A stretch of 64,000 nt of DNA from Tepiditoga spiralis (GTDB lineage Bacteria; Thermotogota; Thermotogae; Petrotogales; Petrotogaceae). The notes under the pieces were generated by a model. The model was not told where the DNA came from. It saw only the letters and a program-made list of their open reading frames with translations, and did no database searches. The DNA is taken from positions 1,382,501 through 1,446,500 of the forward strand of contig NZ_AP018712.1 in assembly GCF_014701195.1 (NCBI RefSeq), read 5' to 3'. Both the position numbers and the translations under genes were made by a program. Numbering within the stretch: the first letter of the stretch is position 1; each line of letters begins with the position of its first letter. This document shows positions 1 to 64,000 of this stretch, in pieces.

Positions 1-2808
1 ATATTTATGAGCTGTTGTTTGATATTCTCCAGAGAAGTTTAAATCTATATCAGGTACTTTATCTCCTTCAAATCCCATAAAGGTAGCAAAAGGAATCGAT
101 TGACCGTTTTTCTTTAATTTCGAACCACATTTAGGGCATTTTTTGTCTGGTAAATCATATCCTGAACTATAAGAGCCATCTGTAATAAACTCTGAATATT
201 TACATTCTGGACAGATATAATGAGGTGCAAGGGGATTTACTTCAGTTATTCCCATCATTGTTGCAACTAATGATGACCCAACAGAACCTCTTGATCCAAC
301 AAGATAACCATCATCATTGGATTTTTTAACTATTTTTTGAGCCATTAAGTATAAAACTGAATAACCATTATTTATTATTGCATCTAATTCAAAGTTAAGT
401 CTATCTACTATTATTTGTGGTAAAGGCTCACCATAAATTTTGTGTGCTGTATCCATTGAAAGATTTCTAACCATATCTTCGGCTCCATCAATTTTTGGAG
501 GGGTTAATACTTTTTTCAATGGTTGAATTTCTTCAATTAAATTAGCAATTTTGTTTGTATTTTTTATTACTATTTCTTCGGCAATAGTTTTATCTTCAAA
601 TATTTTAATTGCTTCATCTATCATTTCATTTGTTGTTCTAAAATATCTATTTGATATCATAGGTCTTTTTTTATCTGCAACTTTTAAAGCATATCTGAAT
701 TTAACATCTTTTGATTCCATATAATGAACATTTCCAGTCATTACTGATGGAAGGTTTAATTCTTTTGATATATTATAAAATGTTCTATACATATCTTTTT
801 TTAAATCATCAGTTAATGGATCTTTTGTTTCTACAGTATCTATTGGCATTATTTCTATAAAGTCATAAAATTTTGCAATTTCTACAAGTTCATCTTTGGT
901 AGCACTTCTTAAAAATGCTTCTGATAATTCACCATCTTGACATCCGCTTCCTATTAATAAACCTTCTCTTAGATTGTTCAATTCGCTTTTTAAAATTCTT
1001 GGAACTCTATAAAAATACTTTAAATGTGCATTTGAAATTAATTTATAAAGATTTTTTAAACCAATTTTATTTTTAACTAAGATAGTCATATGTACTGGTC
1101 TCAAACTCTTATAATCTATTAATTTTTTTAAATTATCTAATTCAGATAATTTTTCTAAACCTCTATTTTTAGCTTTTTTTAACAATTCTAAAAATACCAA
1201 AGCCGTTATTCTTGCATCTTCATCAGCTCTATGATGATTGAAATTATCTAATTTTAAAGCTTTAACAACTCTATTTAAAGCATATCCAGAAAGATTTAAA
1301 AGGGATTTTGACATAGAAAGAGTATCTATGTAAGTCATTTTAAACTTTTTATTATAAAGTTTATTTACCCATTCTCTTAGGAATCTATAATCAAAGTCAG
1401 CGTTGTGTGCAACCAATACAGTTCCTTCTATAAATTCTAAAAAAGAAGGTAATACTTCTTCAATGCCTTTTTTATCTTCAAGCATTTCATCTGTTATATT
1501 TGTTATTTTTGTTATAATTTCAGGTAATTTTACAGTTGGTTTAATTAGTTCATGATAAGTTTCAGATACTTCACCATTTTTTATTTTTACAGCACCTATT
1601 TCAATTATTTCATTGACTGCTGGTTGAAGTCCAGTTGTTTCAAAATCAAAAACAACATAATCGGTTTCGTCTAATAATTTGTCTTCTGAATTTAAAGTTA
1701 TAATATTTACAGATTCATCAACAACATAAGCTTCTGTACCAAAAATTGGTTTTATATTAGCTTTTTTAGCTGTATCATAAAAAACAGGTATACTTTGAAC
1801 AATACCGTGATCGGTTATAGCAACTGCTTTGTGTCCCCATTTTGCTGCTTGATTTACTATATCTTTTATTGGTAAAATTCCATCCATTGTACTCAATCTT
1901 GAATGCATATGAAGTTCTACTCTTTTTTCTTCATAAGTATCCATTCTTTCATCATTGCTTTTTTCTTTTATTAAATTAAATGGCATTATAGCAAAGTCAT
2001 TTATATAAGTATCATAAAAAATACTTCCTTCAACCTTTATTGAATCTCCTTCACTAATTGAGTTGAAGATTTTTTCTGCTTTTTCTTTAAAAGCTTTTAT
2101 TATAATAGAATCGGTTTTATCTGTTATAAATATAGAAACTATTTTATTCTTATCATTGTATTCTTTATGAAAAACAGTACCTTTTACAACAATTATGGTG
2201 TTTTCTGAAAGTGGGATATTTTTTAATGGAATAGGAATTTTTTTAAAGTTTTTTCCGATTATTACATTACCATTATTTAATTTTGTATTTGTTTGTTTTA
2301 AAGGAGTTTCATAATTTTGTTGTTCAATATATTCCATTTGATTGTCATAATAATTTTGAGAATATGTTTCTGTTTCTGGATTTAATTTTTCGTCGATAAC
2401 AATTTTATAATTTAATTTTTTTCCTGTATACTTTAAAATGAAATCTTCGAAAATAGATTTATTCATATTTATCTTTGATTTTATTAATAATGAATGAGTT
2501 TTTAAGATTAAAGTGTCTTCGTTTTCTATCTCAGGTAATATTAATCTTAAAAATCTTTCTAATTGATTTCCTGTTATTAGATTATTCCAATTATTCACGA
2601 AAAATTGTAAGGAATTATTTCCCAATTGTTTTATACTAACATTTTTTTTAGTTATTCTCATTAAAAGTTTTTTTAAATAATTTTCAAATGAAGAATTTTT
2701 ACTCTCGTGAAGTTCTACTATACATTCTTTTTTATTTATATCTATATTTCCATTTATTTTTAATGGAATGAACCCCAAATATTCTAAAAAAAACTCTTTT
2801 AATTCCAT
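1..2808 (-). CDS. polC: DNA polymerase III alpha subunit, PolC type (N-terminal 936 residues; runs off the left edge)
   Basis: PolC is the replicative DNA polymerase with built-in 3'-5' exonuclease. I translated the minus strand from an ATG at 2808. Visible in order: an N-terminal domain, an OB-type region near residue 230, a PHP start (VELHMHSRLSTMDG, about residue 296), an exonuclease inserted in the PHP domain (FDFETTGLQP, about 384), and a Cys4 zinc motif (ICPECKY ... KKCPKCG, about 865-895). This is the PolC layout, not DnaE. The polymerase palm lies outside the window, so the gene is cut by the edge and not broken. The start overlaps the ruvC stop by one base (TAATG), so the two are translationally coupled. 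Confidence 0.95.
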   Translation of the reverse strand, partial: MELKEFFLEYLGFIPLKINGNIDINKKECIVELHESKNSSFENYLKKLLMRITKKNVSIKQLGNNSLQFFVNNWNNLITGNQLERFLRLILPEIENEDTLILKTHSLLIKSKINMNKSIFEDFILKYTGKKLNYKIVIDEKLNPETETYSQNYYDNQMEYIEQQNYETPLKQTNTKLNNGNVIIGKNFKKIPIPLKNIPLSENTIIVVKGTVFHKEYNDKNKIVSIFITDKTDSIIIKAFKEKAEKIFNSISEGDSIKVEGSIFYDTYINDFAIMPFNLIKEKSNDERMDTYEEKRVELHMHSRLSTMDGILPIKDIVNQAAKWGHKAVAITDHGIVQSIPVFYDTAKKANIKPIFGTEAYVVDESVNIITLNSEDKLLDETDYVVFDFETTGLQPAVNEIIEIGAVKIKNGEVSETYHELIKPTVKLPEIITKITNITDEMLEDKKGIEEVLPSFLEFIEGTVLVAHNADFDYRFLREWVNKLYNKKFKMTYIDTLSMSKSLLNLSGYALNRVVKALKLDNFNHHRADEDARITALVFLELLKKAKNRGLEKLSELDNLKKLIDYKSLRPVHMTILVKNKIGLKNLYKLISNAHLKYFYRVPRILKSELNNLREGLLIGSGCQDGELSEAFLRSATKDELVEIAKFYDFIEIMPIDTVETKDPLTDDLKKDMYRTFYNISKELNLPSVMTGNVHYMESKDVKFRYALKVADKKRPMISNRYFRTTNEMIDEAIKIFEDKTIAEEIVIKNTNKIANLIEEIQPLKKVLTPPKIDGAEDMVRNLSMDTAHKIYGEPLPQIIVDRLNFELDAIINNGYSVLYLMAQKIVKKSNDDGYLVGSRGSVGSSLVATMMGITEVNPLAPHYICPECKYSEFITDGSYSSGYDLPDKKCPKCGSKLKKNGQSIPFATFMGFEGDKVPDIDLNFSGEYQTTAHKY

Positions 2809-3284
2809 TAATATCTACCTCCATAATTTCCATGGCAAAAAGCAGCGGCTAAAGCATCAGCTGCATCGTCTGGAGTTGGAGTTTTTTCTAAATTCAAAAA
2901 AATCTTTAATGTTCTTTGAATTTGACCTTTTTCTGCTCTACCATAACCAGTTACAGCTTGTTTAATTTGATAAGGAGTATATTCGAAAATTGGGACTTTA
3001 CTTTTTTCTAAAGCAAGTAAAATTACTCCACGTGCTTCTCCAACTTGAATGGCAGTAGTAACATTTCTAAAGAAAAATAATTCTTCAACAGATGATTCAT
3101 CGGGGTTGAATTCTTCAATTAATTCAATTATTTTATCATAAATTTGATTTAATCTTTTTGTTAATGGAAGATCTTTATCAGTATAGATAACTCCATACTT
3201 AATCATTTTGAATTTATTTCCCACTTTATCCAAAATACCATATCCTATTCTTCCATATCCGGGATCTATACCGAGTATTCTCAT
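2808..3284 (-). CDS. ruvC: Crossover junction endodeoxyribonuclease RuvC
   Basis: Holliday-junction resolvase that cuts four-way DNA junctions together with RuvAB. The protein is 158 aa, a normal length. It shows the catalytic GIDPG aspartate near the N-terminus, the acidic VEELFFFRN motif, and the C-terminal DDAADALAAAFCH acidic/His motif. I start it at the ATG at 3284 because GAGAGGTG lies 5-10 bases upstream. A GTG at 3299 is inside that ribosome site. It is the first gene of a two-gene unit with polC. Confidence 0.95.
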   Translation of the reverse strand: MRILGIDPGYGRIGYGILDKVGNKFKMIKYGVIYTDKDLPLTKRLNQIYDKIIELIEEFNPDESSVEELFFFRNVTTAIQVGEARGVILLALEKSKVPIFEYTPYQIKQAVTGYGRAEKGQIQRTLKIFLNLEKTPTPDDAADALAAAFCHGNYGGRY

Positions 3285-3439
3285 TTTTTCACCTCTCACT
3301 CCGAATATTATACATTATTATTTTTTCAATTTAATGAAATCAAAAAGATTTTTAAGATTATTTAGTAAAAGATAATGATATAATTGAAGAGAAAAAATTA
3401 ATCAAATAAAAAATATGAAAAAATAATAAAGGAGACATG

Positions 3440-4069
3440 ATGAAAAATCTTGAATTTATAAAAGAACTAAATAAAAAAGAAATAACTTTAAAAAAAGGAG
3501 AAATTCTGCATAATCAAAATGAACTAATAGAAAACTTATCTATTTTAAAAGAAGGTAGTTTAAAGGTTGTAAAGTATTTAACTACAGGAAAAGAAGTTTT
3601 GATAAATAATATAAAAAGTGGACAAATTTTTGGTGAAACATTGTTGTTTATAAATGAAAAGTATCCAGCTTATATAATAGCAGAAGAAAATTCCATTGTA
3701 ATTGAAATTAATAAAAATGAACTTTTAGTTTTAATGAAAAATGAAGAGTTTTTAGTAGAATACTTAAAAAATATTTCAAAAAAGATTTTAAATATGACAC
3801 AAAAACTTGAAATTTTTTCAATGAAAGACGCAAAACAAAGAGTTGCAAAATATTTATTAGATCTTTATGAAAAAAACGGAAATACTATAACTATGAAAGT
3901 ATCTAAGGTTAATATAGCAAAAGAGTTAGGGCTTACCCGAGAAACTGTTTCAAGGATACTTTCAAACTTTATAAAAGAAAAAATAGTGTATATAGAAAAA
4001 AACTTTATAAAAATTTTAAATATTAAAGAAATAGAAAATATAATTTATGAAACAAAAAACCGTGATTGA
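3440..4069 (+). CDS. Crp/Fnr-family transcriptional regulator
   Basis: Cytoplasmic DNA-binding regulator of about 209 aa. The N-terminal half is a cyclic-nucleotide-type effector domain (EILHNQNELIENLSILKEG ... GQIFGETLLF). The C-terminal half has a Crp-type helix-turn-helix (VSKVNIAKELGLTRETVSRIL, about residues 155-175). No cysteines are present, so an Fnr-like iron-sulfur sensor is unlikely. Two ATGs occur at 3437 and 3440; AAGGAG at 3429-3434 is better spaced from the second. It sits directly upstream of the split permease, on the same strand but separated by a terminator, so it may regulate that pair. The effector is unknown. Confidence 0.9.
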   Translation: MKNLEFIKELNKKEITLKKGEILHNQNELIENLSILKEGSLKVVKYLTTGKEVLINNIKSGQIFGETLLFINEKYPAYIIAEENSIVIEINKNELLVLMKNEEFLVEYLKNISKKILNMTQKLEIFSMKDAKQRVAKYLLDLYEKNGNTITMKVSKVNIAKELGLTRETVSRILSNFIKEKIVYIEKNFIKILNIKEIENIIYETKNRD

Positions 4070-4090
4070 AATCACGGTTTTTTGTTTTTT
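4054..4090 (+). terminator. Rho-independent terminator overlapping the end of the Crp/Fnr gene
   Basis: Thirteen-base arms (4054-4066 and 4071-4083) flank the loop TGAA and are followed by a T-rich tract. The TGA stop codon of the preceding gene (4067-4069) is the loop itself. Confidence 0.85.
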
Positions 4091-4097
4091 TATTGTG

Positions 4098-4103
4098 TAT
4101 AAT
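4098..4103 (+). promoter_or_regulatory. Probable -10 box for the permease pair
   Basis: TATAAT preceded by TGTG (extended -10 type), 34 bases before the permease ATG and just past the upstream terminator. No good -35 is visible because the terminator T-tract occupies that position, so an activator may be needed. Confidence 0.4.
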
Positions 4104-4136
4104 AAATGTACATACAGCACAAAAGGAGAGTGAATT

Positions 4137-4613
4137 ATGAATACAATAATATTAATTTCATTAGCTGTAATATTATTTATTTGGTCTATTATAAAAAGTA
4201 AAAAGAAAACAAAAGCGAGTTTAAAAATTGCAAAAGGAATGTTTTTGGGAATGGTTTCAGAATTAATAGGGATTATGGCAATAGTTGCATTAGTTTTATC
4301 TTATTTACCACCAGATTTAATAAAAAAATTATTGGGTAATTCTAATTTGTTTTTAAGTTCTATTTATGGAGCAGTAATTGGAACTATAACAATTATTCCA
4401 GCTTTCATAGCATTTCCTTTATCAAAATCTTTGTATGAATCAGGGGCTAATTTAGTTGCAATTGCTGCATTTATAACAACATTAACCATGGTTGGATTTG
4501 CAACTATGCCAATAGAAATAGAACACTTTGGTAAAAAATTTACTTTTTATAGAAACTTTTTGAGTTTTGTATTTGCACTTGTAGTTGCTCTTGGAATGGC
4601 GGTGATATTATGA
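4137..4613 (+). CDS. Permease subunit, DUF318/UPF0718 (ArsP-like) half A
   Basis: Integral membrane protein of 158 aa with four or five hydrophobic segments. The motif AFIAFPLSKSLYESGAN (about residues 93-109) matches AAFPVAQSLYFKGAS in the next gene, so the two look like homologous halves of one transporter. Family members of roughly double length are called permeases (YraQ/ArsP-like); the substrate here is unknown. GGAG precedes the ATG. The stop overlaps the next start as ATGA, indicating one translational unit. Confidence 0.7.
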   Translation: MNTIILISLAVILFIWSIIKSKKKTKASLKIAKGMFLGMVSELIGIMAIVALVLSYLPPDLIKKLLGNSNLFLSSIYGAVIGTITIIPAFIAFPLSKSLYESGANLVAIAAFITTLTMVGFATMPIEIEHFGKKFTFYRNFLSFVFALVVALGMAVIL

Positions 4614-5287
4614 ATTTTATAAAAAAGAATAAAATACTTGTAGTGGCAATAGTACTTTATGTAATAACATTTTTTTATAATAGAGGTATATTCAATAATT
4701 CTTTAATAATGACAAAAAATTTTTTAGTTGAAATGTTAGAAATAATGCCAGCTATTATGATTATATCAGGACTAATAAATATTTGGGTTCCACAAGAAGT
4801 AATCATAAAAAATTTTGGAAAGAGTTCTGGATTAAAAGGAAAATTATTTTCAATGTTGATAGGTTCATTTTCAGCAGGACCAATTTATGCAGCTTTTCCT
4901 GTTGCACAATCGTTGTACTTTAAAGGTGCAAGTATAGCAAATGTAGTAATAATAATAAGTTCTTGGGCAGTTACAAAATGGGTTATGTTTATGGTAGAGT
5001 CCAGCTTTTTAGGATTAAAATTTGCATTAACGAGATATGCTTTAACAATACCCATGATTTTAATTATGGGATATATAATGGAAAAACTTGTTCATAAAGA
5101 AGATATGATTGAAGAAAAAGAAGAAATTAAAAAAATTATAGAAGGTTCAAAAGAATATTATTTACAAAAATTACCTCAAAAAAACTGTGGAGCATGTGGA
5201 TATGGAAACTGTGAAAATTTTGCAATTGCTTTGAGTAAAAAAGAAACCAATATAAATAAATGTGTGTTTTTAAAATCTAAAAATTAA
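4610..5287 (+). CDS. Permease subunit half B with C-terminal 4Fe-4S domain
   Basis: This 225-aa protein has about five membrane segments (residues 1-160), then a charged linker. The C-terminal domain holds Cys193, 196, 201 and 218 in the pattern Cx2Cx4Cx16C, beginning CGACGYGNC. That pattern is the four-cysteine Fe-S domain known from RnfB and corrinoid Fe-S proteins (PF04060 type). The membrane part resembles half A and carries the same proline/SLY/G signature. A cytoplasmic cluster on a permease suggests redox-gated transport or assembly with an electron carrier; this is inference. Confidence 0.7.
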   Translation: MNFIKKNKILVVAIVLYVITFFYNRGIFNNSLIMTKNFLVEMLEIMPAIMIISGLINIWVPQEVIIKNFGKSSGLKGKLFSMLIGSFSAGPIYAAFPVAQSLYFKGASIANVVIIISSWAVTKWVMFMVESSFLGLKFALTRYALTIPMILIMGYIMEKLVHKEDMIEEKEEIKKIIEGSKEYYLQKLPQKNCGACGYGNCENFAIALSKKETNINKCVFLKSKN

Positions 5288-5303
5288 TATAAATATAAAT
5301 ATA

Positions 5304-5346
5304 AAAAAAAGAGCTTTAATTTATATAATTAATGCTCTTTTTTTAT
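5304..5346 (+). terminator. Terminator after the permease pair
   Basis: An 11-base stem (A-tract plus GAGC paired with GCTC plus T-tract) with a long AT loop, ending in seven T residues. Confidence 0.7.
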
Positions 5347-5353
5347 ATATAAA

Positions 5354-5382
5354 TTGACTTAAAAATTAAAAAATGATACAAT
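5354..5382 (+). promoter_or_regulatory. Sigma-70-type promoter for the 5.5 kb gene
   Basis: TTGACT at 5354-5359, a 17-base spacer, TACAAT at 5377-5382. It lies about 125 bases upstream of the coding start, giving a long AT-rich leader. Confidence 0.6.
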
Positions 5383-5511
5383 TATTTTGTTTTAGAAAAT
5401 ATTTCGATTTAATCATATATATAATTAAATTTTTATAAATAATTCAAATGATTAATTAATTTTGTTAAAAAGAATAATTTATGAAAAATAATATGGAATG
5501 GAGGGATTTAT

Positions 5512-6303
5512 TTGAAAAAGTATTTTTTTATTATGGTTTTATTAGTGAGTGTGATTTTTTTAGGCGAAGATTTTAGAAATATTTTTCAAAAATCTGGAAC
5601 AAAACTTGGTTTTTATCTTGCATCTAAAATAGGAGATAGTGTTGTTGGAATTCTTCCTTTTGAGGGTAATGATAAAGAAAAGTCTACGCTTGTTTCCGAT
5701 ATATATTCATATTATTTGATGGAAAACAATATAAAAATAGTAGACAGAAAAGAATTGGAAAAAGTAATAAAAGAAATAAAATTATCAATGCTTGGAATAA
5801 CAGATATAAAAAATTCAAATAAATTGGGGAATTTGATAAGTGCAGATTATTTATTAACAGGAAATATTAAAAAATTGGGAGATATATATTATATAAATAT
5901 AAAAGTAATAAAAGTTTCTACTGGAGAAAGTATTTATACAGATAGTATAAATTTTGAAGATAAAGAATTTATTACTATAAAAAAAGTAGAAGAGTATTTT
6001 GCTGAAAGAAAATATCCATCAACAGCATTGTTTAGGTCAGCATTGATACCTGGATGGGGGCAAATGTATAATGATCAACCAATAAAAGGAGGTATATTTG
6101 GAATAAGTATGATTGGATCGATATCATTGGATTTATATTTTTTTAATGAGTATCAAAAATATTTGAATTCTACAAATGAAGAAATGTATGATAAAGATTT
6201 AAAAAAGGCAAATGATTACAATAAATACTTTTTAATTAGTTTTGGAACAACAATAGCTATTTGGATAATAAATATGGCAGATGCTTATATTAATGCAAAG
6301 TGA
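5512..6303 (+). CDS. Exported protein with CsgG/FlgO-like domain and DUF5683-like C-terminus
   Basis: The 263-aa protein begins with a hydrophobic signal (residues 1-20). Residues 40-165 (VVGILPFEGNDKEK ... ADYLLTGNIKKLG ... STGESIY) resemble the CsgG/FlgO/TolB-N fold of envelope lipoproteins, where a stress or assembly factor gathers at the outer membrane. The C-terminal part has SALIPGWGQMYNDQP followed by two hydrophobic helices, the signature I associate with DUF5683. The start codon is TTG at 5512, supported by GGAGGG six bases upstream. The next gene begins about 20 bases after its stop, so it may help place the giant lipoprotein. Confidence 0.6.
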   Translation: MKKYFFIMVLLVSVIFLGEDFRNIFQKSGTKLGFYLASKIGDSVVGILPFEGNDKEKSTLVSDIYSYYLMENNIKIVDRKELEKVIKEIKLSMLGITDIKNSNKLGNLISADYLLTGNIKKLGDIYYINIKVIKVSTGESIYTDSINFEDKEFITIKKVEEYFAERKYPSTALFRSALIPGWGQMYNDQPIKGGIFGISMIGSISLDLYFFNEYQKYLNSTNEEMYDKDLKKANDYNKYFLISFGTTIAIWIINMADAYINAK

Positions 6304-6322
6304 GAAAGTGAGGATGAGAATT

Positions 6323-9300
6323 GTGAAGAAATATATTGAATTAACAATTTTATTTTTAATTATTGTATTGACATTAACAAGTTGTATACTAAAACCAACG
6401 CCTGGTACAATACAAGGACATATAAATTTAAAATTTTCAGATCAATTAGATGGAACATTGATAAAAATAAAAGGATTAAATACAACTGTTAAGACAGATA
6501 AAGACGGAAATTTTATGATAAAAAACTTAGAACCAAAAGATTATACTTTACAAATTTCGAGACAAGATTATGAAGAAAAAGAAATAAAAGTAAATGTTTA
6601 TACGGGTAATATTGTTAGTGTAAATACATCACTTTCTTTTAAATTTGGAAAAGTTTTGGGAAGTGTTTCTGTATTAAATGATGAAGATGAAATAAATTTA
6701 AATTTTATTAATTTAGATAAAAAAGCTAAAGATCTTAAAAATAAAATATTAAAAGGATCAAATACATTTGAATATAATTTAATGCCAGGTAAATATAACC
6801 TTGTAATTAATTCAAATAAATATAGTAGTTATGAAAAAGAAATTACAGTAGTAAAGGATAAAAAAATAGAATTGGCACCAATAATTTTACAATCTATTAT
6901 GGGAATAATAGAAGGTAAAATAATTCCTCAAAATGTAAATGGTGAAGATGATTTAAACTCTGAAAAATCTAATTTTAGTATAAAATTATATAATAAAGAT
7001 ACTTTAAAAGTAGAAACTGTAACGGATAAAAATGGATATTTCCATTTGAATTACCATGAAGGAACTTATACTATAAAAATAGTAAAGAAAAATTATATTA
7101 CGCAAACAATTGAAGTTAATATTTATAAAAACAAAACAAATTCTTTAAGTAATATTAAGATGTTTGTTGGTGGTGAAAACAAAGGCTGGATAAAAGGAAA
7201 AGTATATTTAGAAGATAGAAAAAATAATGAAAATAGTGGAATTGGAATAATTTTTAAACCTTTAAATTCTGAAAATATAGTTCAAACAACTATTACAGAT
7301 AAAGATGGAAATTATAATTCCTTATTGGATGTTGGAAAATATGAAGTTGAAATATCAAAAGAAAATTATACTTCTGTATCAACTCAAGTAAATGTTGAAG
7401 AATATAAAATAAGTTCTCTTCAAAGTGTTGAATTGAAAAGAAAAAGTACTTTAGTAGAAGGTTATGTTAAATTACCAGGAAGTTTGGATAATTCTGGAGC
7501 AATAGTTCAAATTGGTGATTTTTCAGAAACAACAAATAAAGATGGATATTATAAAATAATTTCAAAAACAGGAGTTCAAGATATAAAAGTAACAAAAGAA
7601 AATTATATAGCTTATTCTGATAAATTAAATGTATTGGATTTAGATAAAAATAAATTTGATTTGATTTTGGAACCTTTAAAAAGTTCAATTGAAGGTTTTG
7701 CAAAATATAATATTGAAAGTATAAATAATCAAGAGGGAATTACTGTAACAATAGAAGGAACTTCTTTAGACTTAAATAATAAAGAAATAAATGTTTTTTT
7801 TACGACAAAAACAGATAAAAATGGATATTATAAAATAATAAATGTACCATTTGGTAAGTATAAAATTTCATACTCAGCTCAAGGATTTTCTACAGTAGTT
7901 TTAAATAATTTAGAAATATATCCAAATCAAAAGAAAACAATAGAAAAAATAATTTTTTTGGAAGAAATTCCAACAACAGGAAGTGTATATGGAAAAGCTT
8001 ATTTAAAAAATTCTAAAGATATGAGTGGTATTAATGTTCTTGCAAAAAAACATAATGGACCAGGATATATAACAGTAACAGATATAAATGGAACTTATGT
8101 TTTTCCAAAAATAAGTTCTGGAATATACGATCTTGAATTTTCTAAGTTTTCATATAAAACATATGTAATAAAAGATGTGAAAGTAAATATTGGAGATAAA
8201 ATAAATATAAAAGATTCTCCAATTCTTGAAAAAGCAAGCGGAAAAATAATTGGAACAGTAAAATTGGAAGGATGGAATAATTCTAAAGATATAAAAATAG
8301 AATTATTGGGAGATTATGAAAAAAAATTAGGTTATAGATTGTATACTTATACAGATGAAAATGGAAATTTTGAATTAGAGGCACCAGTATCACAAAATTA
8401 TACTGGATTAAGAGTTTATAAAAATGAAGATTTTGAAGACTACACATATAGTGATAATTTTCAAACAACAGAAACAACTCCATATAAACCAATATTTGAA
8501 AAAACATCAGATACTCCTTTGATTTTAAAGGCAATAAAAAATACAGTTAAAGGTAAGGTAACGATAGCAAATTTTACTAATAATTTAAATATAGAAGTAG
8601 AATTGAAATCCAAAACGAGTGATGCAACATATTTAACCTATACAAATAAAGAGGGAATTTTTGAATTTCAACATATACCACTTGGAACTTATATACAAAA
8701 ATCAAGTTTCCCACAGTGTGGTTATGTTCTTTCACCTGTTGATGTTATACCAGGGAATTTAGTACAAACAAATGATGTAACATTATTTCCAAATGCAGGA
8801 GAAGTTACAGGAAAAGTGAATTTAAAAAATGTTACAGATAATTCGAAGGTTTCTATAACTTTAATTCCTTTTGATACTAATGTTGAAAAAATGTCTTATA
8901 ATACAATAACAAATGAAAATGGGAACTATACTTTTGGTAGTATCTTACATGGGAAATATAAATTAATAGCAAAAAAAGATGGATGGAATGAAAATAAAAT
9001 AGATTCATTAGAAGTGAAATCATTTAAAACAACAACAGTACCAACATTAGAACTTAGTGATACAATACCACCAATAATAAATAAAGTTTTAATAAATGGT
9101 GGTTCAAGCACAACAGACAATACAAAAGTTATAATTACTACATTTGCAAAAGATGTAGGTTCTGGATTATATCAAATTTCAATTTCAAATGATAAAAATC
9201 AAGAAAATTGGATGAAGTATGAGTATCAAAAAATATATGATTTAGATTCAACTGAAGGAGAAAAAACAATATATGTAAAAGTAAAAGATAATTCAGAAAA

Positions 9301-12300
9301 TATAAGTGAAATGAAAACAGCTTCAACATCACTAATTCATTTACCAAATGCAACTAATTTAACAGATTATTTACATGGAAAGATAGTTACAAAAGATACA
9401 GTTATTACAAAAGCTCAATCTCCTTATTATGTTAGTGATAGTATTTTAGTAAATGAAAATGTTAAATTAACTATAGAAGCAGGAGTTGTTTTGATTTTTA
9501 AAAATAACACTAACATAATAATAAATGGTTTTATAGAAGCAAGGGGAACAAATGATGAGAAAATAGTTTTTAAGCCAGAAAATATAGATGATGTATTCAA
9601 CCTAAAGGTAAATAGTTCTTCAAAAGATATACAAAATAAAACAATGAATAAAAGAAACTTTTTAAAATCAAAAAATATATTTACATCATCATTAAAAGAT
9701 ATGATAAATTCAGAAATGAAAAGAACTATAAAATACTTAAAAGATAAACAGTTTAAAACAGTTGTAGATAATAAAACTATTGAAATATCAAATAATTTAA
9801 AATCTAAAAATTTATATAATAAAATAAATAAGGAATATTCTGAAGAACAAACAAATACTTCGAACATATTAGAAAATATTGATATGGAAAAAGGAAATCT
9901 TGAAATTGAAAATGGAGTTATAAAAAATTTAACTGGAAATTCTTTAAAAATTTTAAATTATGTAGAAATTTATAATTCAAATTTAAAAATTCTTGATTGT
10001 GAAACAGGAATGGTAAAACTCATAAACTCTAATATTTTAAGTAGTTTTAATCTTTCTGGTTATATAACTGATAGTAATTTAGTTAATTCTAATAATCATA
10101 ATTATGCTTTAACAAATTCATATGTTAAAAATAGTAGTTTAACTGGAAATTTTAGAATTAATAATTCCATTGTAGAAGATTCAAGTATAGAATTTAGTAA
10201 AAATGATTATGATAATACATATATACAAAATTCTAAAATAAGTAATTCAAAGATATCTAAATTATCAGATGGAATGAATGAAAATATCAGAATGAATATA
10301 GCATCATCTATTTTAATTTCTAATACAATCAAAGATATAACTATTAAAATAACAGGTACTTCTATGATGAATAATGAAAATAATTTTTCCTATTTTTCCT
10401 ATATTATTTACAATAACATTTTTAATGAACATACAGGAATTGAAATTGGGACAAATAAAGTTTTATTAGCTTACAATAACTTTATAGGTCAAATAGATTT
10501 TGCAATAAAACTCATGGATTCAGCTAAAAATGGAAATATTGAATCTAAAAATAATTATTTTGGAACTGATAATATTGAGCAAATAAAAAATAAAATATAC
10601 GATTACGATGATGATCCAAACTTTTCATTATCAAGAGTAAACTTTGAACCATATGAAACAAAAGAAATAAATTCAATATCTGAAATTCAAGAAATAACGT
10701 CAAAAGAGTTAAGTGGAAATCTATATTTAAACTATAAATTAACAAAAAACAATAGTCCATATGTTGTTACAGATAACTTATCTATATTTGGAAAATTAAT
10801 AATTGAGCCAGGTGTTGAAATAAAGGTAAATAAAGATAAAAAAATAGATATTTATGGATCTATAGAAGCAGGAGATGTTGATAAAGAATCAATAAATTTT
10901 TATACCAATACAGGAGTTATGGCAAAGGATATGTGGTATGGAATAACTTTTTATAACACAAATGAAAAATCTATAAAGTTTGAAAATGTGATAATAGATA
11001 ATACTATAACTGGTATTACATTACAAAATGCATCTGTTAAATTAAATAAGTTAACGATAAAACAAACAACAACTGGAATACAAACATCTGGAAACTCTAA
11101 TTTAACTCTTATAAATTCAAATGTTCAAAATTCAACTTCTAATGACATTGAATTTTTGGGTAATACTTTAAAAATTAATGATTCTAAAGTTAACAAATTA
11201 AATCTTAATGGTGGTAATAATAATGGAAGTTATCAAATAGAAGATTCAAAGTTTACTTCTATTGTTTTTATGAATAGTATTTATAAAAATGTTTATTTTA
11301 AAAATATAAATACACAAAGTTTAAATATGAACTATATTTATTCAAATATAAAAATAGAAAATTCTATTATTGGCCGTTTATATAATGAGTCAATTAGTAA
11401 TGGAGTTTTGTATGTAGAAAATTCAAAGATAAATAGTTTTTCAAGTAATCATATGTGGTATAATTCAAAGTTGATAATAAAAAATAATGAAATAAATTTT
11501 TTTGATGCCCTTTGTGATATGAATAATAATTTTGAAGGAAAAATAATAATACAAAAAAATAAATTTAAAAATAATTTTTTTATTGGTATGAATACAACAG
11601 ATTCAAAAAATCAAGACGGTTATGATGTTGATATTTTTAACAATACTTTTGATTATACAAATTCTCAATATCAAAATGGTGAAGGTAATGTAATTATAAA
11701 TCGTTTGAAGTACGTTTCTATACATGATAATATTTTTAAAAACGGTGTTGAATTGAAAATAACTAATGATAAAACAACAAAAATATATGATAATACTTTC
11801 AAAGATAATAATTATGATACGTTAATTGTTGATGGAGAGCTTTCTATGCCTGAAATATATAATAATACCTTTTATGGAAACAATAATTATGCTGTTGTTG
11901 TAAGAAAAGGGTTAATTGCAGGATTTAAAAATAATTATATTGCATTAAACTTTGGTGGTGTAAAAATAGAAAACATGAGTAATAATATAAACTTATCTGA
12001 AAATATAATTATGATGAATAGATATTTGAACTTAGAAAATAACTCAAATTATAAAATCAATTTATCTGATAACTTTTGGGGACTTTATACAGAAGAATCA
12101 ATAAAAGAAACTATTATGGGAAGTTATGAAATGGAAAGTTTTAAAACGAAGTTGATAGAAGAAGCAGGTTCAAGTGAAAAACCAGATATAGGAGAACTTT
12201 TGAGTTATACAAACTTAAAGGATTATATTTTAAATAATGATACATTAAAAGAAGAGGATTCACCATACTTAGTAACTTCTGATATAGATTTAAATAATAT

Positions 12301-14659
12301 GATTTTTGAAGGAAATATTGAAATAAAAATAAGTGATGGAAGAAAAGTAATAATAAATAAGTCTAAACAAAAATCAGGAACTTTAACTTTTTCTTCTGTT
12401 TATGAAAGAAATGAAGCAAGTAATATAACAAAAGTAATTAATAATTCAAAGTTAAATGATTTTCAAATTAATGGAATAAGTTTAGAAAACAATAATGATA
12501 TAGGAACTTTATTATTAAACAATGGATTTGTTAATGGAAAAGGTATTATTGAGCAATTAAATACATCAGGAACTTTAAATACTGTTGATGTATATAAAGT
12601 AATGAATGCAGATATAAGTACAAACTTTATTTCAAATAACTCTAACTTTGATACAGTAAATTTAAAAAATGTGAATAATGCTGAATTTAATTTAGGTAAA
12701 ATATTAAAGTTAAATACAGAAAATGTAAAAACACTAAAATTAAATTCAGAGAGTATTGAAAATATTGTTACTACTACAGTTGATAACTTATATTTAAATA
12801 ACGTTGAATTAAATAAAGCAAAAATTTCAAATGCTAAGTATTTGGAGAGTAACTCTAAAATAGAAGAATCTAATTTTAAAGATATTGAAAGTATAAACTT
12901 ATTCAATGCAAATGTTTTTAAGTCAACATTTGATAATTCTCCAGTATTATTGAGTAATACAAAGCTATTTAATAATACAATTAAAAATGCAAATATTGGA
13001 CTTACAATAAAAGAAGCAAATGATGAAGATAGTGTATATATAATGAAAAATGTATTTGATAATAATACCGAAGATATAAAATCAAATGTATCGAATAAAA
13101 TAAATGCACAATATAATTACTTTGTATCTGGAACGCCAAATATATCAGGAAATATAGATGTATCAAATTCATTATCAGAAACGCCTAATGATGAAGAAGT
13201 AGCATTAAATCATGAAATAAGTGGAAAGATCATACTCAACTCTGTTTTAAAAGCTTCTGATAAAGACTATAAAGTAACAGATAATTTAATAATAATAGGA
13301 AGATTGAGAGTTGAACCAGGAGTGAATATAAAGATAAAAGAAGGTAAAAAAATAGAAGTTAGAGGTAGTTTAATAGTTGAAGGTACAAAAGAAGACAATG
13401 TTTTTATCAAACCAGATACTTCTATTTTAATTAAAGATAAATGGAGTGGCTTTGATATAAAAGCTGGTGGAACTTTGACTTTAAAGTATGCAGTTACAGG
13501 TTATGCAAGTACATTAATAAATAATTTTGGAACTGTAAATGTTGAAAATTCAAAAATTAAATTAAATACAATTGCATTTAATCAATATGAAAATTCAAGT
13601 AGTAGTATTTTAAATTCAAAAATTTCTTCAAATGATTCAGTTATAAAATTTAGTAATAATAGTGAAGAATTTGAATTTAATATTGATAATTGTAACTTTT
13701 ATTCAAACTCAAGTTTTATTGATATTGATAATGAGGGTTATTCTGATAAAGCAAAAAGTTATCTAAATATATCAAACTCAAAAATTTCATCAAACTCTTT
13801 TGAAATTAATAGATTAAATTGTAAAGTACAAAACACATTGATTAAAACATCAAATTTTAATTTGAACAGTTCAAACTTTGAAAGTGATTTTTCAACAATA
13901 ACTTATATAGATAATATGAGTATGAACGTATATGTAGGAAGTGATACAAGTGTTGTTATTAAAAATAGCTATTTAAATACTTTAAATACTTCTTATTCTA
14001 ATAATATTATAATAAATGCAGAAAATTCCACGTTTACAAATATTAATTTTTATAGAGAATATAATAATAAAATTTCTATTGAAAATTGTAAAGTGTCGAA
14101 TTTACAACTAGATAATTTTAGTGGAATTTTAAATGTAAATAATGGGAAGATTGGCCATTTGAGAATTTCTGGAACAATAAAAGGAAATATAAACTTTAAT
14201 AATATTTTATTTGAAAAAATTGATGAAAACTATAATAATTTAATAGAAATTAATTCTAATTATCCTATAATTTTTAATAATATTCATTTAAATGGAAACA
14301 ATAAAAATACTGATGGTATTTTTATTTCTAATGATGCTATGATTGGATTTAAAAACTCAATATTTGAAAATTGTAGTAAAGCAATAAATATAGAAAAAGG
14401 AGCATTATTATATTTTGATAAAAATAAAATTATAAATAATAGTTATGGAATTTATATTAAGGAGTTTCCATCAGAAGATGTGGAGTTGCAAATAACAAAT
14501 AATGAATTTAATAATACTCATTATAACATTTATAATGAAACAAAAAATAAAGTTATAGCTGATGATAATTATTGGAACACTTTAGATGAAACAACTATAA
14601 AAAATAAAATTTATAATGTTGTTGTTTCTAAATGGCTTTCAGAATCACCAATTAACTAA
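6323..14659 (+). CDS. Giant surface lipoprotein: carboxypeptidase-regulatory-like repeats plus four beta-helix modules
   Basis: Predicted exported lipoprotein of about 2,780 aa. A GTG at 6323 with GAGG nine bases upstream gives a signal peptide ending in the lipobox LTSC. About ten CarboxypepD_reg-like beta domains follow (each with a T-D-x-N/D-G-x-Y/F turn and a G-x-Y-x-L/I-x-I strand) up to about residue 920. Next comes an Ig-like segment (TIPPIINKVLINGG). The remainder is Asn-rich right-handed beta-helix. Four modules start near residues 1041, 1485, 1986 and 2323 (numbered from an in-frame ATG at 6281) with SPYYV/SPYVV/SPYLV/DYKVT plus PGV-like turns, and each ends near an N-Y-F/W-G-like motif. 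No enzyme motif was recognised. A role as a structural envelope (toga) or adhesion protein is inferred. It is intact, with no stop in over 8 kb. Confidence 0.75.
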   Translation: MKKYIELTILFLIIVLTLTSCILKPTPGTIQGHINLKFSDQLDGTLIKIKGLNTTVKTDKDGNFMIKNLEPKDYTLQISRQDYEEKEIKVNVYTGNIVSVNTSLSFKFGKVLGSVSVLNDEDEINLNFINLDKKAKDLKNKILKGSNTFEYNLMPGKYNLVINSNKYSSYEKEITVVKDKKIELAPIILQSIMGIIEGKIIPQNVNGEDDLNSEKSNFSIKLYNKDTLKVETVTDKNGYFHLNYHEGTYTIKIVKKNYITQTIEVNIYKNKTNSLSNIKMFVGGENKGWIKGKVYLEDRKNNENSGIGIIFKPLNSENIVQTTITDKDGNYNSLLDVGKYEVEISKENYTSVSTQVNVEEYKISSLQSVELKRKSTLVEGYVKLPGSLDNSGAIVQIGDFSETTNKDGYYKIISKTGVQDIKVTKENYIAYSDKLNVLDLDKNKFDLILEPLKSSIEGFAKYNIESINNQEGITVTIEGTSLDLNNKEINVFFTTKTDKNGYYKIINVPFGKYKISYSAQGFSTVVLNNLEIYPNQKKTIEKIIFLEEIPTTGSVYGKAYLKNSKDMSGINVLAKKHNGPGYITVTDINGTYVFPKISSGIYDLEFSKFSYKTYVIKDVKVNIGDKINIKDSPILEKASGKIIGTVKLEGWNNSKDIKIELLGDYEKKLGYRLYTYTDENGNFELEAPVSQNYTGLRVYKNEDFEDYTYSDNFQTTETTPYKPIFEKTSDTPLILKAIKNTVKGKVTIANFTNNLNIEVELKSKTSDATYLTYTNKEGIFEFQHIPLGTYIQKSSFPQCGYVLSPVDVIPGNLVQTNDVTLFPNAGEVTGKVNLKNVTDNSKVSITLIPFDTNVEKMSYNTITNENGNYTFGSILHGKYKLIAKKDGWNENKIDSLEVKSFKTTTVPTLELSDTIPPIINKVLINGGSSTTDNTKVIITTFAKDVGSGLYQISISNDKNQENWMKYEYQKIYDLDSTEGEKTIYVKVKDNSENISEMKTASTSLIHLPNATNLTDYLHGKIVTKDTVITKAQSPYYVSDSILVNENVKLTIEAGVVLIFKNNTNIIINGFIEARGTNDEKIVFKPENIDDVFNLKVNSSSKDIQNKTMNKRNFLKSKNIFTSSLKDMINSEMKRTIKYLKDKQFKTVVDNKTIEISNNLKSKNLYNKINKEYSEEQTNTSNILENIDMEKGNLEIENGVIKNLTGNSLKILNYVEIYNSNLKILDCETGMVKLINSNILSSFNLSGYITDSNLVNSNNHNYALTNSYVKNSSLTGNFRINNSIVEDSSIEFSKNDYDNTYIQNSKISNSKISKLSDGMNENIRMNIASSILISNTIKDITIKITGTSMMNNENNFSYFSYIIYNNIFNEHTGIEIGTNKVLLAYNNFIGQIDFAIKLMDSAKNGNIESKNNYFGTDNIEQIKNKIYDYDDDPNFSLSRVNFEPYETKEINSISEIQEITSKELSGNLYLNYKLTKNNSPYVVTDNLSIFGKLIIEPGVEIKVNKDKKIDIYGSIEAGDVDKESINFYTNTGVMAKDMWYGITFYNTNEKSIKFENVIIDNTITGITLQNASVKLNKLTIKQTTTGIQTSGNSNLTLINSNVQNSTSNDIEFLGNTLKINDSKVNKLNLNGGNNNGSYQIEDSKFTSIVFMNSIYKNVYFKNINTQSLNMNYIYSNIKIENSIIGRLYNESISNGVLYVENSKINSFSSNHMWYNSKLIIKNNEINFFDALCDMNNNFEGKIIIQKNKFKNNFFIGMNTTDSKNQDGYDVDIFNNTFDYTNSQYQNGEGNVIINRLKYVSIHDNIFKNGVELKITNDKTTKIYDNTFKDNNYDTLIVDGELSMPEIYNNTFYGNNNYAVVVRKGLIAGFKNNYIALNFGGVKIENMSNNINLSENIIMMNRYLNLENNSNYKINLSDNFWGLYTEESIKETIMGSYEMESFKTKLIEEAGSSEKPDIGELLSYTNLKDYILNNDTLKEEDSPYLVTSDIDLNNMIFEGNIEIKISDGRKVIINKSKQKSGTLTFSSVYERNEASNITKVINNSKLNDFQINGISLENNNDIGTLLLNNGFVNGKGIIEQLNTSGTLNTVDVYKVMNADISTNFISNNSNFDTVNLKNVNNAEFNLGKILKLNTENVKTLKLNSESIENIVTTTVDNLYLNNVELNKAKISNAKYLESNSKIEESNFKDIESINLFNANVFKSTFDNSPVLLSNTKLFNNTIKNANIGLTIKEANDEDSVYIMKNVFDNNTEDIKSNVSNKINAQYNYFVSGTPNISGNIDVSNSLSETPNDEEVALNHEISGKIILNSVLKASDKDYKVTDNLIIIGRLRVEPGVNIKIKEGKKIEVRGSLIVEGTKEDNVFIKPDTSILIKDKWSGFDIKAGGTLTLKYAVTGYASTLINNFGTVNVENSKIKLNTIAFNQYENSSSSILNSKISSNDSVIKFSNNSEEFEFNIDNCNFYSNSSFIDIDNEGYSDKAKSYLNISNSKISSNSFEINRLNCKVQNTLIKTSNFNLNSSNFESDFSTITYIDNMSMNVYVGSDTSVVIKNSYLNTLNTSYSNNIIINAENSTFTNINFYREYNNKISIENCKVSNLQLDNFSGILNVNNGKIGHLRISGTIKGNINFNNILFEKIDENYNNLIEINSNYPIIFNNIHLNGNNKNTDGIFISNDAMIGFKNSIFENCSKAINIEKGALLYFDKNKIINNSYGIYIKEFPSEDVELQITNNEFNNTHYNIYNETKNKVIADDNYWNTLDETTIKNKIYNVVVSKWLSESPIN

Positions 14660-14806
14660 TTTAAATTATGTTATATAAAAAATGTAACACTTTTATAATT
14701 AAACAAAACTTTAAAAAACTAAGATTATTTAAAATGTAAAAAAATATAATAATAGAAAAACTGCAAAAATAAAAGATAAGAGTTTAATAAAAAATATTGA
14801 ATTTCA

Positions 14807-14862
14807 AATAATCCGATGTAATCAGACTATATCAAGTTTGATACATTGGATTATTTTTGTTA
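14807..14862 (+). terminator. Terminator after the giant lipoprotein gene
   Basis: AATAATCC at 14807-14814 pairs with GGATTATT at 14848-14855, with a second arm ATGTA/TACAT inside and T residues after. The rest of the 265-base gap (14660-14924) is AT-rich with no gene seen. Confidence 0.6.
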
Positions 14863-14924
14863 TTATTGTATAGCAATATATTGATATATTTGTTTTCGAT
14901 AATACAACATATGGGAGGGAAAGT

Positions 14925-17414
14925 ATGGTTTCAAAAGAATTGAATGACCTTTTAATCAGGTTAGAAAATGTAAAGCCATCACAAAATGCTTATACCATTT
15001 TAAAGGATAGGTATTTTTTAAAGGATGAAAATAGAGAATATCTTGAAAATGATTGGGATGACATTGCAAAACGTGTAGCAAGACACGTTGCTTCAGCTGA
15101 AGTTCTTTATACTGATGATGTTGAAAAAATAAGAGAAATAGAGAATATATACTATAGATTAGTTTTATCAAGAGTATTTTTACCAAATTCACCAACTTTA
15201 TTTAATTCAGGTAAAACAATGAGTAGAAAAATTTTTACAAAAGAAGTAAAAGATATGATTTATGAAGACTATAAGTATATTTATGATAATAAAGGTAAGC
15301 ACAATATGCTTTCTGCTTGTTTTGTTATACCAATGGAAGATTCAATGGAGGGTATATTTAATGCTGTTAAAAACTCTGCTATGATTATGAAGTATGGTGG
15401 CGGAGTTGGTTATGATTTTTCTGTTTTAAGACCTCAAGGTAGTTCTATTGCAGGAACGGGTGGGAAATCTTCTGGACCTATAAGTTTTATGAATGTATTT
15501 AATGTTTCTGCTTCTACAATTGAACAAGGTGGAGCAAGAAGAGCTGCTCAAATGGCTGTTATGAGATATGATCATCCAAATGTTTTAAATTTTATTCATG
15601 CAAAAAAGAATAATGATGGTAAAAGTGTTTTAAATTATTTTAATATATCAGTTAATATAGATAACCCTGAAGAGTTTTTAGAGTTAGTAAATGAAGATGG
15701 AGAGCTTTCATTAATTCATGGTGGAAAAGAATTTGATAAAATAAAGGCAAAAGAAATGTTGAAAACGATATCTGAAAATGCTTGGAAATCAGGAGATCCA
15801 GGTTTATTATTTTTAGGTAGACATAATAAATATTATGCAATGAGTGAAAAAACACCAGTAAGAGCAACTAATCCTTGTGGAGAAGAACCTCTTCCACCAT
15901 ATGGAAGTTGTAATCTTGGATCAATTGATATAGCAAAACTCATAAATGATTTTGATATAACAAGAGAAAATGAAGTTTTTAAAGAAATTGTTTATTGGTG
16001 TACAAGATTTTTAGATGATGTTATAGATATAAATGTTTATCCATTAAAAGAAATAGAAGAGATGTCAAGAGCACAAAGATTTATAGGGCTTGGAATAATG
16101 GGACTTGCAGATGCCTTATATTATAAAGAATTACCTTATGATTCAAATGAAGGTAGAGAATTTATGGCAAAGGTAACAGCAGCTCTTGCATATTATTCTC
16201 ACGTATCTTCAAGTGATCTTGCAAAAGAAAGAGGAAACTTTCCAGAGTTTGAAAATTCAAAGTATCCAAAAGCTTTTATTCCATTTCCAATGTTAAAAGA
16301 AGATTATATGAAACAGTGGAATGAAAAGATAATAGAGCATTTTAATAGTGAAGCTATAAAGTATAAAAGAAACGTGCAAACAAATACAATAGCTCCAACG
16401 GGATCAATATCAAATCTTGCAGATACATCAAGTGGAATAGAACCTAACTTTATGCTTGCTTATATAAGATATATGACGGATAAAGAAGGAAATAAAGTTC
16501 CTCTTCCATATATTAACAAAGTACTTTTAAATAAATTAAATTCTCATATGACAGATGATCTTGAAGCAGAAATAATTGAAAAAGGAAGTTTAAAAAATAT
16601 AAATGGAATAAGTGAAGAACTAAAAAGAATATTTATAACTTCAATGGATATTTCACCACTGGATCATGTTTTAGCTCAAAATGCAATACAGAGTTACTTA
16701 GATGCTTCTTGTTCAAAAACAATAAATATGCCAAATGATGTTAGTGTTGATGATGTTTATGATATATACAAAAAGGCACTTTCATTAAACTTAAAAGGAA
16801 TTACTATATACAGAGATGGAAGTTTACAAACGCAAGTTTTAACCTCAAATGAAAAGAAAGAAAAAGTGTCATTTTTTGTTATAGATGAAAAACATAAATT
16901 GAGAGCAAGGCCAAGAAAAGATACTTTAAGAAGTGTTACAAGAAAATTTAAAGCAGATGGAAATACAGTTTATATAACCTTAGCTTTTGATGATACTGGA
17001 GAAGCTATTGAAATATTTTTATCTGATGGAACTGAAACTGCAGAAGTTATTGGAAGATTGTCATCAATAGCATTAAGAGCTGGTGTTTCTTCAGATGAAA
17101 TAATGCAACAGTTGACAAAGGTAAAAGGGGAGTATTGTGTTAATCTTTCAAGTGAAATAAAAAAAGCAATAGACGATTTTGAGAATCTTTGGGAAAAAGA
17201 AGATGTTGACTATAAGGTTTTAAAGACAGGTGTGCCAATGTCAAAAGATGATGTTGAAAAGTTTGTTCATGCAAATGATTTAAAGTATGAAAAAGGTCTT
17301 TATGTAGACAATGATGGAAATACTTATTGTCCATCTTGTTTAACAAAGAACTCTTTAATAATGGTAGAAGGTTGTACAAGTTGTAAAAAGTGTGGATGGA
17401 GTAAATGTAGTTGA
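14925..17414 (+). CDS. nrdJ: Adenosylcobalamin-dependent (class II) ribonucleoside-diphosphate reductase
   Basis: Reduces ribonucleotides to deoxyribonucleotides using a B12-derived radical. The protein is 829 aa, typical for NrdJ. Visible motifs: FLPNSPTLFNSGK, LSACFVIPMEDSMEG (redox Cys, about residue 131), MKYGGGVGYDFSVLRPQG, and NPCGEEPLPPYGSCNLGS (radical cysteine region, about 315). The C-terminus is a zinc-ribbon-like four-Cys tail (CPSC ... CTSCKKCGWSKC). GGGAGGG precedes the ATG. CobO at 22.9 kb makes its cofactor. No second ribonucleotide reductase is in the window. Confidence 0.95.
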   Translation: MVSKELNDLLIRLENVKPSQNAYTILKDRYFLKDENREYLENDWDDIAKRVARHVASAEVLYTDDVEKIREIENIYYRLVLSRVFLPNSPTLFNSGKTMSRKIFTKEVKDMIYEDYKYIYDNKGKHNMLSACFVIPMEDSMEGIFNAVKNSAMIMKYGGGVGYDFSVLRPQGSSIAGTGGKSSGPISFMNVFNVSASTIEQGGARRAAQMAVMRYDHPNVLNFIHAKKNNDGKSVLNYFNISVNIDNPEEFLELVNEDGELSLIHGGKEFDKIKAKEMLKTISENAWKSGDPGLLFLGRHNKYYAMSEKTPVRATNPCGEEPLPPYGSCNLGSIDIAKLINDFDITRENEVFKEIVYWCTRFLDDVIDINVYPLKEIEEMSRAQRFIGLGIMGLADALYYKELPYDSNEGREFMAKVTAALAYYSHVSSSDLAKERGNFPEFENSKYPKAFIPFPMLKEDYMKQWNEKIIEHFNSEAIKYKRNVQTNTIAPTGSISNLADTSSGIEPNFMLAYIRYMTDKEGNKVPLPYINKVLLNKLNSHMTDDLEAEIIEKGSLKNINGISEELKRIFITSMDISPLDHVLAQNAIQSYLDASCSKTINMPNDVSVDDVYDIYKKALSLNLKGITIYRDGSLQTQVLTSNEKKEKVSFFVIDEKHKLRARPRKDTLRSVTRKFKADGNTVYITLAFDDTGEAIEIFLSDGTETAEVIGRLSSIALRAGVSSDEIMQQLTKVKGEYCVNLSSEIKKAIDDFENLWEKEDVDYKVLKTGVPMSKDDVEKFVHANDLKYEKGLYVDNDGNTYCPSCLTKNSLIMVEGCTSCKKCGWSKCS

Positions 17415-17470
17415 CATTCCGAACTATTTTTGATAACATTAAATGAATAAAAGTATAGGGAGGTTTTATT

Positions 17471-18955
17471 GTGAAAAAGATAGAAGAACTAAAAAATGAA
17501 TTTAGAAAGATTTCTCGGTATGGTCATGCAATAGCTTTAATAGGATGGGATCTTGAAACTGGAGCTCCTAAAAAAGCAGTAGAAAAAAGAGCAGAAGTTT
17601 TAGGAGAACTTTCATCTTATGCTTTTGAATTATCTATATCAGAAAAAATTGGAAAATTAATTGAAGAATCTGAAAAAGAAGAATTAAATGAAGATGATAA
17701 AGCATTAATTAGAATAGTGAAGAAAGAATATGAAAAATCAAAAAAAATTCCACCAGAACTAATGAGAGAGTTTTCAATAGTAACTTCAAATGCACAAGCT
17801 GCATGGGAAAAAGCAAGAAAGGAGAAAGATTTTAATGTATTCAAACCACATCTTGAAAAGGTAGTAGAATTAACTAAAAAGATGGCAGATATAATTGGAT
17901 ACAAAGAAAATAGATACGATGCACTCTTAGATATGTATGAACCAGGGCTCACAGTAAAGGATTTAAATGAAATTATAAAAACTTTAAAAGATGAATTAGT
18001 TCCATTTGTATCTAAACTCTTAAATGAAGGTAAAAAGCCTAATGATTCTTTTATGAAAGGTCATTTTGATAATAAAAAACAAGAAAATTTATCATATGTT
18101 GTATTAGATAAAATGGGATATGATTTAGAATCAGGAAGAATGGATGTTGCGGTTCATCCTTTTACAACAACAATAGGTCCTAATGATGTTAGAATAACTA
18201 CAAGATACAGAGAAGATGATTTTAGAGATTCATTTTATTCAACTGTTCATGAAGGAGGTCATGCACTTTATGAACAAGGCATATCAGAAAAATACTCTGA
18301 TTTACCAATAGGTGAAGCAGCTTCAATGGCAATACATGAATCACAATCAAGATTTTGGGAAAATATTGTTGGAAGAAGTTTAGGTTTTTGGAAAAATTTT
18401 TATCCAGAAGTTCAAAAAGAATTTGAACAATTTAAAGATGTTAGCGTAGAAGATTTTTATAAAGCTGTTAATGTAGTTGAAAAATCATTAATAAGAGTAG
18501 ATGCAGATGAAGTAACATACAATCTTCATGTTATGCTTCGTTATGAAATAGAAGAAGCTTTGATAAATGATAGAATCAAAGTTGAAGATTTACCAAAAAT
18601 TTGGAATCAAAAAACAAAGGAATATTTTGGTATAGAACCTAAAGATGATGTTGAAGGAGTTCTTCAAGATGTTCATTGGTCTCATGGAAGTTTTGGATAC
18701 TTCCCATCTTATATGCTTGGTAACTTATATTCTGCTCAGCTTTATTACAAGTTAAAAGAAGAAATAAACTTTGAAGAAAAACTTGAAACAGGAGATTTTA
18801 AAGAGGTTTTAAATTGGTTAAGAACAAATGTTCATCAATATGGTAGTAAGTATGAACCACAAGACTTAATAGAAAAAATAACTGGTGAAAGATTAAATCC
18901 ACAATATTTTATGAAGTATTTAAAAGAAAAATATTCTAAAATATATAATATTTAA
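17471..18955 (+). CDS. Metallocarboxypeptidase, M32 family
   Basis: Zinc carboxypeptidase of 494 aa that releases C-terminal amino acids from peptides in the cytoplasm. The HEGGH motif (HExxH type, in STVHEGGHALYEQG, about residue 259) plus downstream HESQSRFWENIVGRS, which carries the third-ligand glutamate, identify family M32 (Taq carboxypeptidase). The start is GTG at 17471 behind GGGAGG. It is 56 bases from nrdJ with no terminator seen between, so read-through from nrdJ is possible. Confidence 0.93.
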   Translation: MKKIEELKNEFRKISRYGHAIALIGWDLETGAPKKAVEKRAEVLGELSSYAFELSISEKIGKLIEESEKEELNEDDKALIRIVKKEYEKSKKIPPELMREFSIVTSNAQAAWEKARKEKDFNVFKPHLEKVVELTKKMADIIGYKENRYDALLDMYEPGLTVKDLNEIIKTLKDELVPFVSKLLNEGKKPNDSFMKGHFDNKKQENLSYVVLDKMGYDLESGRMDVAVHPFTTTIGPNDVRITTRYREDDFRDSFYSTVHEGGHALYEQGISEKYSDLPIGEAASMAIHESQSRFWENIVGRSLGFWKNFYPEVQKEFEQFKDVSVEDFYKAVNVVEKSLIRVDADEVTYNLHVMLRYEIEEALINDRIKVEDLPKIWNQKTKEYFGIEPKDDVEGVLQDVHWSHGSFGYFPSYMLGNLYSAQLYYKLKEEINFEEKLETGDFKEVLNWLRTNVHQYGSKYEPQDLIEKITGERLNPQYFMKYLKEKYSKIYNI

Positions 18956-18968
18956 AGAAATTAACAAA

Positions 18969-18997
18969 AGGCATCTTAATAAGATGCCTCTTGTTTT
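18969..18997 (+). terminator. Terminator after the M32 peptidase
   Basis: Perfect nine-base stem AGGCATCTT / AAGATGCCT with an AAT loop, followed by CTTGTTTT. Confidence 0.85.
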
Positions 18998-19033
18998 AAT
19001 TTATAAATGTTAGTATAAAGATATTTATTCAAA

Positions 19034-19681
19034 TTATTTAAAAATAGTTGGATAAAGTACTGAAAAATTGTAAGTGAAATGTATTAAAATAGAAACAATG
19101 ATATCACCAGATATTTCATAAAAAAAAGATAAAAAAATTCCAAAAAGAAAAATGTTTGTTAATTGTCCATAACTATCTATTGTATGTGCAAATGTAAAAA
19201 TTAAAGAAGATAAAATCATTGCAAATACAATTGATTTTTTTCTTAAACTTCCATACACCATCTTTCTCATTAATATTTCTTCAATTGTTGCAAAGATTAT
19301 CAAAGATATTATCATAATAAATGTAGTTGTTCCAATATAAGGTGCTTTTTTTAAAACTAAAAATAATGATGATACTCTTAATAGAAGTTCATTTTTTGTA
19401 TAAAAATTTTTAATAACTATTATTTCTTGAAAATATTTCCAAAACAAATAAAAGCCATATCCTAAAACAGGTGCTATTAAATAAAAATATATTTTTTTTA
19501 TTTTAAGTTTTTTATTTAATTCAATAGTTTTAAATAGATTAGCTTTTTTTACTATATATACAATAAAAATGAACGTAAAGATTTTTATAAAATAGGTTAA
19601 TATAGAATTTATATTAAAAGAATATAAGAGTTTTATTATTAAAATATATAATATAGGTAATATTATTAAAAACTTCTTCAT
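19034..19681 (-). CDS. CPBP-family intramembrane metalloprotease (Abi/CAAX-like), copy 1
   Basis: Polytopic membrane protein of 215 aa. It carries the CPBP signature: EEILMR (EExxxR), then FTFAHTID with a ligand His, then HFTYNF. Family members cleave substrates inside the membrane; several sit in bacteriocin loci as immunity or processing proteins. I start it at 19681, where ATG overlaps the upstream stop as ATGA. Its neighbour copy 2 is a paralogue. No terminator separates it from the unknown gene at 20.7 kb, so the set probably forms one operon. Confidence 0.8.
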   Translation of the reverse strand: MKKFLIILPILYILIIKLLYSFNINSILTYFIKIFTFIFIVYIVKKANLFKTIELNKKLKIKKIYFYLIAPVLGYGFYLFWKYFQEIIVIKNFYTKNELLLRVSSLFLVLKKAPYIGTTTFIMIISLIIFATIEEILMRKMVYGSLRKKSIVFAMILSSLIFTFAHTIDSYGQLTNIFLFGIFLSFFYEISGDIIVSILIHFTYNFSVLYPTIFK

Positions 19682-20388
19682 TTTATTATATTCTCCATTA
19701 TAGATGGTAATAAACAAAATAAATTATATGAAGCATGAAAAACCATAGATAAAATCAAGTCGCCACTAAAATAATAAGCAAGACTATAAATAAAACCTGC
19801 TAAAAACAAGTTAAAAAAAACTGCAATTGTATCAAAATTATGCCATGAAACAAATAATAACGTAGATAAAATAAAAGCTAAAAATATATTTTTTTTCTTT
19901 AAGAATCCAAATATAATTCCTCTATATATTAATTCCTCATAAATTGGTGCTATTATAACTAAAAAAAGTACTCTTTGTAATGTAGTTTCTGAAAAAACAT
20001 TAGACTTTACTTGAATGTGTACAAAAGTCAATCCAAAGTTGCTAAAATGTTTCATTAACTCATTTTGTTCAAAGAAAAATGAGTTTTGTAAAAAGGTACA
20101 TTGTAAATAATTATTTAACTTTAATATAAAAAATCCAATAAAAGCCCCAAATACATATGTTAATATTCTATATTTTTTATTTAGTTTTGGTTTTAAAAAT
20201 ATATTTTTTTCTTTTATATTTTTTCTAAACAAGTATATACAAACAAAAAACATATAGTAAAAAAAATAAAAAACATAATTATTAATAAAAATAATTTCTA
20301 AATTTCTACTTAATCCCATAATTACAAGATATAAGAGTGTTATCAAAAATAAAGAATAATCTTTTTTAAAAAAAGCTTTAATATTCAA
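19678..20388 (-). CDS. CPBP-family intramembrane metalloprotease (Abi/CAAX-like), copy 2
   Basis: 236-aa polytopic membrane protein. Motifs are IYEELIYRGIIFG (EExxxR), LFVSWHNFDT (His) and MVFHASYNLF (His), the usual CPBP set. The start is TTG at 20388 behind AAAGGAGA. It is coupled to copy 1 by a 4-base overlap. The gene lies 63 bases downstream of a broken coding fragment, with a small AT hairpin between (AACTTATGCA-type repeats near 20422-20445). Confidence 0.8.
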   Translation of the reverse strand: MNIKAFFKKDYSLFLITLLYLVIMGLSRNLEIIFINNYVFYFFYYMFFVCIYLFRKNIKEKNIFLKPKLNKKYRILTYVFGAFIGFFILKLNNYLQCTFLQNSFFFEQNELMKHFSNFGLTFVHIQVKSNVFSETTLQRVLFLVIIAPIYEELIYRGIIFGFLKKKNIFLAFILSTLLFVSWHNFDTIAVFFNLFLAGFIYSLAYYFSGDLILSMVFHASYNLFCLLPSIMENIIK

Positions 20389-20451
20389 AATATTTTCTCC
20401 TTTCTAATGTTAATAAACAAGAACTTATGCAAATGCATAAGTTATTAAGTA

Positions 20452-20712
20452 TTAAATTTGTATATCTTCTACTCTTGTATGTCTTCTTCTATATAATTCT
20501 TCTATTCTATAACCAACTGTTTCACCTAAGTTTTGAGAATCTACTGTTTCTACTATCTTTCTATAAGTTATTACATACCATTCATAAATATTTCTTCTGT
20601 AATGAGTAATAACTGAAATTGAAATATATGGTCCAGGATTACCTACGGCTATATCATAAGTATATGTTTTGTAAAGTTTTTCTGGTGTTGTTTTATCCCA
20701 AATAGCAACTAC
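20452..20712 (-). pseudogene. 3' remnant of an unidentified gene
   Basis: The minus strand reads 86 clean codons, starting VVAIWDKTTPEKLYKTY and ending RRRHTRVEDIQI before TAA at 20452. The composition is protein-like (many Y, R, E, V) but no ATG, GTG or TTG start exists in frame near the 5' end. It is in the same frame as the preceding gene: the junction reads TTT-TAA-AAA-TAG-GTA, so two stops separate them. I read it as the tail of a lost gene or of an originally longer upstream protein. The family is not recognised. Confidence 0.55.
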
Positions 20713-20718
20713 CTATTT

Positions 20719-21429
20719 TTAAAAGCGAACTATTTTTAATAGTGTTTCAAAATTATATTGTAAATCATCCAAATGTGTTTTATTTGTATTACCTTTTAAA
20801 TCATGAATTGTATCTGTATAAATTGAAAAAACCTTAGTTTTAGGGTTAATCAATTCATTAACAAATTTAGGATATTTTAAATAAAAAAATCTGGTGTATC
20901 TATTTATTGTATCAATATTTTTAAGTGTATATGTTCCCAATTTAGTTCTATAAGCTTCAACATACTTATTTTTTTCCTTTTTCATCACTCTTCCAAAAAT
21001 TATATATCTAATTTCAAAAGAAGCTTGACTTTTTAATAAATGTATATCTTCTTTATTAATTATTTGAATTTCTTCTTTTTTTATATTTTTATCAATAATA
21101 TTTTCAGAGATTCCATTTTTAATAAATTTTTCTAAAGCATAATTTAATAAATTATTTTCAAACTTTGTTTTTGTAATAATTTTTTCTGGATAATTTTTAA
21201 TTTTTTCTCTTGTTTTGCAACTCTTTTCTGTTATTACTACAATTTTTTTATCATTAAAATTTTCCAAATCTATATCCATTTTTTTATTTTCTATAATATT
21301 TTTTAAACTTCCTTTTAAATCAAATACATAATGAGTATAAATATAATTTTTACATTGAAACCCTATTAAAATTAAAATTATAACAAATACAAAAAGTGAA
21401 GTTAAAATAAATACTATCTTACTCTTCAA
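20719..21429 (-). CDS. Unrecognised membrane-anchored protein
   Basis: 236-aa protein with one N-terminal membrane segment (about residues 7-28) and a lysine-rich extracytoplasmic part. I recognise no family. SFEIRYIIFGRVMKK is faintly like the FlgO/CsgG-type end seen in the 5.5 kb protein, but this is weak. The start is TTG at 21429 with AGGAAGGTG six bases away; a TTG at 21447 lies inside that ribosome site. It heads the set with the two CPBP proteases and lies downstream of the dispersed-repeat element. Confidence 0.6.
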   Translation of the reverse strand: MKSKIVFILTSLFVFVIILILIGFQCKNYIYTHYVFDLKGSLKNIIENKKMDIDLENFNDKKIVVITEKSCKTREKIKNYPEKIITKTKFENNLLNYALEKFIKNGISENIIDKNIKKEEIQIINKEDIHLLKSQASFEIRYIIFGRVMKKEKNKYVEAYRTKLGTYTLKNIDTINRYTRFFYLKYPKFVNELINPKTKVFSIYTDTIHDLKGNTNKTHLDDLQYNFETLLKIVRF

Positions 21430-21533
21430 TTTTTTCACCTTCCTCAAATTATTTTTACCAATTTAAAATATTTATGAAAACTTTTGCTGATTGTTTATTA
21501 ATTAATTAATTAATATACTAAAGATGCTAAAGG

Positions 21534-21713
21534 TTAGGATAATTTTGCACTCATTTCCCAATTAATTAATGAAAATCTTGCATGCGAATAGTTCATGATT
21601 TGATCAAAAGAATAATCTTTAAAAATTTTTAGTTTGTTCATTACATTAAAATATGTGTTAATTCCACATGAGTTTATATTTTTTTATTTTAATTCAAACA
21701 ATTCAATAATCAT
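21534..21713 (-). pseudogene. Degraded coding remnant in the 21.4-22.1 kb gap
   Basis: The minus strand reads ATG plus eight codons (MIIELFELK), a TAA, then in the same frame about 49 sense codons, including FKDYSFDQIMNYSHARFS, to TAA at 21534. The internal ATG for the second part has no ribosome site. A protein-like stretch after one in-frame stop suggests a decayed gene or a degenerate leader peptide. The family is not recognised. Confidence 0.35.
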
Positions 21714-22010
21714 TTCCTTTTTCTTACATGAACATTATATCAAAAAAAAAAAAAGAATCAACTATTTTAGTTATACTAATTAATATCTTTACTTAAATAT
21801 AATATAATTTTGATTAATTTATATCGTTTCTTTTATTTTTTTATGTTATTAATTTTATATTAATTAATAATATTTGTGAATTTAAATTTTATATTTTTTC
21901 TAATGTTATTATTAATCATTTTCATAACAAAAGTTTGTGAAACTTTATTAAATATTAATTTTTTATAAATGTTTTAATTTAATATTTTATTATTAATGTA
22001 ATAGTAACTT
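21681..22010 (+). repeat. Dispersed AT-rich repeat, copy A
   Basis: About 330 bases closely matching 63383-63702 in the same orientation. Shared blocks include TTTTATTTTAATTC, CATTATATCAAAAAA, ATTTATATCGTTT, TTATTAATTTTATATTAA and TTAATCATTTT. It contains no open gene. On the minus strand it ends about 250 bases before the start of the 20.7 kb gene and carries a promoter-like pair with a 13-base poly-T spacer. The remaining gap up to 22110 is AT-rich with nothing else recognised. Confidence 0.75.
21731..21757 (-). promoter_or_regulatory. Promoter-like boxes with poly-T spacer (copy A)
   Basis: On the minus strand TTGATT is followed by C, thirteen T, GA and then TATAAT, a 16-base spacer, which is in the functional range. 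In copy B the same boxes are separated by only seven bases because the T-run is shorter. Confidence 0.45.
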
Positions 22011-22125
22011 TTAAAAATGAGTTATTTTTTAATTTATTGTATCTAATCTTTAATGATAAATAAAGTTTTTTTATAAAACTTTTATATGATAAAATATATT
22101 AGACTTATTAAAAGGAGTGAAAAAA

Positions 22126-22923
22126 ATAAAAACTATAGTTTCAATGGTTCAAATGGAATCTATTTATGGAAATATTGATAAAAATATAAAAAAACACGAA
22201 TATTTTATAAAAAAAGCACAATTAAACAATAGTGATATAATATGCTTTCCTGAACTTTCTTTAACTGGATATAATTCTAATCATGATTTAAATTTAGCTC
22301 AAACAATTAAAGGTAATATCATAAAAAAAATGAAAAATCTTTCTAAAAAATATTCTATGAATTTATTATTTGGTTTTATAGAAAAAGAAAAAAAATTTTA
22401 CTATATTACACATGTTTTTATTGATAAACGACAAAATGATTTTTATTACAGAAAAATACAACTTGGTGAAAATGAAAAAAAATATTATACTTCTGGAGAT
22501 ACTTTAAAGGTTTTTGAGTATAAAACTTCAAATAATGAAATAATAAAATTTGGAATAGGAATTTGTTATGATATGCATTTTCCAGAACATACTTATATTT
22601 ATGCGAAAAATGGTGCTGATTTAATTTTTTCTCCACATGCAAGTTTTTTTAATGCAAAAAGAAGAATTGAAATATGGAATAAATATTTAAGTACAAGAGC
22701 TTATGATAATAGAGTTTTTATTTTAGCTTGTAATAATCTTTTTGATAATCATCATAAAGGTGGTGGAATATGTGGTTGGGATAACGAAGGCAATTTATTA
22801 AATTCTTATAATTTACCTAAAGATTACATATTAAACTTTGAATTAAATATAGATAAGACAAAAAATAAAAAAGATAAATTTTTAAAGGATAAAAAGGTAT
22901 TGATTTATAAAAAATATTTTTAG
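22126..22923 (+). CDS. Carbon-nitrogen hydrolase (nitrilase/omega-amidase family)
   Basis: Cytoplasmic amidase/nitrilase-superfamily enzyme of about 266 aa. The Glu-Lys-Cys triad context is visible: CFPELSLTGY (Glu), YRKIQLGENEKKYYTSGD (Lys) and FGIGICYDMHFPE (Cys). The substrate is not predictable. Start choice is unusual. AAAGGAG ends at 22117, so a GTG at 22117 lies within the ribosome site, and the first ATG (22144) is too far. ATA at 22126 is eight bases away and yields a normal N-terminus. It is 10 bases before cobO. Confidence 0.8.
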   Translation: MKTIVSMVQMESIYGNIDKNIKKHEYFIKKAQLNNSDIICFPELSLTGYNSNHDLNLAQTIKGNIIKKMKNLSKKYSMNLLFGFIEKEKKFYYITHVFIDKRQNDFYYRKIQLGENEKKYYTSGDTLKVFEYKTSNNEIIKFGIGICYDMHFPEHTYIYAKNGADLIFSPHASFFNAKRRIEIWNKYLSTRAYDNRVFILACNNLFDNHHKGGGICGWDNEGNLLNSYNLPKDYILNFELNIDKTKNKKDKFLKDKKVLIYKKYF

Positions 22924-22933
22924 GAGGAATAAC

Positions 22934-23443
22934 ATGAGTTATGTTCAAGTTTATACTGGAAATGGAAAAGGAAAAACAACTGCTTCACTTGGTTTATCAT
23001 TGAGAGCTGTTTGTGCTGGTAAAAAAGTATTTATGGGTCAATTTATAAAAACAGTAGATTATTCTGAATTAAAAGCTATGGATTTTTTACCAAACTTTGA
23101 AATAAAAAGATTTGGTAAATCAAGTTTTATCTTTGGAAAACCAACTCAAGAAGATATAGAAGCTGCAAAAAATGGTTTAAGAGAATTAGAAAAAAAGATA
23201 ACTTCTGGAAATTATGATATAGTAATTATGGATGAAGTAAATGTTGCAATTCATTATAATCTTTTAAATGTTGAAGAAGTTATAAATGTTTTAAATAATA
23301 GAGCTAAAAATACTGAAGTTGTTTTAACTGGAAGATATGCAAAAAATGAAATAATTGAATACGCTGACTTAGTAAGTGAAATAAAAGAAGTTAAACATTA
23401 TTATAAAACAGGTGTTCAAGCAAGAGCTGGCATAGAAAAATAA
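22934..23443 (+). CDS. cobO: Corrinoid (cob(I)alamin) adenosyltransferase, CobO/BtuR type
   Basis: Transfers adenosyl from ATP to cob(I)alamin or cob(I)yrinate, giving coenzyme B12. The protein is 169 aa with the P-loop GNGKGKTTASLGLSLRA near the N-terminus, VIMDEVNVAIHYNLL (Walker B-like, about residue 100) and VLTGRYA, all typical of CobO. AGGAGG precedes the ATG. Other cobalamin-synthesis genes are absent here, so it may serve salvage. It supplies NrdJ and methylmalonyl-CoA mutase, both in this window. Confidence 0.93.
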   Translation: MSYVQVYTGNGKGKTTASLGLSLRAVCAGKKVFMGQFIKTVDYSELKAMDFLPNFEIKRFGKSSFIFGKPTQEDIEAAKNGLRELEKKITSGNYDIVIMDEVNVAIHYNLLNVEEVINVLNNRAKNTEVVLTGRYAKNEIIEYADLVSEIKEVKHYYKTGVQARAGIEK

Positions 23444-23444
23444 A

Positions 23445-23470
23445 AAAGAAGGCTTTCGCCTTCTTTGTAT
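23445..23470. terminator. Bidirectional terminator between cobO and rpsR
   Basis: Nine-base stem AAAGAAGGC / GCCTTCTTT with loop TTTC, with A residues on one side and T residues on the other, between convergent genes. Confidence 0.85.
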
Positions 23471-23473
23471 TAA

Positions 23474-23704
23474 TTATACATCTCTTGTAAATGGAATAAG
23501 AGCCATATGTCTTGCTCTCTGAATAGCTTGTCTAACCATTCTTTGATGTTTTGCACAGTTTCCATTTATTCTTTTTGGAACAATTTTTCCTCTTTCATTA
23601 ACAAAGTCACTTAAAAAGTTTGTATCTTTATAATCAATATAATCAATTTTCATTGAGCACATTTTACATTTTCTTACTCTTCTTCTTCTTCTTACAAAAG
23701 CCAT
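23474..23704 (-). CDS. rpsR: Ribosomal protein bS18
   Basis: Small-subunit protein that pairs with bS6 on the 30S platform. It is 76 aa, with the S18 core [19 protein letters not shown] and [25 protein letters not shown] near residue 13 could hold zinc with later residues. It is the last gene of the rpsF-ssb-rpsR operon, 18 bases after ssb. Confidence 0.97.
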
Positions 23705-23722
23705 TTTATTTCACCTCCAAAT

Positions 23723-24193
23723 TTAAAAAGGATTTTCATCAGATGATAAATCACCCTCAAGATCGCTAAATGGATCATCAAAATCAGGTAAATCATTCGA
23801 ATCGTCTATACTTTTAACATTTGATTTTTTATAACTATCTTCTACCTGAATATCCATATTATTTTCTTGATGAGCTTTTTTACTCTCCATGAAAGTCATT
23901 TGTGATACCCAAACTTCAGCTGTTTCTCTTCTTATATCATTTTTATCAGTCCATTTATTTATATGCAATGAACCTTCAACAAGTATTAATTGACCTTTAG
24001 AAAGGTAATTTGAAGCAAATTCAGCTTGTTTACCAAAAGCTACAATTCTTATAAAATCAGTATTATCATTTTTTCCTTGTCTATTAACGGCTAGACTGAA
24101 GTTTGCAACAGTTGATCCATTTACAGTTGAACGTATTTCAGGATCTCTTGTTAAACGTCCAACAAGAACCACTTTATTGTATGCAATAGCCAT
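23723..24193 (-). CDS. ssb: Single-stranded DNA-binding protein
   Basis: OB-fold protein that coats single-stranded DNA and recruits repair and replication partners. It is 156 aa, with N-terminal MAIAYNKVVLVGRLTRDPEIR and an acidic tail ending DENPF instead of the usual DDIPF. It lies between rpsF and rpsR, the usual order, six bases after rpsF. Confidence 0.97.
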   Translation of the reverse strand: MAIAYNKVVLVGRLTRDPEIRSTVNGSTVANFSLAVNRQGKNDNTDFIRIVAFGKQAEFASNYLSKGQLILVEGSLHINKWTDKNDIRRETAEVWVSQMTFMESKKAHQENNMDIQVEDSYKKSNVKSIDDSNDLPDFDDPFSDLEGDLSSDENPF

Positions 24194-24199
24194 TTATAA

Positions 24200-24580
24200 T
24201 CACTCTGCACTTTCTTCAGATGTTACAGGTGCTTCAACTGTTATGTTGCTTTCTTTTTTCTTAGCTTTTTTTTCTAAGTCTTCTCTTCTAAAAGTTTGAT
24301 GTCTGAAAACTTCAGCTGTTATGTGGAATAAATCATCAAGAACATTAACTTTTTCAGGTTCACCTTTATAAATAAAGTATGCATAGTCACCTTCTGTAAA
24401 GTTTGTTTTTTGTGTTCTGTAAGCTAATTTTCTCATACCCCATCTTTCAGCTGTTTCTATTGTTCCACCAACTTTTTCTTCGATCCAACCTTTAACCTTG
24501 TCAACAACTTCATTTCTTGCTTCTTCTGCAAGATCAGGTCTTACAATGATCATAGTTTCATAATATCTTGCTTTTGCCAT
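24200..24580 (-). CDS. rpsF: Ribosomal protein bS6
   Basis: 30S platform protein. It is 126 aa: a normal S6 domain (YYETMIIVRPDLAEEAR ... KLAYRTQKTNFTEGDYAYF) plus an acidic C-terminal extension (VEAPVTSEESAE). GGGAGGAGG precedes the ATG. First gene of the rpsF-ssb-rpsR operon; its leader may hold an S6:S18 binding site. Confidence 0.97.
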   Translation of the reverse strand: MAKARYYETMIIVRPDLAEEARNEVVDKVKGWIEEKVGGTIETAERWGMRKLAYRTQKTNFTEGDYAYFIYKGEPEKVNVLDDLFHITAEVFRHQTFRREDLEKKAKKKESNITVEAPVTSEESAE

Positions 24581-24599
24581 ATTCTTACCTCCTCCCTTG

Positions 24600-24632
24600 G
24601 TTTTGGCCCCATATGGAGCGGGAATTTCCTTA
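24600..24632 (-). promoter_or_regulatory. Possible S6:S18 autoregulatory leader hairpin
   Basis: The minus strand leader contains GCTCC-ATAT-GGGGC, a five-base stem, flanked by TTCCC and CCAAAACC just upstream of the ribosome site. bS6:bS18 are known to repress this operon by binding a leader stem with a CCG bulge. I see a CCCG next to the stem but cannot confirm the motif. Confidence 0.3.
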
Positions 24633-24635
24633 ACT

Positions 24636-24666
24636 ATTATAACAGATAATAAATGCTCTTATACAA
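24636..24666 (-). promoter_or_regulatory. Promoter of rpsF-ssb-rpsR
   Basis: On the minus strand TTGTAT (24661-24666) and TATAAT (24636-24641) are separated by 19 bases, about 60 bases before rpsF. Confidence 0.45.
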
Positions 24667-24703
24667 CTTTTAACAAAAAAATTACACTAGTTTACTTATG
24701 CCC

Positions 24704-24732
24704 TTTACTTATTCTACAAAAAATATTATAAT
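24704..24732 (+). promoter_or_regulatory. Promoter of the potassium channel gene
   Basis: TTTACT at 24704-24709, a 17-base spacer, TATAAT at 24727-24732; the ATG follows 18 bases later. Confidence 0.55.
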
Positions 24733-24750
24733 TGCTTTGAGGTGAATTTT

Positions 24751-25785
24751 ATGTTTGATGAAAAAAAACAAATAAAAAAATTAACTATATCAATTTCTGT
24801 AATTTTATTAATATTTTTAATTGGAACATTTGGATATCAATTATTAGAAGGATGGTCTTTTATTGATTCACTATTTTTTACAGTAATAACAATGAGTACA
24901 GTTGGATACTCAATGCCAGAAAATATATCGACTATAACAAAGTTTTTTACTGTTGGATTAATTTTTTCTGGATTAACAGTTGTTTTATATGCGTTTTCTT
25001 CTTTAACATCGTTTATAATAGAAGGAGAAATTTTTAATTTAATGGGAAGGAGAAAAATGATGAAAACAATAAATAGAATGAAAGAACATACAATTTTAAT
25101 AGGAGCTGGAAAAACTGCTAATTTTGTTATGTTAAATCTTTTAAAAACAAATACAGATTTCGTAATTATTGATATAAAAGAAGAGAATATAAAAAAATTA
25201 ATTGAAGAAATGTCAGCTTATGAAGTTCCTTATATAATTGGTGATGTAAAAGAAGAAAATACTCTTTTATATGCTGGTATCATGCATGCAAAAAATGTTA
25301 TATTAACACTTCCATCTGATGTTGATAATTTATATGCAGCATTGACTATAAAAACATTAAATCCTAATGTAAGTATAGTTTCAAAGGTAAATGAACCTCA
25401 AAATGTAAAAAAATTAATATATGCTGGAATTGATAAAATAGTTTTAACTTCAGAAATAGCAGGAAATAGACTTGCATACTTAGCAACTAAACCAAATGTA
25501 GTTACATTTTTAGATAAAGTAACAAGAGCTGGTGAAGTTGAATATATTTTAGAAGAAATAAAAGTACCAGAAACTTCATGGATGCTCAATAAAACATTAC
25601 GAGAAATTGCACTTCCAAAATTAGTAGATCTAATAATAATTGCAATTAATAAAAAAGATAATAAATATATATTTAATCCAAATGCTAATCACAAAATTGA
25701 AAATGGAGACACCGTAGTTGTTTTAGGAAAAGAACATAAAATATCTGATTTAAAAAAAATAATTAAGGAAGAAAACTACATATAA
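24751..25785 (+). CDS. Potassium channel with RCK (TrkA-N/TrkA-C) domains
   Basis: Two-transmembrane K+ channel subunit of 344 aa. Segments at about residues 10-30 and 65-90 flank a pore loop with the selectivity filter TVGYS (TVITMSTVGYSMPEN). After the membrane part come an RCK/TrkA-N Rossmann domain (TILIGAGKTANFVM, glycine-rich; VIIDIKEENIKKL; IIGDVKEENTL) and a TrkA-C-like C-terminus. It resembles gated KtrAB/MthK-type systems in a single chain. GAGGTG directs the start to ATG 24751. Confidence 0.9.
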   Translation: MFDEKKQIKKLTISISVILLIFLIGTFGYQLLEGWSFIDSLFFTVITMSTVGYSMPENISTITKFFTVGLIFSGLTVVLYAFSSLTSFIIEGEIFNLMGRRKMMKTINRMKEHTILIGAGKTANFVMLNLLKTNTDFVIIDIKEENIKKLIEEMSAYEVPYIIGDVKEENTLLYAGIMHAKNVILTLPSDVDNLYAALTIKTLNPNVSIVSKVNEPQNVKKLIYAGIDKIVLTSEIAGNRLAYLATKPNVVTFLDKVTRAGEVEYILEEIKVPETSWMLNKTLREIALPKLVDLIIIAINKKDNKYIFNPNANHKIENGDTVVVLGKEHKISDLKKIIKEENYI

Positions 25786-25812
25786 AAAACTATATTTAAG
25801 GAGGAAATTTTT

Positions 25813-26322
25813 ATGGAAAACCCTTTTGTTTTAGCCATGGTAGAATTTGCCATTCTTGGTACAGCTGGTGAAATAGCAGGAACACTTTTAAAAAAGGAAA
25901 AATTAAACGTAGTAAAAGTAATTCACTCTGCTGTTACTTGGGCAATCTTAGGTGTAATAATTAAATTTATGTTTGCTGGTTTTAATGGTTTTGTTGATAC
26001 ATTAACACAACATCATTACTTACCTTCAGGTAAGTTTTTTTCAGCATTTTTTAAATCATTCTTTACAAATGCTTTGTTTGGTCCATGGATAATAATTTCT
26101 CATAGATTCTTAGATAACTTGCCAAAATTTAAAATACCTTCAAATGGTTTAAAAGGAGCTATGCTAACTTTATTATGGTTTTGGCTTCCTGCACACACAG
26201 TCACATTCATGCTTCCGCATACATGGCAAGTAACATTAGCTGCAGTATGGAGTTTTGTTTTAGGCTTAATATTAGGATTTTTTGCTAATACTAAAAGTAA
26301 AAAAAGTGGTGAACCCGTTTAA
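25813..26322 (+). CDS. Conserved-looking integral membrane protein of unknown function
   Basis: 169 aa with about four hydrophobic segments. ALFGPWIIISHRFLDNL is slightly reminiscent of the GP...H...L pattern of Mpv17/PMP22 proteins, but I would not assign that. AAGGAGG precedes the ATG. The stop overlaps the start of the next gene by one base (TAATG), so it is co-translated with an outer-membrane barrel protein. Confidence 0.6.
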   Translation: MENPFVLAMVEFAILGTAGEIAGTLLKKEKLNVVKVIHSAVTWAILGVIIKFMFAGFNGFVDTLTQHHYLPSGKFFSAFFKSFFTNALFGPWIIISHRFLDNLPKFKIPSNGLKGAMLTLLWFWLPAHTVTFMLPHTWQVTLAAVWSFVLGLILGFFANTKSKKSGEPV

Positions 26323-27626
26323 TGAAAAAACTTTTATTTTTATTTGTATTATCTTTAAGTTTGTATAGTTTTTCATTGAATTTAAATTTTAACATAGGAT
26401 TAACTTATAATTCTACTATAACTGATGATATAGAGTTTAATTTATATCATAAAACAAAAAAATTTGATTTTGTTATAGATATTTCATTTTTAAATGATAA
26501 TAAATATATTTTTCATGAAAAAAATTTTTATTTTGGACATTATTTTTTAAATAATAATGATTACATTGCTTATAAAAATAACAATATAAAAATAACAGCA
26601 GGAATTAAAGATTTAGAAGATGAAGTAGACTCTCCGTATTCATTATTTTTTTCATCTAAAAATATTTCAAAACCAATTTTTGAATTAGATTACAATGATG
26701 AACTTTTTTTCTTTAAGTCAAGATGGATTCAATTGAATAAAAATTCCAGTCAAGGATATAAAGATAGAGGATTAGACTACAAAGTTTATGGAATAAAGTT
26801 AAATGATTTTAAAGTTGGATTTCAAAATATAGTGCTTTATGATAATAGAGATTTTGATTATTTTTATCTGTTTAATCCATTACCTGCATACTTTACACAA
26901 GAAATAAGAAGTTCTGGAAATTCTATGCCTTGGACTGAAAATTTAAATGATAACTCTATAATGGGTTTTTTTGGAAGTTATAATAACAAATGTTTATATT
27001 CATACCTACAAATTCTTGTAGATGATTTTAATATGAATAGATTTTTTAATCCAAATGGAAAACAAAATCCAGATAAAATTGCATGGTCTTTTGGAAGTGT
27101 ATTTAGCAATGATTATGGAAATTTTTATTTTTATAATGCTGGAGCTACAAAATATACATTTAATCCTTATTCATCACATTCAGGCTATACATTGTATCCA
27201 TCAGATATATACAATGATAATCATATAATAGATTACAAAGATAATTATATAGGCTATTATTATGGTGAAAATTCTTTATCATTTTTATTTGGTTATAAAG
27301 GAAATTTAAATGATTATGAATTATCTACTTCATTAGAATTTGTTGTTTCTGGAAGTAAATCACCAAATAATCCTTGGGGAATTATATCAGACAATACAGT
27401 ACCAACAGGAACTCATTTTTTAGACGATTCCACTTTAGAAAAAACATTTACATACACTTCAACAATTTCAAAAAAAGTATTTAACACTAACTTATTTTTA
27501 TCCTTTAAATATATAAACACTATGAATGAATTAAAATACGATTCTACAAAAAAAATCTTTGAATCAATAAAAGGAAATGATAATACAAAATTTGAAATAT
27601 CATCTTATATAAAACTACAATTTTAA
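26322..27626 (+). CDS. Probable outer-membrane beta-barrel protein
   Basis: 434 aa with a clean signal peptide (residues 1-18, ending YSFS). The mature part is rich in aromatic and alternating residues and ends in phenylalanine (YIKLQF), both typical of outer-membrane barrels. PLPAYFTQE and the repeated short strands recall capsule-assembly or porin-like proteins, but no family was recognised. Coupled to the preceding membrane protein; the cyclophilin follows after 12 bases, so folding help in the envelope is conceivable. Confidence 0.6.
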   Translation: MKKLLFLFVLSLSLYSFSLNLNFNIGLTYNSTITDDIEFNLYHKTKKFDFVIDISFLNDNKYIFHEKNFYFGHYFLNNNDYIAYKNNNIKITAGIKDLEDEVDSPYSLFFSSKNISKPIFELDYNDELFFFKSRWIQLNKNSSQGYKDRGLDYKVYGIKLNDFKVGFQNIVLYDNRDFDYFYLFNPLPAYFTQEIRSSGNSMPWTENLNDNSIMGFFGSYNNKCLYSYLQILVDDFNMNRFFNPNGKQNPDKIAWSFGSVFSNDYGNFYFYNAGATKYTFNPYSSHSGYTLYPSDIYNDNHIIDYKDNYIGYYYGENSLSFLFGYKGNLNDYELSTSLEFVVSGSKSPNNPWGIISDNTVPTGTHFLDDSTLEKTFTYTSTISKKVFNTNLFLSFKYINTMNELKYDSTKKIFESIKGNDNTKFEISSYIKLQF

Positions 27627-27638
27627 GGAGGGAACAAA

Positions 27639-28127
27639 ATGGATAACCCAATTATTGTTATAGAAATGGAAGATGGTTCTAAAATAAAAGCAGAACTTTA
27701 TCCAGAAATTGCTCCAATTACTGTTGAAAATTTTTTAAAATTAATAAAAGAAGGTTTTTATGATGGTTTAACCTTTCATAGAATAATAAAAGGCTTTGTA
27801 ATTCAAGGTGGATGTCCAAATGGTGATGGAACAGGAGGACCCGGATACTCTATAAAAGGCGAATTTGAATCAAATGGTGTTAAAAACGACTTAAAACATG
27901 AAAAAGGTATTTTATCTATGGCAAGAGCTCAAGATCCAAACTCTGCTGGTTCTCAATTTTTTATAATGCTTGATTCTCATCCACATTTAGATGGAAGTTA
28001 TGCTGCTTTTGGTAAAGTAATAGAAGGAATGGATGTTGTAGATTATATAGCTTCTGTAAAAACAAATTATGCAGATATGCCTTTAGAACCTGTAAGGATT
28101 AAAAATATCACAATAGAAAAAGAATAA
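27639..28127 (+). CDS. Peptidyl-prolyl cis-trans isomerase, cyclophilin type
   Basis: Accelerates proline isomerisation in folding proteins. It is 162 aa without signal peptide, so cytoplasmic. Motifs: FHRIIKGFVIQGG, GTGGPGYSIKGEF, MARAQDPNSAGSQFFIM and the loop HLDGSYAAFGKV. These include the active-site Arg (FHR) and QFFIM. GGAGGG precedes the ATG. Confidence 0.95.
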   Translation: MDNPIIVIEMEDGSKIKAELYPEIAPITVENFLKLIKEGFYDGLTFHRIIKGFVIQGGCPNGDGTGGPGYSIKGEFESNGVKNDLKHEKGILSMARAQDPNSAGSQFFIMLDSHPHLDGSYAAFGKVIEGMDVVDYIASVKTNYADMPLEPVRIKNITIEKE

Positions 28128-28134
28128 TAAACAT

Positions 28135-28181
28135 AAAAACCTCTGTAAATTACACTATCAGTGTTTTTACAGAGGTTTTTT
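28135..28181. terminator. Bidirectional terminator between the cyclophilin and the AAA-ATPase gene
   Basis: Arms AAAAACCTCTGTAAA and TTTACAGAGGTTTTT enclose a 16-base loop that can itself pair (ACAC/GTGT). The genes converge on it. Confidence 0.85.
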
Positions 28182-29965
28182 CATTTATATAAATTCACTA
28201 TTTCTGTTATAGATAGACCTGTAAGTTCGGATATCATATTTTTATCTAATCCTTTTTTAAGCATGTTCTTTGCTACTTTTTCTATCTCTGTTAATTCAAC
28301 CTCTTTATCTAAATTACTAACAATTTCAACCTCTTTTTTATCAAAAGCTATTGAAATTTTTATTATATCATTTATTCCATAACTTTTTATCTCTTCTTCA
28401 TACTTCTTTTCATTTATTTGTTTTAGTCCATTTTGTGCACTGTTTAATAGTATTTTTTCATTTTTATAAAACTTTTTAAACTCAATAATTATTCCTTTAT
28501 CTGTTTTATCTTTTGGTATTAAAATAACATCTGCTCTTCCAAGTCCTGTTTCTCTATTACTCTTTATTATGTACTTTTCTTTTAAACCAACACTCATTCC
28601 AAGTATCAGTCCATGATAAAATCTTTCTGGTTCTTCTCCGCTAACGTCAAAATAACTCAATGTATTCATAGTCATTTTTTGAAAGTCTTCTTTAAATTCT
28701 TCTATATGTCCATTTATTAAGTTTATTAGTATGTTATCTAATTGTATATTTCCTTCTTCAAGCATTAATAATACTGTATCTTCATAAAACATTCTTACTT
28801 CTTTATTTGGAATAGCAAGTGTGTATCTTCTATAACCTTCTTTTGTTTCTTTAATCCATTTTAAGTAACCACTAAATAAAAATAATGTCCATATTGATTC
28901 ATTTGAATTTAAGTATAAATCACCGTATACCATAGTTTCATTTATTTTACTTTCAATATTTTCTCCATTCAAAAGTTTTTCTATACTATCTTTTATATTA
29001 ACAGTTCCTTCTTTTATTAGCTTTCTTATTAAATAATTCCCACTAGTATTCATCCAGTATGGACCTATTTTCCCTTTATTCTTTGCAAGAGTTACTATAG
29101 AAAAAGGATTGTAAATTTCAACACCGCCAAAGTTATAACCATTGTACCAATCTATAACTTCATTTTCTTCATATTCAAGTTCATAATACTTAAGTGTTTC
29201 TTCAACTTCTTCTTTAGTTAAACCATACTTATCATTGAATAGTTCATTCAATACAGTAGAAACTTCTAAGTTATTCACACCAGTAAAGATACTTTCTTTA
29301 GAAACTCTTGTTATACCAGTAAGAACTGCTTTTTCAAGGTATACATTATCTTTTAATGCCATTCCAAATAAGTTACCAATTAAAGATATTATTTCATCAT
29401 AGTATCCGTGTAAGTAAGCTTGTTGAATGGGAGTATCGTATTCATCTATTAATATTATTACCTTTTTACCATAGTATCTTTCCATATATTCAGATAAACT
29501 TCTTATAGAATTTTCATAATCAGCATCTAAAGCTTCTCTACCCATTATTTTATCATATATAATTTTTTCTTCATTATCTAAAACTTCTAAAACATACTTA
29601 TGCTTTAAATACAACCTTGAAAGCTCCATGGTTAATAAAGCATGCATCTTTTTTAAGTTATTAGACTTTAAATCTTTAAAGGTGATGTATATAACAGGAT
29701 GTTTATTTAAATGTTTTTCTATTATATTTTTTTCTTTGTATATCTTTAAATCTTTAAAGAGGTATTCGTTGTTTTGAGTAATATCAAAAAAGTACTTCAT
29801 CATGGATTGACTGAGAGTTTTCCCAAACCTTCTTGGTCTTGTTATTAATAGAACGTCTCCACTTTCAATAACTTCTTTGATTAACATACTTTTATCTACA
29901 AAATACATATTGTCATCTATTAATGATTTAAAGTCACTTCTTCCTATTGGAAGCCTTTTTTTCAT
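28181..29965 (-). CDS. AAA-ATPase/PD-(D/E)XK nuclease superfamily protein (DUF1703 type)
   Basis: 594-aa protein of a family that occurs in many copies in some anaerobes. N-terminal AAA-ATPase-like domain: IGRSDFKSLIDDNMYFVDKS, P-loop variant TRPRRFGKTLSQSMM (about residues 42-57), IILIDEYDTPIQQAY (Walker B), TGITRVSKESIF. The C-terminal part carries the nuclease-type core GRADVILIPK ... GIIIEFKKF (about 500-525). Function is unproven; toxin, defence or mobile-element roles are discussed. Start 29965 fits GAGGTG. A relative is cut by the right window edge. Confidence 0.85.
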   Translation of the reverse strand: MKKRLPIGRSDFKSLIDDNMYFVDKSMLIKEVIESGDVLLITRPRRFGKTLSQSMMKYFFDITQNNEYLFKDLKIYKEKNIIEKHLNKHPVIYITFKDLKSNNLKKMHALLTMELSRLYLKHKYVLEVLDNEEKIIYDKIMGREALDADYENSIRSLSEYMERYYGKKVIILIDEYDTPIQQAYLHGYYDEIISLIGNLFGMALKDNVYLEKAVLTGITRVSKESIFTGVNNLEVSTVLNELFNDKYGLTKEEVEETLKYYELEYEENEVIDWYNGYNFGGVEIYNPFSIVTLAKNKGKIGPYWMNTSGNYLIRKLIKEGTVNIKDSIEKLLNGENIESKINETMVYGDLYLNSNESIWTLFLFSGYLKWIKETKEGYRRYTLAIPNKEVRMFYEDTVLLMLEEGNIQLDNILINLINGHIEEFKEDFQKMTMNTLSYFDVSGEEPERFYHGLILGMSVGLKEKYIIKSNRETGLGRADVILIPKDKTDKGIIIEFKKFYKNEKILLNSAQNGLKQINEKKYEEEIKSYGINDIIKISIAFDKKEVEIVSNLDKEVELTEIEKVAKNMLKKGLDKNMISELTGLSITEIVNLYK

Positions 29966-30032
29966 TTTCATCACCTCGTTTTATATCCTTACATGTTATT
30001 ATATCAAATCTTCTTTAAAATAAAAAAATGTT

Positions 30033-30283
30033 ATTTCGACAAGCTCAATGACCACATTTCGACAAGCTCAATGACCACATTTCGACAAGCTCAATGACCA
30101 CATTTCGACAAGCTCAATGACCACATTTCGACAAGCTCAATGACCACATTTCGACAAGCTCAATGACCACATTTCGACAAGCTCAATGACCACATTTCGA
30201 CAAGCTCAATGACCACATTTCGACAAGCTCAATGACCACATTTCGACAAGCTCAATGACCACATTTCGACAAGCTCAATGACC
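30033..30283 (+). repeat. 11-copy, 23-bp perfect tandem repeat
   Basis: Unit starts ATTTCGACAAGCTCAATG and ends ACCAC. Copies begin at 30033, 30056 and so on to 30263, identical except that the last lacks two bases. No spacers lie between copies, so it is not CRISPR. Its core TTCGACAAGCTCA recurs in inverse orientation at 30325-30338. Confidence 0.95.
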
Positions 30284-30640
30284 GTAAGAAAAGTAGAAGT
30301 ATTAAAAAAAAAACAAACGTTCCCTGAGCTTGTCGAAGGGCACGTTATTACCCCTTTCAGGGACGAGGCTTTTTCGGTGAAATATTCCTTTTTCTCTTTT
30401 TTTCATTAAATAACTAATATAAAACTAACAAAACCACATCCCTCCGTCCTCTGGTCTCGCCCCTTCTAAGGGGCACTTTTTCTGGTATTTACACACTGCT
30501 ATGATATTTCTAATGCGCAGGTTTCCTTCCTTTCCTCTCTCCTCTTAAAAAGGGATGGTCTTTTTAAGTGTAAACCCTGCATTTTATTGTAATCATAAAA
30601 AATACCGCTTACTATTAAACAGATTCATGAAAATTAATAA
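30284..30640. other. Non-coding, GC-richer block with several inverted repeats
   Basis: Visibly less AT-rich than the rest of the window. It contains a foldback TCCCTGA ... TCAGGGA (about 30321-30363) that includes GAAGGG/CCCTTTC, a palindrome GCCCCTT-CT-AAGGGGC (about 30459-30474), and TTTACAC/GTGTAAA pairs. No open reading frame was found. Together with the tandem repeat it fills the 700-base gap between two minus-strand genes and looks acquired. Confidence 0.6.
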
Positions 30641-30671
30641 AAAAATGCTTGATTAAATCAAGCATTTTTTT
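30641..30671 (-). terminator. Terminator of the methylmalonyl-CoA operon
   Basis: Stem of 13 bases (A5-TGCTTGAT with ATCAAGCA-T5), loop TAA, followed on the minus strand by T residues. Confidence 0.8.
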
Positions 30672-30678
30672 CTTTTTA

Positions 30679-31083
30679 TTATTTTATTGTTATTAAAAGT
30701 TGTTCTCCTTCTACTGTATCACCTTTTTTAACTAATATTTTATCTATTACTCCAGATACTGGTGCTGGTATTTCATTTTCCATCTTCATTGCTTCTATTA
30801 TTATTAATTTGTCTCCTTCACTAACAGATTGACCTACTGAAACTAAAATATCTACAACAGCGCCAGGAAGTGGTGAAATAACTTCATGTCCACCTGCGGT
30901 TGGAGCAGATGCTGGAGTTGCTGCTGGTTTTGGTGTTGGAGCAGATGCTGGAGTTGCTGCTGGTTTTTGTACTGGAGCTGCCACTGGTACTGATTGAACA
31001 GGTACTGTTCCTTGACTTGAAACTTCTTCAACTTCAACTTCATATGATTTTCCATTAACTTTTACATTAAACTTTTTTATCAT
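30679..31083 (-). CDS. Biotin carboxyl carrier protein (methylmalonyl-CoA decarboxylase/propionyl-CoA carboxylase subunit)
   Basis: 134 aa. The C-terminal biotinyl domain (about residues 65-134) holds EAMKMENEI, whose lysine receives biotin. The middle is an Ala/Pro linker in which a 12-residue unit (KPAATPASAPTP) is repeated; the DNA shows this as a 36-base direct repeat near 30900-30970. The N-terminus (MIKKFNVKVNGKSYEVEVEEV) is typical of decarboxylase gamma/carrier subunits. Last gene of the operon, moving CO2 to or from the carboxyltransferase. Confidence 0.9.
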   Translation of the reverse strand: MIKKFNVKVNGKSYEVEVEEVSSQGTVPVQSVPVAAPVQKPAATPASAPTPKPAATPASAPTAGGHEVISPLPGAVVDILVSVGQSVSEGDKLIIIEAMKMENEIPAPVSGVIDKILVKKGDTVEGEQLLITIK

Positions 31084-31101
31084 TTTTTTCCTCCTGTTTT
31101 T

Positions 31102-31449
31102 TTAACGTGTTCTCCACGTAACTGTAGGATTTACTGTTCCCCACCTTGAGTTCGAAAAAACTGACTTTTTAGCAGGTTTTATACTTTTTACAACATAATT
31201 TTTATTGCCCATAAATGCCGAAATTGCTCCCATAATTGCTGCAATTTCTTCGTTTTCATCATTGCTATTTATTTCTACTTTGTTTACAACCTTTGATGGA
31301 GCTGATGAAGGTAAATTGATTTCTTTTTTAGCTCCTTTTTTTTCTGTTTTAGAAAAATGTCTCAATAATGATACTACGAGCATTAAAATTACTAATATTA
31401 TAAAAACCGTTAAAATACCGGCTATGGTAATAAACCATACTTTATCCAT
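31102..31449 (-). CDS. OadG-family (sodium pump decarboxylase gamma/delta) subunit
   Basis: Small membrane protein of 115 aa: one N-terminal transmembrane helix (WFITIAGILTVFIILVILML, residues 4-24), then a charged cytoplasmic tail rich in K, E and S. This is the build of OadG/MmdD, which anchors the carboxyltransferase to the membrane beta subunit in Na+-pumping decarboxylases. It sits between carboxyltransferase and biotin carrier as in such operons. The tail ends WRTR. Confidence 0.8.
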   Translation of the reverse strand: MDKVWFITIAGILTVFIILVILMLVVSLLRHFSKTEKKGAKKEINLPSSAPSKVVNKVEINSNDENEEIAAIMGAISAFMGNKNYVVKSIKPAKKSVFSNSRWGTVNPTVTWRTR

Positions 31450-31463
31450 AAATAATCACCTCA

Positions 31464-33020
31464 TTAAAGTGGAATGTTTCCGTGTTTTTTTGCCGGTCTT
31501 GCTTCTGCTTTTGATTCAGCAATAAATAATGAATTCATTATTACATTTCTTGTATCTATTGGATCTATAACATCCTCAATATATCCTCTTCCAGCTACTT
31601 CATATGGATTATTAAACTGTTCTTTATATTCTTCAATTCTTTGTTTTCTTGTTTGTTCTGGGTTTTCTGAATTTTTAATTTCTTTAGCAAAAATTACATT
31701 TGCTGCACCTTCAGCTCCCATAACTGCTATTTCTGATATAGGCCAAGCAAAAACAAAATCAGCTCCTAAATGTTGTGAAGCCATTGCTATGTATGCTCCA
31801 CCATATGATTTTCTTAATATTATTGTTATCATAGGAACAGTAGCTTCAGAGTAAGCGTATAATAACTTGGCACCATGTCTTATTATTCCACCATGTTCTT
31901 GAGAAACACCTGGTAAAAATCCTGGTGTATCAACAAAAGTAACAATAGGAATATTAAATGCATCACAAAATCTGATAAATCTTGAAGCTTTATCAGAGGC
32001 ATCAATATCAAGTGCTCCAGCCATTATTTTTGGTTGATTTGCTATAATGCCAACTGATTTTCCACCCATTCTTGCAAATCCTGTAATCATATTTTTTGCA
32101 AAGTGTGGTTGAATTTCAAAAAATGTTTCTGGATCAAAAGTCATATTTATAATATCTCTTACATCGTATGCCTTTTTTGGATTTGGAGAAACTATATCAT
32201 ATATTTTTTCATTCAAATTATAATTTTCATCAAATTCTGTAATTTCTACTGGATCTAAGTTATTTGAAGGTATGTATGACATTAATTTTTTTGTCATTTC
32301 CATAGCTTCTTCATCACTCTTTGCAATTAAATGAGCAACACCACTTTTAGAATTGTGAACCATTGCTCCACCAAGACCTTCTTTACTAACATCTTCTCCT
32401 GTAACTGCTTTTATAACATTTGGACCTGTTATGAACATTTGAGATGTTTTTTCAACCATTATAATAAAGTCTGTAATTGCAGGAGAATAAACCGCACCAC
32501 CAGCACATGGACCAGCAATAACAGTTATTTGAGGTATTACCCCAGAAGCTAATGTGTTTCTATAGAAAATTCCTCCATATCCGTACAAAGAATCAACTGC
32601 TTCTTGAATTCTTGCACCAGCAGAGTCATTTATTCCTATAACAGGAACTCCAAATTTCATTGCTAAATCTTGAAGTTTTATTATTTTTTTAGCATGCATT
32701 TCTCCTAACGATCCACCTTGAACTGTGAAGTCTTGAGAAAAAACTGCTACTTTTTTTCCTTTTATAGTTCCAAAACCAGTAACTACACCATCGTATGGAA
32801 AAGTTTTTTTATCTAATCCCAAGTATGTACTTCTGTGTTTTACAAATTTGTCGATTTCTTCAAATGATCCTTCATCAACGAGAAGTTCTATTCTTTCTCT
32901 TGCAGTTAATTTTCCTTGAGAGTGTTGTTTGTCTATTCTTGCTTGCCCACCACCAAGTTCTAATTTTGACTTTTTTTCTCTAAAGTTTTCGAGTAACTCA
33001 ACAAACTTTTCATCGGCCAT
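31464..33020 (-). CDS. Acyl-CoA carboxyltransferase (propionyl-CoA carboxylase beta/methylmalonyl-CoA decarboxylase alpha)
   Basis: Transfers carboxyl between methylmalonyl-CoA (or propionyl-CoA) and biotin. It is 518 aa, normal for PccB/MmdA. Visible: ARERIELLVDEGSFEE, the glycine-rich carboxyltransferase stretch GVPVIGINDSAGARIQE, AGPCAGGAVYSPAITDF, DTPGFLPGVSQEHGGIIRHG and RKSYGGAYIAM. With an OadG-like subunit next door I favour a decarboxylase, but a carboxylase cannot be excluded. No biotin carboxylase is in the window. Confidence 0.92.
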   Translation of the reverse strand: MADEKFVELLENFREKKSKLELGGGQARIDKQHSQGKLTARERIELLVDEGSFEEIDKFVKHRSTYLGLDKKTFPYDGVVTGFGTIKGKKVAVFSQDFTVQGGSLGEMHAKKIIKLQDLAMKFGVPVIGINDSAGARIQEAVDSLYGYGGIFYRNTLASGVIPQITVIAGPCAGGAVYSPAITDFIIMVEKTSQMFITGPNVIKAVTGEDVSKEGLGGAMVHNSKSGVAHLIAKSDEEAMEMTKKLMSYIPSNNLDPVEITEFDENYNLNEKIYDIVSPNPKKAYDVRDIINMTFDPETFFEIQPHFAKNMITGFARMGGKSVGIIANQPKIMAGALDIDASDKASRFIRFCDAFNIPIVTFVDTPGFLPGVSQEHGGIIRHGAKLLYAYSEATVPMITIILRKSYGGAYIAMASQHLGADFVFAWPISEIAVMGAEGAANVIFAKEIKNSENPEQTRKQRIEEYKEQFNNPYEVAGRGYIEDVIDPIDTRNVIMNSLFIAESKAEARPAKKHGNIPL

Positions 33021-33032
33021 TACGAATCCTCC

Positions 33033-33434
33033 TTAATTATGTTGAAGGAGTTCTGTTAAAACTCCATTAGTTGTTTTAGGATGCATAAACACAACAGATG
33101 TATTATGTGCACCTGGTTTTGGTTCATCAGAAAGAGGTTTTAATCCTATTTCTTTTGCTTTTTCAATTGCTTCTTTTACATTTTCAACTTCATAAGCAAC
33201 ATGGTGAAGTCCTTCACCTTTTTTTTCAAGAAATTTTGAAACTTCCGAATCTTCTCTTGTTGGTTGTAAAAGTTCTATTCTTGTATCTCCGATTTCTATA
33301 AAACAAACTCTCAAGCCCCTGTCTTCAAGAATTTCTTCTCCAGCAGGAGTTATACCCAATAAGCCATTATAAAACTTTAGTGCATCATCAATTGATTTTA
33401 CCACAATTCCAATATGGTCTATCTTATTTTTCAT
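33033..33434 (-). CDS. mce: Methylmalonyl-CoA epimerase
   Basis: Interconverts (R)- and (S)-methylmalonyl-CoA, linking the mutase to the carboxyltransferase. It is 133 aa of the vicinal-oxygen-chelate fold: DHIGIVVKSIDDALKFY (metal His), RIELLQP, GLHHVAYEVENV and GVLTELLQ (metal Glu). It overlaps the meaB end by 11 bases, with GGAGG as ribosome site, and is followed 12 bases later by the carboxyltransferase. Confidence 0.93.
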   Translation of the reverse strand: MKNKIDHIGIVVKSIDDALKFYNGLLGITPAGEEILEDRGLRVCFIEIGDTRIELLQPTREDSEVSKFLEKKGEGLHHVAYEVENVKEAIEKAKEIGLKPLSDEPKPGAHNTSVVFMHPKTTNGVLTELLQHN

Positions 33435-34356
33435 AATTGTTTTCCTCCTTGCAAAGTTCTCTTAAAATTTTTTCTTTTGCAAATTCAAGATCTTCAATTT
33501 TCCCATCATAATTGTATACAACTTTATCTAAAATTCTTAATAAATTACTTCTTATTCTTCTTTTATTTCTTCTTATTTGACGATCATTTAGTTCTCCAGT
33601 ATTTATTAGTGAATTATAGTGCTCATCAAACCAAGAAACTATATCTTCTATGCCCATATTCAAAACTGAACTCGTTCCAAAAACTCTTCTCGTTGACTTT
33701 GATTCTACTTCAAGCATTAAAGTGTTTTTTAATTGTGTCATAAAACCATTTGCTTCTGGTAAATCTGTTTTATTAACAACATATCCATCAGCTATTTCCA
33801 TTATTCCTGCTTTAAACATTTGTATTTCATCGCCTGAATCTGGAGACATTACCAGTAAAATAGTATCTGCAACAAAAACTATTTCTATTTCCGTTTGTCC
33901 TGCACCAACTGTTTCAATAATTATTTTATCAAAACCAAAACTTTCCATAACATCGACTATATCAAAAATAGAATCACAAAGTCCTCCAACACTTCCACGA
34001 GATGCAACACTTCTTATGTATACATTTTGAGACTTAGTTATATTTCTCATTCTAATTCTATCGCCCAAAAATGCTCCGCCAGAAAATGAACTGCTTGGAT
34101 CAACAGCAATAACACCTATTTTTTCACCTTTTTTTGCAAGTTTTTCAACAAGCTTAGAAGTCAAGGTGCTTTTTCCAGCACCTGGACTTCCTGTAATTCC
34201 TATTATTTGTTTGTGTTCTTTTTTGGGAAGTTTTGAAATTATTTCCCAAGCATAATCAGGATTATCCTCAACAAGTGATACCATCTTTGCAAGAGCATAA
34301 ATTTCTCCACTTTTAAATTTTTCTATAATACTATTAAACTTATTCTCCCAAGACAA
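33424..34356 (-). CDS. meaB: MeaB/ArgK-type GTPase, methylmalonyl-CoA mutase chaperone
   Basis: G3E-family GTPase that loads and protects adenosylcobalamin in methylmalonyl-CoA mutase. It is 310 aa with P-loop [53 protein letters not shown] (Walker B) and [10 protein letters not shown] (NKxD). The start is TTG at 34356 within the end of the mutase small-subunit gene (17-base overlap), with AGGTGAAAG upstream. The context fixes the role as MeaB and not the older arginine-kinase label. Confidence 0.92.
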
Positions 34357-34735
34357 TTTCTTTCACCTTATTGTTTATTAATTCAAGTGATGTTCCAGGA
34401 GTAAATACTTCCTTTATTCCAATTTCTTTCAAAACTGGTATATCATCTTCAGGAATTATTCCTCCTAAAAATACAGGTATATTTATATCTTTTTCTTTTA
34501 ATAATTTTAATAATTTTTCACATAACTTCATGTGAGCACCAGATAAAATTGAAAGCCCTATAATATCAGCATCTTCTTGTATTGCTGTATTAACTATTTC
34601 AGATGGAGTTTGTCTTATTCCTGTATAAATAACTTCCATTCCAGCATCTCTGAGTGCTCTTGAAACTACTTTTGCTCCTCTATCATGACCATCTAATCCT
34701 GGTTTTCCTATAACAACTCTTATTCTTCTACTCAT
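34340..34735 (-). CDS. Methylmalonyl-CoA mutase, B12-binding subunit
   Basis: 131-aa separate cobalamin-binding domain. It has the base-off/His-on motif DGHDRG ([19 protein letters not shown], residues 10-30), then GLSILSGAH and [10 protein letters not shown], which hold the corrinoid tail. In many bacteria this domain is fused to the catalytic chain; here it is a separate gene, 13 bases after the large subunit, as in archaea and some anaerobes. Confidence 0.95.
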
Positions 34736-34748
34736 TACACACCTCCGG

Positions 34749-36428
34749 TTATATCAATACCGATTCGTTATATTCACCATAAATGTCTCTTAATAAATTA
34801 GTTATTTCTCCAAGTGTTGCATACACTTTTACAGCATTTAAAATATAAGGCATAACATTTTCATTATTTAAAGCTGCTTTTTTCAATTCTTCAAGTGCTT
34901 TATTAACAGCTTCATTATCTCTTGTTTCTCTTAATTTTTTAAGTTTAGCAACTTGTCTTTCTTCAACTTCTTTCTTTATTTTTAAAACTTCTGATGGTTC
35001 TTCTTCTCCTTCTAATTGAAATTTATTAACTCCAACTATTATACTTTCATTCTTTTCAATCTTTAATTGAGCATCGTATGCAGAGTTTAAAATTTCTTTT
35101 TGAACGTATCCTTCTTCAATAGCTTTAACCATACCGCCCATTTCATCTATTTTATTTATATATTCCATAGCTTTTTTCTCTATATCTTTAGTTAATCTTT
35201 CAACAACATAAGATCCAGCAAATGGATCTATTGTTTCTGTAACTCCAGATTCATAAGCTATTATTTGTTGTGTTTTTAAAGCAATTGTAGCAGATTTTTG
35301 TGTAGGTAATCCTAATGCTTCATCAAAAGAATTTGTATGCAACGATTGAGTTCCACCCATAACAGCTGATAAAGCTTGTAAAGCAACTCTAACAATATTA
35401 TTTTGTGGTTGTTGAGCTGTTAATGTTGATCCTGCTGTTTGCGTATGGAATTTTAAAGCCATAGCCTTTTTATCTGTAACTCCAAATCTTTCTTTCATTA
35501 TCTTTGCCCACAACTTTCTTGCAGCTCTAAACTTTGCAATTTCTTCTATAAAGTTATTGTGTGCATTGAAAAAGAATGATAAATTTTTACCAAAAACATT
35601 TGGATCAAGCCCAGCTTTAATAGCAGATTCAACATAAGCAATTCCATCAGCCAAAGTAAAGGCTACTTCTTGAACGGCATTTGCACCTGCTTCTCTTATA
35701 TGATATCCACTTATACTAATAAGGTTGAACTTAGGCAAATTTTTAGATCCATATTCAAAAATATCATCAATTATTTTCATAGAAGGTTTTGGTGGAAAAA
35801 CATAAGTTCCTCTTGCAATATATTCTTTTAAAATATCATTTTGTATAGTACCTCTTATTTTATCAGGTGAAACTCCTTGTTTTTCTGCAACAGCTATCAA
35901 CATTGAAAGAAGAACAGAAGCAGTTGAATTTATTGTCATTGAAACACTAACTTTATCTAATGGAATCTCATTAAATAATATCTCCATATCTGCAAGTGAA
36001 TCAATAGCAACCCCAACCTTACCTACTTCTCCTTCTGACATTTCATCATCAGAATCATAACCTATTTGAGTAGGCAAATCAAAAGCAACAGAAAGTCCCA
36101 TTGTGCCTTGACTCAATAAATATTTATACCTTTCGTTTGACTCTTCTGCTGATGCAAAACCAGCATATTGTCTCATTGTCCAAAATCTTCCTCTATACAT
36201 AGTTGGCTGAACGCCACGAGTAAATGGATATTGACCTGGGAAACCCAAATCTTCAGAATAATTTAAATCCTCTATATCTTCTGGAGTATAAACTCTTTTT
36301 ATTTCATCTCCATAAGTAGTTTTAAATTCCTTCCTTTCTGGAAATCTTTCTATGGCTTTTTTTACAACTTTTTCATGCCATAACTCTCTTTCGTCTTTAA
36401 TTTTTTTTAACTCTTCATCTCTAAACAT
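34749..36428 (-). CDS. Methylmalonyl-CoA mutase, catalytic (N-terminal) subunit
   Basis: Rearranges succinyl-CoA and methylmalonyl-CoA by radical chemistry. It is 559 aa from the ATG at 36428, chosen because GGAGGTG lies six bases upstream. Motifs: [78 protein letters not shown] and [21 protein letters not shown]. It lacks the cobalamin domain, which is the next gene. First gene of a seven-gene operon: large subunit, B12 subunit, meaB, mce, carboxyltransferase, oadG-like, biotin carrier. Confidence 0.95.
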
Positions 36429-36633
36429 CAGTGCACCTCCGGAATGGGTTGTGTGTTTACCCTTATATTTTACAATATAATAATGAATATTACAACCTTG
36501 ATTCAATAAGTTTTATACAAATAATGAAAAAAATTTCAGTGTAATTCCATGTTAATTCAAATTAATCAAGTGTTTTTAAAATAAAATTTGTGGTATTATA
36601 TTAATGATTCAAAAAAATCTGGGGGGAAAGTTT

Positions 36634-37242
36634 ATGGAAGATTTTATATCGGCAAAGATTATAGATGGAGATATAGTTTTTTTCTTTGAAAAGGGACATA
36701 CACAAAAAGATTCTTTAGAATTTTTTGAGAAAAAAATAGATATGATGAGAAGTATATTTAGTTTAGGAGATAGTTTTTTCATATACCTTGAAAATGAAGA
36801 ACAGTATAATTTAATACCAAAAATTGCTAAACTTGCAATTTCAAAAGGCTTAAGATTAGCTGGGTCTTTTTTTGGAGAACTTCCAGAATCTAAAAAAAAT
36901 AAAAGTGAAAAAGAATTTAATTTATCAAACACTAAAATTTATAGGAAACATTTAAGATCTGGGCAAACAATAGATAACCCCGGTGATATCATAATATTTG
37001 GAAATGTTAAACCTGGTTCAGAAGTAAATGCTGGAGGAAGCGTAATTGTTTTTGGTAAAGTAGAAGGGATTGTAAAAGCTGGAATAACCAATAAGAAAAA
37101 TTCATTTGTAATTGCATCAGAAATGGCTTCTCCATTATTAGAAATAGCTGGTATACCTTTTTATAATTATACATGGCCAGCCACACCTGTTTCTATTAGA
37201 ATAGAAAAAGAAAAAGCATTAGTAGAACCACTTGAATTATAA
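36634..37242 (+). CDS. minC: Septum-site-determining protein MinC
   Basis: Inhibitor of FtsZ ring assembly that acts with MinD at the membrane. It is 202 aa from the ATG at 36634, behind GGGGGG. The N-terminal part is divergent. The C-terminal beta-helix (about residues 105-200) is characteristic: LRSGQTIDNPGDIIIFGNVKPGSEVNAGGSVIVFGKVEG and the MinD-contact region. No minD or minE adjoins it. Confidence 0.92.
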   Translation: MEDFISAKIIDGDIVFFFEKGHTQKDSLEFFEKKIDMMRSIFSLGDSFFIYLENEEQYNLIPKIAKLAISKGLRLAGSFFGELPESKKNKSEKEFNLSNTKIYRKHLRSGQTIDNPGDIIIFGNVKPGSEVNAGGSVIVFGKVEGIVKAGITNKKNSFVIASEMASPLLEIAGIPFYNYTWPATPVSIRIEKEKALVEPLEL

Positions 37243-37258
37243 TTAAGGAGGTACACTC

Positions 37259-38281
37259 ATGGAAACTAAGGAAGTGTTGAAAACTCTTTCTAATTCTTTT
37301 GGTGTTTCGTCTTATGAAAAAAATACTTTTAAAGTAATAAAAGATATTTTATCAAAAGAATTTGAAAAAATTAAATTTGAAACTGTTGGAACTGATAATT
37401 TATTAGTAAAATTTGGAACAGGCAAAAAAAAGATAGCTTTTTTTGCTCACACCGATGAAATAGGAGTAGTTATTTCAAAAATAGAAAATGAACATTTTGC
37501 AAGAATATCTTCAATAGGTGGAGTTGATCCAAGAACTCTTGTTGCAAAAAGAATAACTTTTTTTAAAAATGGGAAAGAAACAATAGGCGTAGTTGGAATG
37601 TTGGCTCCACACTTACAAAATGCTAAAACAAAAAAAATATCTCCATCATTTGATGAATTATTTATAGATTTTTCTATATCAGGTGGAACAAAAAATATAT
37701 CAGTTGGTGATGTTGGTTCAATAGAAGTTGAAGCAATGGAATTAAACGAAAAATATATAACTGGAAAAGCAATAGATAATAGAGCTGGAGTTACAACCAT
37801 AATAAAAGCATTAGAATATCTACAGTACTATAACTTCGATGGTGAGCTATACCTATCATTCAATAAAGGAGAAGAAGTAGGATTAGTAGGAGCAAAGGGA
37901 GCTGCTCATTATATAAAACCAGATGTTGCAATAATAGTAGATGTAACCTTTGGTAATGATACTATTCCAGGATATGAAACGATGAAAATAAATGAAGGAC
38001 CAGCAATATTAATAGGTGCTGCAGTTCATAAAAAAACATATCAAAAATTAGTAGATATAGCAGATGAAAATAATATAAAATATCAAATAGAAGTAGCACC
38101 ATCAAGAAGCGGCACAGAAACAGACATAGTACAAATAACTAATGGTGGAGTAGCAACAGCATTATTATCTGTACCAATATTGAATATGCACTCACCTGTT
38201 GAGGTTGTTTCTATAAATGATATAGAAGCAACAGCAAAATTAATGGCAATATTTGCAGCAAAGGAAGGTAGATGCAAATGA
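37259..38281 (+). CDS. M42-family aminopeptidase (first of three)
   Basis: Cytoplasmic dimetal aminopeptidase; the family forms large tetrahedral (TET) particles that trim peptides. It is 340 aa. Metal ligands and catalysis: FAHTDEIGVVI (His, with neighbouring Asp), GKAIDNRAGV (Asp), FNKGEEVGLVGAKGA (Glu-Glu), IIVDVTF (Asp) and LNMHSPVEVV (His). AAGGAGG precedes the ATG. The stop overlaps the next start as ATGA. Confidence 0.9.
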   Translation: METKEVLKTLSNSFGVSSYEKNTFKVIKDILSKEFEKIKFETVGTDNLLVKFGTGKKKIAFFAHTDEIGVVISKIENEHFARISSIGGVDPRTLVAKRITFFKNGKETIGVVGMLAPHLQNAKTKKISPSFDELFIDFSISGGTKNISVGDVGSIEVEAMELNEKYITGKAIDNRAGVTTIIKALEYLQYYNFDGELYLSFNKGEEVGLVGAKGAAHYIKPDVAIIVDVTFGNDTIPGYETMKINEGPAILIGAAVHKKTYQKLVDIADENNIKYQIEVAPSRSGTETDIVQITNGGVATALLSVPILNMHSPVEVVSINDIEATAKLMAIFAAKEGRCK

Positions 38282-39309
38282 AAAAATATTTAAAAAACTT
38301 AACTGAATTACATGGAGCACCTGGAAATGAAGAAAAAGTTAGAGAATTTATAAAAAATGAAATAAAAGATAAAGTTGATGAAATATATGAAGATGTTATG
38401 GGAAACTTAATTACAAAAATAAAAGGAAAAAGCTCAGAAAAAAAATTGATGATTTCAGCACATATGGATGAAGTTGGATTTTTAATTACAAAAATAAATG
38501 AAGATGGAACATTCAATATATCTCCATCAGGTGGAGTTGATCCAAGAGTAGTAAGAGCTCAAAGACTCTTAATAAATGGAGAACTACCTGCAATAGTAAA
38601 TCAAACACCAATACATTTAGACCATGATATACAAAAAGTACAAGGATACGATTCAATAAAAGTATTTGCAGGATTTACAAAAAAAGAAGAAGCTAAGAAT
38701 AAAGTTAAATTAGGCGATATGGTAACATTTGATGTTAAATACTATGAAAATGAAGATTTTGCATTATGTAAAGCTTTTGATGATAGAGTTGGATGTTCAA
38801 TAATGATGGATATAATTGACAATATAAAAGAAACAAATGAAAACCCACAATATGATACTTATTTTTGCTTTGTAACTCAAGAAGAAGCAGGATTAAGAGG
38901 AAGTGGAGTAGCTGCAGAATACGTAAAACCAGATGTTGCATTAGTATTAGAAGGTACAACAGCAGGAGATAACCCCGAACTTGAACCAGAAAAGTGGGCA
39001 ACACATTTAAATGATGGTCCAGTAATAACCTTTATGCACAGTGGTGTTGTCTTAAAAAAAGAAGTTTATGAAGAAATTATAAAAACAGCAAAAGACTTAA
39101 ACATAAAATATCAATATAAAATGAGAACAGCAGGAGGAACAGATGCAGCAAGATTTGCAAGAACAATGTATGGAATACCTTCTGGAGTCATCTCTGTACC
39201 ATGCAGATACATACACTCTGCAAATTCAATTATTAACTTAAAAGATTATGAAAGAGTATACAAATTAAGCAATAAACTAATAATGAATGGGAGGATTGCT
39301 GAATTATGA
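38278..39309 (+). CDS. M42-family aminopeptidase (second of three)
   Basis: 343-aa paralogue of the flanking genes. Ligands: SAHMDEVGFLI, CKAFDDRVGCS, VTQEEAGLRGSGVAAEY, VLEGTTAGD (Glu in place of the usual Asp, as in some M42 members) and RYIHSANSII. Start 38278 is favoured over 38272 because AAGGAAGG is nine bases before it. Coupled to both neighbours. Confidence 0.9.
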   Translation: MKKYLKNLTELHGAPGNEEKVREFIKNEIKDKVDEIYEDVMGNLITKIKGKSSEKKLMISAHMDEVGFLITKINEDGTFNISPSGGVDPRVVRAQRLLINGELPAIVNQTPIHLDHDIQKVQGYDSIKVFAGFTKKEEAKNKVKLGDMVTFDVKYYENEDFALCKAFDDRVGCSIMMDIIDNIKETNENPQYDTYFCFVTQEEAGLRGSGVAAEYVKPDVALVLEGTTAGDNPELEPEKWATHLNDGPVITFMHSGVVLKKEVYEEIIKTAKDLNIKYQYKMRTAGGTDAARFARTMYGIPSGVISVPCRYIHSANSIINLKDYERVYKLSNKLIMNGRIAEL

Positions 39310-40310
39310 AAGAACTCGTAAAAAAAATAACTGAAATTTATTCTCCAAGTGGAAGAGAACATGCTGTAAGAGAATTTATAATAAACGAAATAAAAGACTA
39401 TGTAGATGAAATAAAAACTGATAAACTCGGAAACTTGATAGCAATAAAAAAAGGAACATCAGGAAAAACATTATTATTTGATGCTCACATGGATGAAATA
39501 GGACTCGTAGTAACTCACATAACAGATACTGGATTTTTAAAAGTAGATGCAGTTGGAGGAGTGAACCCTGCAACACTAATAGGGGCAAGAGTACAATTCA
39601 ATGGAAACACAGGAATAATAGGACTTGAAGGAGAAACAGCAAAAGAGAGAATGGAAAACTCTAAAAGTTTATCCCTTGATAATTTATATGTAGATATGGG
39701 AGTAAACAAAAGAGAAGAAGCAGAAAAATTAGCACCAATAGGAACCTTTGGAACCTACATAGCTCATTTTGAAGAAATTGGTGATAAATGGTTGTCAAAA
39801 GCAATGGATGATAGAATTGCTTGTGCAGCATTAATACAATCGGCAAAAGAAATGAAAGAAAATAAAAATACAGTAATCTTTGCATTTACAGTACAAGAAG
39901 AAGTAGGTTTAGTTGGATCATCAGTAGCAGCATATGAATATGATGTTGATATGGCAATAGCAGTAGACGTAACATTAGCTCTCGATACACCAAAAGCATT
40001 TAAAAGAATGGAAATGAAACTTGGTGCAGGCCCTTGTATAAAAATAAAAGATGCAGCATCAATAAGTGATATAAACGTTGTTGATTTTATGAAAAAAGCA
40101 GCAGAAAACAACAAGATTCCATATCAGTTTGAAGTGTTAATATTTGGTGGAACAAATGCAGCGTCATATCAAAAAACAAAATCAGGAATACCATCATCAA
40201 CACTATCAATAGCAACAAGATATATTCACTCACCAAATGAATTAGTATCAAAAAAGGACGTTGAAAATTCTGTAAAACTCTTAATAGCAATGGCAAATAC
40301 AAAAATATAA
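39306..40310 (+). CDS. M42-family aminopeptidase (third of three)
   Basis: 334-aa paralogue. Ligands: FDAHMDEIGLVV, SKAMDDRIACA, TVQEEVGLVGSSVAAYEYD, IAVDVTLALD and RYIHSPNELV. It starts in a 4-base overlap with gene two. Such triplets are known from Thermotoga, where subunits of different specificity may mix. The terminator follows at once. Confidence 0.9.
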   Translation: MKELVKKITEIYSPSGREHAVREFIINEIKDYVDEIKTDKLGNLIAIKKGTSGKTLLFDAHMDEIGLVVTHITDTGFLKVDAVGGVNPATLIGARVQFNGNTGIIGLEGETAKERMENSKSLSLDNLYVDMGVNKREEAEKLAPIGTFGTYIAHFEEIGDKWLSKAMDDRIACAALIQSAKEMKENKNTVIFAFTVQEEVGLVGSSVAAYEYDVDMAIAVDVTLALDTPKAFKRMEMKLGAGPCIKIKDAASISDINVVDFMKKAAENNKIPYQFEVLIFGGTNAASYQKTKSGIPSSTLSIATRYIHSPNELVSKKDVENSVKLLIAMANTKI

Positions 40311-40329
40311 TAAAATTTCTTATAACACA

Positions 40330-40355
40330 AAAGACCAATCATTTGATTGGTCTTT
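40330..40355. terminator. Bidirectional terminator after the M42 triplet
   Basis: AAAGACCAATC / GATTGGTCTTT with a four-base loop between convergent genes. Confidence 0.85.
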
Positions 40356-40363
40356 ATTAATTT

Positions 40364-41176
40364 TTAAATAGATTTTAGTTTTTTTGACATTAAAATAAAA
40401 AAAACAAGGCAAATCATAGTAATAAAAGAAATTATAAACAATAAACTTAAATCTTGTACTATATTCCTATAATACCCAACAAGAGTTAAAGATATTATAT
40501 TTATGTTTGTAAGAATAGCAAAAACAAGCATAGTTGGAGCAAGAAGATACCCAAGATTTTTCTTTCTAAAAATTAATATACCAGAGATAAATATCAAAGG
40601 AAGATAAAAAGTATAATCTAAAACATGAACAACATTTACTAATAGTCCAAGTTTTTGAAGTTCAATTGAAGGTGTATTATTTATAGAATCTGGAAGATCA
40701 GAAGAAAACCAAAGTAAAAAAAACATACTGGCAATAATGACAAGAAATATTCCTACGCTTTTTTCAGGAACTTTTTCAATATACCATTTTTTAAAATTTT
40801 CTTGAAGATGAATTTTTACAAAATAAATTACAGAATAAATAGAAAGACCTAATATTGCACAATAAAAAAGAAAGAGATAATTAAAATGTAAACCAAAACA
40901 ATAAATAAAAAAAGCATAAATATTTGTAAGCATTGCTCCCAACCATATAATTTTAGATAAATTATTTCCTTTAAAAATGAATATAGATGAAAACAATAAA
41001 ATTGGAATCATAAAAAAAACATTAGCTATATCCTGCCCAATACATTGAGCTATCCAATCAGCTGTTTCTCGAAAATATAAATTTTGATGCCATATTCCAA
41101 TTGAACTAACAATTAATATCAAAATAGTTATTGGAATTGTGAAATATAAAATAATTTTATTTTCTGGTTGTTGCAC
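40364..41176 (-). CDS. Polytopic membrane protein of unknown function
   Basis: 270 aa with about eight hydrophobic segments spread over the whole length and short loops. No motif or family recognised. GIWHQNLYFRETADWIAQ and a central VEKVPEKS-type loop are the only polar regions. The start is GTG at 41176, which overlaps its own AAAGGAG, so the true start is uncertain. It is a single-gene unit facing the M42 genes; the 300 bases upstream are plain AT-rich DNA. Confidence 0.55.
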   Translation of the reverse strand: MQQPENKIILYFTIPITILILIVSSIGIWHQNLYFRETADWIAQCIGQDIANVFFMIPILLFSSIFIFKGNNLSKIIWLGAMLTNIYAFFIYCFGLHFNYLFLFYCAILGLSIYSVIYFVKIHLQENFKKWYIEKVPEKSVGIFLVIIASMFFLLWFSSDLPDSINNTPSIELQKLGLLVNVVHVLDYTFYLPLIFISGILIFRKKNLGYLLAPTMLVFAILTNINIISLTLVGYYRNIVQDLSLLFIISFITMICLVFFILMSKKLKSI

Positions 41177-41489
41177 TCCTTTACTTTGTATATTAATCCC
41201 TCCCTATTTATGATTAAATTTATTACATTATTTTCCTATATTAATAAAATTTGTATTTTATTTCACTTTTTTATTAAATTAATTTTTTAGTAATTTATCT
41301 AATCTTTTTTATTTATACTCTCTAAAATATCTTTTATTTCTGAATACTCTATTATATTTTCATTCAAATATTTATGAATTTAATTTTCTTTTATCAAATT
41401 ATACCATAAAATATATGATATAATCTAATGAAATTTAATATGTTTTAACTTTAAAATAATTATAAAATTCATAAAAAAATAGGTGAAGA

Positions 41490-42668
41490 ATGAATAAAAA
41501 TTTTTTAATATTTTTAATAACTACACAGATTCAAACTTTTATTACCAGTATATACAATTTTTGATTTTTTTTGATTTTTTATCAAATAACAGATTCATTA
41601 GTGTATTCATCGATTTTAACAGCTTTAAAAATAATTTTTTCTAGGATAACAATATTTTATTTTGTACCTTTATTAAAAAGAAGCAATCCTCTTTTTATTT
41701 CAATATATACAAACTTCCTTTTGTTTGTTGTTGGTATAATAGGTTTTTTTGTATATAACTATTTTTCAACTTATATTTATTATTATTTCATTTTAGCTAT
41801 TTTAATTTCAATATTAGAGAGCTTGGACAATACATTTCAGTATAGTTTGATACCAGATTTAGTGGAAAAAAATTATTTATATAAAGCAAATAGTTTAAGT
41901 GCTATGTTCTCAAACATAAATGGTATAGTATCTCCACTTTTAAGTTTTGTAGTATACAATATTCTTAATTTAAAATATATGATATTAGCTTATGGTTTAA
42001 TTAATTTGTTTGCATCACTTAATTTAAAAAGAGTTAAATATGTACATAAGAAACCTGAATTAAAAAAAGAAAAAATTATAAAAGAATGGTATAACACTTT
42101 TAAATACATATATAAAGAAAAAGAAATTTTTATGTGTATATTTATAGGGGTTATTATAAATTTAATTTTTGCACCAATACCAAGCACTGTATTATTAAAA
42201 ATAGGAGAATTAAACAGCAATGAAGTTTTTGGGCAATCATTATTTAGAACTATCTTATCTTTTGGGTCATTTGTAGGAATTTTTTTAGTATACAAACTCG
42301 ATGTAAAAAAATATTATAAAAAATATATAAGTTTTTCATTTTATGTACTGCTTATAATAAATATTTTTTTAGTACTTTATCAAAATTATTATTATACAAT
42401 TTTATTAATATTTTCAAATAGTATCTTTGTAATGTTTATAATGAATTCAACAGGTACATATCTACAAAGTTCAGCAAAAAAAGAAGAATTATCCTCAATA
42501 TATGCGGTTAGATCAACTATTTATGTCATCGTTGTTCCAACATCACAAATAATTTCTGGAATAATTTTAGAAAAATTTTCATTAAATTTCTATTTTATTT
42601 ATACTACAGTATTAATATTTTTAGTAATAATTTTAAATGTAACTTTGTTTCACTATAAAAAAATGTAA
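41490..42668 (+). pseudogene. MFS-type transporter gene interrupted by one in-frame TGA
   Basis: From ATG 41490 (AGGTGAAG upstream) the frame reads 24 codons (ending ITSIYNF), then TGA at 41562, then continues in the same frame for 368 more codons with about eleven membrane segments to 42668. The N-terminal piece supplies the first half of helix 1 expected for MFS_3-type permeases. A glycine codon GGA changed to TGA would explain it. A TTG at 41571 could restart translation but has no ribosome site. Alternatives are a base-calling error or read-through. Confidence 0.75.
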
Positions 42669-42674
42669 TTTAAA

Positions 42675-42712
42675 AAACAAACAGGATAGTTTAACTATCC
42701 TGTTTGTTTTAA
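42675..42712. terminator. Strong bidirectional terminator between the MFS gene and livF
   Basis: A 16-base perfect stem (AAACAAACAGGATAGT and its complement) with loop TTA. Confidence 0.9.
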
Positions 42713-42732
42713 AGTTTTTAAATATTAATTTT

Positions 42733-43455
42733 TTATCCTCCAAGATATGCTGCACGAACATCTGGATTGTTTGCAATTTCATTTGCGGGTCCTTCCATTG
42801 TTATTATCCCTGTTTCAAGAACATAAGCATAATCAGCAACATCGAGCGCTGCTTTTGCATTTTGTTCTACTAATAAAACTGTTGTTCCTTCACTATTTAT
42901 CTTTTTTATTATTTCAAAAACTTCTTTTACGAGTAATGGAGCAAGCCCAAGTGATGGTTCATCGAGCATTAGTATTTTTGGTCTACTCATTAAGGCTCTT
43001 GCTATAGCAAGCATTTGTTGTTCTCCACCAGATAAGGTTCCTCCTTTTTGTTTCCTTCTTTCTTTTAATCTTGGAAATAGAGAATATACCCATTCAAAAT
43101 CTTTTTTTATTTCTTCTTGATCTGTTCTTGTATATGCTCCCATTAAAAGATTTTCATAAACAGTTAAGTTTGAAAAAATTCTTCTTCCTTCTGGTGAAAG
43201 TGCTATTCCTTTTTGAATAATTTTATCTGAAGGTACATTTGTGATCTCTTCTTCTCCTAATTTTATTACTCCTGATTTTGCTTTTACTAAACTAACTATT
43301 GTATCTAATGTTGTTGTTTTACCTGCTCCATTGGCTCCTATTAGTGTAACAATTTCTCCCTTATTAACATTTATGTCTATTCCTTTTATTGCTTTTATTG
43401 CACCATAATTTACATATAAATCTTTTATTTCTAATATTTTATTTTTAGTCTTCAT
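42733..43455 (-). CDS. livF: Branched-chain amino acid ABC transporter, ATP-binding protein LivF
   Basis: Cytoplasmic ATPase of 240 aa energising uptake. Walker A GANGAGKTTTLD, signature LSGGEQQMLAIARALM, Walker B ILMLDEPSLGLAP and H-loop VEQNA, all of LivF type. It overlaps livG by four bases and is last in livK-H-M-G-F. Confidence 0.95.
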   Translation of the reverse strand: MKTKNKILEIKDLYVNYGAIKAIKGIDINVNKGEIVTLIGANGAGKTTTLDTIVSLVKAKSGVIKLGEEEITNVPSDKIIQKGIALSPEGRRIFSNLTVYENLLMGAYTRTDQEEIKKDFEWVYSLFPRLKERRKQKGGTLSGGEQQMLAIARALMSRPKILMLDEPSLGLAPLLVKEVFEIIKKINSEGTTVLLVEQNAKAALDVADYAYVLETGIITMEGPANEIANNPDVRAAYLGG

Positions 43456-44333
43456 ACGGCATCATCTCCAAGATAAGCTTTTATAACCTCAGGGTTGTGC
43501 TTTATTTCGTCTGGTAATCCTTGTGCTATTATCTTTCCATAGTCTAAAACAGTTAATCTTTGACAAACTCCCATAACGACTTTCATATCATGTTCTATTA
43601 ATAAAATACTCAAATCAAAATCATTAAGTATTTGATTTATGAAGTCCATAAGTTCTATACTTTCTTGTGGATTCATACCGGCTGCTGGTTCATCTAAGAG
43701 TAGTAGTTTTGGAGCGGTTGCCAATGCTCTTGCAATTTCCAACTTTCTTTGTTTTCCATAGGGTAAAGATGTTGCAGGATAATTTGCATATTCTGCTAAT
43801 CCAACTCTTTCTAAAAGAAGCATTGTATCTTCTTTCATCTTTTTTAATTCTTTTTTATATTTTGATGTTCCCAAAACTGCTGGCCAAAACCAATTTTGTC
43901 TTTGAATTTTAACAAATAAATCTTTCCCTTTTAAAGAATTTGTTGTTGCCATCAATGTTTTTGTTTTATAATCTAAAAATTTAGTTGTTTCTGCAATAAG
44001 AACATTTTCAAAAACAGTCATAGAATGGAATAATCTTATATTTTGAAATGTTCTTGCTATACCAAGTTTTGTTATTGTATTTGCTGGTAATCCAGTTATA
44101 TTAACATCTTCAAAGTATATTTCACCAATAGTTGGAGTATAAACTCCAGTAATCATATTGAATATAGTTGTCTTACCTGCACCATTAGGTCCTATTAATC
44201 CAACTAATTCACCTTTTTTAATATCTAAATAAAAGTTATCTACAGCTGTAAGTCCTCCAAATTTCATTGTTATATGATTTATATTTATTACTGATTCTTG
44301 TCCAGAACTTATAAAAGGTAGTATTGCTGCCAT
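43452..44333 (-). CDS. livG: Branched-chain amino acid ABC transporter, ATP-binding protein LivG
   Basis: 293 aa. Walker A GPNGAGKTTIFNMITG, signature LPYGKQRKLEIARAL (LivG variant), Walker B LLLDEPAAGMNPQE, H-loop IEHDMKVVMG. It has about 25 extra residues before and within the domain (KDLFVKIQRQNWFW), common in LivG. Starts one base inside the livM stop region. Confidence 0.95.
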   Translation of the reverse strand: MAAILPFISSGQESVININHITMKFGGLTAVDNFYLDIKKGELVGLIGPNGAGKTTIFNMITGVYTPTIGEIYFEDVNITGLPANTITKLGIARTFQNIRLFHSMTVFENVLIAETTKFLDYKTKTLMATTNSLKGKDLFVKIQRQNWFWPAVLGTSKYKKELKKMKEDTMLLLERVGLAEYANYPATSLPYGKQRKLEIARALATAPKLLLLDEPAAGMNPQESIELMDFINQILNDFDLSILLIEHDMKVVMGVCQRLTVLDYGKIIAQGLPDEIKHNPEVIKAYLGDDAV

Positions 44334-45433
44334 TATTCTTCACCTACCTTTGCTTCTACTGGTGCTTTTTTCTTAAATTTCATAATTAAGTTGTATAAAT
44401 AATCCCATGTAATTTCTTTTTCTCCCATTATTCCTTTTCTATAGAATATCATGAGAATAACCATCAATGCTGAAAATATCAACATTCTCATTCCAGGTAT
44501 TCCATGGAAAACATGACCAAAAATATTCATATCTCCTTCAATAAAACGAAGCCATTCAGATAAAAATGTTATTATTATAGCTCCTATTATAGCTCCAGAT
44601 GTACTTCCAAGACCACCTAAAACTATCATAACTAAAATATTTACTGATGTTGGTTGTACAAACATAAACATCTTTGGATCTATTGTAGTGAGTAAATGAG
44701 CCATTAATGAACCTGCTATACCTGCAAAAAATGATCCAACAACAAAGGCAATAACTCTAAGTTTTTTTACATTTATTCCCATTGCTCTTGCTGCTATCTC
44801 ATCATCTCTTATGGCTTTTAATTGTTTTCCGTATGTACTATTTGTAAGTTTTACTATAAACCATGTTGTTAAAGCTAAAAAACTAAAACTCCACCAAATG
44901 TTTGTATAATTTGGCAAACCTTTTAATCCTAATGCTCCATTTGTAAGAGATACGGAATAATTAGCAAATATTCTTATTATTTCACTAAATCCAAGTGTGG
45001 CTATTGCCAAATAATCATCTCTTAATCTTAAAGCCGGAACTGCTATTAATAATCCAAAAAAAGCTGCAACCAATCCTCCAATTATTGTAGCTGAAAAAAA
45101 GTCTAATTGAATAGAATTAAATGGCCAAATTAAGGGTTCTAAGAAAAAAACTTGTTGTTTTTGTTGAACCGATAATGTTAATAAAGATGCAGTATAAGCA
45201 CCAACTGCCATAAAACCTATATGACCCAATGAAAATATTCCAGTTATACCATTGATTAAATTTAAACTAACTGCAAGTATTGCATTTATAGCTATCAAAT
45301 TTAATATTCTCAATCCATAACTACTCATACTATTTTGTGCCCACATCATAAGAATAATTGCAATAAATATAGCAGTTGAATTTAATATTACTTTAGTTTT
45401 TTTCTCTAATTTATATGTATTCATATCAATCAC
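44333..45433 (-). CDS. livM: Branched-chain amino acid ABC transporter, permease LivM
   Basis: 366-aa inner-membrane permease with about ten helices. LivM hallmarks: NGITGIFSLGHIGFMAVGAYTA near residue 65 and GGLGSTSGAIIGA near 275. It may begin at GTG 45433 (GTGA overlap with livH) or at ATG 45424, three codons later. Confidence 0.93.
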   Translation of the reverse strand: MIDMNTYKLEKKTKVILNSTAIFIAIILMMWAQNSMSSYGLRILNLIAINAILAVSLNLINGITGIFSLGHIGFMAVGAYTASLLTLSVQQKQQVFFLEPLIWPFNSIQLDFFSATIIGGLVAAFFGLLIAVPALRLRDDYLAIATLGFSEIIRIFANYSVSLTNGALGLKGLPNYTNIWWSFSFLALTTWFIVKLTNSTYGKQLKAIRDDEIAARAMGINVKKLRVIAFVVGSFFAGIAGSLMAHLLTTIDPKMFMFVQPTSVNILVMIVLGGLGSTSGAIIGAIIITFLSEWLRFIEGDMNIFGHVFHGIPGMRMLIFSALMVILMIFYRKGIMGEKEITWDYLYNLIMKFKKKAPVEAKVGEE

Positions 45434-46338
45434 ACCTTTACTTGGATTTTTTCACCCATTATACCTGTAGGTTTAACTAATAAAACTACTATTAAAAGTA
45501 TAAATGCAAAAGCATCTCTTAAACCTGCAAGTTGTGGAAAAAATCCAACTATTAATATTTCCATCATTCCTAATAAAAATCCACCTATCATAGCTCCTTT
45601 AACATTTCCAATCCCACCAAAAACAGCTGCAATAAATGCTTTTAGCCCAGGAATTATTCCCATATATGGAAATATTTGAGGGTATTTCATTGCCCACATT
45701 ATTCCAGCAGCAGCAGCTAATGCTGATCCTAATGCAAATGTCAATCCAATTATTTTATCTGCATTTATTCCCATTAATTTAGTAGTGGGAATATCTTTAG
45801 ATAAAGCTCTCATAGCCATACCTACTTTTGTTCTATAAATGAGCCAAACAAGGAATAATAAAAGTAAAGCAGTTACTATTATTATTACAAATGTTAGCAT
45901 TTGAATTCTTATACCACCAATTACAACCATTTTATATAATTCTTTTGGATAATGTAATGCTCTAAAAGAAAATGCTTTAGGTCTTCCACCAAAAACAACG
46001 ACTCCCAAACTTTCTAAAAATATTGAGACACCAATTGCTGTAATAAGAGCAGAAACTCTTGGAGCATTTCTTAAAGGTTTATAAGCTATTTTATCTACTG
46101 AAAAACCTATTAAAGCAGTTACTATTATTGCGAGTGGAAATGATATCCACCAAGGTATAGATAATAATGTTATCATATAAAATGCTGTATATGTTCCCAG
46201 CATAAATATATCGCCATGTGCAAAATTTATAAGTCTTAATATTCCATAAACAAGAGTATATCCAATAGCAATTAGAGCATAAAGACTACCTAAAGATACT
46301 CCATTCATTAAGTATTGTAGAAAGTTTTGAATACTCAT
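45430..46338 (-). CDS. livH: Branched-chain amino acid ABC transporter, permease LivH
   Basis: 302-aa inner-membrane permease. LivH hallmarks: NGVSLGSLYALIAIGYTLVYGILRLINFAHGDIFMLG, and FGGIGNVKGAMIGGFLLGM near residue 240. About eight helices. It is separated from livK by a short hairpin, so expression of the membrane parts is probably lower than that of the binding protein. Confidence 0.94.
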   Translation of the reverse strand: MSIQNFLQYLMNGVSLGSLYALIAIGYTLVYGILRLINFAHGDIFMLGTYTAFYMITLLSIPWWISFPLAIIVTALIGFSVDKIAYKPLRNAPRVSALITAIGVSIFLESLGVVVFGGRPKAFSFRALHYPKELYKMVVIGGIRIQMLTFVIIIVTALLLLFLVWLIYRTKVGMAMRALSKDIPTTKLMGINADKIIGLTFALGSALAAAAGIMWAMKYPQIFPYMGIIPGLKAFIAAVFGGIGNVKGAMIGGFLLGMMEILIVGFFPQLAGLRDAFAFILLIVVLLVKPTGIMGEKIQVKV

Positions 46339-46360
46339 CTTTAGCCTCCCTTTTTAAAAT

Positions 46361-46386
46361 AAAAAGTCCCCTTGGGGACCTTTTAT
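46361..46386 (-). terminator. Intra-operon attenuating hairpin between livK and livH
   Basis: GTCCCC-TT-GGGGAC with A/T flanks gives a compact stem followed by T residues on the minus strand. Partial termination here would leave more livK than livHMGF transcript. Confidence 0.7.
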
Positions 46387-47493
46387 TTATGGATTTATTA
46401 TTTTAATGAATTTAAAGTCTCCATCTTTTACTTGGTCTATAACAGCTGATTTTATAGCATTACCATCTTTTATAGTTATATAACCTGTAACTCCCTCAAA
46501 TGATTTTAAAGTTGCAAGTGCATTTCTTATATTTCTTGGTGTTGCTGAACCAGCTTTTTCTATTGCATCGATAACCATATTGTATGCATCGTATCCTAAA
46601 GCTCCTAAAGAATCTGGAATTTTATTATATTTTGTTTTATAAGCTTTTACATATTCTCTTGCTTTTGGTGTTGCTGGACCTTCTGCATTATAATGAGTTG
46701 TAAAATATAATCCTTCAACTGCATCTCCTCCTATTTTAATTAATTCAGGTGCTTCTGCTCCATCACCAGCAAGAATTTTTCCTGTATATCCCATATCTTG
46801 AAGTTGTCTTGCAATTATAGCGATCTCTGAATAGTAACCTGGTATATATATTAAATCAGGATTTTGATCCATTGCATTTATTATTTGTGCTGAAAAGTCT
46901 TGATCTCCTGTATTGTAATATTCTCTAACAACTGAAGTTCCTTTATATCCTTTAAATGTTTTTTCAAAGTAATTAGCAAGTCCAACACAGTAATCTTGAG
47001 CTATATCCATGAATATAACAACTTTTTTAGCTTTTAAATCATTAAATGCAAATTTTGCACCAACTAAACCTTGAAATGGATCTATAAAACAAGATCTAAA
47101 AATCCAATCTTTATTCATTGTAACTAAAGGATTTGTAGAAGAACTAGTAACCATAGGGATTCTTTTAGCTTCAGCAACTGCTCCACCAGCTAAAGAATCT
47201 GAGCTTGCAACTGCTCCAAGTATAGCAACTACATGTTCTTGATCAATTAATCTTGAAACAGCATTTGCAGATTCAACTTTATCACCTTTATTATCTACTA
47301 ATATTAATTGTATCTTTTTACCTAAAACAGTAGGTCTCTCTTCATTAGCTAATTGAATACCTTGCCAGGTCATTTGACCAAAAGCAGCTATTCCACCAGT
47401 CATCGGAAAATAAGCACCAATTTTAATAACATCTTCTGTAAAAGCTACAACAAACATAAGTATTACAAAACTAATAACTAAAAACTTTTTCAT
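46387..47493 (-). CDS. livK: Branched-chain amino acid ABC transporter, substrate-binding protein LivK/LivJ
   Basis: Periplasmic type-1 binding protein of 368 aa. Signal peptide at residues 1-18 (MKKFLVISFVILMFVVAF), then IKIGAYFPMTGGIAAFG, GAVASSDSLAGGAVAEAKRIPMVTSSSTNP and LGYDAYNMVIDAIEKAG. Specificity for leucine, isoleucine or valine is likely from the operon but not provable. Start 47493 follows GGGAGGTGAGG. First gene of the operon. Confidence 0.93.
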   Translation of the reverse strand: MKKFLVISFVILMFVVAFTEDVIKIGAYFPMTGGIAAFGQMTWQGIQLANEERPTVLGKKIQLILVDNKGDKVESANAVSRLIDQEHVVAILGAVASSDSLAGGAVAEAKRIPMVTSSSTNPLVTMNKDWIFRSCFIDPFQGLVGAKFAFNDLKAKKVVIFMDIAQDYCVGLANYFEKTFKGYKGTSVVREYYNTGDQDFSAQIINAMDQNPDLIYIPGYYSEIAIIARQLQDMGYTGKILAGDGAEAPELIKIGGDAVEGLYFTTHYNAEGPATPKAREYVKAYKTKYNKIPDSLGALGYDAYNMVIDAIEKAGSATPRNIRNALATLKSFEGVTGYITIKDGNAIKSAVIDQVKDGDFKFIKIINP

Positions 47494-47594
47494 TCCCTCA
47501 CCTCCCAATAAAGTTATTTCATTTAAAATATTTTTGAATTGTGAAATAATTACTTCGTTTATATGTACGTATGTTATTAATATATTAACTTAAA

Positions 47595-47649
47595 GTTATT
47601 ATATCATAAAAATATTCCTTTATGTAAATTGTAATAAAAATTTACATAA
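47595..47649 (-). promoter_or_regulatory. livK promoter with overlapping operator
   Basis: On the minus strand TTTACA is followed 19 bases later by TATAAT (near 47600). The -35 lies inside a perfect inverted repeat, TTATGTAAATT (47620-47630), 8 bases, AATTTACATAA (47639-47649). That is a typical place for a repressor or activator site. The regulator is unknown. Confidence 0.6.
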
Positions 47650-47706
47650 GCGTAAATTTATTAACTTATTTTTTTCATTTTTGATGAAATTTTTTTCAAT
47701 AAAAAT

Positions 47707-47740
47707 AAAAAAAGATGAATAAAAATTCATCTTTTTTTAT
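47707..47740 (-). terminator. Terminator after nadC
   Basis: AAAAAAAGATGAAT / ATTCATCTTTTTTT, loop AAAA, downstream of nadC on the minus strand. Confidence 0.8.
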
Positions 47741-47768
47741 TTTATTAGGTTATTTAAATTTAATTTGT

Positions 47769-48611
47769 TTATTTTATGACTTCCATAGAAAAATCTTTAT
47801 ATTCTATTTCAGTTGTTAATATTCCTGTAGATATTATGTCGATATTGTTATCAGCATACTTTAAAAAAGTATTTTTTCTTATTCCACCTGATACTTCTAC
47901 AATTATTTTATTATTTTTATCTTTTATCTTTTTTGCAACTTTTTTTGCTTCTTCTGAAGAAAAGTTATCAAGCATTATTATATCTGCATCAAATTCAATA
48001 GCCTTCATTGCTTGTTCTTGAGTTTCTACTTCAACTTCTATTTTTTTTGTAAAGGATTTATATTTTTTAACTTCATTTATAGCGCTTTCTATTCCGCCAT
48101 AAAGATTTAAATGATTATCTTTAAGCATTATGCTTTCAGATAAACTCCATCTATGTGTATCTCCGCCGCCATCTAAAACAGCTATTTTTTGTAAAAATCC
48201 AATTCCTGGTATTGTTTTACGTGTAGCAGCTATTTTTGTATTGTATCCTGTTTCTTTTAACTTTTTTGAAAATTCATAAGTTTTAGTTGCAATTCCGCTC
48301 ATTATAGAAAATGTATTTAAAACAGTTCTTTCACATATCAATAAATTATAAGCATCACCTGTTAAAGTTGCAATTCTTATATTTTTATCTGTATTTATTT
48401 CTTGTCCATCTTTAAAATAAAATTCACTCTTAATATCAAATTCTTTTAAAACTTCTTTTATTAATTTTATACCAGAAATTATTGTGTTTTTTGATTTAAA
48501 CAATATTTCAAAGCTTGCTTTTTGATTTTTTAATCCATATGAAGCTAAATCGATGTATTCTGCATCTCTTTTTATCCAATTTATTAAAAGTTCAACTTCT
48601 TTAAAATACAC
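47769..48611 (-). CDS. nadC: Nicotinate-nucleotide pyrophosphorylase (carboxylating)
   Basis: Converts quinolinate plus PRPP to nicotinate mononucleotide, with CO2 release. It is 280 aa. Motifs: ERTVLNTFSIMSGIAT, ATRKTIPGI, GGGDTHRWSLSESIMLKDNHL, DIIMLDNFS and EVSGGI. A GTG at 48611 is well spaced from GGGGTGA; the GTG at 48620 overlaps the nadA stop. Third gene of the NAD operon. Confidence 0.95.
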   Translation of the reverse strand: MYFKEVELLINWIKRDAEYIDLASYGLKNQKASFEILFKSKNTIISGIKLIKEVLKEFDIKSEFYFKDGQEINTDKNIRIATLTGDAYNLLICERTVLNTFSIMSGIATKTYEFSKKLKETGYNTKIAATRKTIPGIGFLQKIAVLDGGGDTHRWSLSESIMLKDNHLNLYGGIESAINEVKKYKSFTKKIEVEVETQEQAMKAIEFDADIIMLDNFSSEEAKKVAKKIKDKNNKIIVEVSGGIRKNTFLKYADNNIDIISTGILTTEIEYKDFSMEVIK

Positions 48612-48616
48612 GAAGC

Positions 48617-49537
48617 TCACCCCATAACTTTAAACATGTTTTCGATTGAATATACTGCTTTTTCCATAATTTCATCAGATAAAATTATTTCATGCTTATC
48701 TTCTTTTAATGCTTCGTATAAGTTTTTTAATGTGTTTTTCTTCATTCCTATACAGATTGCACTGTTTTTTAATGGATAAAAATTTCTATCTGGATGATTT
48801 TTCTTCAATTGATGGATCATTCCAGCTTCAGTTCCTATTATGTAATCTTTTGTATCATCAGTCAATGGAATTTTAATCATTTTACCAGTTCCACCTATGT
48901 ATTCCGAAAGATCTCTAACTTCTTTTGGTGATTCTGGATGTGTTATTAATTTTGCATTTGGATATTTTTCTTTTGCCACTAAAACTTCTTCTTTTTTAAA
49001 TTCATCATGAACATAACAAAAACCATCATCTCCTGGAACTGGTATTATAGTTTTTCCAGTTTTTTCAGCTACATAAGATGCTAAGTTCTTATCAGGTCCA
49101 AATAATATCGTATCGTTGTCTATGTTATTCACTATTTCTATTGCATTTGCTGATGTGCAAACACAGTCTGCTTCCATTTTACATTCTGCTGTACTATTTA
49201 CATAAAGTACTACTGAAGCATTTGGATATTTTTCTTTAAATTTTATTAATGTTTCTCTATCTAAAGAATTAGCCATTGTACATTCTGAAGCTCTTGTTGG
49301 AACAAAGATTCTTTTTTCTGGATTTAAAATTTTTAATGTTTCAGCCATAAAATCAACACCAATAAACATTATCTTATCCGCATCCATTTCCATAGCTTTT
49401 CTTGCAAGTGCTAAAGAATCGCCTGTTTCATCAGAAATATCTAATATATCTCCTATTAAATAATTATGACCTAAAATTTTATATCCTTTTTCTTCTTTTA
49501 ATTTTATAATTTCATTCATCAATTCTTCATTTGTCAT
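48617..49537 (-). CDS. nadA: Quinolinate synthase
   Basis: Fe-S enzyme condensing iminoaspartate with dihydroxyacetone phosphate to quinolinate. It is 306 aa. Cluster cysteines are in context: YVNSTAECKMEADCVCTSANA (about residue 110) and the late AICIGMKKN; GVDFMAETLKILNPEKRIFVP is typical. Start 49537 is chosen because GGTTGGTG precedes it by six bases. Fed with iminoaspartate by the upstream NadX. Confidence 0.94.
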   Translation of the reverse strand: MTNEELMNEIIKLKEEKGYKILGHNYLIGDILDISDETGDSLALARKAMEMDADKIMFIGVDFMAETLKILNPEKRIFVPTRASECTMANSLDRETLIKFKEKYPNASVVLYVNSTAECKMEADCVCTSANAIEIVNNIDNDTILFGPDKNLASYVAEKTGKTIIPVPGDDGFCYVHDEFKKEEVLVAKEKYPNAKLITHPESPKEVRDLSEYIGGTGKMIKIPLTDDTKDYIIGTEAGMIHQLKKNHPDRNFYPLKNSAICIGMKKNTLKNLYEALKEDKHEIILSDEIMEKAVYSIENMFKVMG

Positions 49538-49538
49538 T

Positions 49539-50297
49539 TTAAACACCAACCTTTAATTTTTTAGTTAATTTTTTTAAAAGTCCTGCTACTGATAATGGTG
49601 CAAGATAACTTGTTTTTGGATTTTTAGATGGATAATTTTCGAGTATCAATTTATAATTTCCTGCTTCAGAATCAATTTCAACAGTGTGTATATTTCTATT
49701 TACTTTAGGATCTGCAATTATTCTAACAAAAACTTTATCAAAATCACCACTTGCAACGGATAATGTAACTGCAACATTTATATTTTTAGGAAATTTTTTT
49801 ATTGCTTCTTTTGATGTTCCTTCAAATATAATTTGCTCGGTATCTGTTTCAACTCCTAAGCTTTTTGGAGGTTTTCTTGTTGTTAAGGTTATTTTGTTGA
49901 TCATTTCTCCTGTTGCGTTTATTATATCTACTGCTCCGACTGCTCCTGAAGGAATATAAATATTATTTTCTGAATTTTCTAATTTTTCCATTATTTTGTT
50001 TCTAAATTCATCATCGGCAAATGCGCCTGTACTCAATATAATAAAATCTTTTTTTAAATTCAAAACATCAAAAGCATAGCTTTTTACAGCTTCAACAGAA
50101 GCACATTCAACAACATAATTAACATCCAAATTTTTCAATTTATTTATATCAGATGATTCTATGTTGTTAAATTTATTTGAAAGTTCTAACATTCTTTCAT
50201 TATTTGTATCAAAAATATAAGCTTTTGAAACTAAAGATCCAAGTTTTTCTAAAATTATTTCTGTGGAATTTCCTCCACCAATAAAAAATAACTTCAT
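49539..50297 (-). CDS. nadX: L-aspartate dehydrogenase
   Basis: Oxidises aspartate to iminoaspartate with NAD(P)+, replacing the oxygen-dependent oxidase NadB, as suits an anaerobe. It is 252 aa: N-terminal Rossmann start MKLFFIGGGNSTEIIL, VVECASVEAVKSYA, IYIPSGAVGAVDIINA and DPKVNRNIHTVEI. The same nadX-nadA-nadC order is known from Thermotoga maritima. AGGAGGAAC precedes the ATG. Confidence 0.92.
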   Translation of the reverse strand: MKLFFIGGGNSTEIILEKLGSLVSKAYIFDTNNERMLELSNKFNNIESSDINKLKNLDVNYVVECASVEAVKSYAFDVLNLKKDFIILSTGAFADDEFRNKIMEKLENSENNIYIPSGAVGAVDIINATGEMINKITLTTRKPPKSLGVETDTEQIIFEGTSKEAIKKFPKNINVAVTLSVASGDFDKVFVRIIADPKVNRNIHTVEIDSEAGNYKLILENYPSKNPKTSYLAPLSVAGLLKKLTKKLKVGV

Positions 50298-50333
50298 TTT
50301 TTGTTCCTCCTATATTATTGAATTAAATAAATT

Positions 50334-50364
50334 CTGTATATACAGTATATACAGGAACATTATA
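50334..50364 (-). promoter_or_regulatory. nadX promoter with palindromic operator
   Basis: TATAAT on the minus strand (50359-50364) is followed directly by a perfect palindrome: CTGTATATAC, one central base, GTATATACAG (50334-50354). An operator over the transcription start indicates repression. A niacin-sensing repressor such as NiaR is the obvious candidate but the motif is not one I can confirm. Confidence 0.65.
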
Positions 50365-50473
50365 CTCTTTTTTATATTTCTAATATAATCATTGAATGTA
50401 AAAAATATATAACAAATGCTTATGGTTAATTTTTGAATAATAATATGTTATAATTTAACAAGGAGGTGATTTA

Positions 50474-51049
50474 ATGAAAGGTTTAAAAGGCACAGAAACT
50501 GAAAAAAATTTATTAAAATCTTTTGCTGGTGAATCTCAAGCTAAAAATAGGTATACTTTTTTTGCGAAAACTGCAAAAAAAGAAGGGTATGAACAAATAT
50601 CAGCAATCTTTCAAGAAACTGCATTGAATGAAGAACAGCATGCAAAAACCTTTTTTAAATTTTTAGAAGGAGGAGATGTAGAAATTACAGCGACTTATCC
50701 TGCTGGAAAAATTGGAACGACAGTTGAAAATTTAAAAGCTGCTGCTGCTGGAGAACATGAAGAATTTACAGAACTTTATCCAATGTTTGCAGAAATTGCA
50801 GAAAAAGAAGGATTTAAAGAAATTGCTTCTAAATATAGAGCAATTGCTAAAGTTGAAGAAGCTCATGAAAAAAGATATTTAAAATTATTAAAGAATATAG
50901 AAGAAAATAAAGTTTTTGAAAAAGATGCTGTTTGTATATGGAAATGTAGAAAATGTGGATATATACATGAAGGTACTTCAGCTCCTGTAGTTTGCCCTGC
51001 TTGTGGACATCCTCAAGGATATTTTGAATTAAAAGAATATAATTATTAA
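50474..51049 (+). CDS. Rubrerythrin
   Basis: Non-haem di-iron peroxidase that protects anaerobes from H2O2. It is 191 aa. The four-helix part supplies iron ligands in SFAGESQAKNRY, ETALNEEQHAKTFF, GEHEEFTELYP and KVEEAHEKRYLKLL. The C-terminal rubredoxin-like domain has CRKCGYIHEG and CPACGHPQGYF (four Cys). AAGGAGGTG precedes the ATG. Single-gene unit. Confidence 0.96.
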   Translation: MKGLKGTETEKNLLKSFAGESQAKNRYTFFAKTAKKEGYEQISAIFQETALNEEQHAKTFFKFLEGGDVEITATYPAGKIGTTVENLKAAAAGEHEEFTELYPMFAEIAEKEGFKEIASKYRAIAKVEEAHEKRYLKLLKNIEENKVFEKDAVCIWKCRKCGYIHEGTSAPVVCPACGHPQGYFELKEYNY

Positions 51050-51059
51050 AGTGTTTAAA

Positions 51060-51110
51060 AAAATAATAAAAGCTATGAAATTTTTCATAGCTTTTATTAT
51101 TTTTTTATTA
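51060..51110 (+). terminator. Terminator after the rubrerythrin gene
   Basis: A 20-base stem (around AAAAGCTATGAAA and its complement) with a tiny loop and a T-tract. The rest of the 319-base gap up to dnaK is AT-rich DNA with only the dnaK promoter seen. Confidence 0.85.
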
Positions 51111-51295
51111 GTAAATACCATGGTTTTAAGTTTTTATATAAATTAACAGATATTATTAAAAAAGATATTTAAATTAATTTTTGTTTTCACTCACTTATTA
51201 CAAGTGATATAACTTTTATTTAATAAAAAATTATGTATATTTAAAATTGTTTTATATAAATGTTTTTATTTATTTTCTTAAAATAAATTTTAGGC

Positions 51296-51324
51296 TTGAA
51301 TTTCTAAAAAAAATAAAGTATAAT
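51296..51324 (+). promoter_or_regulatory. dnaK promoter
   Basis: TTGAAT, 17-base spacer, TATAAT, 44 bases before the ATG. No CIRCE-type inverted repeat was seen, so HrcA control is not evident. Confidence 0.6.
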
Positions 51325-51368
51325 ATTAGTGAAATCAAAAATAAATTTAATACAAGGAGGTTTTCGAT

Positions 51369-53195
51369 ATGGGAAATAAAGAATACGTAGTTGGTATCGA
51401 TTTAGGAACAACTTATTCAGCAATATCTTGGATGAAACCTGATGGAAATGTTGAAGTTATACCAAATGCAGAAGGTAAAAGAACAACACCTTCAATAGTA
51501 GCTTTTTCAAAAGAAGGAGATATAATAGTAGGAGAACCAGCAAAAAGACAAGCTGTTTTAAACTCTGAAAAAACTATAAGATCTATTAAAAGATATATGG
51601 GGTCAGATCATAAAGTAACTATTGATGGGAAAGACTATACACCACAACAAATAAGTGCATTTATCTTAAAAAAATTAGTTAGAGATGCTGAAGCTTATTT
51701 AGACGGTAAAATAAAAAAGGCTGTAATTACATGTCCTGCATACTTTAACGATGCTCAAAGGCAAGCAACAAAAGAAGCAGGAGAAATTGCTGGCCTTGAA
51801 GTTTTAAGAATTATAAATGAACCAACAGCAGCTTCTATAGCTTTTGGAATGGATAAAAAAGCAGGAGATCAAAAAATAGTTGTTTACGATCTTGGTGGAG
51901 GTACTTTTGATGTTTCAATACTTGAAATAGGTGATGATATAATCGAAGTTATTTCTACAAATGGTAATAATCATCTTGGTGGAGATGATTTTGATAAGAG
52001 AATTATGGATTGGTTAATGGACGAATTTAAAAAAGAAAATGGTGTTGACTTAAAGAATGATAAACAAGCACTTCAAAGATTAAAAGAAGCAGCAGAAACT
52101 GCAAAAATAGAACTTTCTTCTAAAATGGAAGCAGAAATAAATCTTCCTTTTATAACAATCGTAAATGGAAACCCTGTACATATTGAAAAGAAATTAACAA
52201 GAGCAAAATTTGAAGAATTAGTTAGAGACTTAATTGAATCAACGAGAGGACCTATTGAAAATGCTATGAAAGATGCAGGATTGACTCCAAACGATATAGA
52301 TGAAATTTTATTCGTTGGTGGTTCAACAAGAGTTCCTGCTGTTCAAAAATTAGTTACAGGATATTTTGGAAAAGAACCAAACAAAGGAGTTAACCCAGAT
52401 GAAGCAGTTTCAGTTGGTGCAGCTGTTCAAGGGGCTATAATGACAGGAAAAACTGATAAAGACATAGTTCTTGTTGATGTTACTCCACTTTCTCTTGGTA
52501 TTGAAGTTAAAGGTGGATTAATGGAACCAATAATTCCAAGAAATAGTAAGATACCTATTAAAAAATCAAAAACATTTACTACAGCTGTTGATTTTCAACC
52601 AGAAGTTGAAATAGGAGTTTTCCAAGGTGAAAGATCAATTGCTAAAGACAATTTCTTCCTTGGTAGCTTTAAATTAACTGGTTTACCACCTGCACCAAGA
52701 GGAGTTCCTCAAATTGAAGTTACATTTGATATAGACTCTAATGGTATTGTTAATGTATCTGCAAAAGACTTAGGTACTGGAAAACAACAATCAACTGTTG
52801 TAACAGGTAGACATAAACTTGGAAAAGATGATATTGATAGAATGGTAAAAGATGCTCAACAATTTGAAGAACAAGATAAGAGAAAGAGAGAAGAAATAGA
52901 AATTAAAAACCAAGCTGACGATCTTTGCTATCAAATAGAGAAGTTATTAAATGAAAATGGAGATAAAGTTCCAGCTGATACAAAATCATCTTTAGAAGAT
53001 AAAGTAAAAGATCTAAGACAAGCAATTTCAGAAGATAATATTGGTAAAATAAAGATTTTAATGGAAGAATTAAAACAAGAATCAATGAAAATAGGTCAAC
53101 AAATGTATCAAGGTCAAGGAAATAATGATTCTGAAAATACATCTAATAATGATCAAGAACCAAGTCAAGACATAAAAGTTGAAGACGCTGAATAA
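51369..53195 (+). CDS. dnaK: Chaperone protein DnaK (Hsp70)
   Basis: ATP-driven folding chaperone of 608 aa. Motifs: [16 protein letters not shown] (phosphate loop), [13 protein letters not shown]-type stretch ([15 protein letters not shown]), [28 protein letters not shown], and [14 protein letters not shown] at the linker. It lacks the roughly 25-residue N-terminal insertion of proteobacterial DnaK, as in Gram-positives and Thermotogota. No grpE or dnaJ adjoins it. AAGGAGG precedes the ATG. Confidence 0.97.
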
Positions 53196-53215
53196 AAAAT
53201 AAACTTATTAACAAT

Positions 53216-53245
53216 AAAAGACGTGATTTTTCACGTCTTTTTTGT
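53216..53245 (+). terminator. Terminator after dnaK
   Basis: AAAAGACGTGA / TCACGTCTTTT with loop TTTT and a T-tract. Confidence 0.9.
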
Positions 53246-53286
53246 TATAATATTTATATATTATATTTTGATTGGAGGGAATTACC

Positions 53287-54123
53287 ATTAAAAAACTATG
53301 TATCCTAACTTTAATTATTAGTTTAACGTCTTTTTTGTTTCTTTTTTTATTAGTTTTTAATAATGAAAAATTGAGTTCTTTTAAAAGTGAAGTAGTTCAA
53401 AATGATTTTAAAAATTTTGAAAGTTATTTAGATTCAGAGATAAGAATTTCTAATGTTTTATCTAGTTCATTGTATAATTTTTCAGCAATAACTACGTTGG
53501 ATTTTTATTTGAACAAATTATCTAAAACTGAATTAATAGCTTTAAAATCACATTTAGATTCTAATTCAGAAAATGTAAATAAGTTTATTAAAACTTATAA
53601 CATATATGATGAAAATGTAAAGTCAAAATTTTATTTAAAAAAAACTGAATTATTATACGCATTTAGTTCAAATAAAAATTTAATATATCCATTTTTTGAT
53701 GATACAATAGAAAAAGATACTACATTGACAAAAACATTATTAGAACTTACAAAAAATAATTATGATACTTATATTTCTGAAAAAATTTATAATGATACTT
53801 TATTTTTTTATGTTGGAAAAAAATTAATCAACCATGAAAAATGCAAAGGATATATTATTTTAAAAAGTTCATATAAATTAAAACCCAATATAAAATTTTT
53901 TGATAATATAAATGAAGTTTATTCTCTTTTAAACATAAATGATTTAAGTAATAAAATTTATAAAAAAGATAATTTGATTTTTTTCATAAAAAATTTAAAA
54001 AAAGAAAATAAAGATTTTTATTTAATTGAATATATAAAATCTGATAATACATTAAGTATTATTTTTTTGGGATTACTACTAATTATTTTTATAATTATGT
54101 TTTATATAAAAAAAATTAAATAA
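53287..54123 (+). CDS. Unrecognised protein with two membrane helices flanking a sensor-like domain
   Basis: 278 aa. One helix lies at residues 3-25 and one near 255-275. About 225 residues between them would lie outside the cytoplasm, like the extracytoplasmic part of a receptor, but no kinase, HAMP or signalling domain follows. GGAGGG (53274-53279) is seven bases before an ATT codon at 53287, and the resulting N-terminus (MKKLCILTLIISL) is ideal. No ATG, GTG or TTG fits; a TTG at 53272 is inside the ribosome site. So an AUU start is likely. Confidence 0.6.
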   Translation: MKKLCILTLIISLTSFLFLFLLVFNNEKLSSFKSEVVQNDFKNFESYLDSEIRISNVLSSSLYNFSAITTLDFYLNKLSKTELIALKSHLDSNSENVNKFIKTYNIYDENVKSKFYLKKTELLYAFSSNKNLIYPFFDDTIEKDTTLTKTLLELTKNNYDTYISEKIYNDTLFFYVGKKLINHEKCKGYIILKSSYKLKPNIKFFDNINEVYSLLNINDLSNKIYKKDNLIFFIKNLKKENKDFYLIEYIKSDNTLSIIFLGLLLIIFIIMFYIKKIK

Positions 54124-54144
54124 AAATTTTATTAATATAGAAGT

Positions 54145-54172
54145 TTGCAGTAAGAAAAAAATGTGATATAAT
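54145..54172 (+). promoter_or_regulatory. Promoter of the 54.2 kb exported-protein gene
   Basis: TTGCAG, 16-base spacer, TATAAT, 32 bases before the ATG. Confidence 0.55.
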
Positions 54173-54204
54173 TTAAATGAAAAATATAAGGAGGGGAAAT
54201 CTAT

Positions 54205-55329
54205 ATGAAAGTAAAGGTTTTAATAATTTTGAGTCTAATACTTGCTACTTTTTCTTTTTCAAATGCTAATTTAGTTTGGGAAAAAGTTTTAAACGAAGCA
54301 GGAAATCAACAAATTTATTATGTAAAATCTACTGATTCCGGAGTTTATTTATTTGGATCTTCTGATGAAACAGGTTATGATGAAAATATCGTAGTTTTAA
54401 AATTAGATTCAAATGATAACATTACAAAAAACACTTTAGGTGGTTCATTTTCTGATTGGTCATTGTGGGGATTTGAAAGCTTAGAAAAAAATATATACGT
54501 TGTTGGATCTTCAAAATCATTTGGTAATGATTATGACTATTATTTAAAAAATTTAAATGGTTCAGAATTATCTATAAAAAGTATGGGAAATGACAAAGCA
54601 ACTGCAGGAATTGATACTAAAGATGCAATATACATATTAGGATATTCACAAGAACCTAAAACTTTGAATATGAAAGGTAATTTAGTAAAAATAGATAAAT
54701 TAACTAATAAAGTTATTTGGAAAAAATGGCTTCCATTTTATAAAAATGGAGCAGATGTAAAACCTTTAAGTATTGAAAAAACATCAGATAATAACTTTAT
54801 AATATCAGGAGTTGTTGTTGACTTTTTTGAAGGAAGAACAAAGTTCTATTTAGCTAAGGTTAATATGAATGGCGAAGTAATTTGGAATAAAATATTTACA
54901 GGTAAAGATTATGCAAGAGGTTTTGAAGTTAAGGAAACAAATGATGGATATATTGCAGTTGGTTATAATGGATCATGGGATAAGGGTTGGTCAGATACAT
55001 ATCTTGTAAAATTATCAAAAGATGGACAAATAATATGGGAAAAGAATTTTGGAAATGGACTTTCAACACATGCTTATTCTGTAAAAATTGCTAAAAATGG
55101 AAATATATATGTTGTTGGTTATGAATCAAAAACAATAAAAAATAAAGATGTATTATTACTAGAATATGATTCCGATGGAAATGAATTAAATCATTATTTA
55201 TTTGGTGGAAAAAATAATGATGTTGCTTATTCAATGGATATAAAAGATAATTTCTTGTATATTTCTGGTTATACTACTTCTGATAAAAAAGATAGAGATA
55301 TATTAATTTTAAAATATGAAATAAAATAA
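54205..55329 (+). CDS. Exported beta-propeller-like protein
   Basis: 374 aa with a signal peptide (residues 1-20, ending FSNA). The mature part consists of about seven repeats, each containing a G-x-x-x-Y/I-V-x-G-x-S/Y core and a K-L/V-x-x-D/N-G strand (VVLKLDSNDN, YLVKLSKDGQIIWEKNFG, LLLEYDSDGNELNHYLFGG). This is the pattern of lipoprotein/delta-60-like propellers. No catalytic residues evident; an envelope binding role is inferred. AAGGAGGGG precedes the ATG. Confidence 0.65.
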   Translation: MKVKVLIILSLILATFSFSNANLVWEKVLNEAGNQQIYYVKSTDSGVYLFGSSDETGYDENIVVLKLDSNDNITKNTLGGSFSDWSLWGFESLEKNIYVVGSSKSFGNDYDYYLKNLNGSELSIKSMGNDKATAGIDTKDAIYILGYSQEPKTLNMKGNLVKIDKLTNKVIWKKWLPFYKNGADVKPLSIEKTSDNNFIISGVVVDFFEGRTKFYLAKVNMNGEVIWNKIFTGKDYARGFEVKETNDGYIAVGYNGSWDKGWSDTYLVKLSKDGQIIWEKNFGNGLSTHAYSVKIAKNGNIYVVGYESKTIKNKDVLLLEYDSDGNELNHYLFGGKNNDVAYSMDIKDNFLYISGYTTSDKKDRDILILKYEIK

Positions 55330-55352
55330 AAATGCGGTTATACCGCATTTTT
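55328..55352. terminator. Bidirectional terminator between the propeller gene and mnmG
   Basis: AAAAATGCGGT / ACCGCATTTTT with loop TAT between convergent genes. Confidence 0.85.
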
Positions 55353-57207
55353 ATTTTATATATACAGATAAATTTATTATATCAGATGGATTTATACCAG
55401 GTATTCTACTTGCTTGACCTAAAGATATTGGTCTTACCTTTTTTAATTTTTCTCTTGCTTCAAATGCTAAATTATTTATTTCATCATAATTTATATTTTC
55501 TGGAATTTTTTCATTTTCTAATTTTTTAATCTTGTTTATTTCATCGATCATTTTTTTAAAATATCCTTCATACTTTAACTCTATTTCAACTTGTTCTACC
55601 AATTCTTTATCCTCAATTACTTCATTATCCAATTCTTTTAAATCTTCATACCTTATTTCTGGTCTTTTTAAAATATCTCCAAATTTTGTAGTTGCTTTTA
55701 TTAAAGAAGAATTTTTTTGTTTTAATATTGGATTTATTTCTTCTTCTTTTAAATTTAATTTTTTTAATCTATCAACATTGTATTTTATTTTATTTTCTAA
55801 GTTCAATACTTTATTATAAAATTCTTCTGAGATTAATCCAAGTTTATATCCATATTTTGCAAGTCTTAAATGTGCGTTATCATGTCTTAATAATAATCTA
55901 TATTCTGCTCTTGAAGTTAATAGTCTATAAGGTTCATCTACTCCTTTAGTAATTAAATCATCTATTAAAATTCCTATATATGATTCATTTCTACTCAAAA
56001 TAAATGGATCTTTATTTTTTAATTTTAATACTGAATTAATACCAGCAATCAATCCTTGCCCAGCTGCTTCTTCATAACCACTTGTTCCATTTATTTGTCC
56101 AGCAAGATATAATCCTTCTATTTTTCTTGTTTCAAGAGTTGCTTTTAATTCTAAAGGATTTACATAATCATATTCAACTGCATATGCGGGTCTTTCTATT
56201 ACGGCATTTTCTAATCCAGGAATACTTCTTATCATTTTTATTTGTGCTTCATAGGGTAAACTTGTACTTAAACCATTTATATAATATTCATCTGAATCTT
56301 TTGACTCTGGTTCAATAAATATTTGATGAGAGTTTTTTCCAAACTTCATAACCTTATCCTCAATTGATGGGCAATATCTTGGACCCTTACTCTCAATTAA
56401 TTTTACATCTCCATAAAGTGGTGAAAATTCTATATAATTTCTTATAGTATCATGTGTATTTAAATTTGTTCTTGATAAGTAACAAGGATAATCATTACTC
56501 AATATCTTTGGTTCTGTAAAATAGGAAAAAGCCATGGGATCAGTTGATGTATTTTGAATTTCAAATTTTGAAAAATCTATACTATTTTTTCTAACTCGTG
56601 CAGGAGTTCCCGTTTTAAATCTTCCAATTTCAAGTCCTAATTCTCTTAAAGAATTACTTAAAGAATTACTTGGTAAATCACCCATTCTTCCTGCTTCAAA
56701 TGTATTTCTACCAACAAAAATTTTACCTTTTAAATAAGTTCCAGTTGTTAATATAACTGCTTTTGCTCCATATTTTATTCCTAATTCAGTTTCAATACCA
56801 ATTACTTTATTTTTATCAACTATTACTTTAGATGCAATTCCATATCTAAGCGTAAGATTTTTCGTGTTTTCAAGTATTTTTTTCATTTCTCTTGAATATT
56901 TGTATTTATCAATTTGTGCCCTTAAAGCTCTAACCGCAATTCCCTTACTTGTATTTAGCATTCTTATATTTATTGCTGCTTTATCTGTAACCTTTGCTTG
57001 AACTCCTCCAAGTACATCAATTTCTCTTGTAACAACACCTTTAGCTGGCCCTCCTATTGCTGGATTACAAGGTGCCCATCCAACTGTATCTAAATTTATA
57101 TTTAAAAGAAGTGTTTTCATTCCAAGTTTTGCAGCAGCATGACCTGCTTCTATACCAGCATGACCTGCTCCTACCACTATAATGTCATAAATTTCATTAA
57201 AGTTCAT
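55351..57207 (-). CDS. mnmG: tRNA uridine-5-carboxymethylaminomethyl modification enzyme MnmG (GidA)
   Basis: FAD protein that, with MnmE, modifies wobble uridine in tRNAs. It is 618 aa. FAD-binding start [20 protein letters not shown], then [76 protein letters not shown] and [25 protein letters not shown] precedes the ATG. mnmE is not in the window. Confidence 0.97.
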
Positions 57208-57374
57208 TTTTTCCTCCCAACTATACTTTTTTTATTCCCTATATTATATAATTAAAAAAATTCATTGATATTACAATTAATTATCAGTGAAATTAATTGA
57301 TATCATGAAAATTATTTATTTTATTATAGTATAATTTTAATATGAATAAAATTTTTTGAAGAAGGGGAAATTTT

Positions 57375-57848
57375 ATGAAATTTGATTTTGATAAAGAAAT
57401 AAAAAAATATGAACATGTTTCAAAAAAAGATTTTTATGAAAAAATAAGAGAGCAAATTTTTAAATGGGCTAAAAGGGATGGTAAAAAAAATAAATTATTA
57501 AATACAATTATGTTAGCGCCAGATTTGTTTTATGTGCTTTGGAAGCTATCTTTAGACAATAATGTTCCAATAAAACAAAAAGCTAAAGCAATTTTAGGTT
57601 TAACCTATTTTATACTTCCAGTAGACTTTATGCCAGAAAGTTTACTTGGTCCTATTGGATATTTAGATGATATTGTTGCTACCGTTTTAATTTTAAATAG
57701 CTTATTAAATGATGTTCCTCAAGAATTAATTGAAAAATATTGGCTTGGCGAAGAAAAAATTCTCCCAACAATTCAAAAAATTTTAAAGTCTGCCAATGAG
57801 TTAATAGGTTCAGGAATTTTTGATTTATTAAAAAAAATATTTAAATAG
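57375..57848 (+). CDS. YkvA-family (DUF1232) membrane protein
   Basis: 157 aa. The DUF1232 core KQKAKAILGLTYFILPVDFMPESLLGPIGYLDDIVATVLIL (about residues 80-120) contains the conserved L-x-P-x-D-x-x-P and D-D. The molecular role of the family is unknown. GAAGGGG precedes the ATG. A 24-aa peptide gene follows after 13 bases. Confidence 0.85.
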   Translation: MKFDFDKEIKKYEHVSKKDFYEKIREQIFKWAKRDGKKNKLLNTIMLAPDLFYVLWKLSLDNNVPIKQKAKAILGLTYFILPVDFMPESLLGPIGYLDDIVATVLILNSLLNDVPQELIEKYWLGEEKILPTIQKILKSANELIGSGIFDLLKKIFK

Positions 57849-57861
57849 TGGGAGGTATTTT

Positions 57862-57936
57862 ATGAATATATTTATTTTTTTAATTGTTTTTTTTGGCTTA
57901 GTATTGTTATTTAAATTTATTTCAAATAAATATTGA
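57862..57936 (+). CDS. 24-aa hydrophobic small protein
   Basis: Begins MNIFIFLIVFFGLVLLFKF and ends SNKY: a single membrane helix with a short positive tail. A clear ribosome site (GGGAGG, 57850-57855) sits six bases before the ATG and right after the YkvA-type stop, so it is probably translated with it. Could be a small membrane partner or regulator; no family recognised. Confidence 0.5.
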   Translation: MNIFIFLIVFFGLVLLFKFISNKY

Positions 57937-57979
57937 ATTTTATTTCTAAAATTAAAATTATTATAATTATTTTTTATAA

Positions 57980-58003
57980 AAAAAATCCCAGTATTACTGG
58001 GAC
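57980..58003 (-). terminator. Terminator after the peptide-exporter genes
   Basis: AGTCCCAGT / ACTGGGA hairpin, followed on the minus strand by eight T residues. It may also stop plus-strand transcription from the small-protein gene. Confidence 0.75.
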
Positions 58004-58054
58004 TATGTCTTTTTTATTTTTTAACCATTTAAAGAAGAGTTTTTACATAAAGTA

Positions 58055-59863
58055 TTATATTCTATCACATTTTTCATATAACTCTGATTGTGAATACCAT
58101 AATTTTTTGTAATATACCGAATTTTTTAATAATTCACTGTGCTCTCCCACATCAACTATTTTTTTATTATCCATAATTATTATTTTATTACAATACTTTA
58201 TAGAAGCTAATCTATGTGTTATTATTATCGCTATTTTATTTTTGCTTATTTCTTCAAATTTTTCATATAATTCATTTTCAGAAATGGGATCAAGTGCTGC
58301 TGTTGGTTCATCAAGAACTATGATATCATAATTTTTAAAGATTCCTCTTGCTATAGCAACTTTTTGCCACTGCCCTCCAGAAAGTTCTGTACCTTCAAAT
58401 TCCTTTGATAATACTGTATTTAATCCTTTAATAAACTTTTTATCTAAAGAATTTATACCAACAGAATTCAAAATATCTTCTATTTTATCTTCTTCATTTT
58501 TATTTTTAATATTACTAATAGCAATATTTTCTTTTAAAGTTATTTTATATCTATTAAATTTTTGAAATACAGCAGTTCCTTTATTCCTTATTGATTTTAA
58601 TGATAACAATGATGAAGGAACTTCATTATAACATATTTCACCACTTGTTGGTTTGTACAATCCTAATATTAATTTTGAAAGAGTTGTTTTTCCTGCCCCA
58701 TTTTTTCCAATAACTGCTATTCTATCTCCTTTTTTTATTTTTAAATTAATATTTTTAATTGCTTCTTTTCCCGTTGGATATGTAAAAGATACATTCTTTA
58801 ATTCAATACTTTTTATTTCTTCAACAATATTTTTTAATCTTTTATTTTTTTTAGAATTCTCAATTAAATTTAAAAAATTTATATATTTTTTTACTTTTCC
58901 ATATACTGCAATACTATCTCCCAATCTATATTCAAATATTTCTTCCATTAGTCCAAAAAGATTTGAAAGAGAGATATATACTGCTGCAAAAGTACCTATT
59001 GTAATTTCATTTTTCATAATTAAATATATAGTTAATCCAAGAACTCCAATATAACCAATAATAGTCATTAATTTTGATATTGAATCTATTTTATTTACTT
59101 TTTTTTGATAAATTAATCTCAAATTATGGTACTCATTGGATGTTTTATTAAAAAGTTTGAATATATAATTAATTGCATTTAGTGTTCTTGTTTCTTTTAA
59201 GTAATTTTTATTTTTTATGTATGAAGAATATATATTTTTTTTCCTTCTTAATGGAGCATGATTTTCTTCAAGTTTTTCATAATAACTTTTTTTTATTATT
59301 TGTGAAAATAATACTGGAAAAAATATAAACAACATACTTATTCCTAAAATAGGATTTAAAGAAACCAAATAAATTTCTATAAATAAATAGTATGGTAAGT
59401 ATAAAAACAACAAATCCATAATTACATTTAAAACCCTACGTACAGATTTTGCTCCTACAATGGCAGAATTTACAAAATCTCTATTTTCAGAGTTGTTAAA
59501 AAAATTTGGTGATATTTTTGCAATTTTTAAGTTTAAATTTTTTAAAAGTGTTTTTAAGGTCATATCGTGATAATATTCCCCAAAGTATTCAGATATTCCA
59601 CTTGATACTTCTGATATAATAATAAAAACCGTTAAATATATGAGTTCTACGATAATATTTTTCAAATTTTTATTGTTTATTCCAATAACACTATCAAAAA
59701 CTTTTTGCATCTGATATGTTGTAAGCCCTAAGAATATTGCATCTAATACTGAAAAAAAATACTGTGAAAAAAATTTTATTGGTGATATTTTAATAATATC
59801 TACAAAAACATGAAAGATATTTATTTTTTTTTTATTCACCATACCATCTTCTTTGTTTTTCAT
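58055..59863 (-). CDS. ABC exporter subunit 2 (membrane plus ATPase) of the RiPP cluster
   Basis: 602-aa half-transporter: about six helices (residues 20-330), then a nucleotide-binding domain with Walker A IGKNGAGKTTLSK, signature LSGGQWQKVAIARG, Walker B IIVLDEPTAALDP and H-loop ITHRL. No C39 peptidase domain precedes the membrane part, so it cannot itself cut a leader. It overlaps the other exporter gene by 32 bases; ATGs at 59863 or 59842 are possible starts. Probably forms a heterodimer with subunit 1. Confidence 0.88.
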   Translation of the reverse strand: MKNKEDGMVNKKKINIFHVFVDIIKISPIKFFSQYFFSVLDAIFLGLTTYQMQKVFDSVIGINNKNLKNIIVELIYLTVFIIISEVSSGISEYFGEYYHDMTLKTLLKNLNLKIAKISPNFFNNSENRDFVNSAIVGAKSVRRVLNVIMDLLFLYLPYYLFIEIYLVSLNPILGISMLFIFFPVLFSQIIKKSYYEKLEENHAPLRRKKNIYSSYIKNKNYLKETRTLNAINYIFKLFNKTSNEYHNLRLIYQKKVNKIDSISKLMTIIGYIGVLGLTIYLIMKNEITIGTFAAVYISLSNLFGLMEEIFEYRLGDSIAVYGKVKKYINFLNLIENSKKNKRLKNIVEEIKSIELKNVSFTYPTGKEAIKNINLKIKKGDRIAVIGKNGAGKTTLSKLILGLYKPTSGEICYNEVPSSLLSLKSIRNKGTAVFQKFNRYKITLKENIAISNIKNKNEEDKIEDILNSVGINSLDKKFIKGLNTVLSKEFEGTELSGGQWQKVAIARGIFKNYDIIVLDEPTAALDPISENELYEKFEEISKNKIAIIITHRLASIKYCNKIIIMDNKKIVDVGEHSELLKNSVYYKKLWYSQSELYEKCDRI

Positions 59864-61610
59864 ACATTTTATAATAAACTCCTCTTTTATCTAATAGTTC
59901 ATTATGAGTTCCTCTTTCAATAACTTCACCATTTGAAAAAACAAGCACTATATCTGTATATTTTACTCCTCCCAATCTGTGTGTAATTAAAATTTTCATT
60001 GATTTAAAAGGTACTGAAAAAAATTTTTCAAATATACTTCTTTCAGAAATAGGATCAAGTGCTGCTGTTGGTTCATCAAATATTTGTATTGGAGCGTTTC
60101 TATACAAAGCCCTTGCTATAGCAACTTTTTGCCATTGTCCTTCTGAAAGATTGTTCCCTTTACTTTCTATATAACCTAATACTGTTTTTTCTTTTTCAGG
60201 TAATTTTTCTATAACTTCTTTAACTTCACTTATTTTTATTACTTCGTCAAACAATTTATCATCACATTTTTTTATATCTTTCATTTTTATATTTTCTTCA
60301 AATGAAATGGAATACCTTACATAATCCTGATAAACAACAGAAAAATATTCATACCATTCTTCTAATGATAGATTTTTTTGATTTTTTCCATTTATTAGTA
60401 TCTCACCTTCATAATCTTCATACAATCCAAGCATTAACTTTATAATTGTTGTTTTTCCTGCTCCATTTTCTCCGACAAAAGCATATGTTTTTCCTTTTTC
60501 TAATACAAAATTTAAATTTTTTAAAATCCATTTATTTGAATTTGGATACTTAAAAGATACATTTTTAAACTCTATTTTTTCTACATCTTTTTTGTTTATT
60601 TTTTTGATACTATTTTTTCTTCTCACTTCAGGAAATTTCATAAAATTCTCAAAATCTTTCATATAATTTATTCTTTTTATTATATCTTTTACTATATTAG
60701 AAAATGTCCATGACATTGGATGAATTAAATTAAATACTGCACCAGTAATACTTATAAACATACCTGAAGTTATTTTTCCAAAAGTTAGAATATAAAGTAA
60801 ACTTGCTGAGATACCAAATGCTAACAATGACATTAAAAAACTTAACCCTTTTATTTTTGCAATATTTTTTAAAGTAATTTTTATATCAATTTTTCTTCCT
60901 TTTTCATATAAATTTTCAAATTCATTTGCTATTTCATTTCCATAATTAAATAATACTCTTTCATCAACCATTTCTTCGGAATTCAACATTGTATCATATA
61001 CTTTTGCTCTTCTAAAAAACTTCATTGATTTTGTGTATGAATCATATTCTTTTTCTCCACTATAATATGCTACTACTGCCATAAATATTAGCAATATAAA
61101 CACTATTGAACTAATTAATATACTACTCTCTAATATTATTATTGATATAGAAAATATTTCAACTATTATTTTAAAAAAAGAACTTATTTCTTCTAAAGCA
61201 GAAGTTATAGCATTTTCAGAATTTTCATAAATTCTTTCAATTAATTCATAATTTTCATGATTTTCAAGAACTTCATACTTTAATTTTGAACTTTTTTTTA
61301 TAATGTCTCCTTCAAATTTAAAATCTACCCTTTTAGACAATCTTACATAAAGTTCTTTTGATATTAAATTTATTAAATAATTTATAAAAAATAACACAAA
61401 AAATAATATTGAAATATAAATAAAGTTAGAGTTTATAGTTTTAGTTTTTATAATAACTTGTGCAGCATCAATAAAATAAGCTACCACAAGTATTTTTATG
61501 GCTGGCGTCATATAATTAATTACTTCAATAATACTATATACACTAAATATCAGAGGCGCATTTTTTAAAGAATACAATATATATTTTATAATTAATTTTA
61601 TTTTATTCAT
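59832..61610 (-). CDS. ABC exporter subunit 1 (membrane plus ATPase) of the RiPP cluster
   Basis: 592-aa half-transporter. Walker A VGENGAGKTTIIK, signature degenerated to LSEGQWQKVAIARAL, Walker B IQIFDEPTAALDP, H-loop ITHRLGG. The SEGQ signature suggests one weaker ATP site, usual in heterodimeric exporters. No peptidase domain. AAGGAG precedes the ATG. It follows the precursor gene after a 177-base gap that holds two inverted repeats. Confidence 0.88.
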   Translation of the reverse strand: MNKIKLIIKYILYSLKNAPLIFSVYSIIEVINYMTPAIKILVVAYFIDAAQVIIKTKTINSNFIYISILFFVLFFINYLINLISKELYVRLSKRVDFKFEGDIIKKSSKLKYEVLENHENYELIERIYENSENAITSALEEISSFFKIIVEIFSISIIILESSILISSIVFILLIFMAVVAYYSGEKEYDSYTKSMKFFRRAKVYDTMLNSEEMVDERVLFNYGNEIANEFENLYEKGRKIDIKITLKNIAKIKGLSFLMSLLAFGISASLLYILTFGKITSGMFISITGAVFNLIHPMSWTFSNIVKDIIKRINYMKDFENFMKFPEVRRKNSIKKINKKDVEKIEFKNVSFKYPNSNKWILKNLNFVLEKGKTYAFVGENGAGKTTIIKLMLGLYEDYEGEILINGKNQKNLSLEEWYEYFSVVYQDYVRYSISFEENIKMKDIKKCDDKLFDEVIKISEVKEVIEKLPEKEKTVLGYIESKGNNLSEGQWQKVAIARALYRNAPIQIFDEPTAALDPISERSIFEKFFSVPFKSMKILITHRLGGVKYTDIVLVFSNGEVIERGTHNELLDKRGVYYKMYEKQRRWYGE

Positions 61611-61656
61611 TATTTTTTCTCCTTCTAAAAATATGCTAAATGAATACTTAAAAATA

Positions 61657-61725
61657 CATAGAAATAAAAAAATTTTTATATAATATTCATTAAGAATCTG
61701 ATAAATAGACTTTTTTATTTCTATG
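61657..61725. promoter_or_regulatory. 15-bp inverted repeat between precursor and exporter genes
   Basis: CATAGAAATAAAAAA (61657-61671) and its exact complement (61711-61725) are 39 bases apart. On the minus strand the second arm is T-rich and could end the precursor transcript. Confidence 0.5.
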
Positions 61726-61753
61726 CTTAGGAATTAATTTCATTAAATTACTG

Positions 61754-61780
61754 TAACCTACAGGTAACACCTGTAGGTTA
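61754..61780. promoter_or_regulatory. Perfect 12-bp hairpin just after the precursor gene
   Basis: TAACCTACAGGT, loop AAC, ACCTGTAGGTTA. No T-tract follows on the minus strand, so it is more likely an mRNA-stabilising or processing hairpin than a full terminator. That would raise precursor output over the exporters. Confidence 0.7.
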
Positions 61781-61787
61781 TAATGTA

Positions 61788-61895
61788 CTAATTACAAAAA
61801 ACACTACGACTCTTTCCGTTACATGTTCCTTTTCCACAGCCATCAATTTCTATAACTACTTTTGATACTTTTACAATAGGTTCTTTATAATCCAT
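61788..61895 (-). CDS. Putative RiPP precursor peptide, 35 aa, three cysteines
   Basis: The minus strand from ATG 61895 encodes a short charged leader (MDYKEPIVKVSKVVIEI, residues 1-17) and a Gly/Cys-rich core starting DGCGKGTCNGKS and ending SVFCN. The cysteines are at 20, 25 and 34. The ribosome site AGGAGA lies six bases upstream, inside the last codons of the radical SAM gene, whose stop is only 4 bases before. Position, size, leader/core split and Cys content fit a radical-SAM-modified peptide (sacti- or ranthipeptide-like). The class is not certain. It is too short for normal gene calling. Confidence 0.75.
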   Translation of the reverse strand: MDYKEPIVKVSKVVIEIDGCGKGTCNGKSRSVFCN

Positions 61896-61899
61896 TTTT

Positions 61900-62943
61900 C
61901 TATCTCCTTTCAGAATCAATAATATATTTTAATGCTTTAGCATTTTGTTTATTTATTGATGAACAACCAAATAAATCATTATCTTCTGAATAAGCCAAAC
62001 CAGGACATCTATTACAAATATTTTCAAGATCACAATTCTTACATTCTTCTAATTCTTTATTTGTTAAATTATATATAAATTTAAGATCTGAAGAATTATA
62101 CCAAATATCCTTTAAAGATTGCTTTTTCAAATCACCAACTTTATATAAAAATGAATTACAAGGATAAACATTTTTATTTGAATCTATATATAAGCTATAT
62201 CTTGTATTTGGACAAACATCATCTAAATTTTTTTTATCTTTTAAGTTTTTTCTGTTAACATTTATATTCAAGTTAAAATTTTTATTAAATTCTATTAAAT
62301 CATTAAAATCTAAAGAATTATCTTTAGGAGAAGAATCTCCATTTATTTTTGACATTATTGTTGGATTTGGGGAATATAAAAAATCATTTATATTACAAAA
62401 TTCTTGTAAATATTTATATGAATATTTATTTTGTTGCATTATAGGAGTTTTTATTTCTAAACTTATTCCTTTATTTTTCATTTTCATAATATTTGATAAT
62501 ATTTTTTTTAATGATCCTTTTACTCCTGTAATTTTGTCATTAATTTCTTCATTTAATGAAAATATTGTTGTGGAAAATTCAGTAATATATAATTTTGAAA
62601 GCTGTTCAATTTGAGAATCATTAATAAGTGTTGCATTACTTAATAATGTTACACGAAAACCCATTTCTCTCGCTTTTTTTATAATTTCCATAATATCAGG
62701 ATGTAAAAAGATTTCTCCACCTGTTAATATTGTTTCTAATGTACCTAATTTTTTTAATTCTTCAAATAAATCAAGAATAAATGAATATTCTAGACCTTTA
62801 TTATCATGTTTTGGAATATAACAATGTAAACATTTTAAATTACACAATGTCAAAAGTTCAATAGTTGCAATTAATGGAATTCTCCTTTTATAAGCGTTTT
62901 TTACAATCGTCTGAAAAGAAAAAGTATTATCAATTATCATCAT
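61900..62943 (-). CDS. Radical SAM/SPASM peptide maturase
   Basis: 347 aa. It starts with the radical-SAM cluster motif CNLKCLHC (Cys34, 38, 41), then LTGGEIFLHPDI (SAM-binding GGE) and VTLLSNATL. The C-terminal SPASM region has a Cys set (CPNTRYSLYID, YPCNSF, ECKNCDLENICNRCPG, FGCSS) able to hold auxiliary Fe-S clusters. Such enzymes form thioether or C-C links in ribosomal peptides. The ATG at 62943 overlaps the PqqD-like gene stop; the ATG at 62940 is better spaced from GAGGTA. Expected substrate: the adjoining 35-aa peptide. Confidence 0.93.
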   Translation of the reverse strand: MMIIDNTFSFQTIVKNAYKRRIPLIATIELLTLCNLKCLHCYIPKHDNKGLEYSFILDLFEELKKLGTLETILTGGEIFLHPDIMEIIKKAREMGFRVTLLSNATLINDSQIEQLSKLYITEFSTTIFSLNEEINDKITGVKGSLKKILSNIMKMKNKGISLEIKTPIMQQNKYSYKYLQEFCNINDFLYSPNPTIMSKINGDSSPKDNSLDFNDLIEFNKNFNLNINVNRKNLKDKKNLDDVCPNTRYSLYIDSNKNVYPCNSFLYKVGDLKKQSLKDIWYNSSDLKFIYNLTNKELEECKNCDLENICNRCPGLAYSEDNDLFGCSSINKQNAKALKYIIDSERR

Positions 62944-63224
62944 ATTACCTCAATAACTTCTTGAATAACAAGATCATTAATAAATTTTTTTAAATCTTTG
63001 CTAATAGTATCAGATGAAGTAGAATAAAATTTATTTTTTAATGTTTCTAATAATTTAGGAACGCTTTTTAAAATTACTAAATATTTCCAAAAATAAACCG
63101 CAACGCCTTCTAATAAAATATTAAATTTTGTCCTTTCGTCAATTATATAAACAAAATCATCATAATTTTGCCATGAAATCCATTTAGAAATTTTTATTTC
63201 TTTTTTTAATAAATCCTTATCCAT
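62940..63224 (-). CDS. PqqD-like peptide recognition protein (RRE)
   Basis: 94-aa small protein, first gene of the cluster. WISWQNYDDFVYIIDERTKF, then NILLEGVAVYFWKYL and a C-terminal helix ending FINDLVIQEVIEVI fit the winged-helix PqqD/RRE build that binds leader peptides and presents them to the radical SAM enzyme. Start 63224 is chosen because GAGGAGGAA precedes it. The assignment rests on pattern and context, as the sequence is divergent. Confidence 0.7.
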   Translation of the reverse strand: MDKDLLKKEIKISKWISWQNYDDFVYIIDERTKFNILLEGVAVYFWKYLVILKSVPKLLETLKNKFYSTSSDTISKDLKKFINDLVIQEVIEVI

Positions 63225-63350
63225 ATATTTCCTCCTCGTGTATAATGTTTTCATATAGTTAATAAAATTGATGAAAGTTTAAAAAAACATTCTAACTTTG
63301 AGTTATTATTAAACTATAGTGATTCTGTTTCTCACTCTAATTTGTATTTT

Positions 63351-63368
63351 TATTTGTGCACACAAATA
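63351..63368. promoter_or_regulatory. Palindrome upstream of the RiPP cluster
   Basis: TATTTGTG, CA, CACAAATA: perfect eight-base arms about 125 bases before the PqqD-like gene. Candidate operator. Confidence 0.4.
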
Positions 63369-63382
63369 TTTTAATATTATAA

Positions 63383-63702
63383 TTTTTATTTTAATTCGAT
63401 AAATTAATTAATCGTTTTTCCTTTGCTTACATAAACATTATATCAAAAAAATCAACTATTTTTAGTGTACTAATTAATATTTTTACCTAAATATAATGTT
63501 TTTTTGATTAATTTATATCGTTTATTTTATTTTTTTGTGTTATTAATTTTATATTAACTATTAGTATTTGTGAATTTGAATTTTATATTTTTTATAATGT
63601 TATTATTAATCATTTTTATTATAAAAGTTTGTGAAATTCTGTTAAATATTTATTTTTTATAAATATTCTGATTTAATTTTTTATTATTGATGAAATATTA
63701 AT
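63383..63702 (+). repeat. Dispersed AT-rich repeat, copy B
   Basis: About 320 bases matching 21681-22010 in the same orientation, with scattered substitutions and a shorter poly-A/T run (7 against 13). It lies upstream of the minus-strand RiPP cluster, as copy A lies upstream of the minus-strand CPBP set. Nothing else was recognised in 63255-63780. Confidence 0.75.
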
Positions 63703-63779
63703 ATCAAAAATTTCGGTGTTTTATTTTTTCACTATTTCCCATCATTATTTTCACGCTTTTTATGAGTTTTTATAAAAAT

Positions 63780-63810
63780 ATAATCCCAGCACCCGCTGGG
63801 ATTATATTTT
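63780..63810 (-). terminator. Terminator of the AAA-ATPase gene at the right edge
   Basis: An 11-base perfect stem ATAATCCCAGC / GCTGGGATTAT, loop ACCCG. The gene's TAA lies inside one arm, and T residues follow on the minus strand. Confidence 0.8.
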
Positions 63811-64000
63811 TTCTATTTTGTATTCGTCTATGTTTCTTTTTTCTGAGTTTATGTTTATTCCTATTATATAAATTTCTTTTCCTTTGTATTTTTCATAGTA
63901 CTTCATTTCTTTTATTTGATTTAAGGCTTTTTCTGCACTCTTGTCTATCTTTATTTCCATTATGTATATGACGTCTTCCTCTATTACTATATCGCTTCTT
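63802..64000 (-). CDS. AAA-ATPase/PD-(D/E)XK nuclease superfamily protein, C-terminal 65 residues (cut by the right edge)
   Basis: I translated the minus strand into an open frame ending at TAA 63802. It reads RSDIVIEEDVIYIMEIKIDKS, then ALNQIKEMKYYEKYKGKEIYIIGI and SEKRNIDEYKIEKI. This is the nuclease-type tail (D, E-x-K) of the same broad family as the 28.2 kb gene, though of another subgroup. The N-terminal ATPase domain is beyond the window. Confidence 0.85.
   Translation of the reverse strand, partial: RSDIVIEEDVIYIMEIKIDKSAEKALNQIKEMKYYEKYKGKEIYIIGININSEKRNIDEYKIEKI

Follow-up and report, generated by a model that had tools for sequence, protein, structure and literature searches.

A candidate KIS/SSH-type radical-SAM RiPP operon with an unannotated precursor peptide in Tepiditoga spiralis

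The window, a stretch of 64,000 nucleotides from the Tepiditoga spiralis genome, carries a compact gene cluster on its minus strand (58055 to 63224) with the transcription order RRE, radical SAM/SPASM maturase, precursor peptide, hairpin, two ABC exporter halves (ABC1 and ABC2), and terminator (Table 1). Packing is tight within the RRE-maturase-precursor trio and within the exporter pair. The RRE and maturase frames overlap in an ATGA, 4 nt separate the maturase from the precursor, and ABC1 and ABC2 overlap by 32 nt. Strong ribosome-binding sites lie ahead of the RRE and precursor start codons. Promoter-like sites were no more frequent than in shuffled sequence, and therefore no promoter is claimed. 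The ORF and Pfam analyses bear out the first-pass annotation, which had described a compact radical-SAM RiPP cluster with these parts in this order on one strand. They also agree with its statements that only a leader peptidase is missing from the pathway, as no such gene was found in the cluster or among the surrounding ORFs, and that neither exporter has a C39 domain (no Pfam match). The upstream neighbor, at positions 63802 to 64000 (minus strand), is the C-terminal part of a protein of 514 aa, judged by eye to be AAA-ATPase-like at its N terminus and nuclease-like at its C terminus.

Table 1. Features of the candidate RiPP operon and its terminator in the window
Feature	Position	Strand	Details
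RRE	62940-63224	minus	94 aa from ATG at 63224; open frame to 63254; AGGAGG before ATG
Radical SAM/SPASM maturase	61900-62943	minus	347 aa; ATGA overlap with RRE
Precursor peptide MDYKEPIVKVSKVVIEIDGCGKGTCNGKSRSVFCN	61788-61895	minus	35 aa; AAAGGAG 8-9 nt before ATG
Hairpin between precursor and exporters	61754-61780	minus	12-bp stem, without T run
ABC exporter half 1 (ABC1)	59832-61610	minus	592 aa; Pfam ABC_tran; without C39
ABC exporter half 2 (ABC2)	58055-59863	minus	602 aa; Pfam ABC_tran and ABC_membrane; without C39
Intrinsic terminator ending the operon	57984-58004	minus	9-pair stem, then T run

The precursor has no match in Pfam or PHROGs. A genome of the same family (G015) contains all five genes, arranged as in the window but in other surroundings, with MKYKKPIIKVSKIVVQTQGCKGGTCNGKSRSVFF as its precursor. 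At the DNA level the two loci are similar in two blocks, one reaching from the RRE start through the final base of the precursor stop codon and the other covering ABC1 through the end of ABC2; neither the spacer between these blocks nor either flank matches. The encoded proteins are 68 to 71% identical (maturase, 68%), except for the RRE (45%). Within the precursor, 13 of the 15 core positions (residues 19 to 33) are identical, compared to 10 of 18 in the leader. At approximately 0.66, the dN/dS ratio of the peptide is weak evidence by itself for so short a gene. A third precursor, MQFVITKAKPIIADEPMCKQGACNGASHSLTLM, is located upstream of an RRE, a maturase, and two exporters in an Oscillospiraceae genome (L016). 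The three peptides share the core CxxG[TA]CNGxS[RH]S, which was found at only one further place in all DNA collected for the analysis. A short Cys peptide thus adjoins homologues of the maturase, and in G015 frame and core have been kept while spacer and flanks have been lost. Judged by this conservation, the unannotated precursor proposed earlier is a real gene. The cysteines at positions 20, 25, and 34 were correctly placed as well, but only Cys20 and Cys25 recur in the relatives, being common to all three precursors, whereas Cys34 is confined to the window. The three-Cys core was rejected as a class signature, since the 68%-identical relative in G015 lacks the third cysteine.

Only 2 of the 103 genomes of the phylum carry the orthologue, and a third genome, G061, has a distant relative. 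In L016, the maturase is 39% identical to that of the window and the exporters pair one to one (ABC1 with exporter 1, 1e-115; ABC2 with exporter 2, 5e-131), while RRE identities to L016 and to a Macrococcoides plasmid locus (L012) are weak (20 to 26%). An empty-site comparison showed that the DUF1232 neighbor of the window cluster is missing in G015. Maturase relatives were absent from phage records, and the two in viral contigs are distant. Taken as a whole, the window holds a genuine natural-product cluster of a fairly rare sort, situated outside the streptococci, but its kind is not entirely new. A Tissierellia locus (L017) was rejected as a close intact relative. Its maturase is interrupted by an in-frame stop and its precursor is reduced to a leaderless, SSH-like core, CSGSTTHGPGTTNS (L017:3130-3400, plus strand), apparently the remains of a decayed cluster. 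In G061, a genome of the same class, a precursor candidate, MTYKKPKIVVTTKQVDSAKTVRCGARKHPPAC (L015:5219-5317, minus strand), and its maturase gene are separated by ORFs that resemble broken transposase fragments.

The RRE scores 21.4 bits against Pfam PqqD, under the cut-off of 23.4. Although this cut-off is not reached, both the profile comparison and the AF2 model identify a winged-helix RRE of the PqqD fold. The RRE family profile matches TbiB1 (5v1u; 6.8e-6) and a PqqD-family RRE, and the model (pLDDT 84; one alignment row from a plasmid record left out) has TbiB1 with bound leader as its closest PDB fold (TMq 0.76; rmsd 1.1 Å). Lasso RREs bind [Y/W]xxPx[L/V/I] leaders (PMC13381572), and the likeness to TbiB1 and other discrete lasso RREs extends to the precursor side: the leader motif is YKEPIV in the window, YKKPII in G015, and FKKPTI in SSH, and L016 keeps only KPII, without the Tyr of YxxP. 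The RRE would bind the leader through YKEPIV (YxxPxV) in the manner of lasso RREs and present the core to the maturase. Unlike in lasso systems, the modifying enzyme here is a radical SAM protein, and neither a lasso cyclase (asparagine-synthetase-like) nor a B2 transglutaminase-like peptidase was found in the cluster by ORF and Pfam analysis. Near 30 of 49 maturase relatives, a small sense-strand ORF carries [YF]x[KR]Px[ILVMF] followed by a Cys; the antisense strand gave 2. A YxxP-type leader therefore characterizes the wider maturase family in general. A few of these 30 ORFs may have arisen by chance, for example the L016 entry, which differs from the L016 precursor. The window cluster connects a lasso-type YxxP leader/RRE pair with a wide array of radical-SAM clusters from many phyla.

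The KIS family RaS-RiPP model (NF050044) is the sole NCBIfam match of all three precursors, with the core aligned over profile positions 18 to 36. In silico substitutions at Cys20, Cys25, Gly23, Asn26, and Gly27 cost 3.7 to 5.6 bits, Cys20 and Cys25 being the heaviest-weighted residues among those tested, and substitutions at Cys34 and Ser31 cost nothing. Locating the KIS motif at NGKxS was rejected, as writing NGKIS into the peptide lowered the score. The SSH profile (NF050043) does not match the window peptide; it matches the Macrococcoides peptide of L012 with 86 bits, above the cut-off. The maturases of the window, G015, L016, the decayed L017, and both Macrococcoides SSH maturases nevertheless form one clade (100/99), in which the window and SSH enzymes are 34 to 35% identical over the alignment. 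The two systems further share a discrete RRE, a C[NS]GxS core, and a [YF]xxPx[IV] leader. They differ in gene content: the window has a single maturase and a pair of ABC genes, whereas SSH has two maturases, one ABC gene that is more distant, and a single Cys. With its one maturase, separate RRE, and precursor of 35 aa, the compact window cluster is the simpler system for testing.

The maturase combines a CxxxCxxC site (CNLKCLHC) and SPASM cysteines (Pfam Radical_SAM, 1.9e-21; SPASM, 8e-10) with a location beside precursor and RRE. Its closest solved folds are the RiPP maturases SuiB, which ranks first, 5why/5wgg, and SkfB, and its top NCBIfam matches include heme enzymes. These relatives share the radical SAM and SPASM fold at identities of about 20%; the RRE model matches SuiB and 5why/5wgg as well, both of which are longer, whereas the RRE of the window is a separate protein. 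Radical SAM/SPASM homology alone does not fix the reaction. The maturase would abstract hydrogen in the CxxGTCNGxS core and close at least one intramolecular link. Cys25 is the single Cys that KIS-like and SSH precursors all retain, and Cys20 is kept across the KIS-like ones. By this comparison the most likely link is a thioether formed by Cys25, with a second probably arising from Cys20. A different radical reaction in the same cluster, be it an ether or C-C link, an epimerization, or a desaturation, with the cysteines left free or in a disulfide, is possible but the less probable outcome. Streptococcal RaS-RiPPs do yield Lys-Trp, ether, Arg-Tyr, allo-Thr, and didehydro-His products (PMC13361665), the conserved Asn, Gly, Ser, and Lys/Arg of the core could serve as sites, and the SSH cluster has two maturases yet one Cys. 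The invariance of Cys25 and the weight of Cys20 and Cys25 in the KIS profile speak against such a reaction, as do the thioether formers among the solved relatives (5why/5wgg and SkfB), though SuiB ranks first. For thioether formation as for the other reactions, the conserved core points to residues worth examining.

Against the KIS profile, the scores of the three precursors, 18.6 to 20.2 bits as proteins and 16.2 to 18.1 bits in the genome search (window, 19.5 bits with E 5.4e-4, and 17.7 bits), lie far under the cut-off of 70 bits, and the match covers 13 to 30 of the 55 profile positions. That the window holds a divergent true member of the described family is therefore doubtful, even though NF050044 is the best and only NCBIfam match of all three precursors at the same core positions. 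The likeness, traced through the profile only, lies in the CxxGxCNGxS core; the KIS motif itself was not found in the peptide, no Rgg/SHP regulator was seen by eye among the ORFs surrounding the cluster, and KIS is listed for S. suis only (PMC13361665), a different phylum. Given the low score and the maturase clade shared with SSH, the cluster was filed as KIS/SSH-like rather than KIS. The best reading of these sequence comparisons is a KIS/SSH-type radical-SAM RiPP outside the streptococci. The earlier suggestion that the core matches no known class does not hold, as the KIS model matches weakly but specifically and the maturase groups with SSH-cluster enzymes. The companion suggestion of a new product stands for the product, because the function of KIS and SSH is uncharacterized and no structure is shown for either in a 2026 review (PMC13361665), but not for the system: what is new is a rare variant of the KIS/SSH kind, and the kind itself was already known. 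More tentatively, the CxxGxCNGxS core might adopt an undescribed cross-link topology, such as a very small Cys25-Gly27 or Cys25-Ser29 ring plus a second ring from Cys20, in an undescribed multiphylum RiPP class with streptococcal KIS and SSH as branches.

In the KIS/SSH-type reading, ABC1 and ABC2 would act as a heterodimer that exports the product. As the exporters lack a C39 domain, the leader would be cut by another, unlinked protease encoded elsewhere. The product probably serves in antagonism or signaling between bacteria. The scheme as a whole, a working KIS/SSH-type operon with leader recruitment by the RRE, linkage by the maturase, heterodimeric export, and an unlinked protease, is one that we consider probable. 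Sequence and structure comparison supports its parts, their conservation, the RRE fold, the leader motif, and the clade; from RRE-leader binding and link chemistry to export, proteolysis, and bioactivity, the steps are ones that we infer.

It is very improbable that the peptide is instead a PQQ- or mycofactocin-like cofactor precursor with the two ABC genes as unrelated neighbors. A PqqD-like RRE beside a PqqE-like enzyme would suit such a role, and the RRE-binding leader motif also occurs in PQQ precursors (PMC13381572). The exporters, however, have one-to-one counterparts conserved next to these genes in both G015 and the Oscillospiraceae, and no cofactor-type genes were seen at the cluster. 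The window core is unlike PqqA. A chance origin of the 35-aa frame can be dismissed: short ORFs are common in AT-rich DNA, with dozens in the window, but two further genomes retain this one next to orthologous maturases, and similarity ends at its stop codon. A good ribosome-binding site precedes it in the window as well as in G015, and in each of the three whole genomes the top match of the KIS profile is the ORF adjoining the maturase.

The hairpin behind the precursor folds better than shuffled sequences (z -3.2). It was rejected as a canonical terminator, as it lacks a T run, and is probably an RNA-stabilizing or attenuating element. Hairpins of unrelated sequence also follow the precursors in G015 (z -5.1) and L016 (z -7.5), and their occurrence in all three loci suggests that they help to balance precursor against downstream message.

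Several other candidate clusters were encountered. The T. spiralis genome itself holds a second YxxP-leader RiPP candidate (L108, G000:C1:223500-233500), in which MYEKPEVKKVEKVYEKPVFLAKASSECGCGQGY (3754 down to 3653, minus strand) lies beside two radical SAM proteins (maturases at 3771-4790 and 4787-5734, both minus strand), an ABC transporter, and an intramembrane protease of the CPBP type; NCBIfam gave no match for the peptide. Near distant maturase relatives in Acidobacteriota (L018, L020, L021, L022, L024, L034, L045, and L061), a distinct precursor type, YxKP...[VI][FY]ET.AL[AST]CGK, was observed, and a search of NCBIfam with one such peptide gave no match. An identical 38-aa ORF, MSYSKPTVLAKSSTYMAQCRPNSKPSGRPCNPPGPSGR, without a listed gene, lies beside a recombinase on conjugative plasmids of E. 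coli and Photobacterium (L011:4365-4481 and L013:4363-4479, both plus strand). The ORF precedes a long radical SAM gene that apparently has its own N-terminal RRE, and similar peptides of the GRPC type occur in L030, L044, L054, L059, L066, L096, and L097.

Follow-up and report, generated by a model that had tools for sequence, protein, structure and literature searches.

Twelve copies of one upstream element are dispersed over the genome of Tepiditoga spiralis, and they probably constitute a family of phase-variable promoters, each of which would switch its own cargo genes independently of the others by slipped-strand mispairing. When aligned in gene direction, all 12 copies end in TAGTTGA-T(n)-TATAAT, in which the poly-T run forms the spacer between the -35 and -10 hexamers. 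Two of the copies, denoted E1 and E8, lie near 63 kb and 22 kb in the window, i.e., the whole 64,000-nt stretch of DNA that was analyzed. T. spiralis strain sy52T (Petrotogaceae, Thermotogota), a deep-sea bacterium, has a circular chromosome of 2,502,404 bp with a G+C content of 25.8% (PMC7734402); that of the window is 25.7%. Among PDB sequences, the ribonucleotide reductase encoded in the window is by far closest to 1xje (680 bits, against 175 for the next best), the Thermotoga maritima enzyme, whereas MnmG gave no taxonomic information in the same collection.

The sequence-only reading of this DNA had proposed that the two window copies are homologous over more than 300 bases, have the same orientation and each lie upstream of a minus-strand gene set, all of which was borne out. 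Positions 63383–63702 (E1) and 21681–22017 (E8) align over 328–338 columns with 84.3–84.8% identity (BLASTN, E ≈ 1e-104). The local alignment score of the pair was 422, whereas 300 dinucleotide shuffles averaged 51 and did not exceed 81. The pattern TTGAT(10)N(0–16)TATAAT occurred eight times in the T. spiralis genome and not once in 20 other genomes of the family, and the backwards pattern also gave no occurrences. The shuffles and the backwards-pattern control thus rule out a chance similarity of AT-rich DNA. A known RNA was likewise rejected as the identity of the element, as an Rfam search of the window returned no match.

Across the genome we found the 12 full copies (E1–E12) and a few decayed ones. 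Every full copy is oriented toward the next gene, which starts about 90–300 bp past the -10 hexamer, in agreement with the earlier suggestion that a control region has been duplicated in front of genes. The same reading had taken many copies scattered without relation to gene starts as the mark of a mobile element; the genome-wide count instead showed all 12 copies facing gene starts, not the unrelated placement expected of a mobile element or MITE, so the element is not simply mobile. In the copy alignment the upstream boundary fades, and three types of leader follow the -10 hexamer. An AAA-ATPase gene is located directly upstream, in the same direction, at nine of the 12 copies; at E3, E8 and E12 it is absent. 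The genome contains more than 50 such AAA-ATPase_like (PF09820) genes, an extreme expansion that includes window positions 28181–29974. Many of them are located where no element was found, and comparison with PDB sequences revealed no relative of the AAA-ATPase.

All features of the E1 locus except an unstranded hairpin lie on the minus strand. The conserved upstream block of ≈255 bp, delimited by the copy alignment, occupies 63456–63710 and is followed by the -35 hexamer TTGATT (63450–63455), whose last two T residues belong to the T run, the T7 run itself (63445–63451) and the -10 hexamer TATAAT (63437–63442), which is preceded by TGA in an extended -10 arrangement. With a spacer of 7 nt, this promoter is predicted to be off. 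Further upstream is the 3' end of an AAA-ATPase/PD-(D/E)XK gene (63802–64000), which runs past the window and has its PF09820 match at genome positions 1447244–1447825; a terminator-like hairpin (63774–63811) lies at the end of this gene. The gene set downstream of E1 (58055–63224) begins with a PqqD-like protein (62940–63224, ATG at 63224 with a GAGGAGG ribosome binding site), which matched PF05402 with an E value of 3e-4, below the cut-off, and TIGR04248 weakly. Next comes a radical SAM/SPASM protein of the RiPP maturase type (61900–62943; PF04055, PF13186). Directly 3' of it, a small Cys-containing ORF with its own ribosome binding site (61788–61895) encodes a 35-aa candidate RiPP precursor, MDYKEPIVKVSKVVIEIDGCGKGTCNGKSRSVFCN, which has a weak match to NF050044 (19.5 bits, against a cut-off of 70). 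Two ABC exporters (59832–61610 and 58055–59863), neither of which contained a peptidase domain in the domain search, complete the set. With maturase, PqqD-like protein, small precursor and exporter all together, the E1 cargo fits a radical SAM RiPP cluster; none of the named RiPP classes with which it was compared reached its cut-off.

At E8, also on the minus strand, the upstream block (21762–22017, from the copy alignment) is followed by TTGATT (21756–21761), a T run of the form TTC-T13 (21742–21757) and TATAAT (21734–21739). The spacer is 16 nt long, so the promoter is predicted to be on, and its tract would be stabilized by the C. The gene set (19034–21447) starts with an ORF for a 242-aa protein with one apparent membrane anchor (20719–21447), which had no match in Pfam or NCBIfam, followed by two CPBP (Rce1-like) proteins, at 19678–20388 (PF02517, 68.8 bits) and 19034–19717 (PF02517, 61.8 bits). 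Elsewhere in the window, positions 6281–14659 hold a 2792-aa ORF, probably for a large surface or secreted protein.

TTGA and TATAAT are invariant in all 12 copies, and the hexamers are retained even in copies that have diverged, S13 and L019 among them. A homopolymer separates the two hexamers in every copy, three of the runs being interrupted once by C. Most copies also have an extended -10 (TGn). About 255 bp upstream of the -35 hexamer are conserved among the copies; the most invariant stretch is 85–160 bp away from that hexamer, and the block contains two occurrences of the motif TTCACAAA. A plain consensus promoter scan gave no more sites than were found in shuffles, and was uninformative because the DNA is so AT-rich. 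We infer that the element is a promoter from its conservation in 12 copies, the survival of the hexamers in diverged copies, its placement before genes and the parallel in a sister genus described below.

The optimum spacing for a sigma-70 promoter is 16 or 17 nt. Between TTGATT and TATAAT, the spacers are 7 (E1), 11 (E2), 16 (E3), 16 (E4), 18 (E5), 18 (E6), 13 (E7), 16 (E8), 17 (E9), 18 (E10), 19 (E11) and 23 nt (E12) in an assembly built from 454 and MiSeq reads, in which tract lengths may be slightly off. Seven of the 12 thus fall at 16–18 nt, and the remainder at 7, 11, 13, 19 and 23 nt. The C-interrupted tracts are those of E3, E8 and E9, with spacers of 16, 16 and 17 nt; such a tract should be more stable than an uninterrupted one. 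The copies E7, E10 and E11 have at most one mismatch in the 600 bp upstream and none in the 110 bp downstream, yet carry T13, T18 and T19, respectively, while other A/T runs of 6–7 in their flanks show no indels at all. A search of both strands of the whole genome for T runs of at least 12 gave 15 sites, eight of which are the spacers of these promoters, and one of which is elsewhere in copy E5. Among the remaining six, two follow terminator-like hairpins and one is close to a further TATAAT-like box, which leaves three in none of these groups; a T20 run outside these promoters is found at genome positions 2120050–2120069 (L090).

The cargo of the copies is diverse. E12 precedes a circular bacteriocin precursor that exceeds the cut-off for TIGR03651 (57.4 bits against 30.7) and also matches PF09221, accompanied by a SpoIIM-type protein and an ABC-type ATPase. 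This cluster of the circularin/uberolysin family, here in a member of the Thermotogota, is located at 988.2–991.6 kb in the genome (L026), and E2, at 979 kb, precedes a deleted second version of it. E1, E5 and E6 are followed by radical SAM maturases in three RiPP-type sets, and E5, like E1, has a 35-aa Cys-containing ORF. The E10 cargo, of which those of E7 and E11 are close copies, comprises a C39-like peptidase and an Lnt-type N-acyltransferase; E7 and E10 additionally encode a secreted protein that bears a GG-leader-like motif, which reads MSDSQMSAVVGG in E10. In these two proteins (L031 and L033), the motif follows a signal peptide and the genes lie near those for the C39 peptidase and apolipoprotein N-acyltransferase; the one of the two that was searched had no family match. 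CPBP proteins are found at E4 and E8, and small lipoproteins or secreted proteins at E3, E4 and E9. The genome contains eight CPBP genes, of which three are at elements (two at E8 and one at E4) and five are elsewhere.

The family search covered 21 genomes from eight genera, with T. spiralis as the sole genome of its genus. When the -35 pattern was relaxed, runs of T12 or more beside TATAAT appeared in a sister genus, g5. They belong to a distinct multi-copy family of promoters, with the approximate form TGATATATTAAT...TTGACTT-T(n)-GATATAAT, which is represented in all seven g5 genomes; the loci L100–L121 have poly-T spacers with the conserved TGATATATTAAT site upstream. At one pair of orthologues, the tract is T17 in genome G008 and T13 in G011, with 700 of 700 flanking bases identical; at another orthologous locus with identical or near-identical flanks, it is T15, T14 and T14 in G008, G011 and G005. 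Tract length therefore differs between otherwise identical loci both in T. spiralis and in g5, the comparisons being between paralogues and between species, not sister cells. Inspected by eye, the cargo in g5 contains a C39-like peptidase with a membrane protein next in order, similar to the arrangement at E7, E10 and E11, as well as small hydrophobic bacteriocin-like proteins beside membrane proteins; one of the latter small proteins had no match in NCBIfam. A shared origin of the upstream regions in T. spiralis and g5 was rejected, as an HMM of the g5 region failed to find the T. spiralis block (best E value 0.69). No relative of the g5 family was found in the other genera; the one match there covered 32 bases at the E11 T run. 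In public genome and viral collections, the T. spiralis -35 context with a nearby TATAAT occurred 21 times, in ordinary-looking promoters with mixed-sequence spacers, which were 15–17 nt long in 17 of the 21. One family genome (G012) contained ten identical 82-bp matches, with 74% identity, to part of the T. spiralis element, perhaps an insertion sequence end.

In the mechanism that we propose, replication slippage within the T run of growing cells would alter the distance between the -35 and -10 hexamers. A spacing near 17 nt would give a strong promoter, and other spacings a weak or inactive one, so that each set, whether circular bacteriocin, RiPP, C39/Lnt operon, CPBP set or lipoproteins, would flip on and off randomly and independently, cell by cell, presumably to some benefit of the cell. 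The extended -10 in most copies may lessen the dependence on the -35 hexamer, in which case the effect would be graded. A switch of this kind has no need of the long conserved block, which counts against the mechanism, although a common regulator may act through the block on top of the switching. A conventional regulon, in which such a regulator bound to the 255-bp block turns every set on or off at once while the T run drifts in length without effect, would explain why the conservation far exceeds the needs of a promoter and peaks well upstream of the -35, and why TTCACAAA occurs in duplicate. Nevertheless, we regard a regulon of this kind as unlikely, since a sigma-70 promoter could hardly be indifferent to hexamer spacings from 7 to 23 nt, the T run is restricted to the spacer, and g5 has the same poly-T spacer with an unrelated upstream sequence.

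The association with AAA-ATPase genes raises the question of whether the element is a passive tail, spread with these multi-copy genes or by recombination between them, with any promoter role incidental. The nine copies placed directly after such a gene, and the abundance of the genes themselves, are consistent with this, but the copies that lack an AAA gene, the many AAA genes that lack an element, and the orientation of every copy toward a gene start, with the hexamers retained, led us to set aside both hitch-hiking and a mobile element as quite improbable. The sequence-only reading had instead seen a control region that co-regulates the RiPP cluster and the CPBP set, with a CPBP protein trimming the RiPP leader or conferring immunity. 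Its duplicated control region stands, as does its observation that the RiPP cluster lacks a recognizable protease, no peptidase domain having been found there, and a copy is indeed present at both sets. A private link between the two is not supported: ten further copies precede other sets, a third CPBP gene is found at E4 beside a different partner, and the genome has five others elsewhere. Nor is there specific support for leader trimming, the three CPBP genes at elements being under two copies other than E1. Moreover, the spacer lengths in the assembly predict an inactive RiPP promoter and an active CPBP promoter, in which case the sequenced clone would not express both sets together, and the unequal spacers, one of them C-interrupted, fit independent switching better than common control. 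Taken together, this makes the pairing highly improbable.

If the slip-switch reading is correct, the production of bacteriocins and RiPPs in these marine anaerobes would be a per-cell lottery rather than a conditional response. The clone that was sequenced might then have some of its clusters switched off, and populations would differ in how competition evolves among their members. TAGTTGA-T(n)-TATAAT would also provide a simple handle with which to search the T. spiralis genome for unrecognized peptide clusters. More tentatively, T. spiralis and its sister genus could carry a combinatorial arsenal, in which about twelve operons for bacteriocins, RiPPs and secreted proteins have one slip switch apiece, a single clone gives many on/off combinations of antagonistic products, and cargo moves between switches via homologous recombination of the near-identical promoter blocks and the upstream AAA-ATPase genes.

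Homopolymer promoter switching is known mainly from host-associated bacteria, and the present family would extend it to free-living Thermotogota. In the open-access literature, we found no report of phase-variable promoters in Thermotogota or on Marinitoga bacteriocins, and no description of a dispersed slip-switch promoter family over many peptide clusters, with unrelated upstream sequences, in two genera of one family. The mechanism is known elsewhere, but that literature yielded no report of its use in Thermotogota as a set of bacteriocin-type switches spread over a genome. In the porA and opc promoters of Neisseria, a homopolymer lies between the -35 and -10 hexamers and the spacing sets promoter strength. 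The T. spiralis promoters share this homopolymer spacer, but porA and opc are single outer-membrane protein genes, not copies of one cassette. The vlp genes of Mycoplasma hyorhinis have homopolymer-bearing promoters, one per gene, that are switched independently (PMC10502178), and thus resemble the T. spiralis set as a multigene family with its own homopolymer in each promoter region. However, the vlp products are a single family of surface lipoproteins, and the organism is a host-associated mollicute, whereas the T. spiralis promoters precede unrelated operons, mainly bacteriocin- or RiPP-like, dispersed in the chromosome of a free-living member of the Thermotogota; their T run occupies precisely the interval from one hexamer to the other, and a long conserved block precedes it. 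In the nap island of Neisseria gonorrhoeae, bacteriocin-like peptides with C39 cleavage are predicted to be phase variable via homopolymers, but those tracts are in the napR and napC reading frames (PMC11798529), while the T. spiralis tracts are in the putative promoter. The E12 cluster, finally, resembles the circularin A/uberolysin systems in its above-cut-off precursor and the adjoining SpoIIM-type protein and ABC ATPase, and differs from them in sitting under a poly-T promoter, with a deleted second copy at E2.
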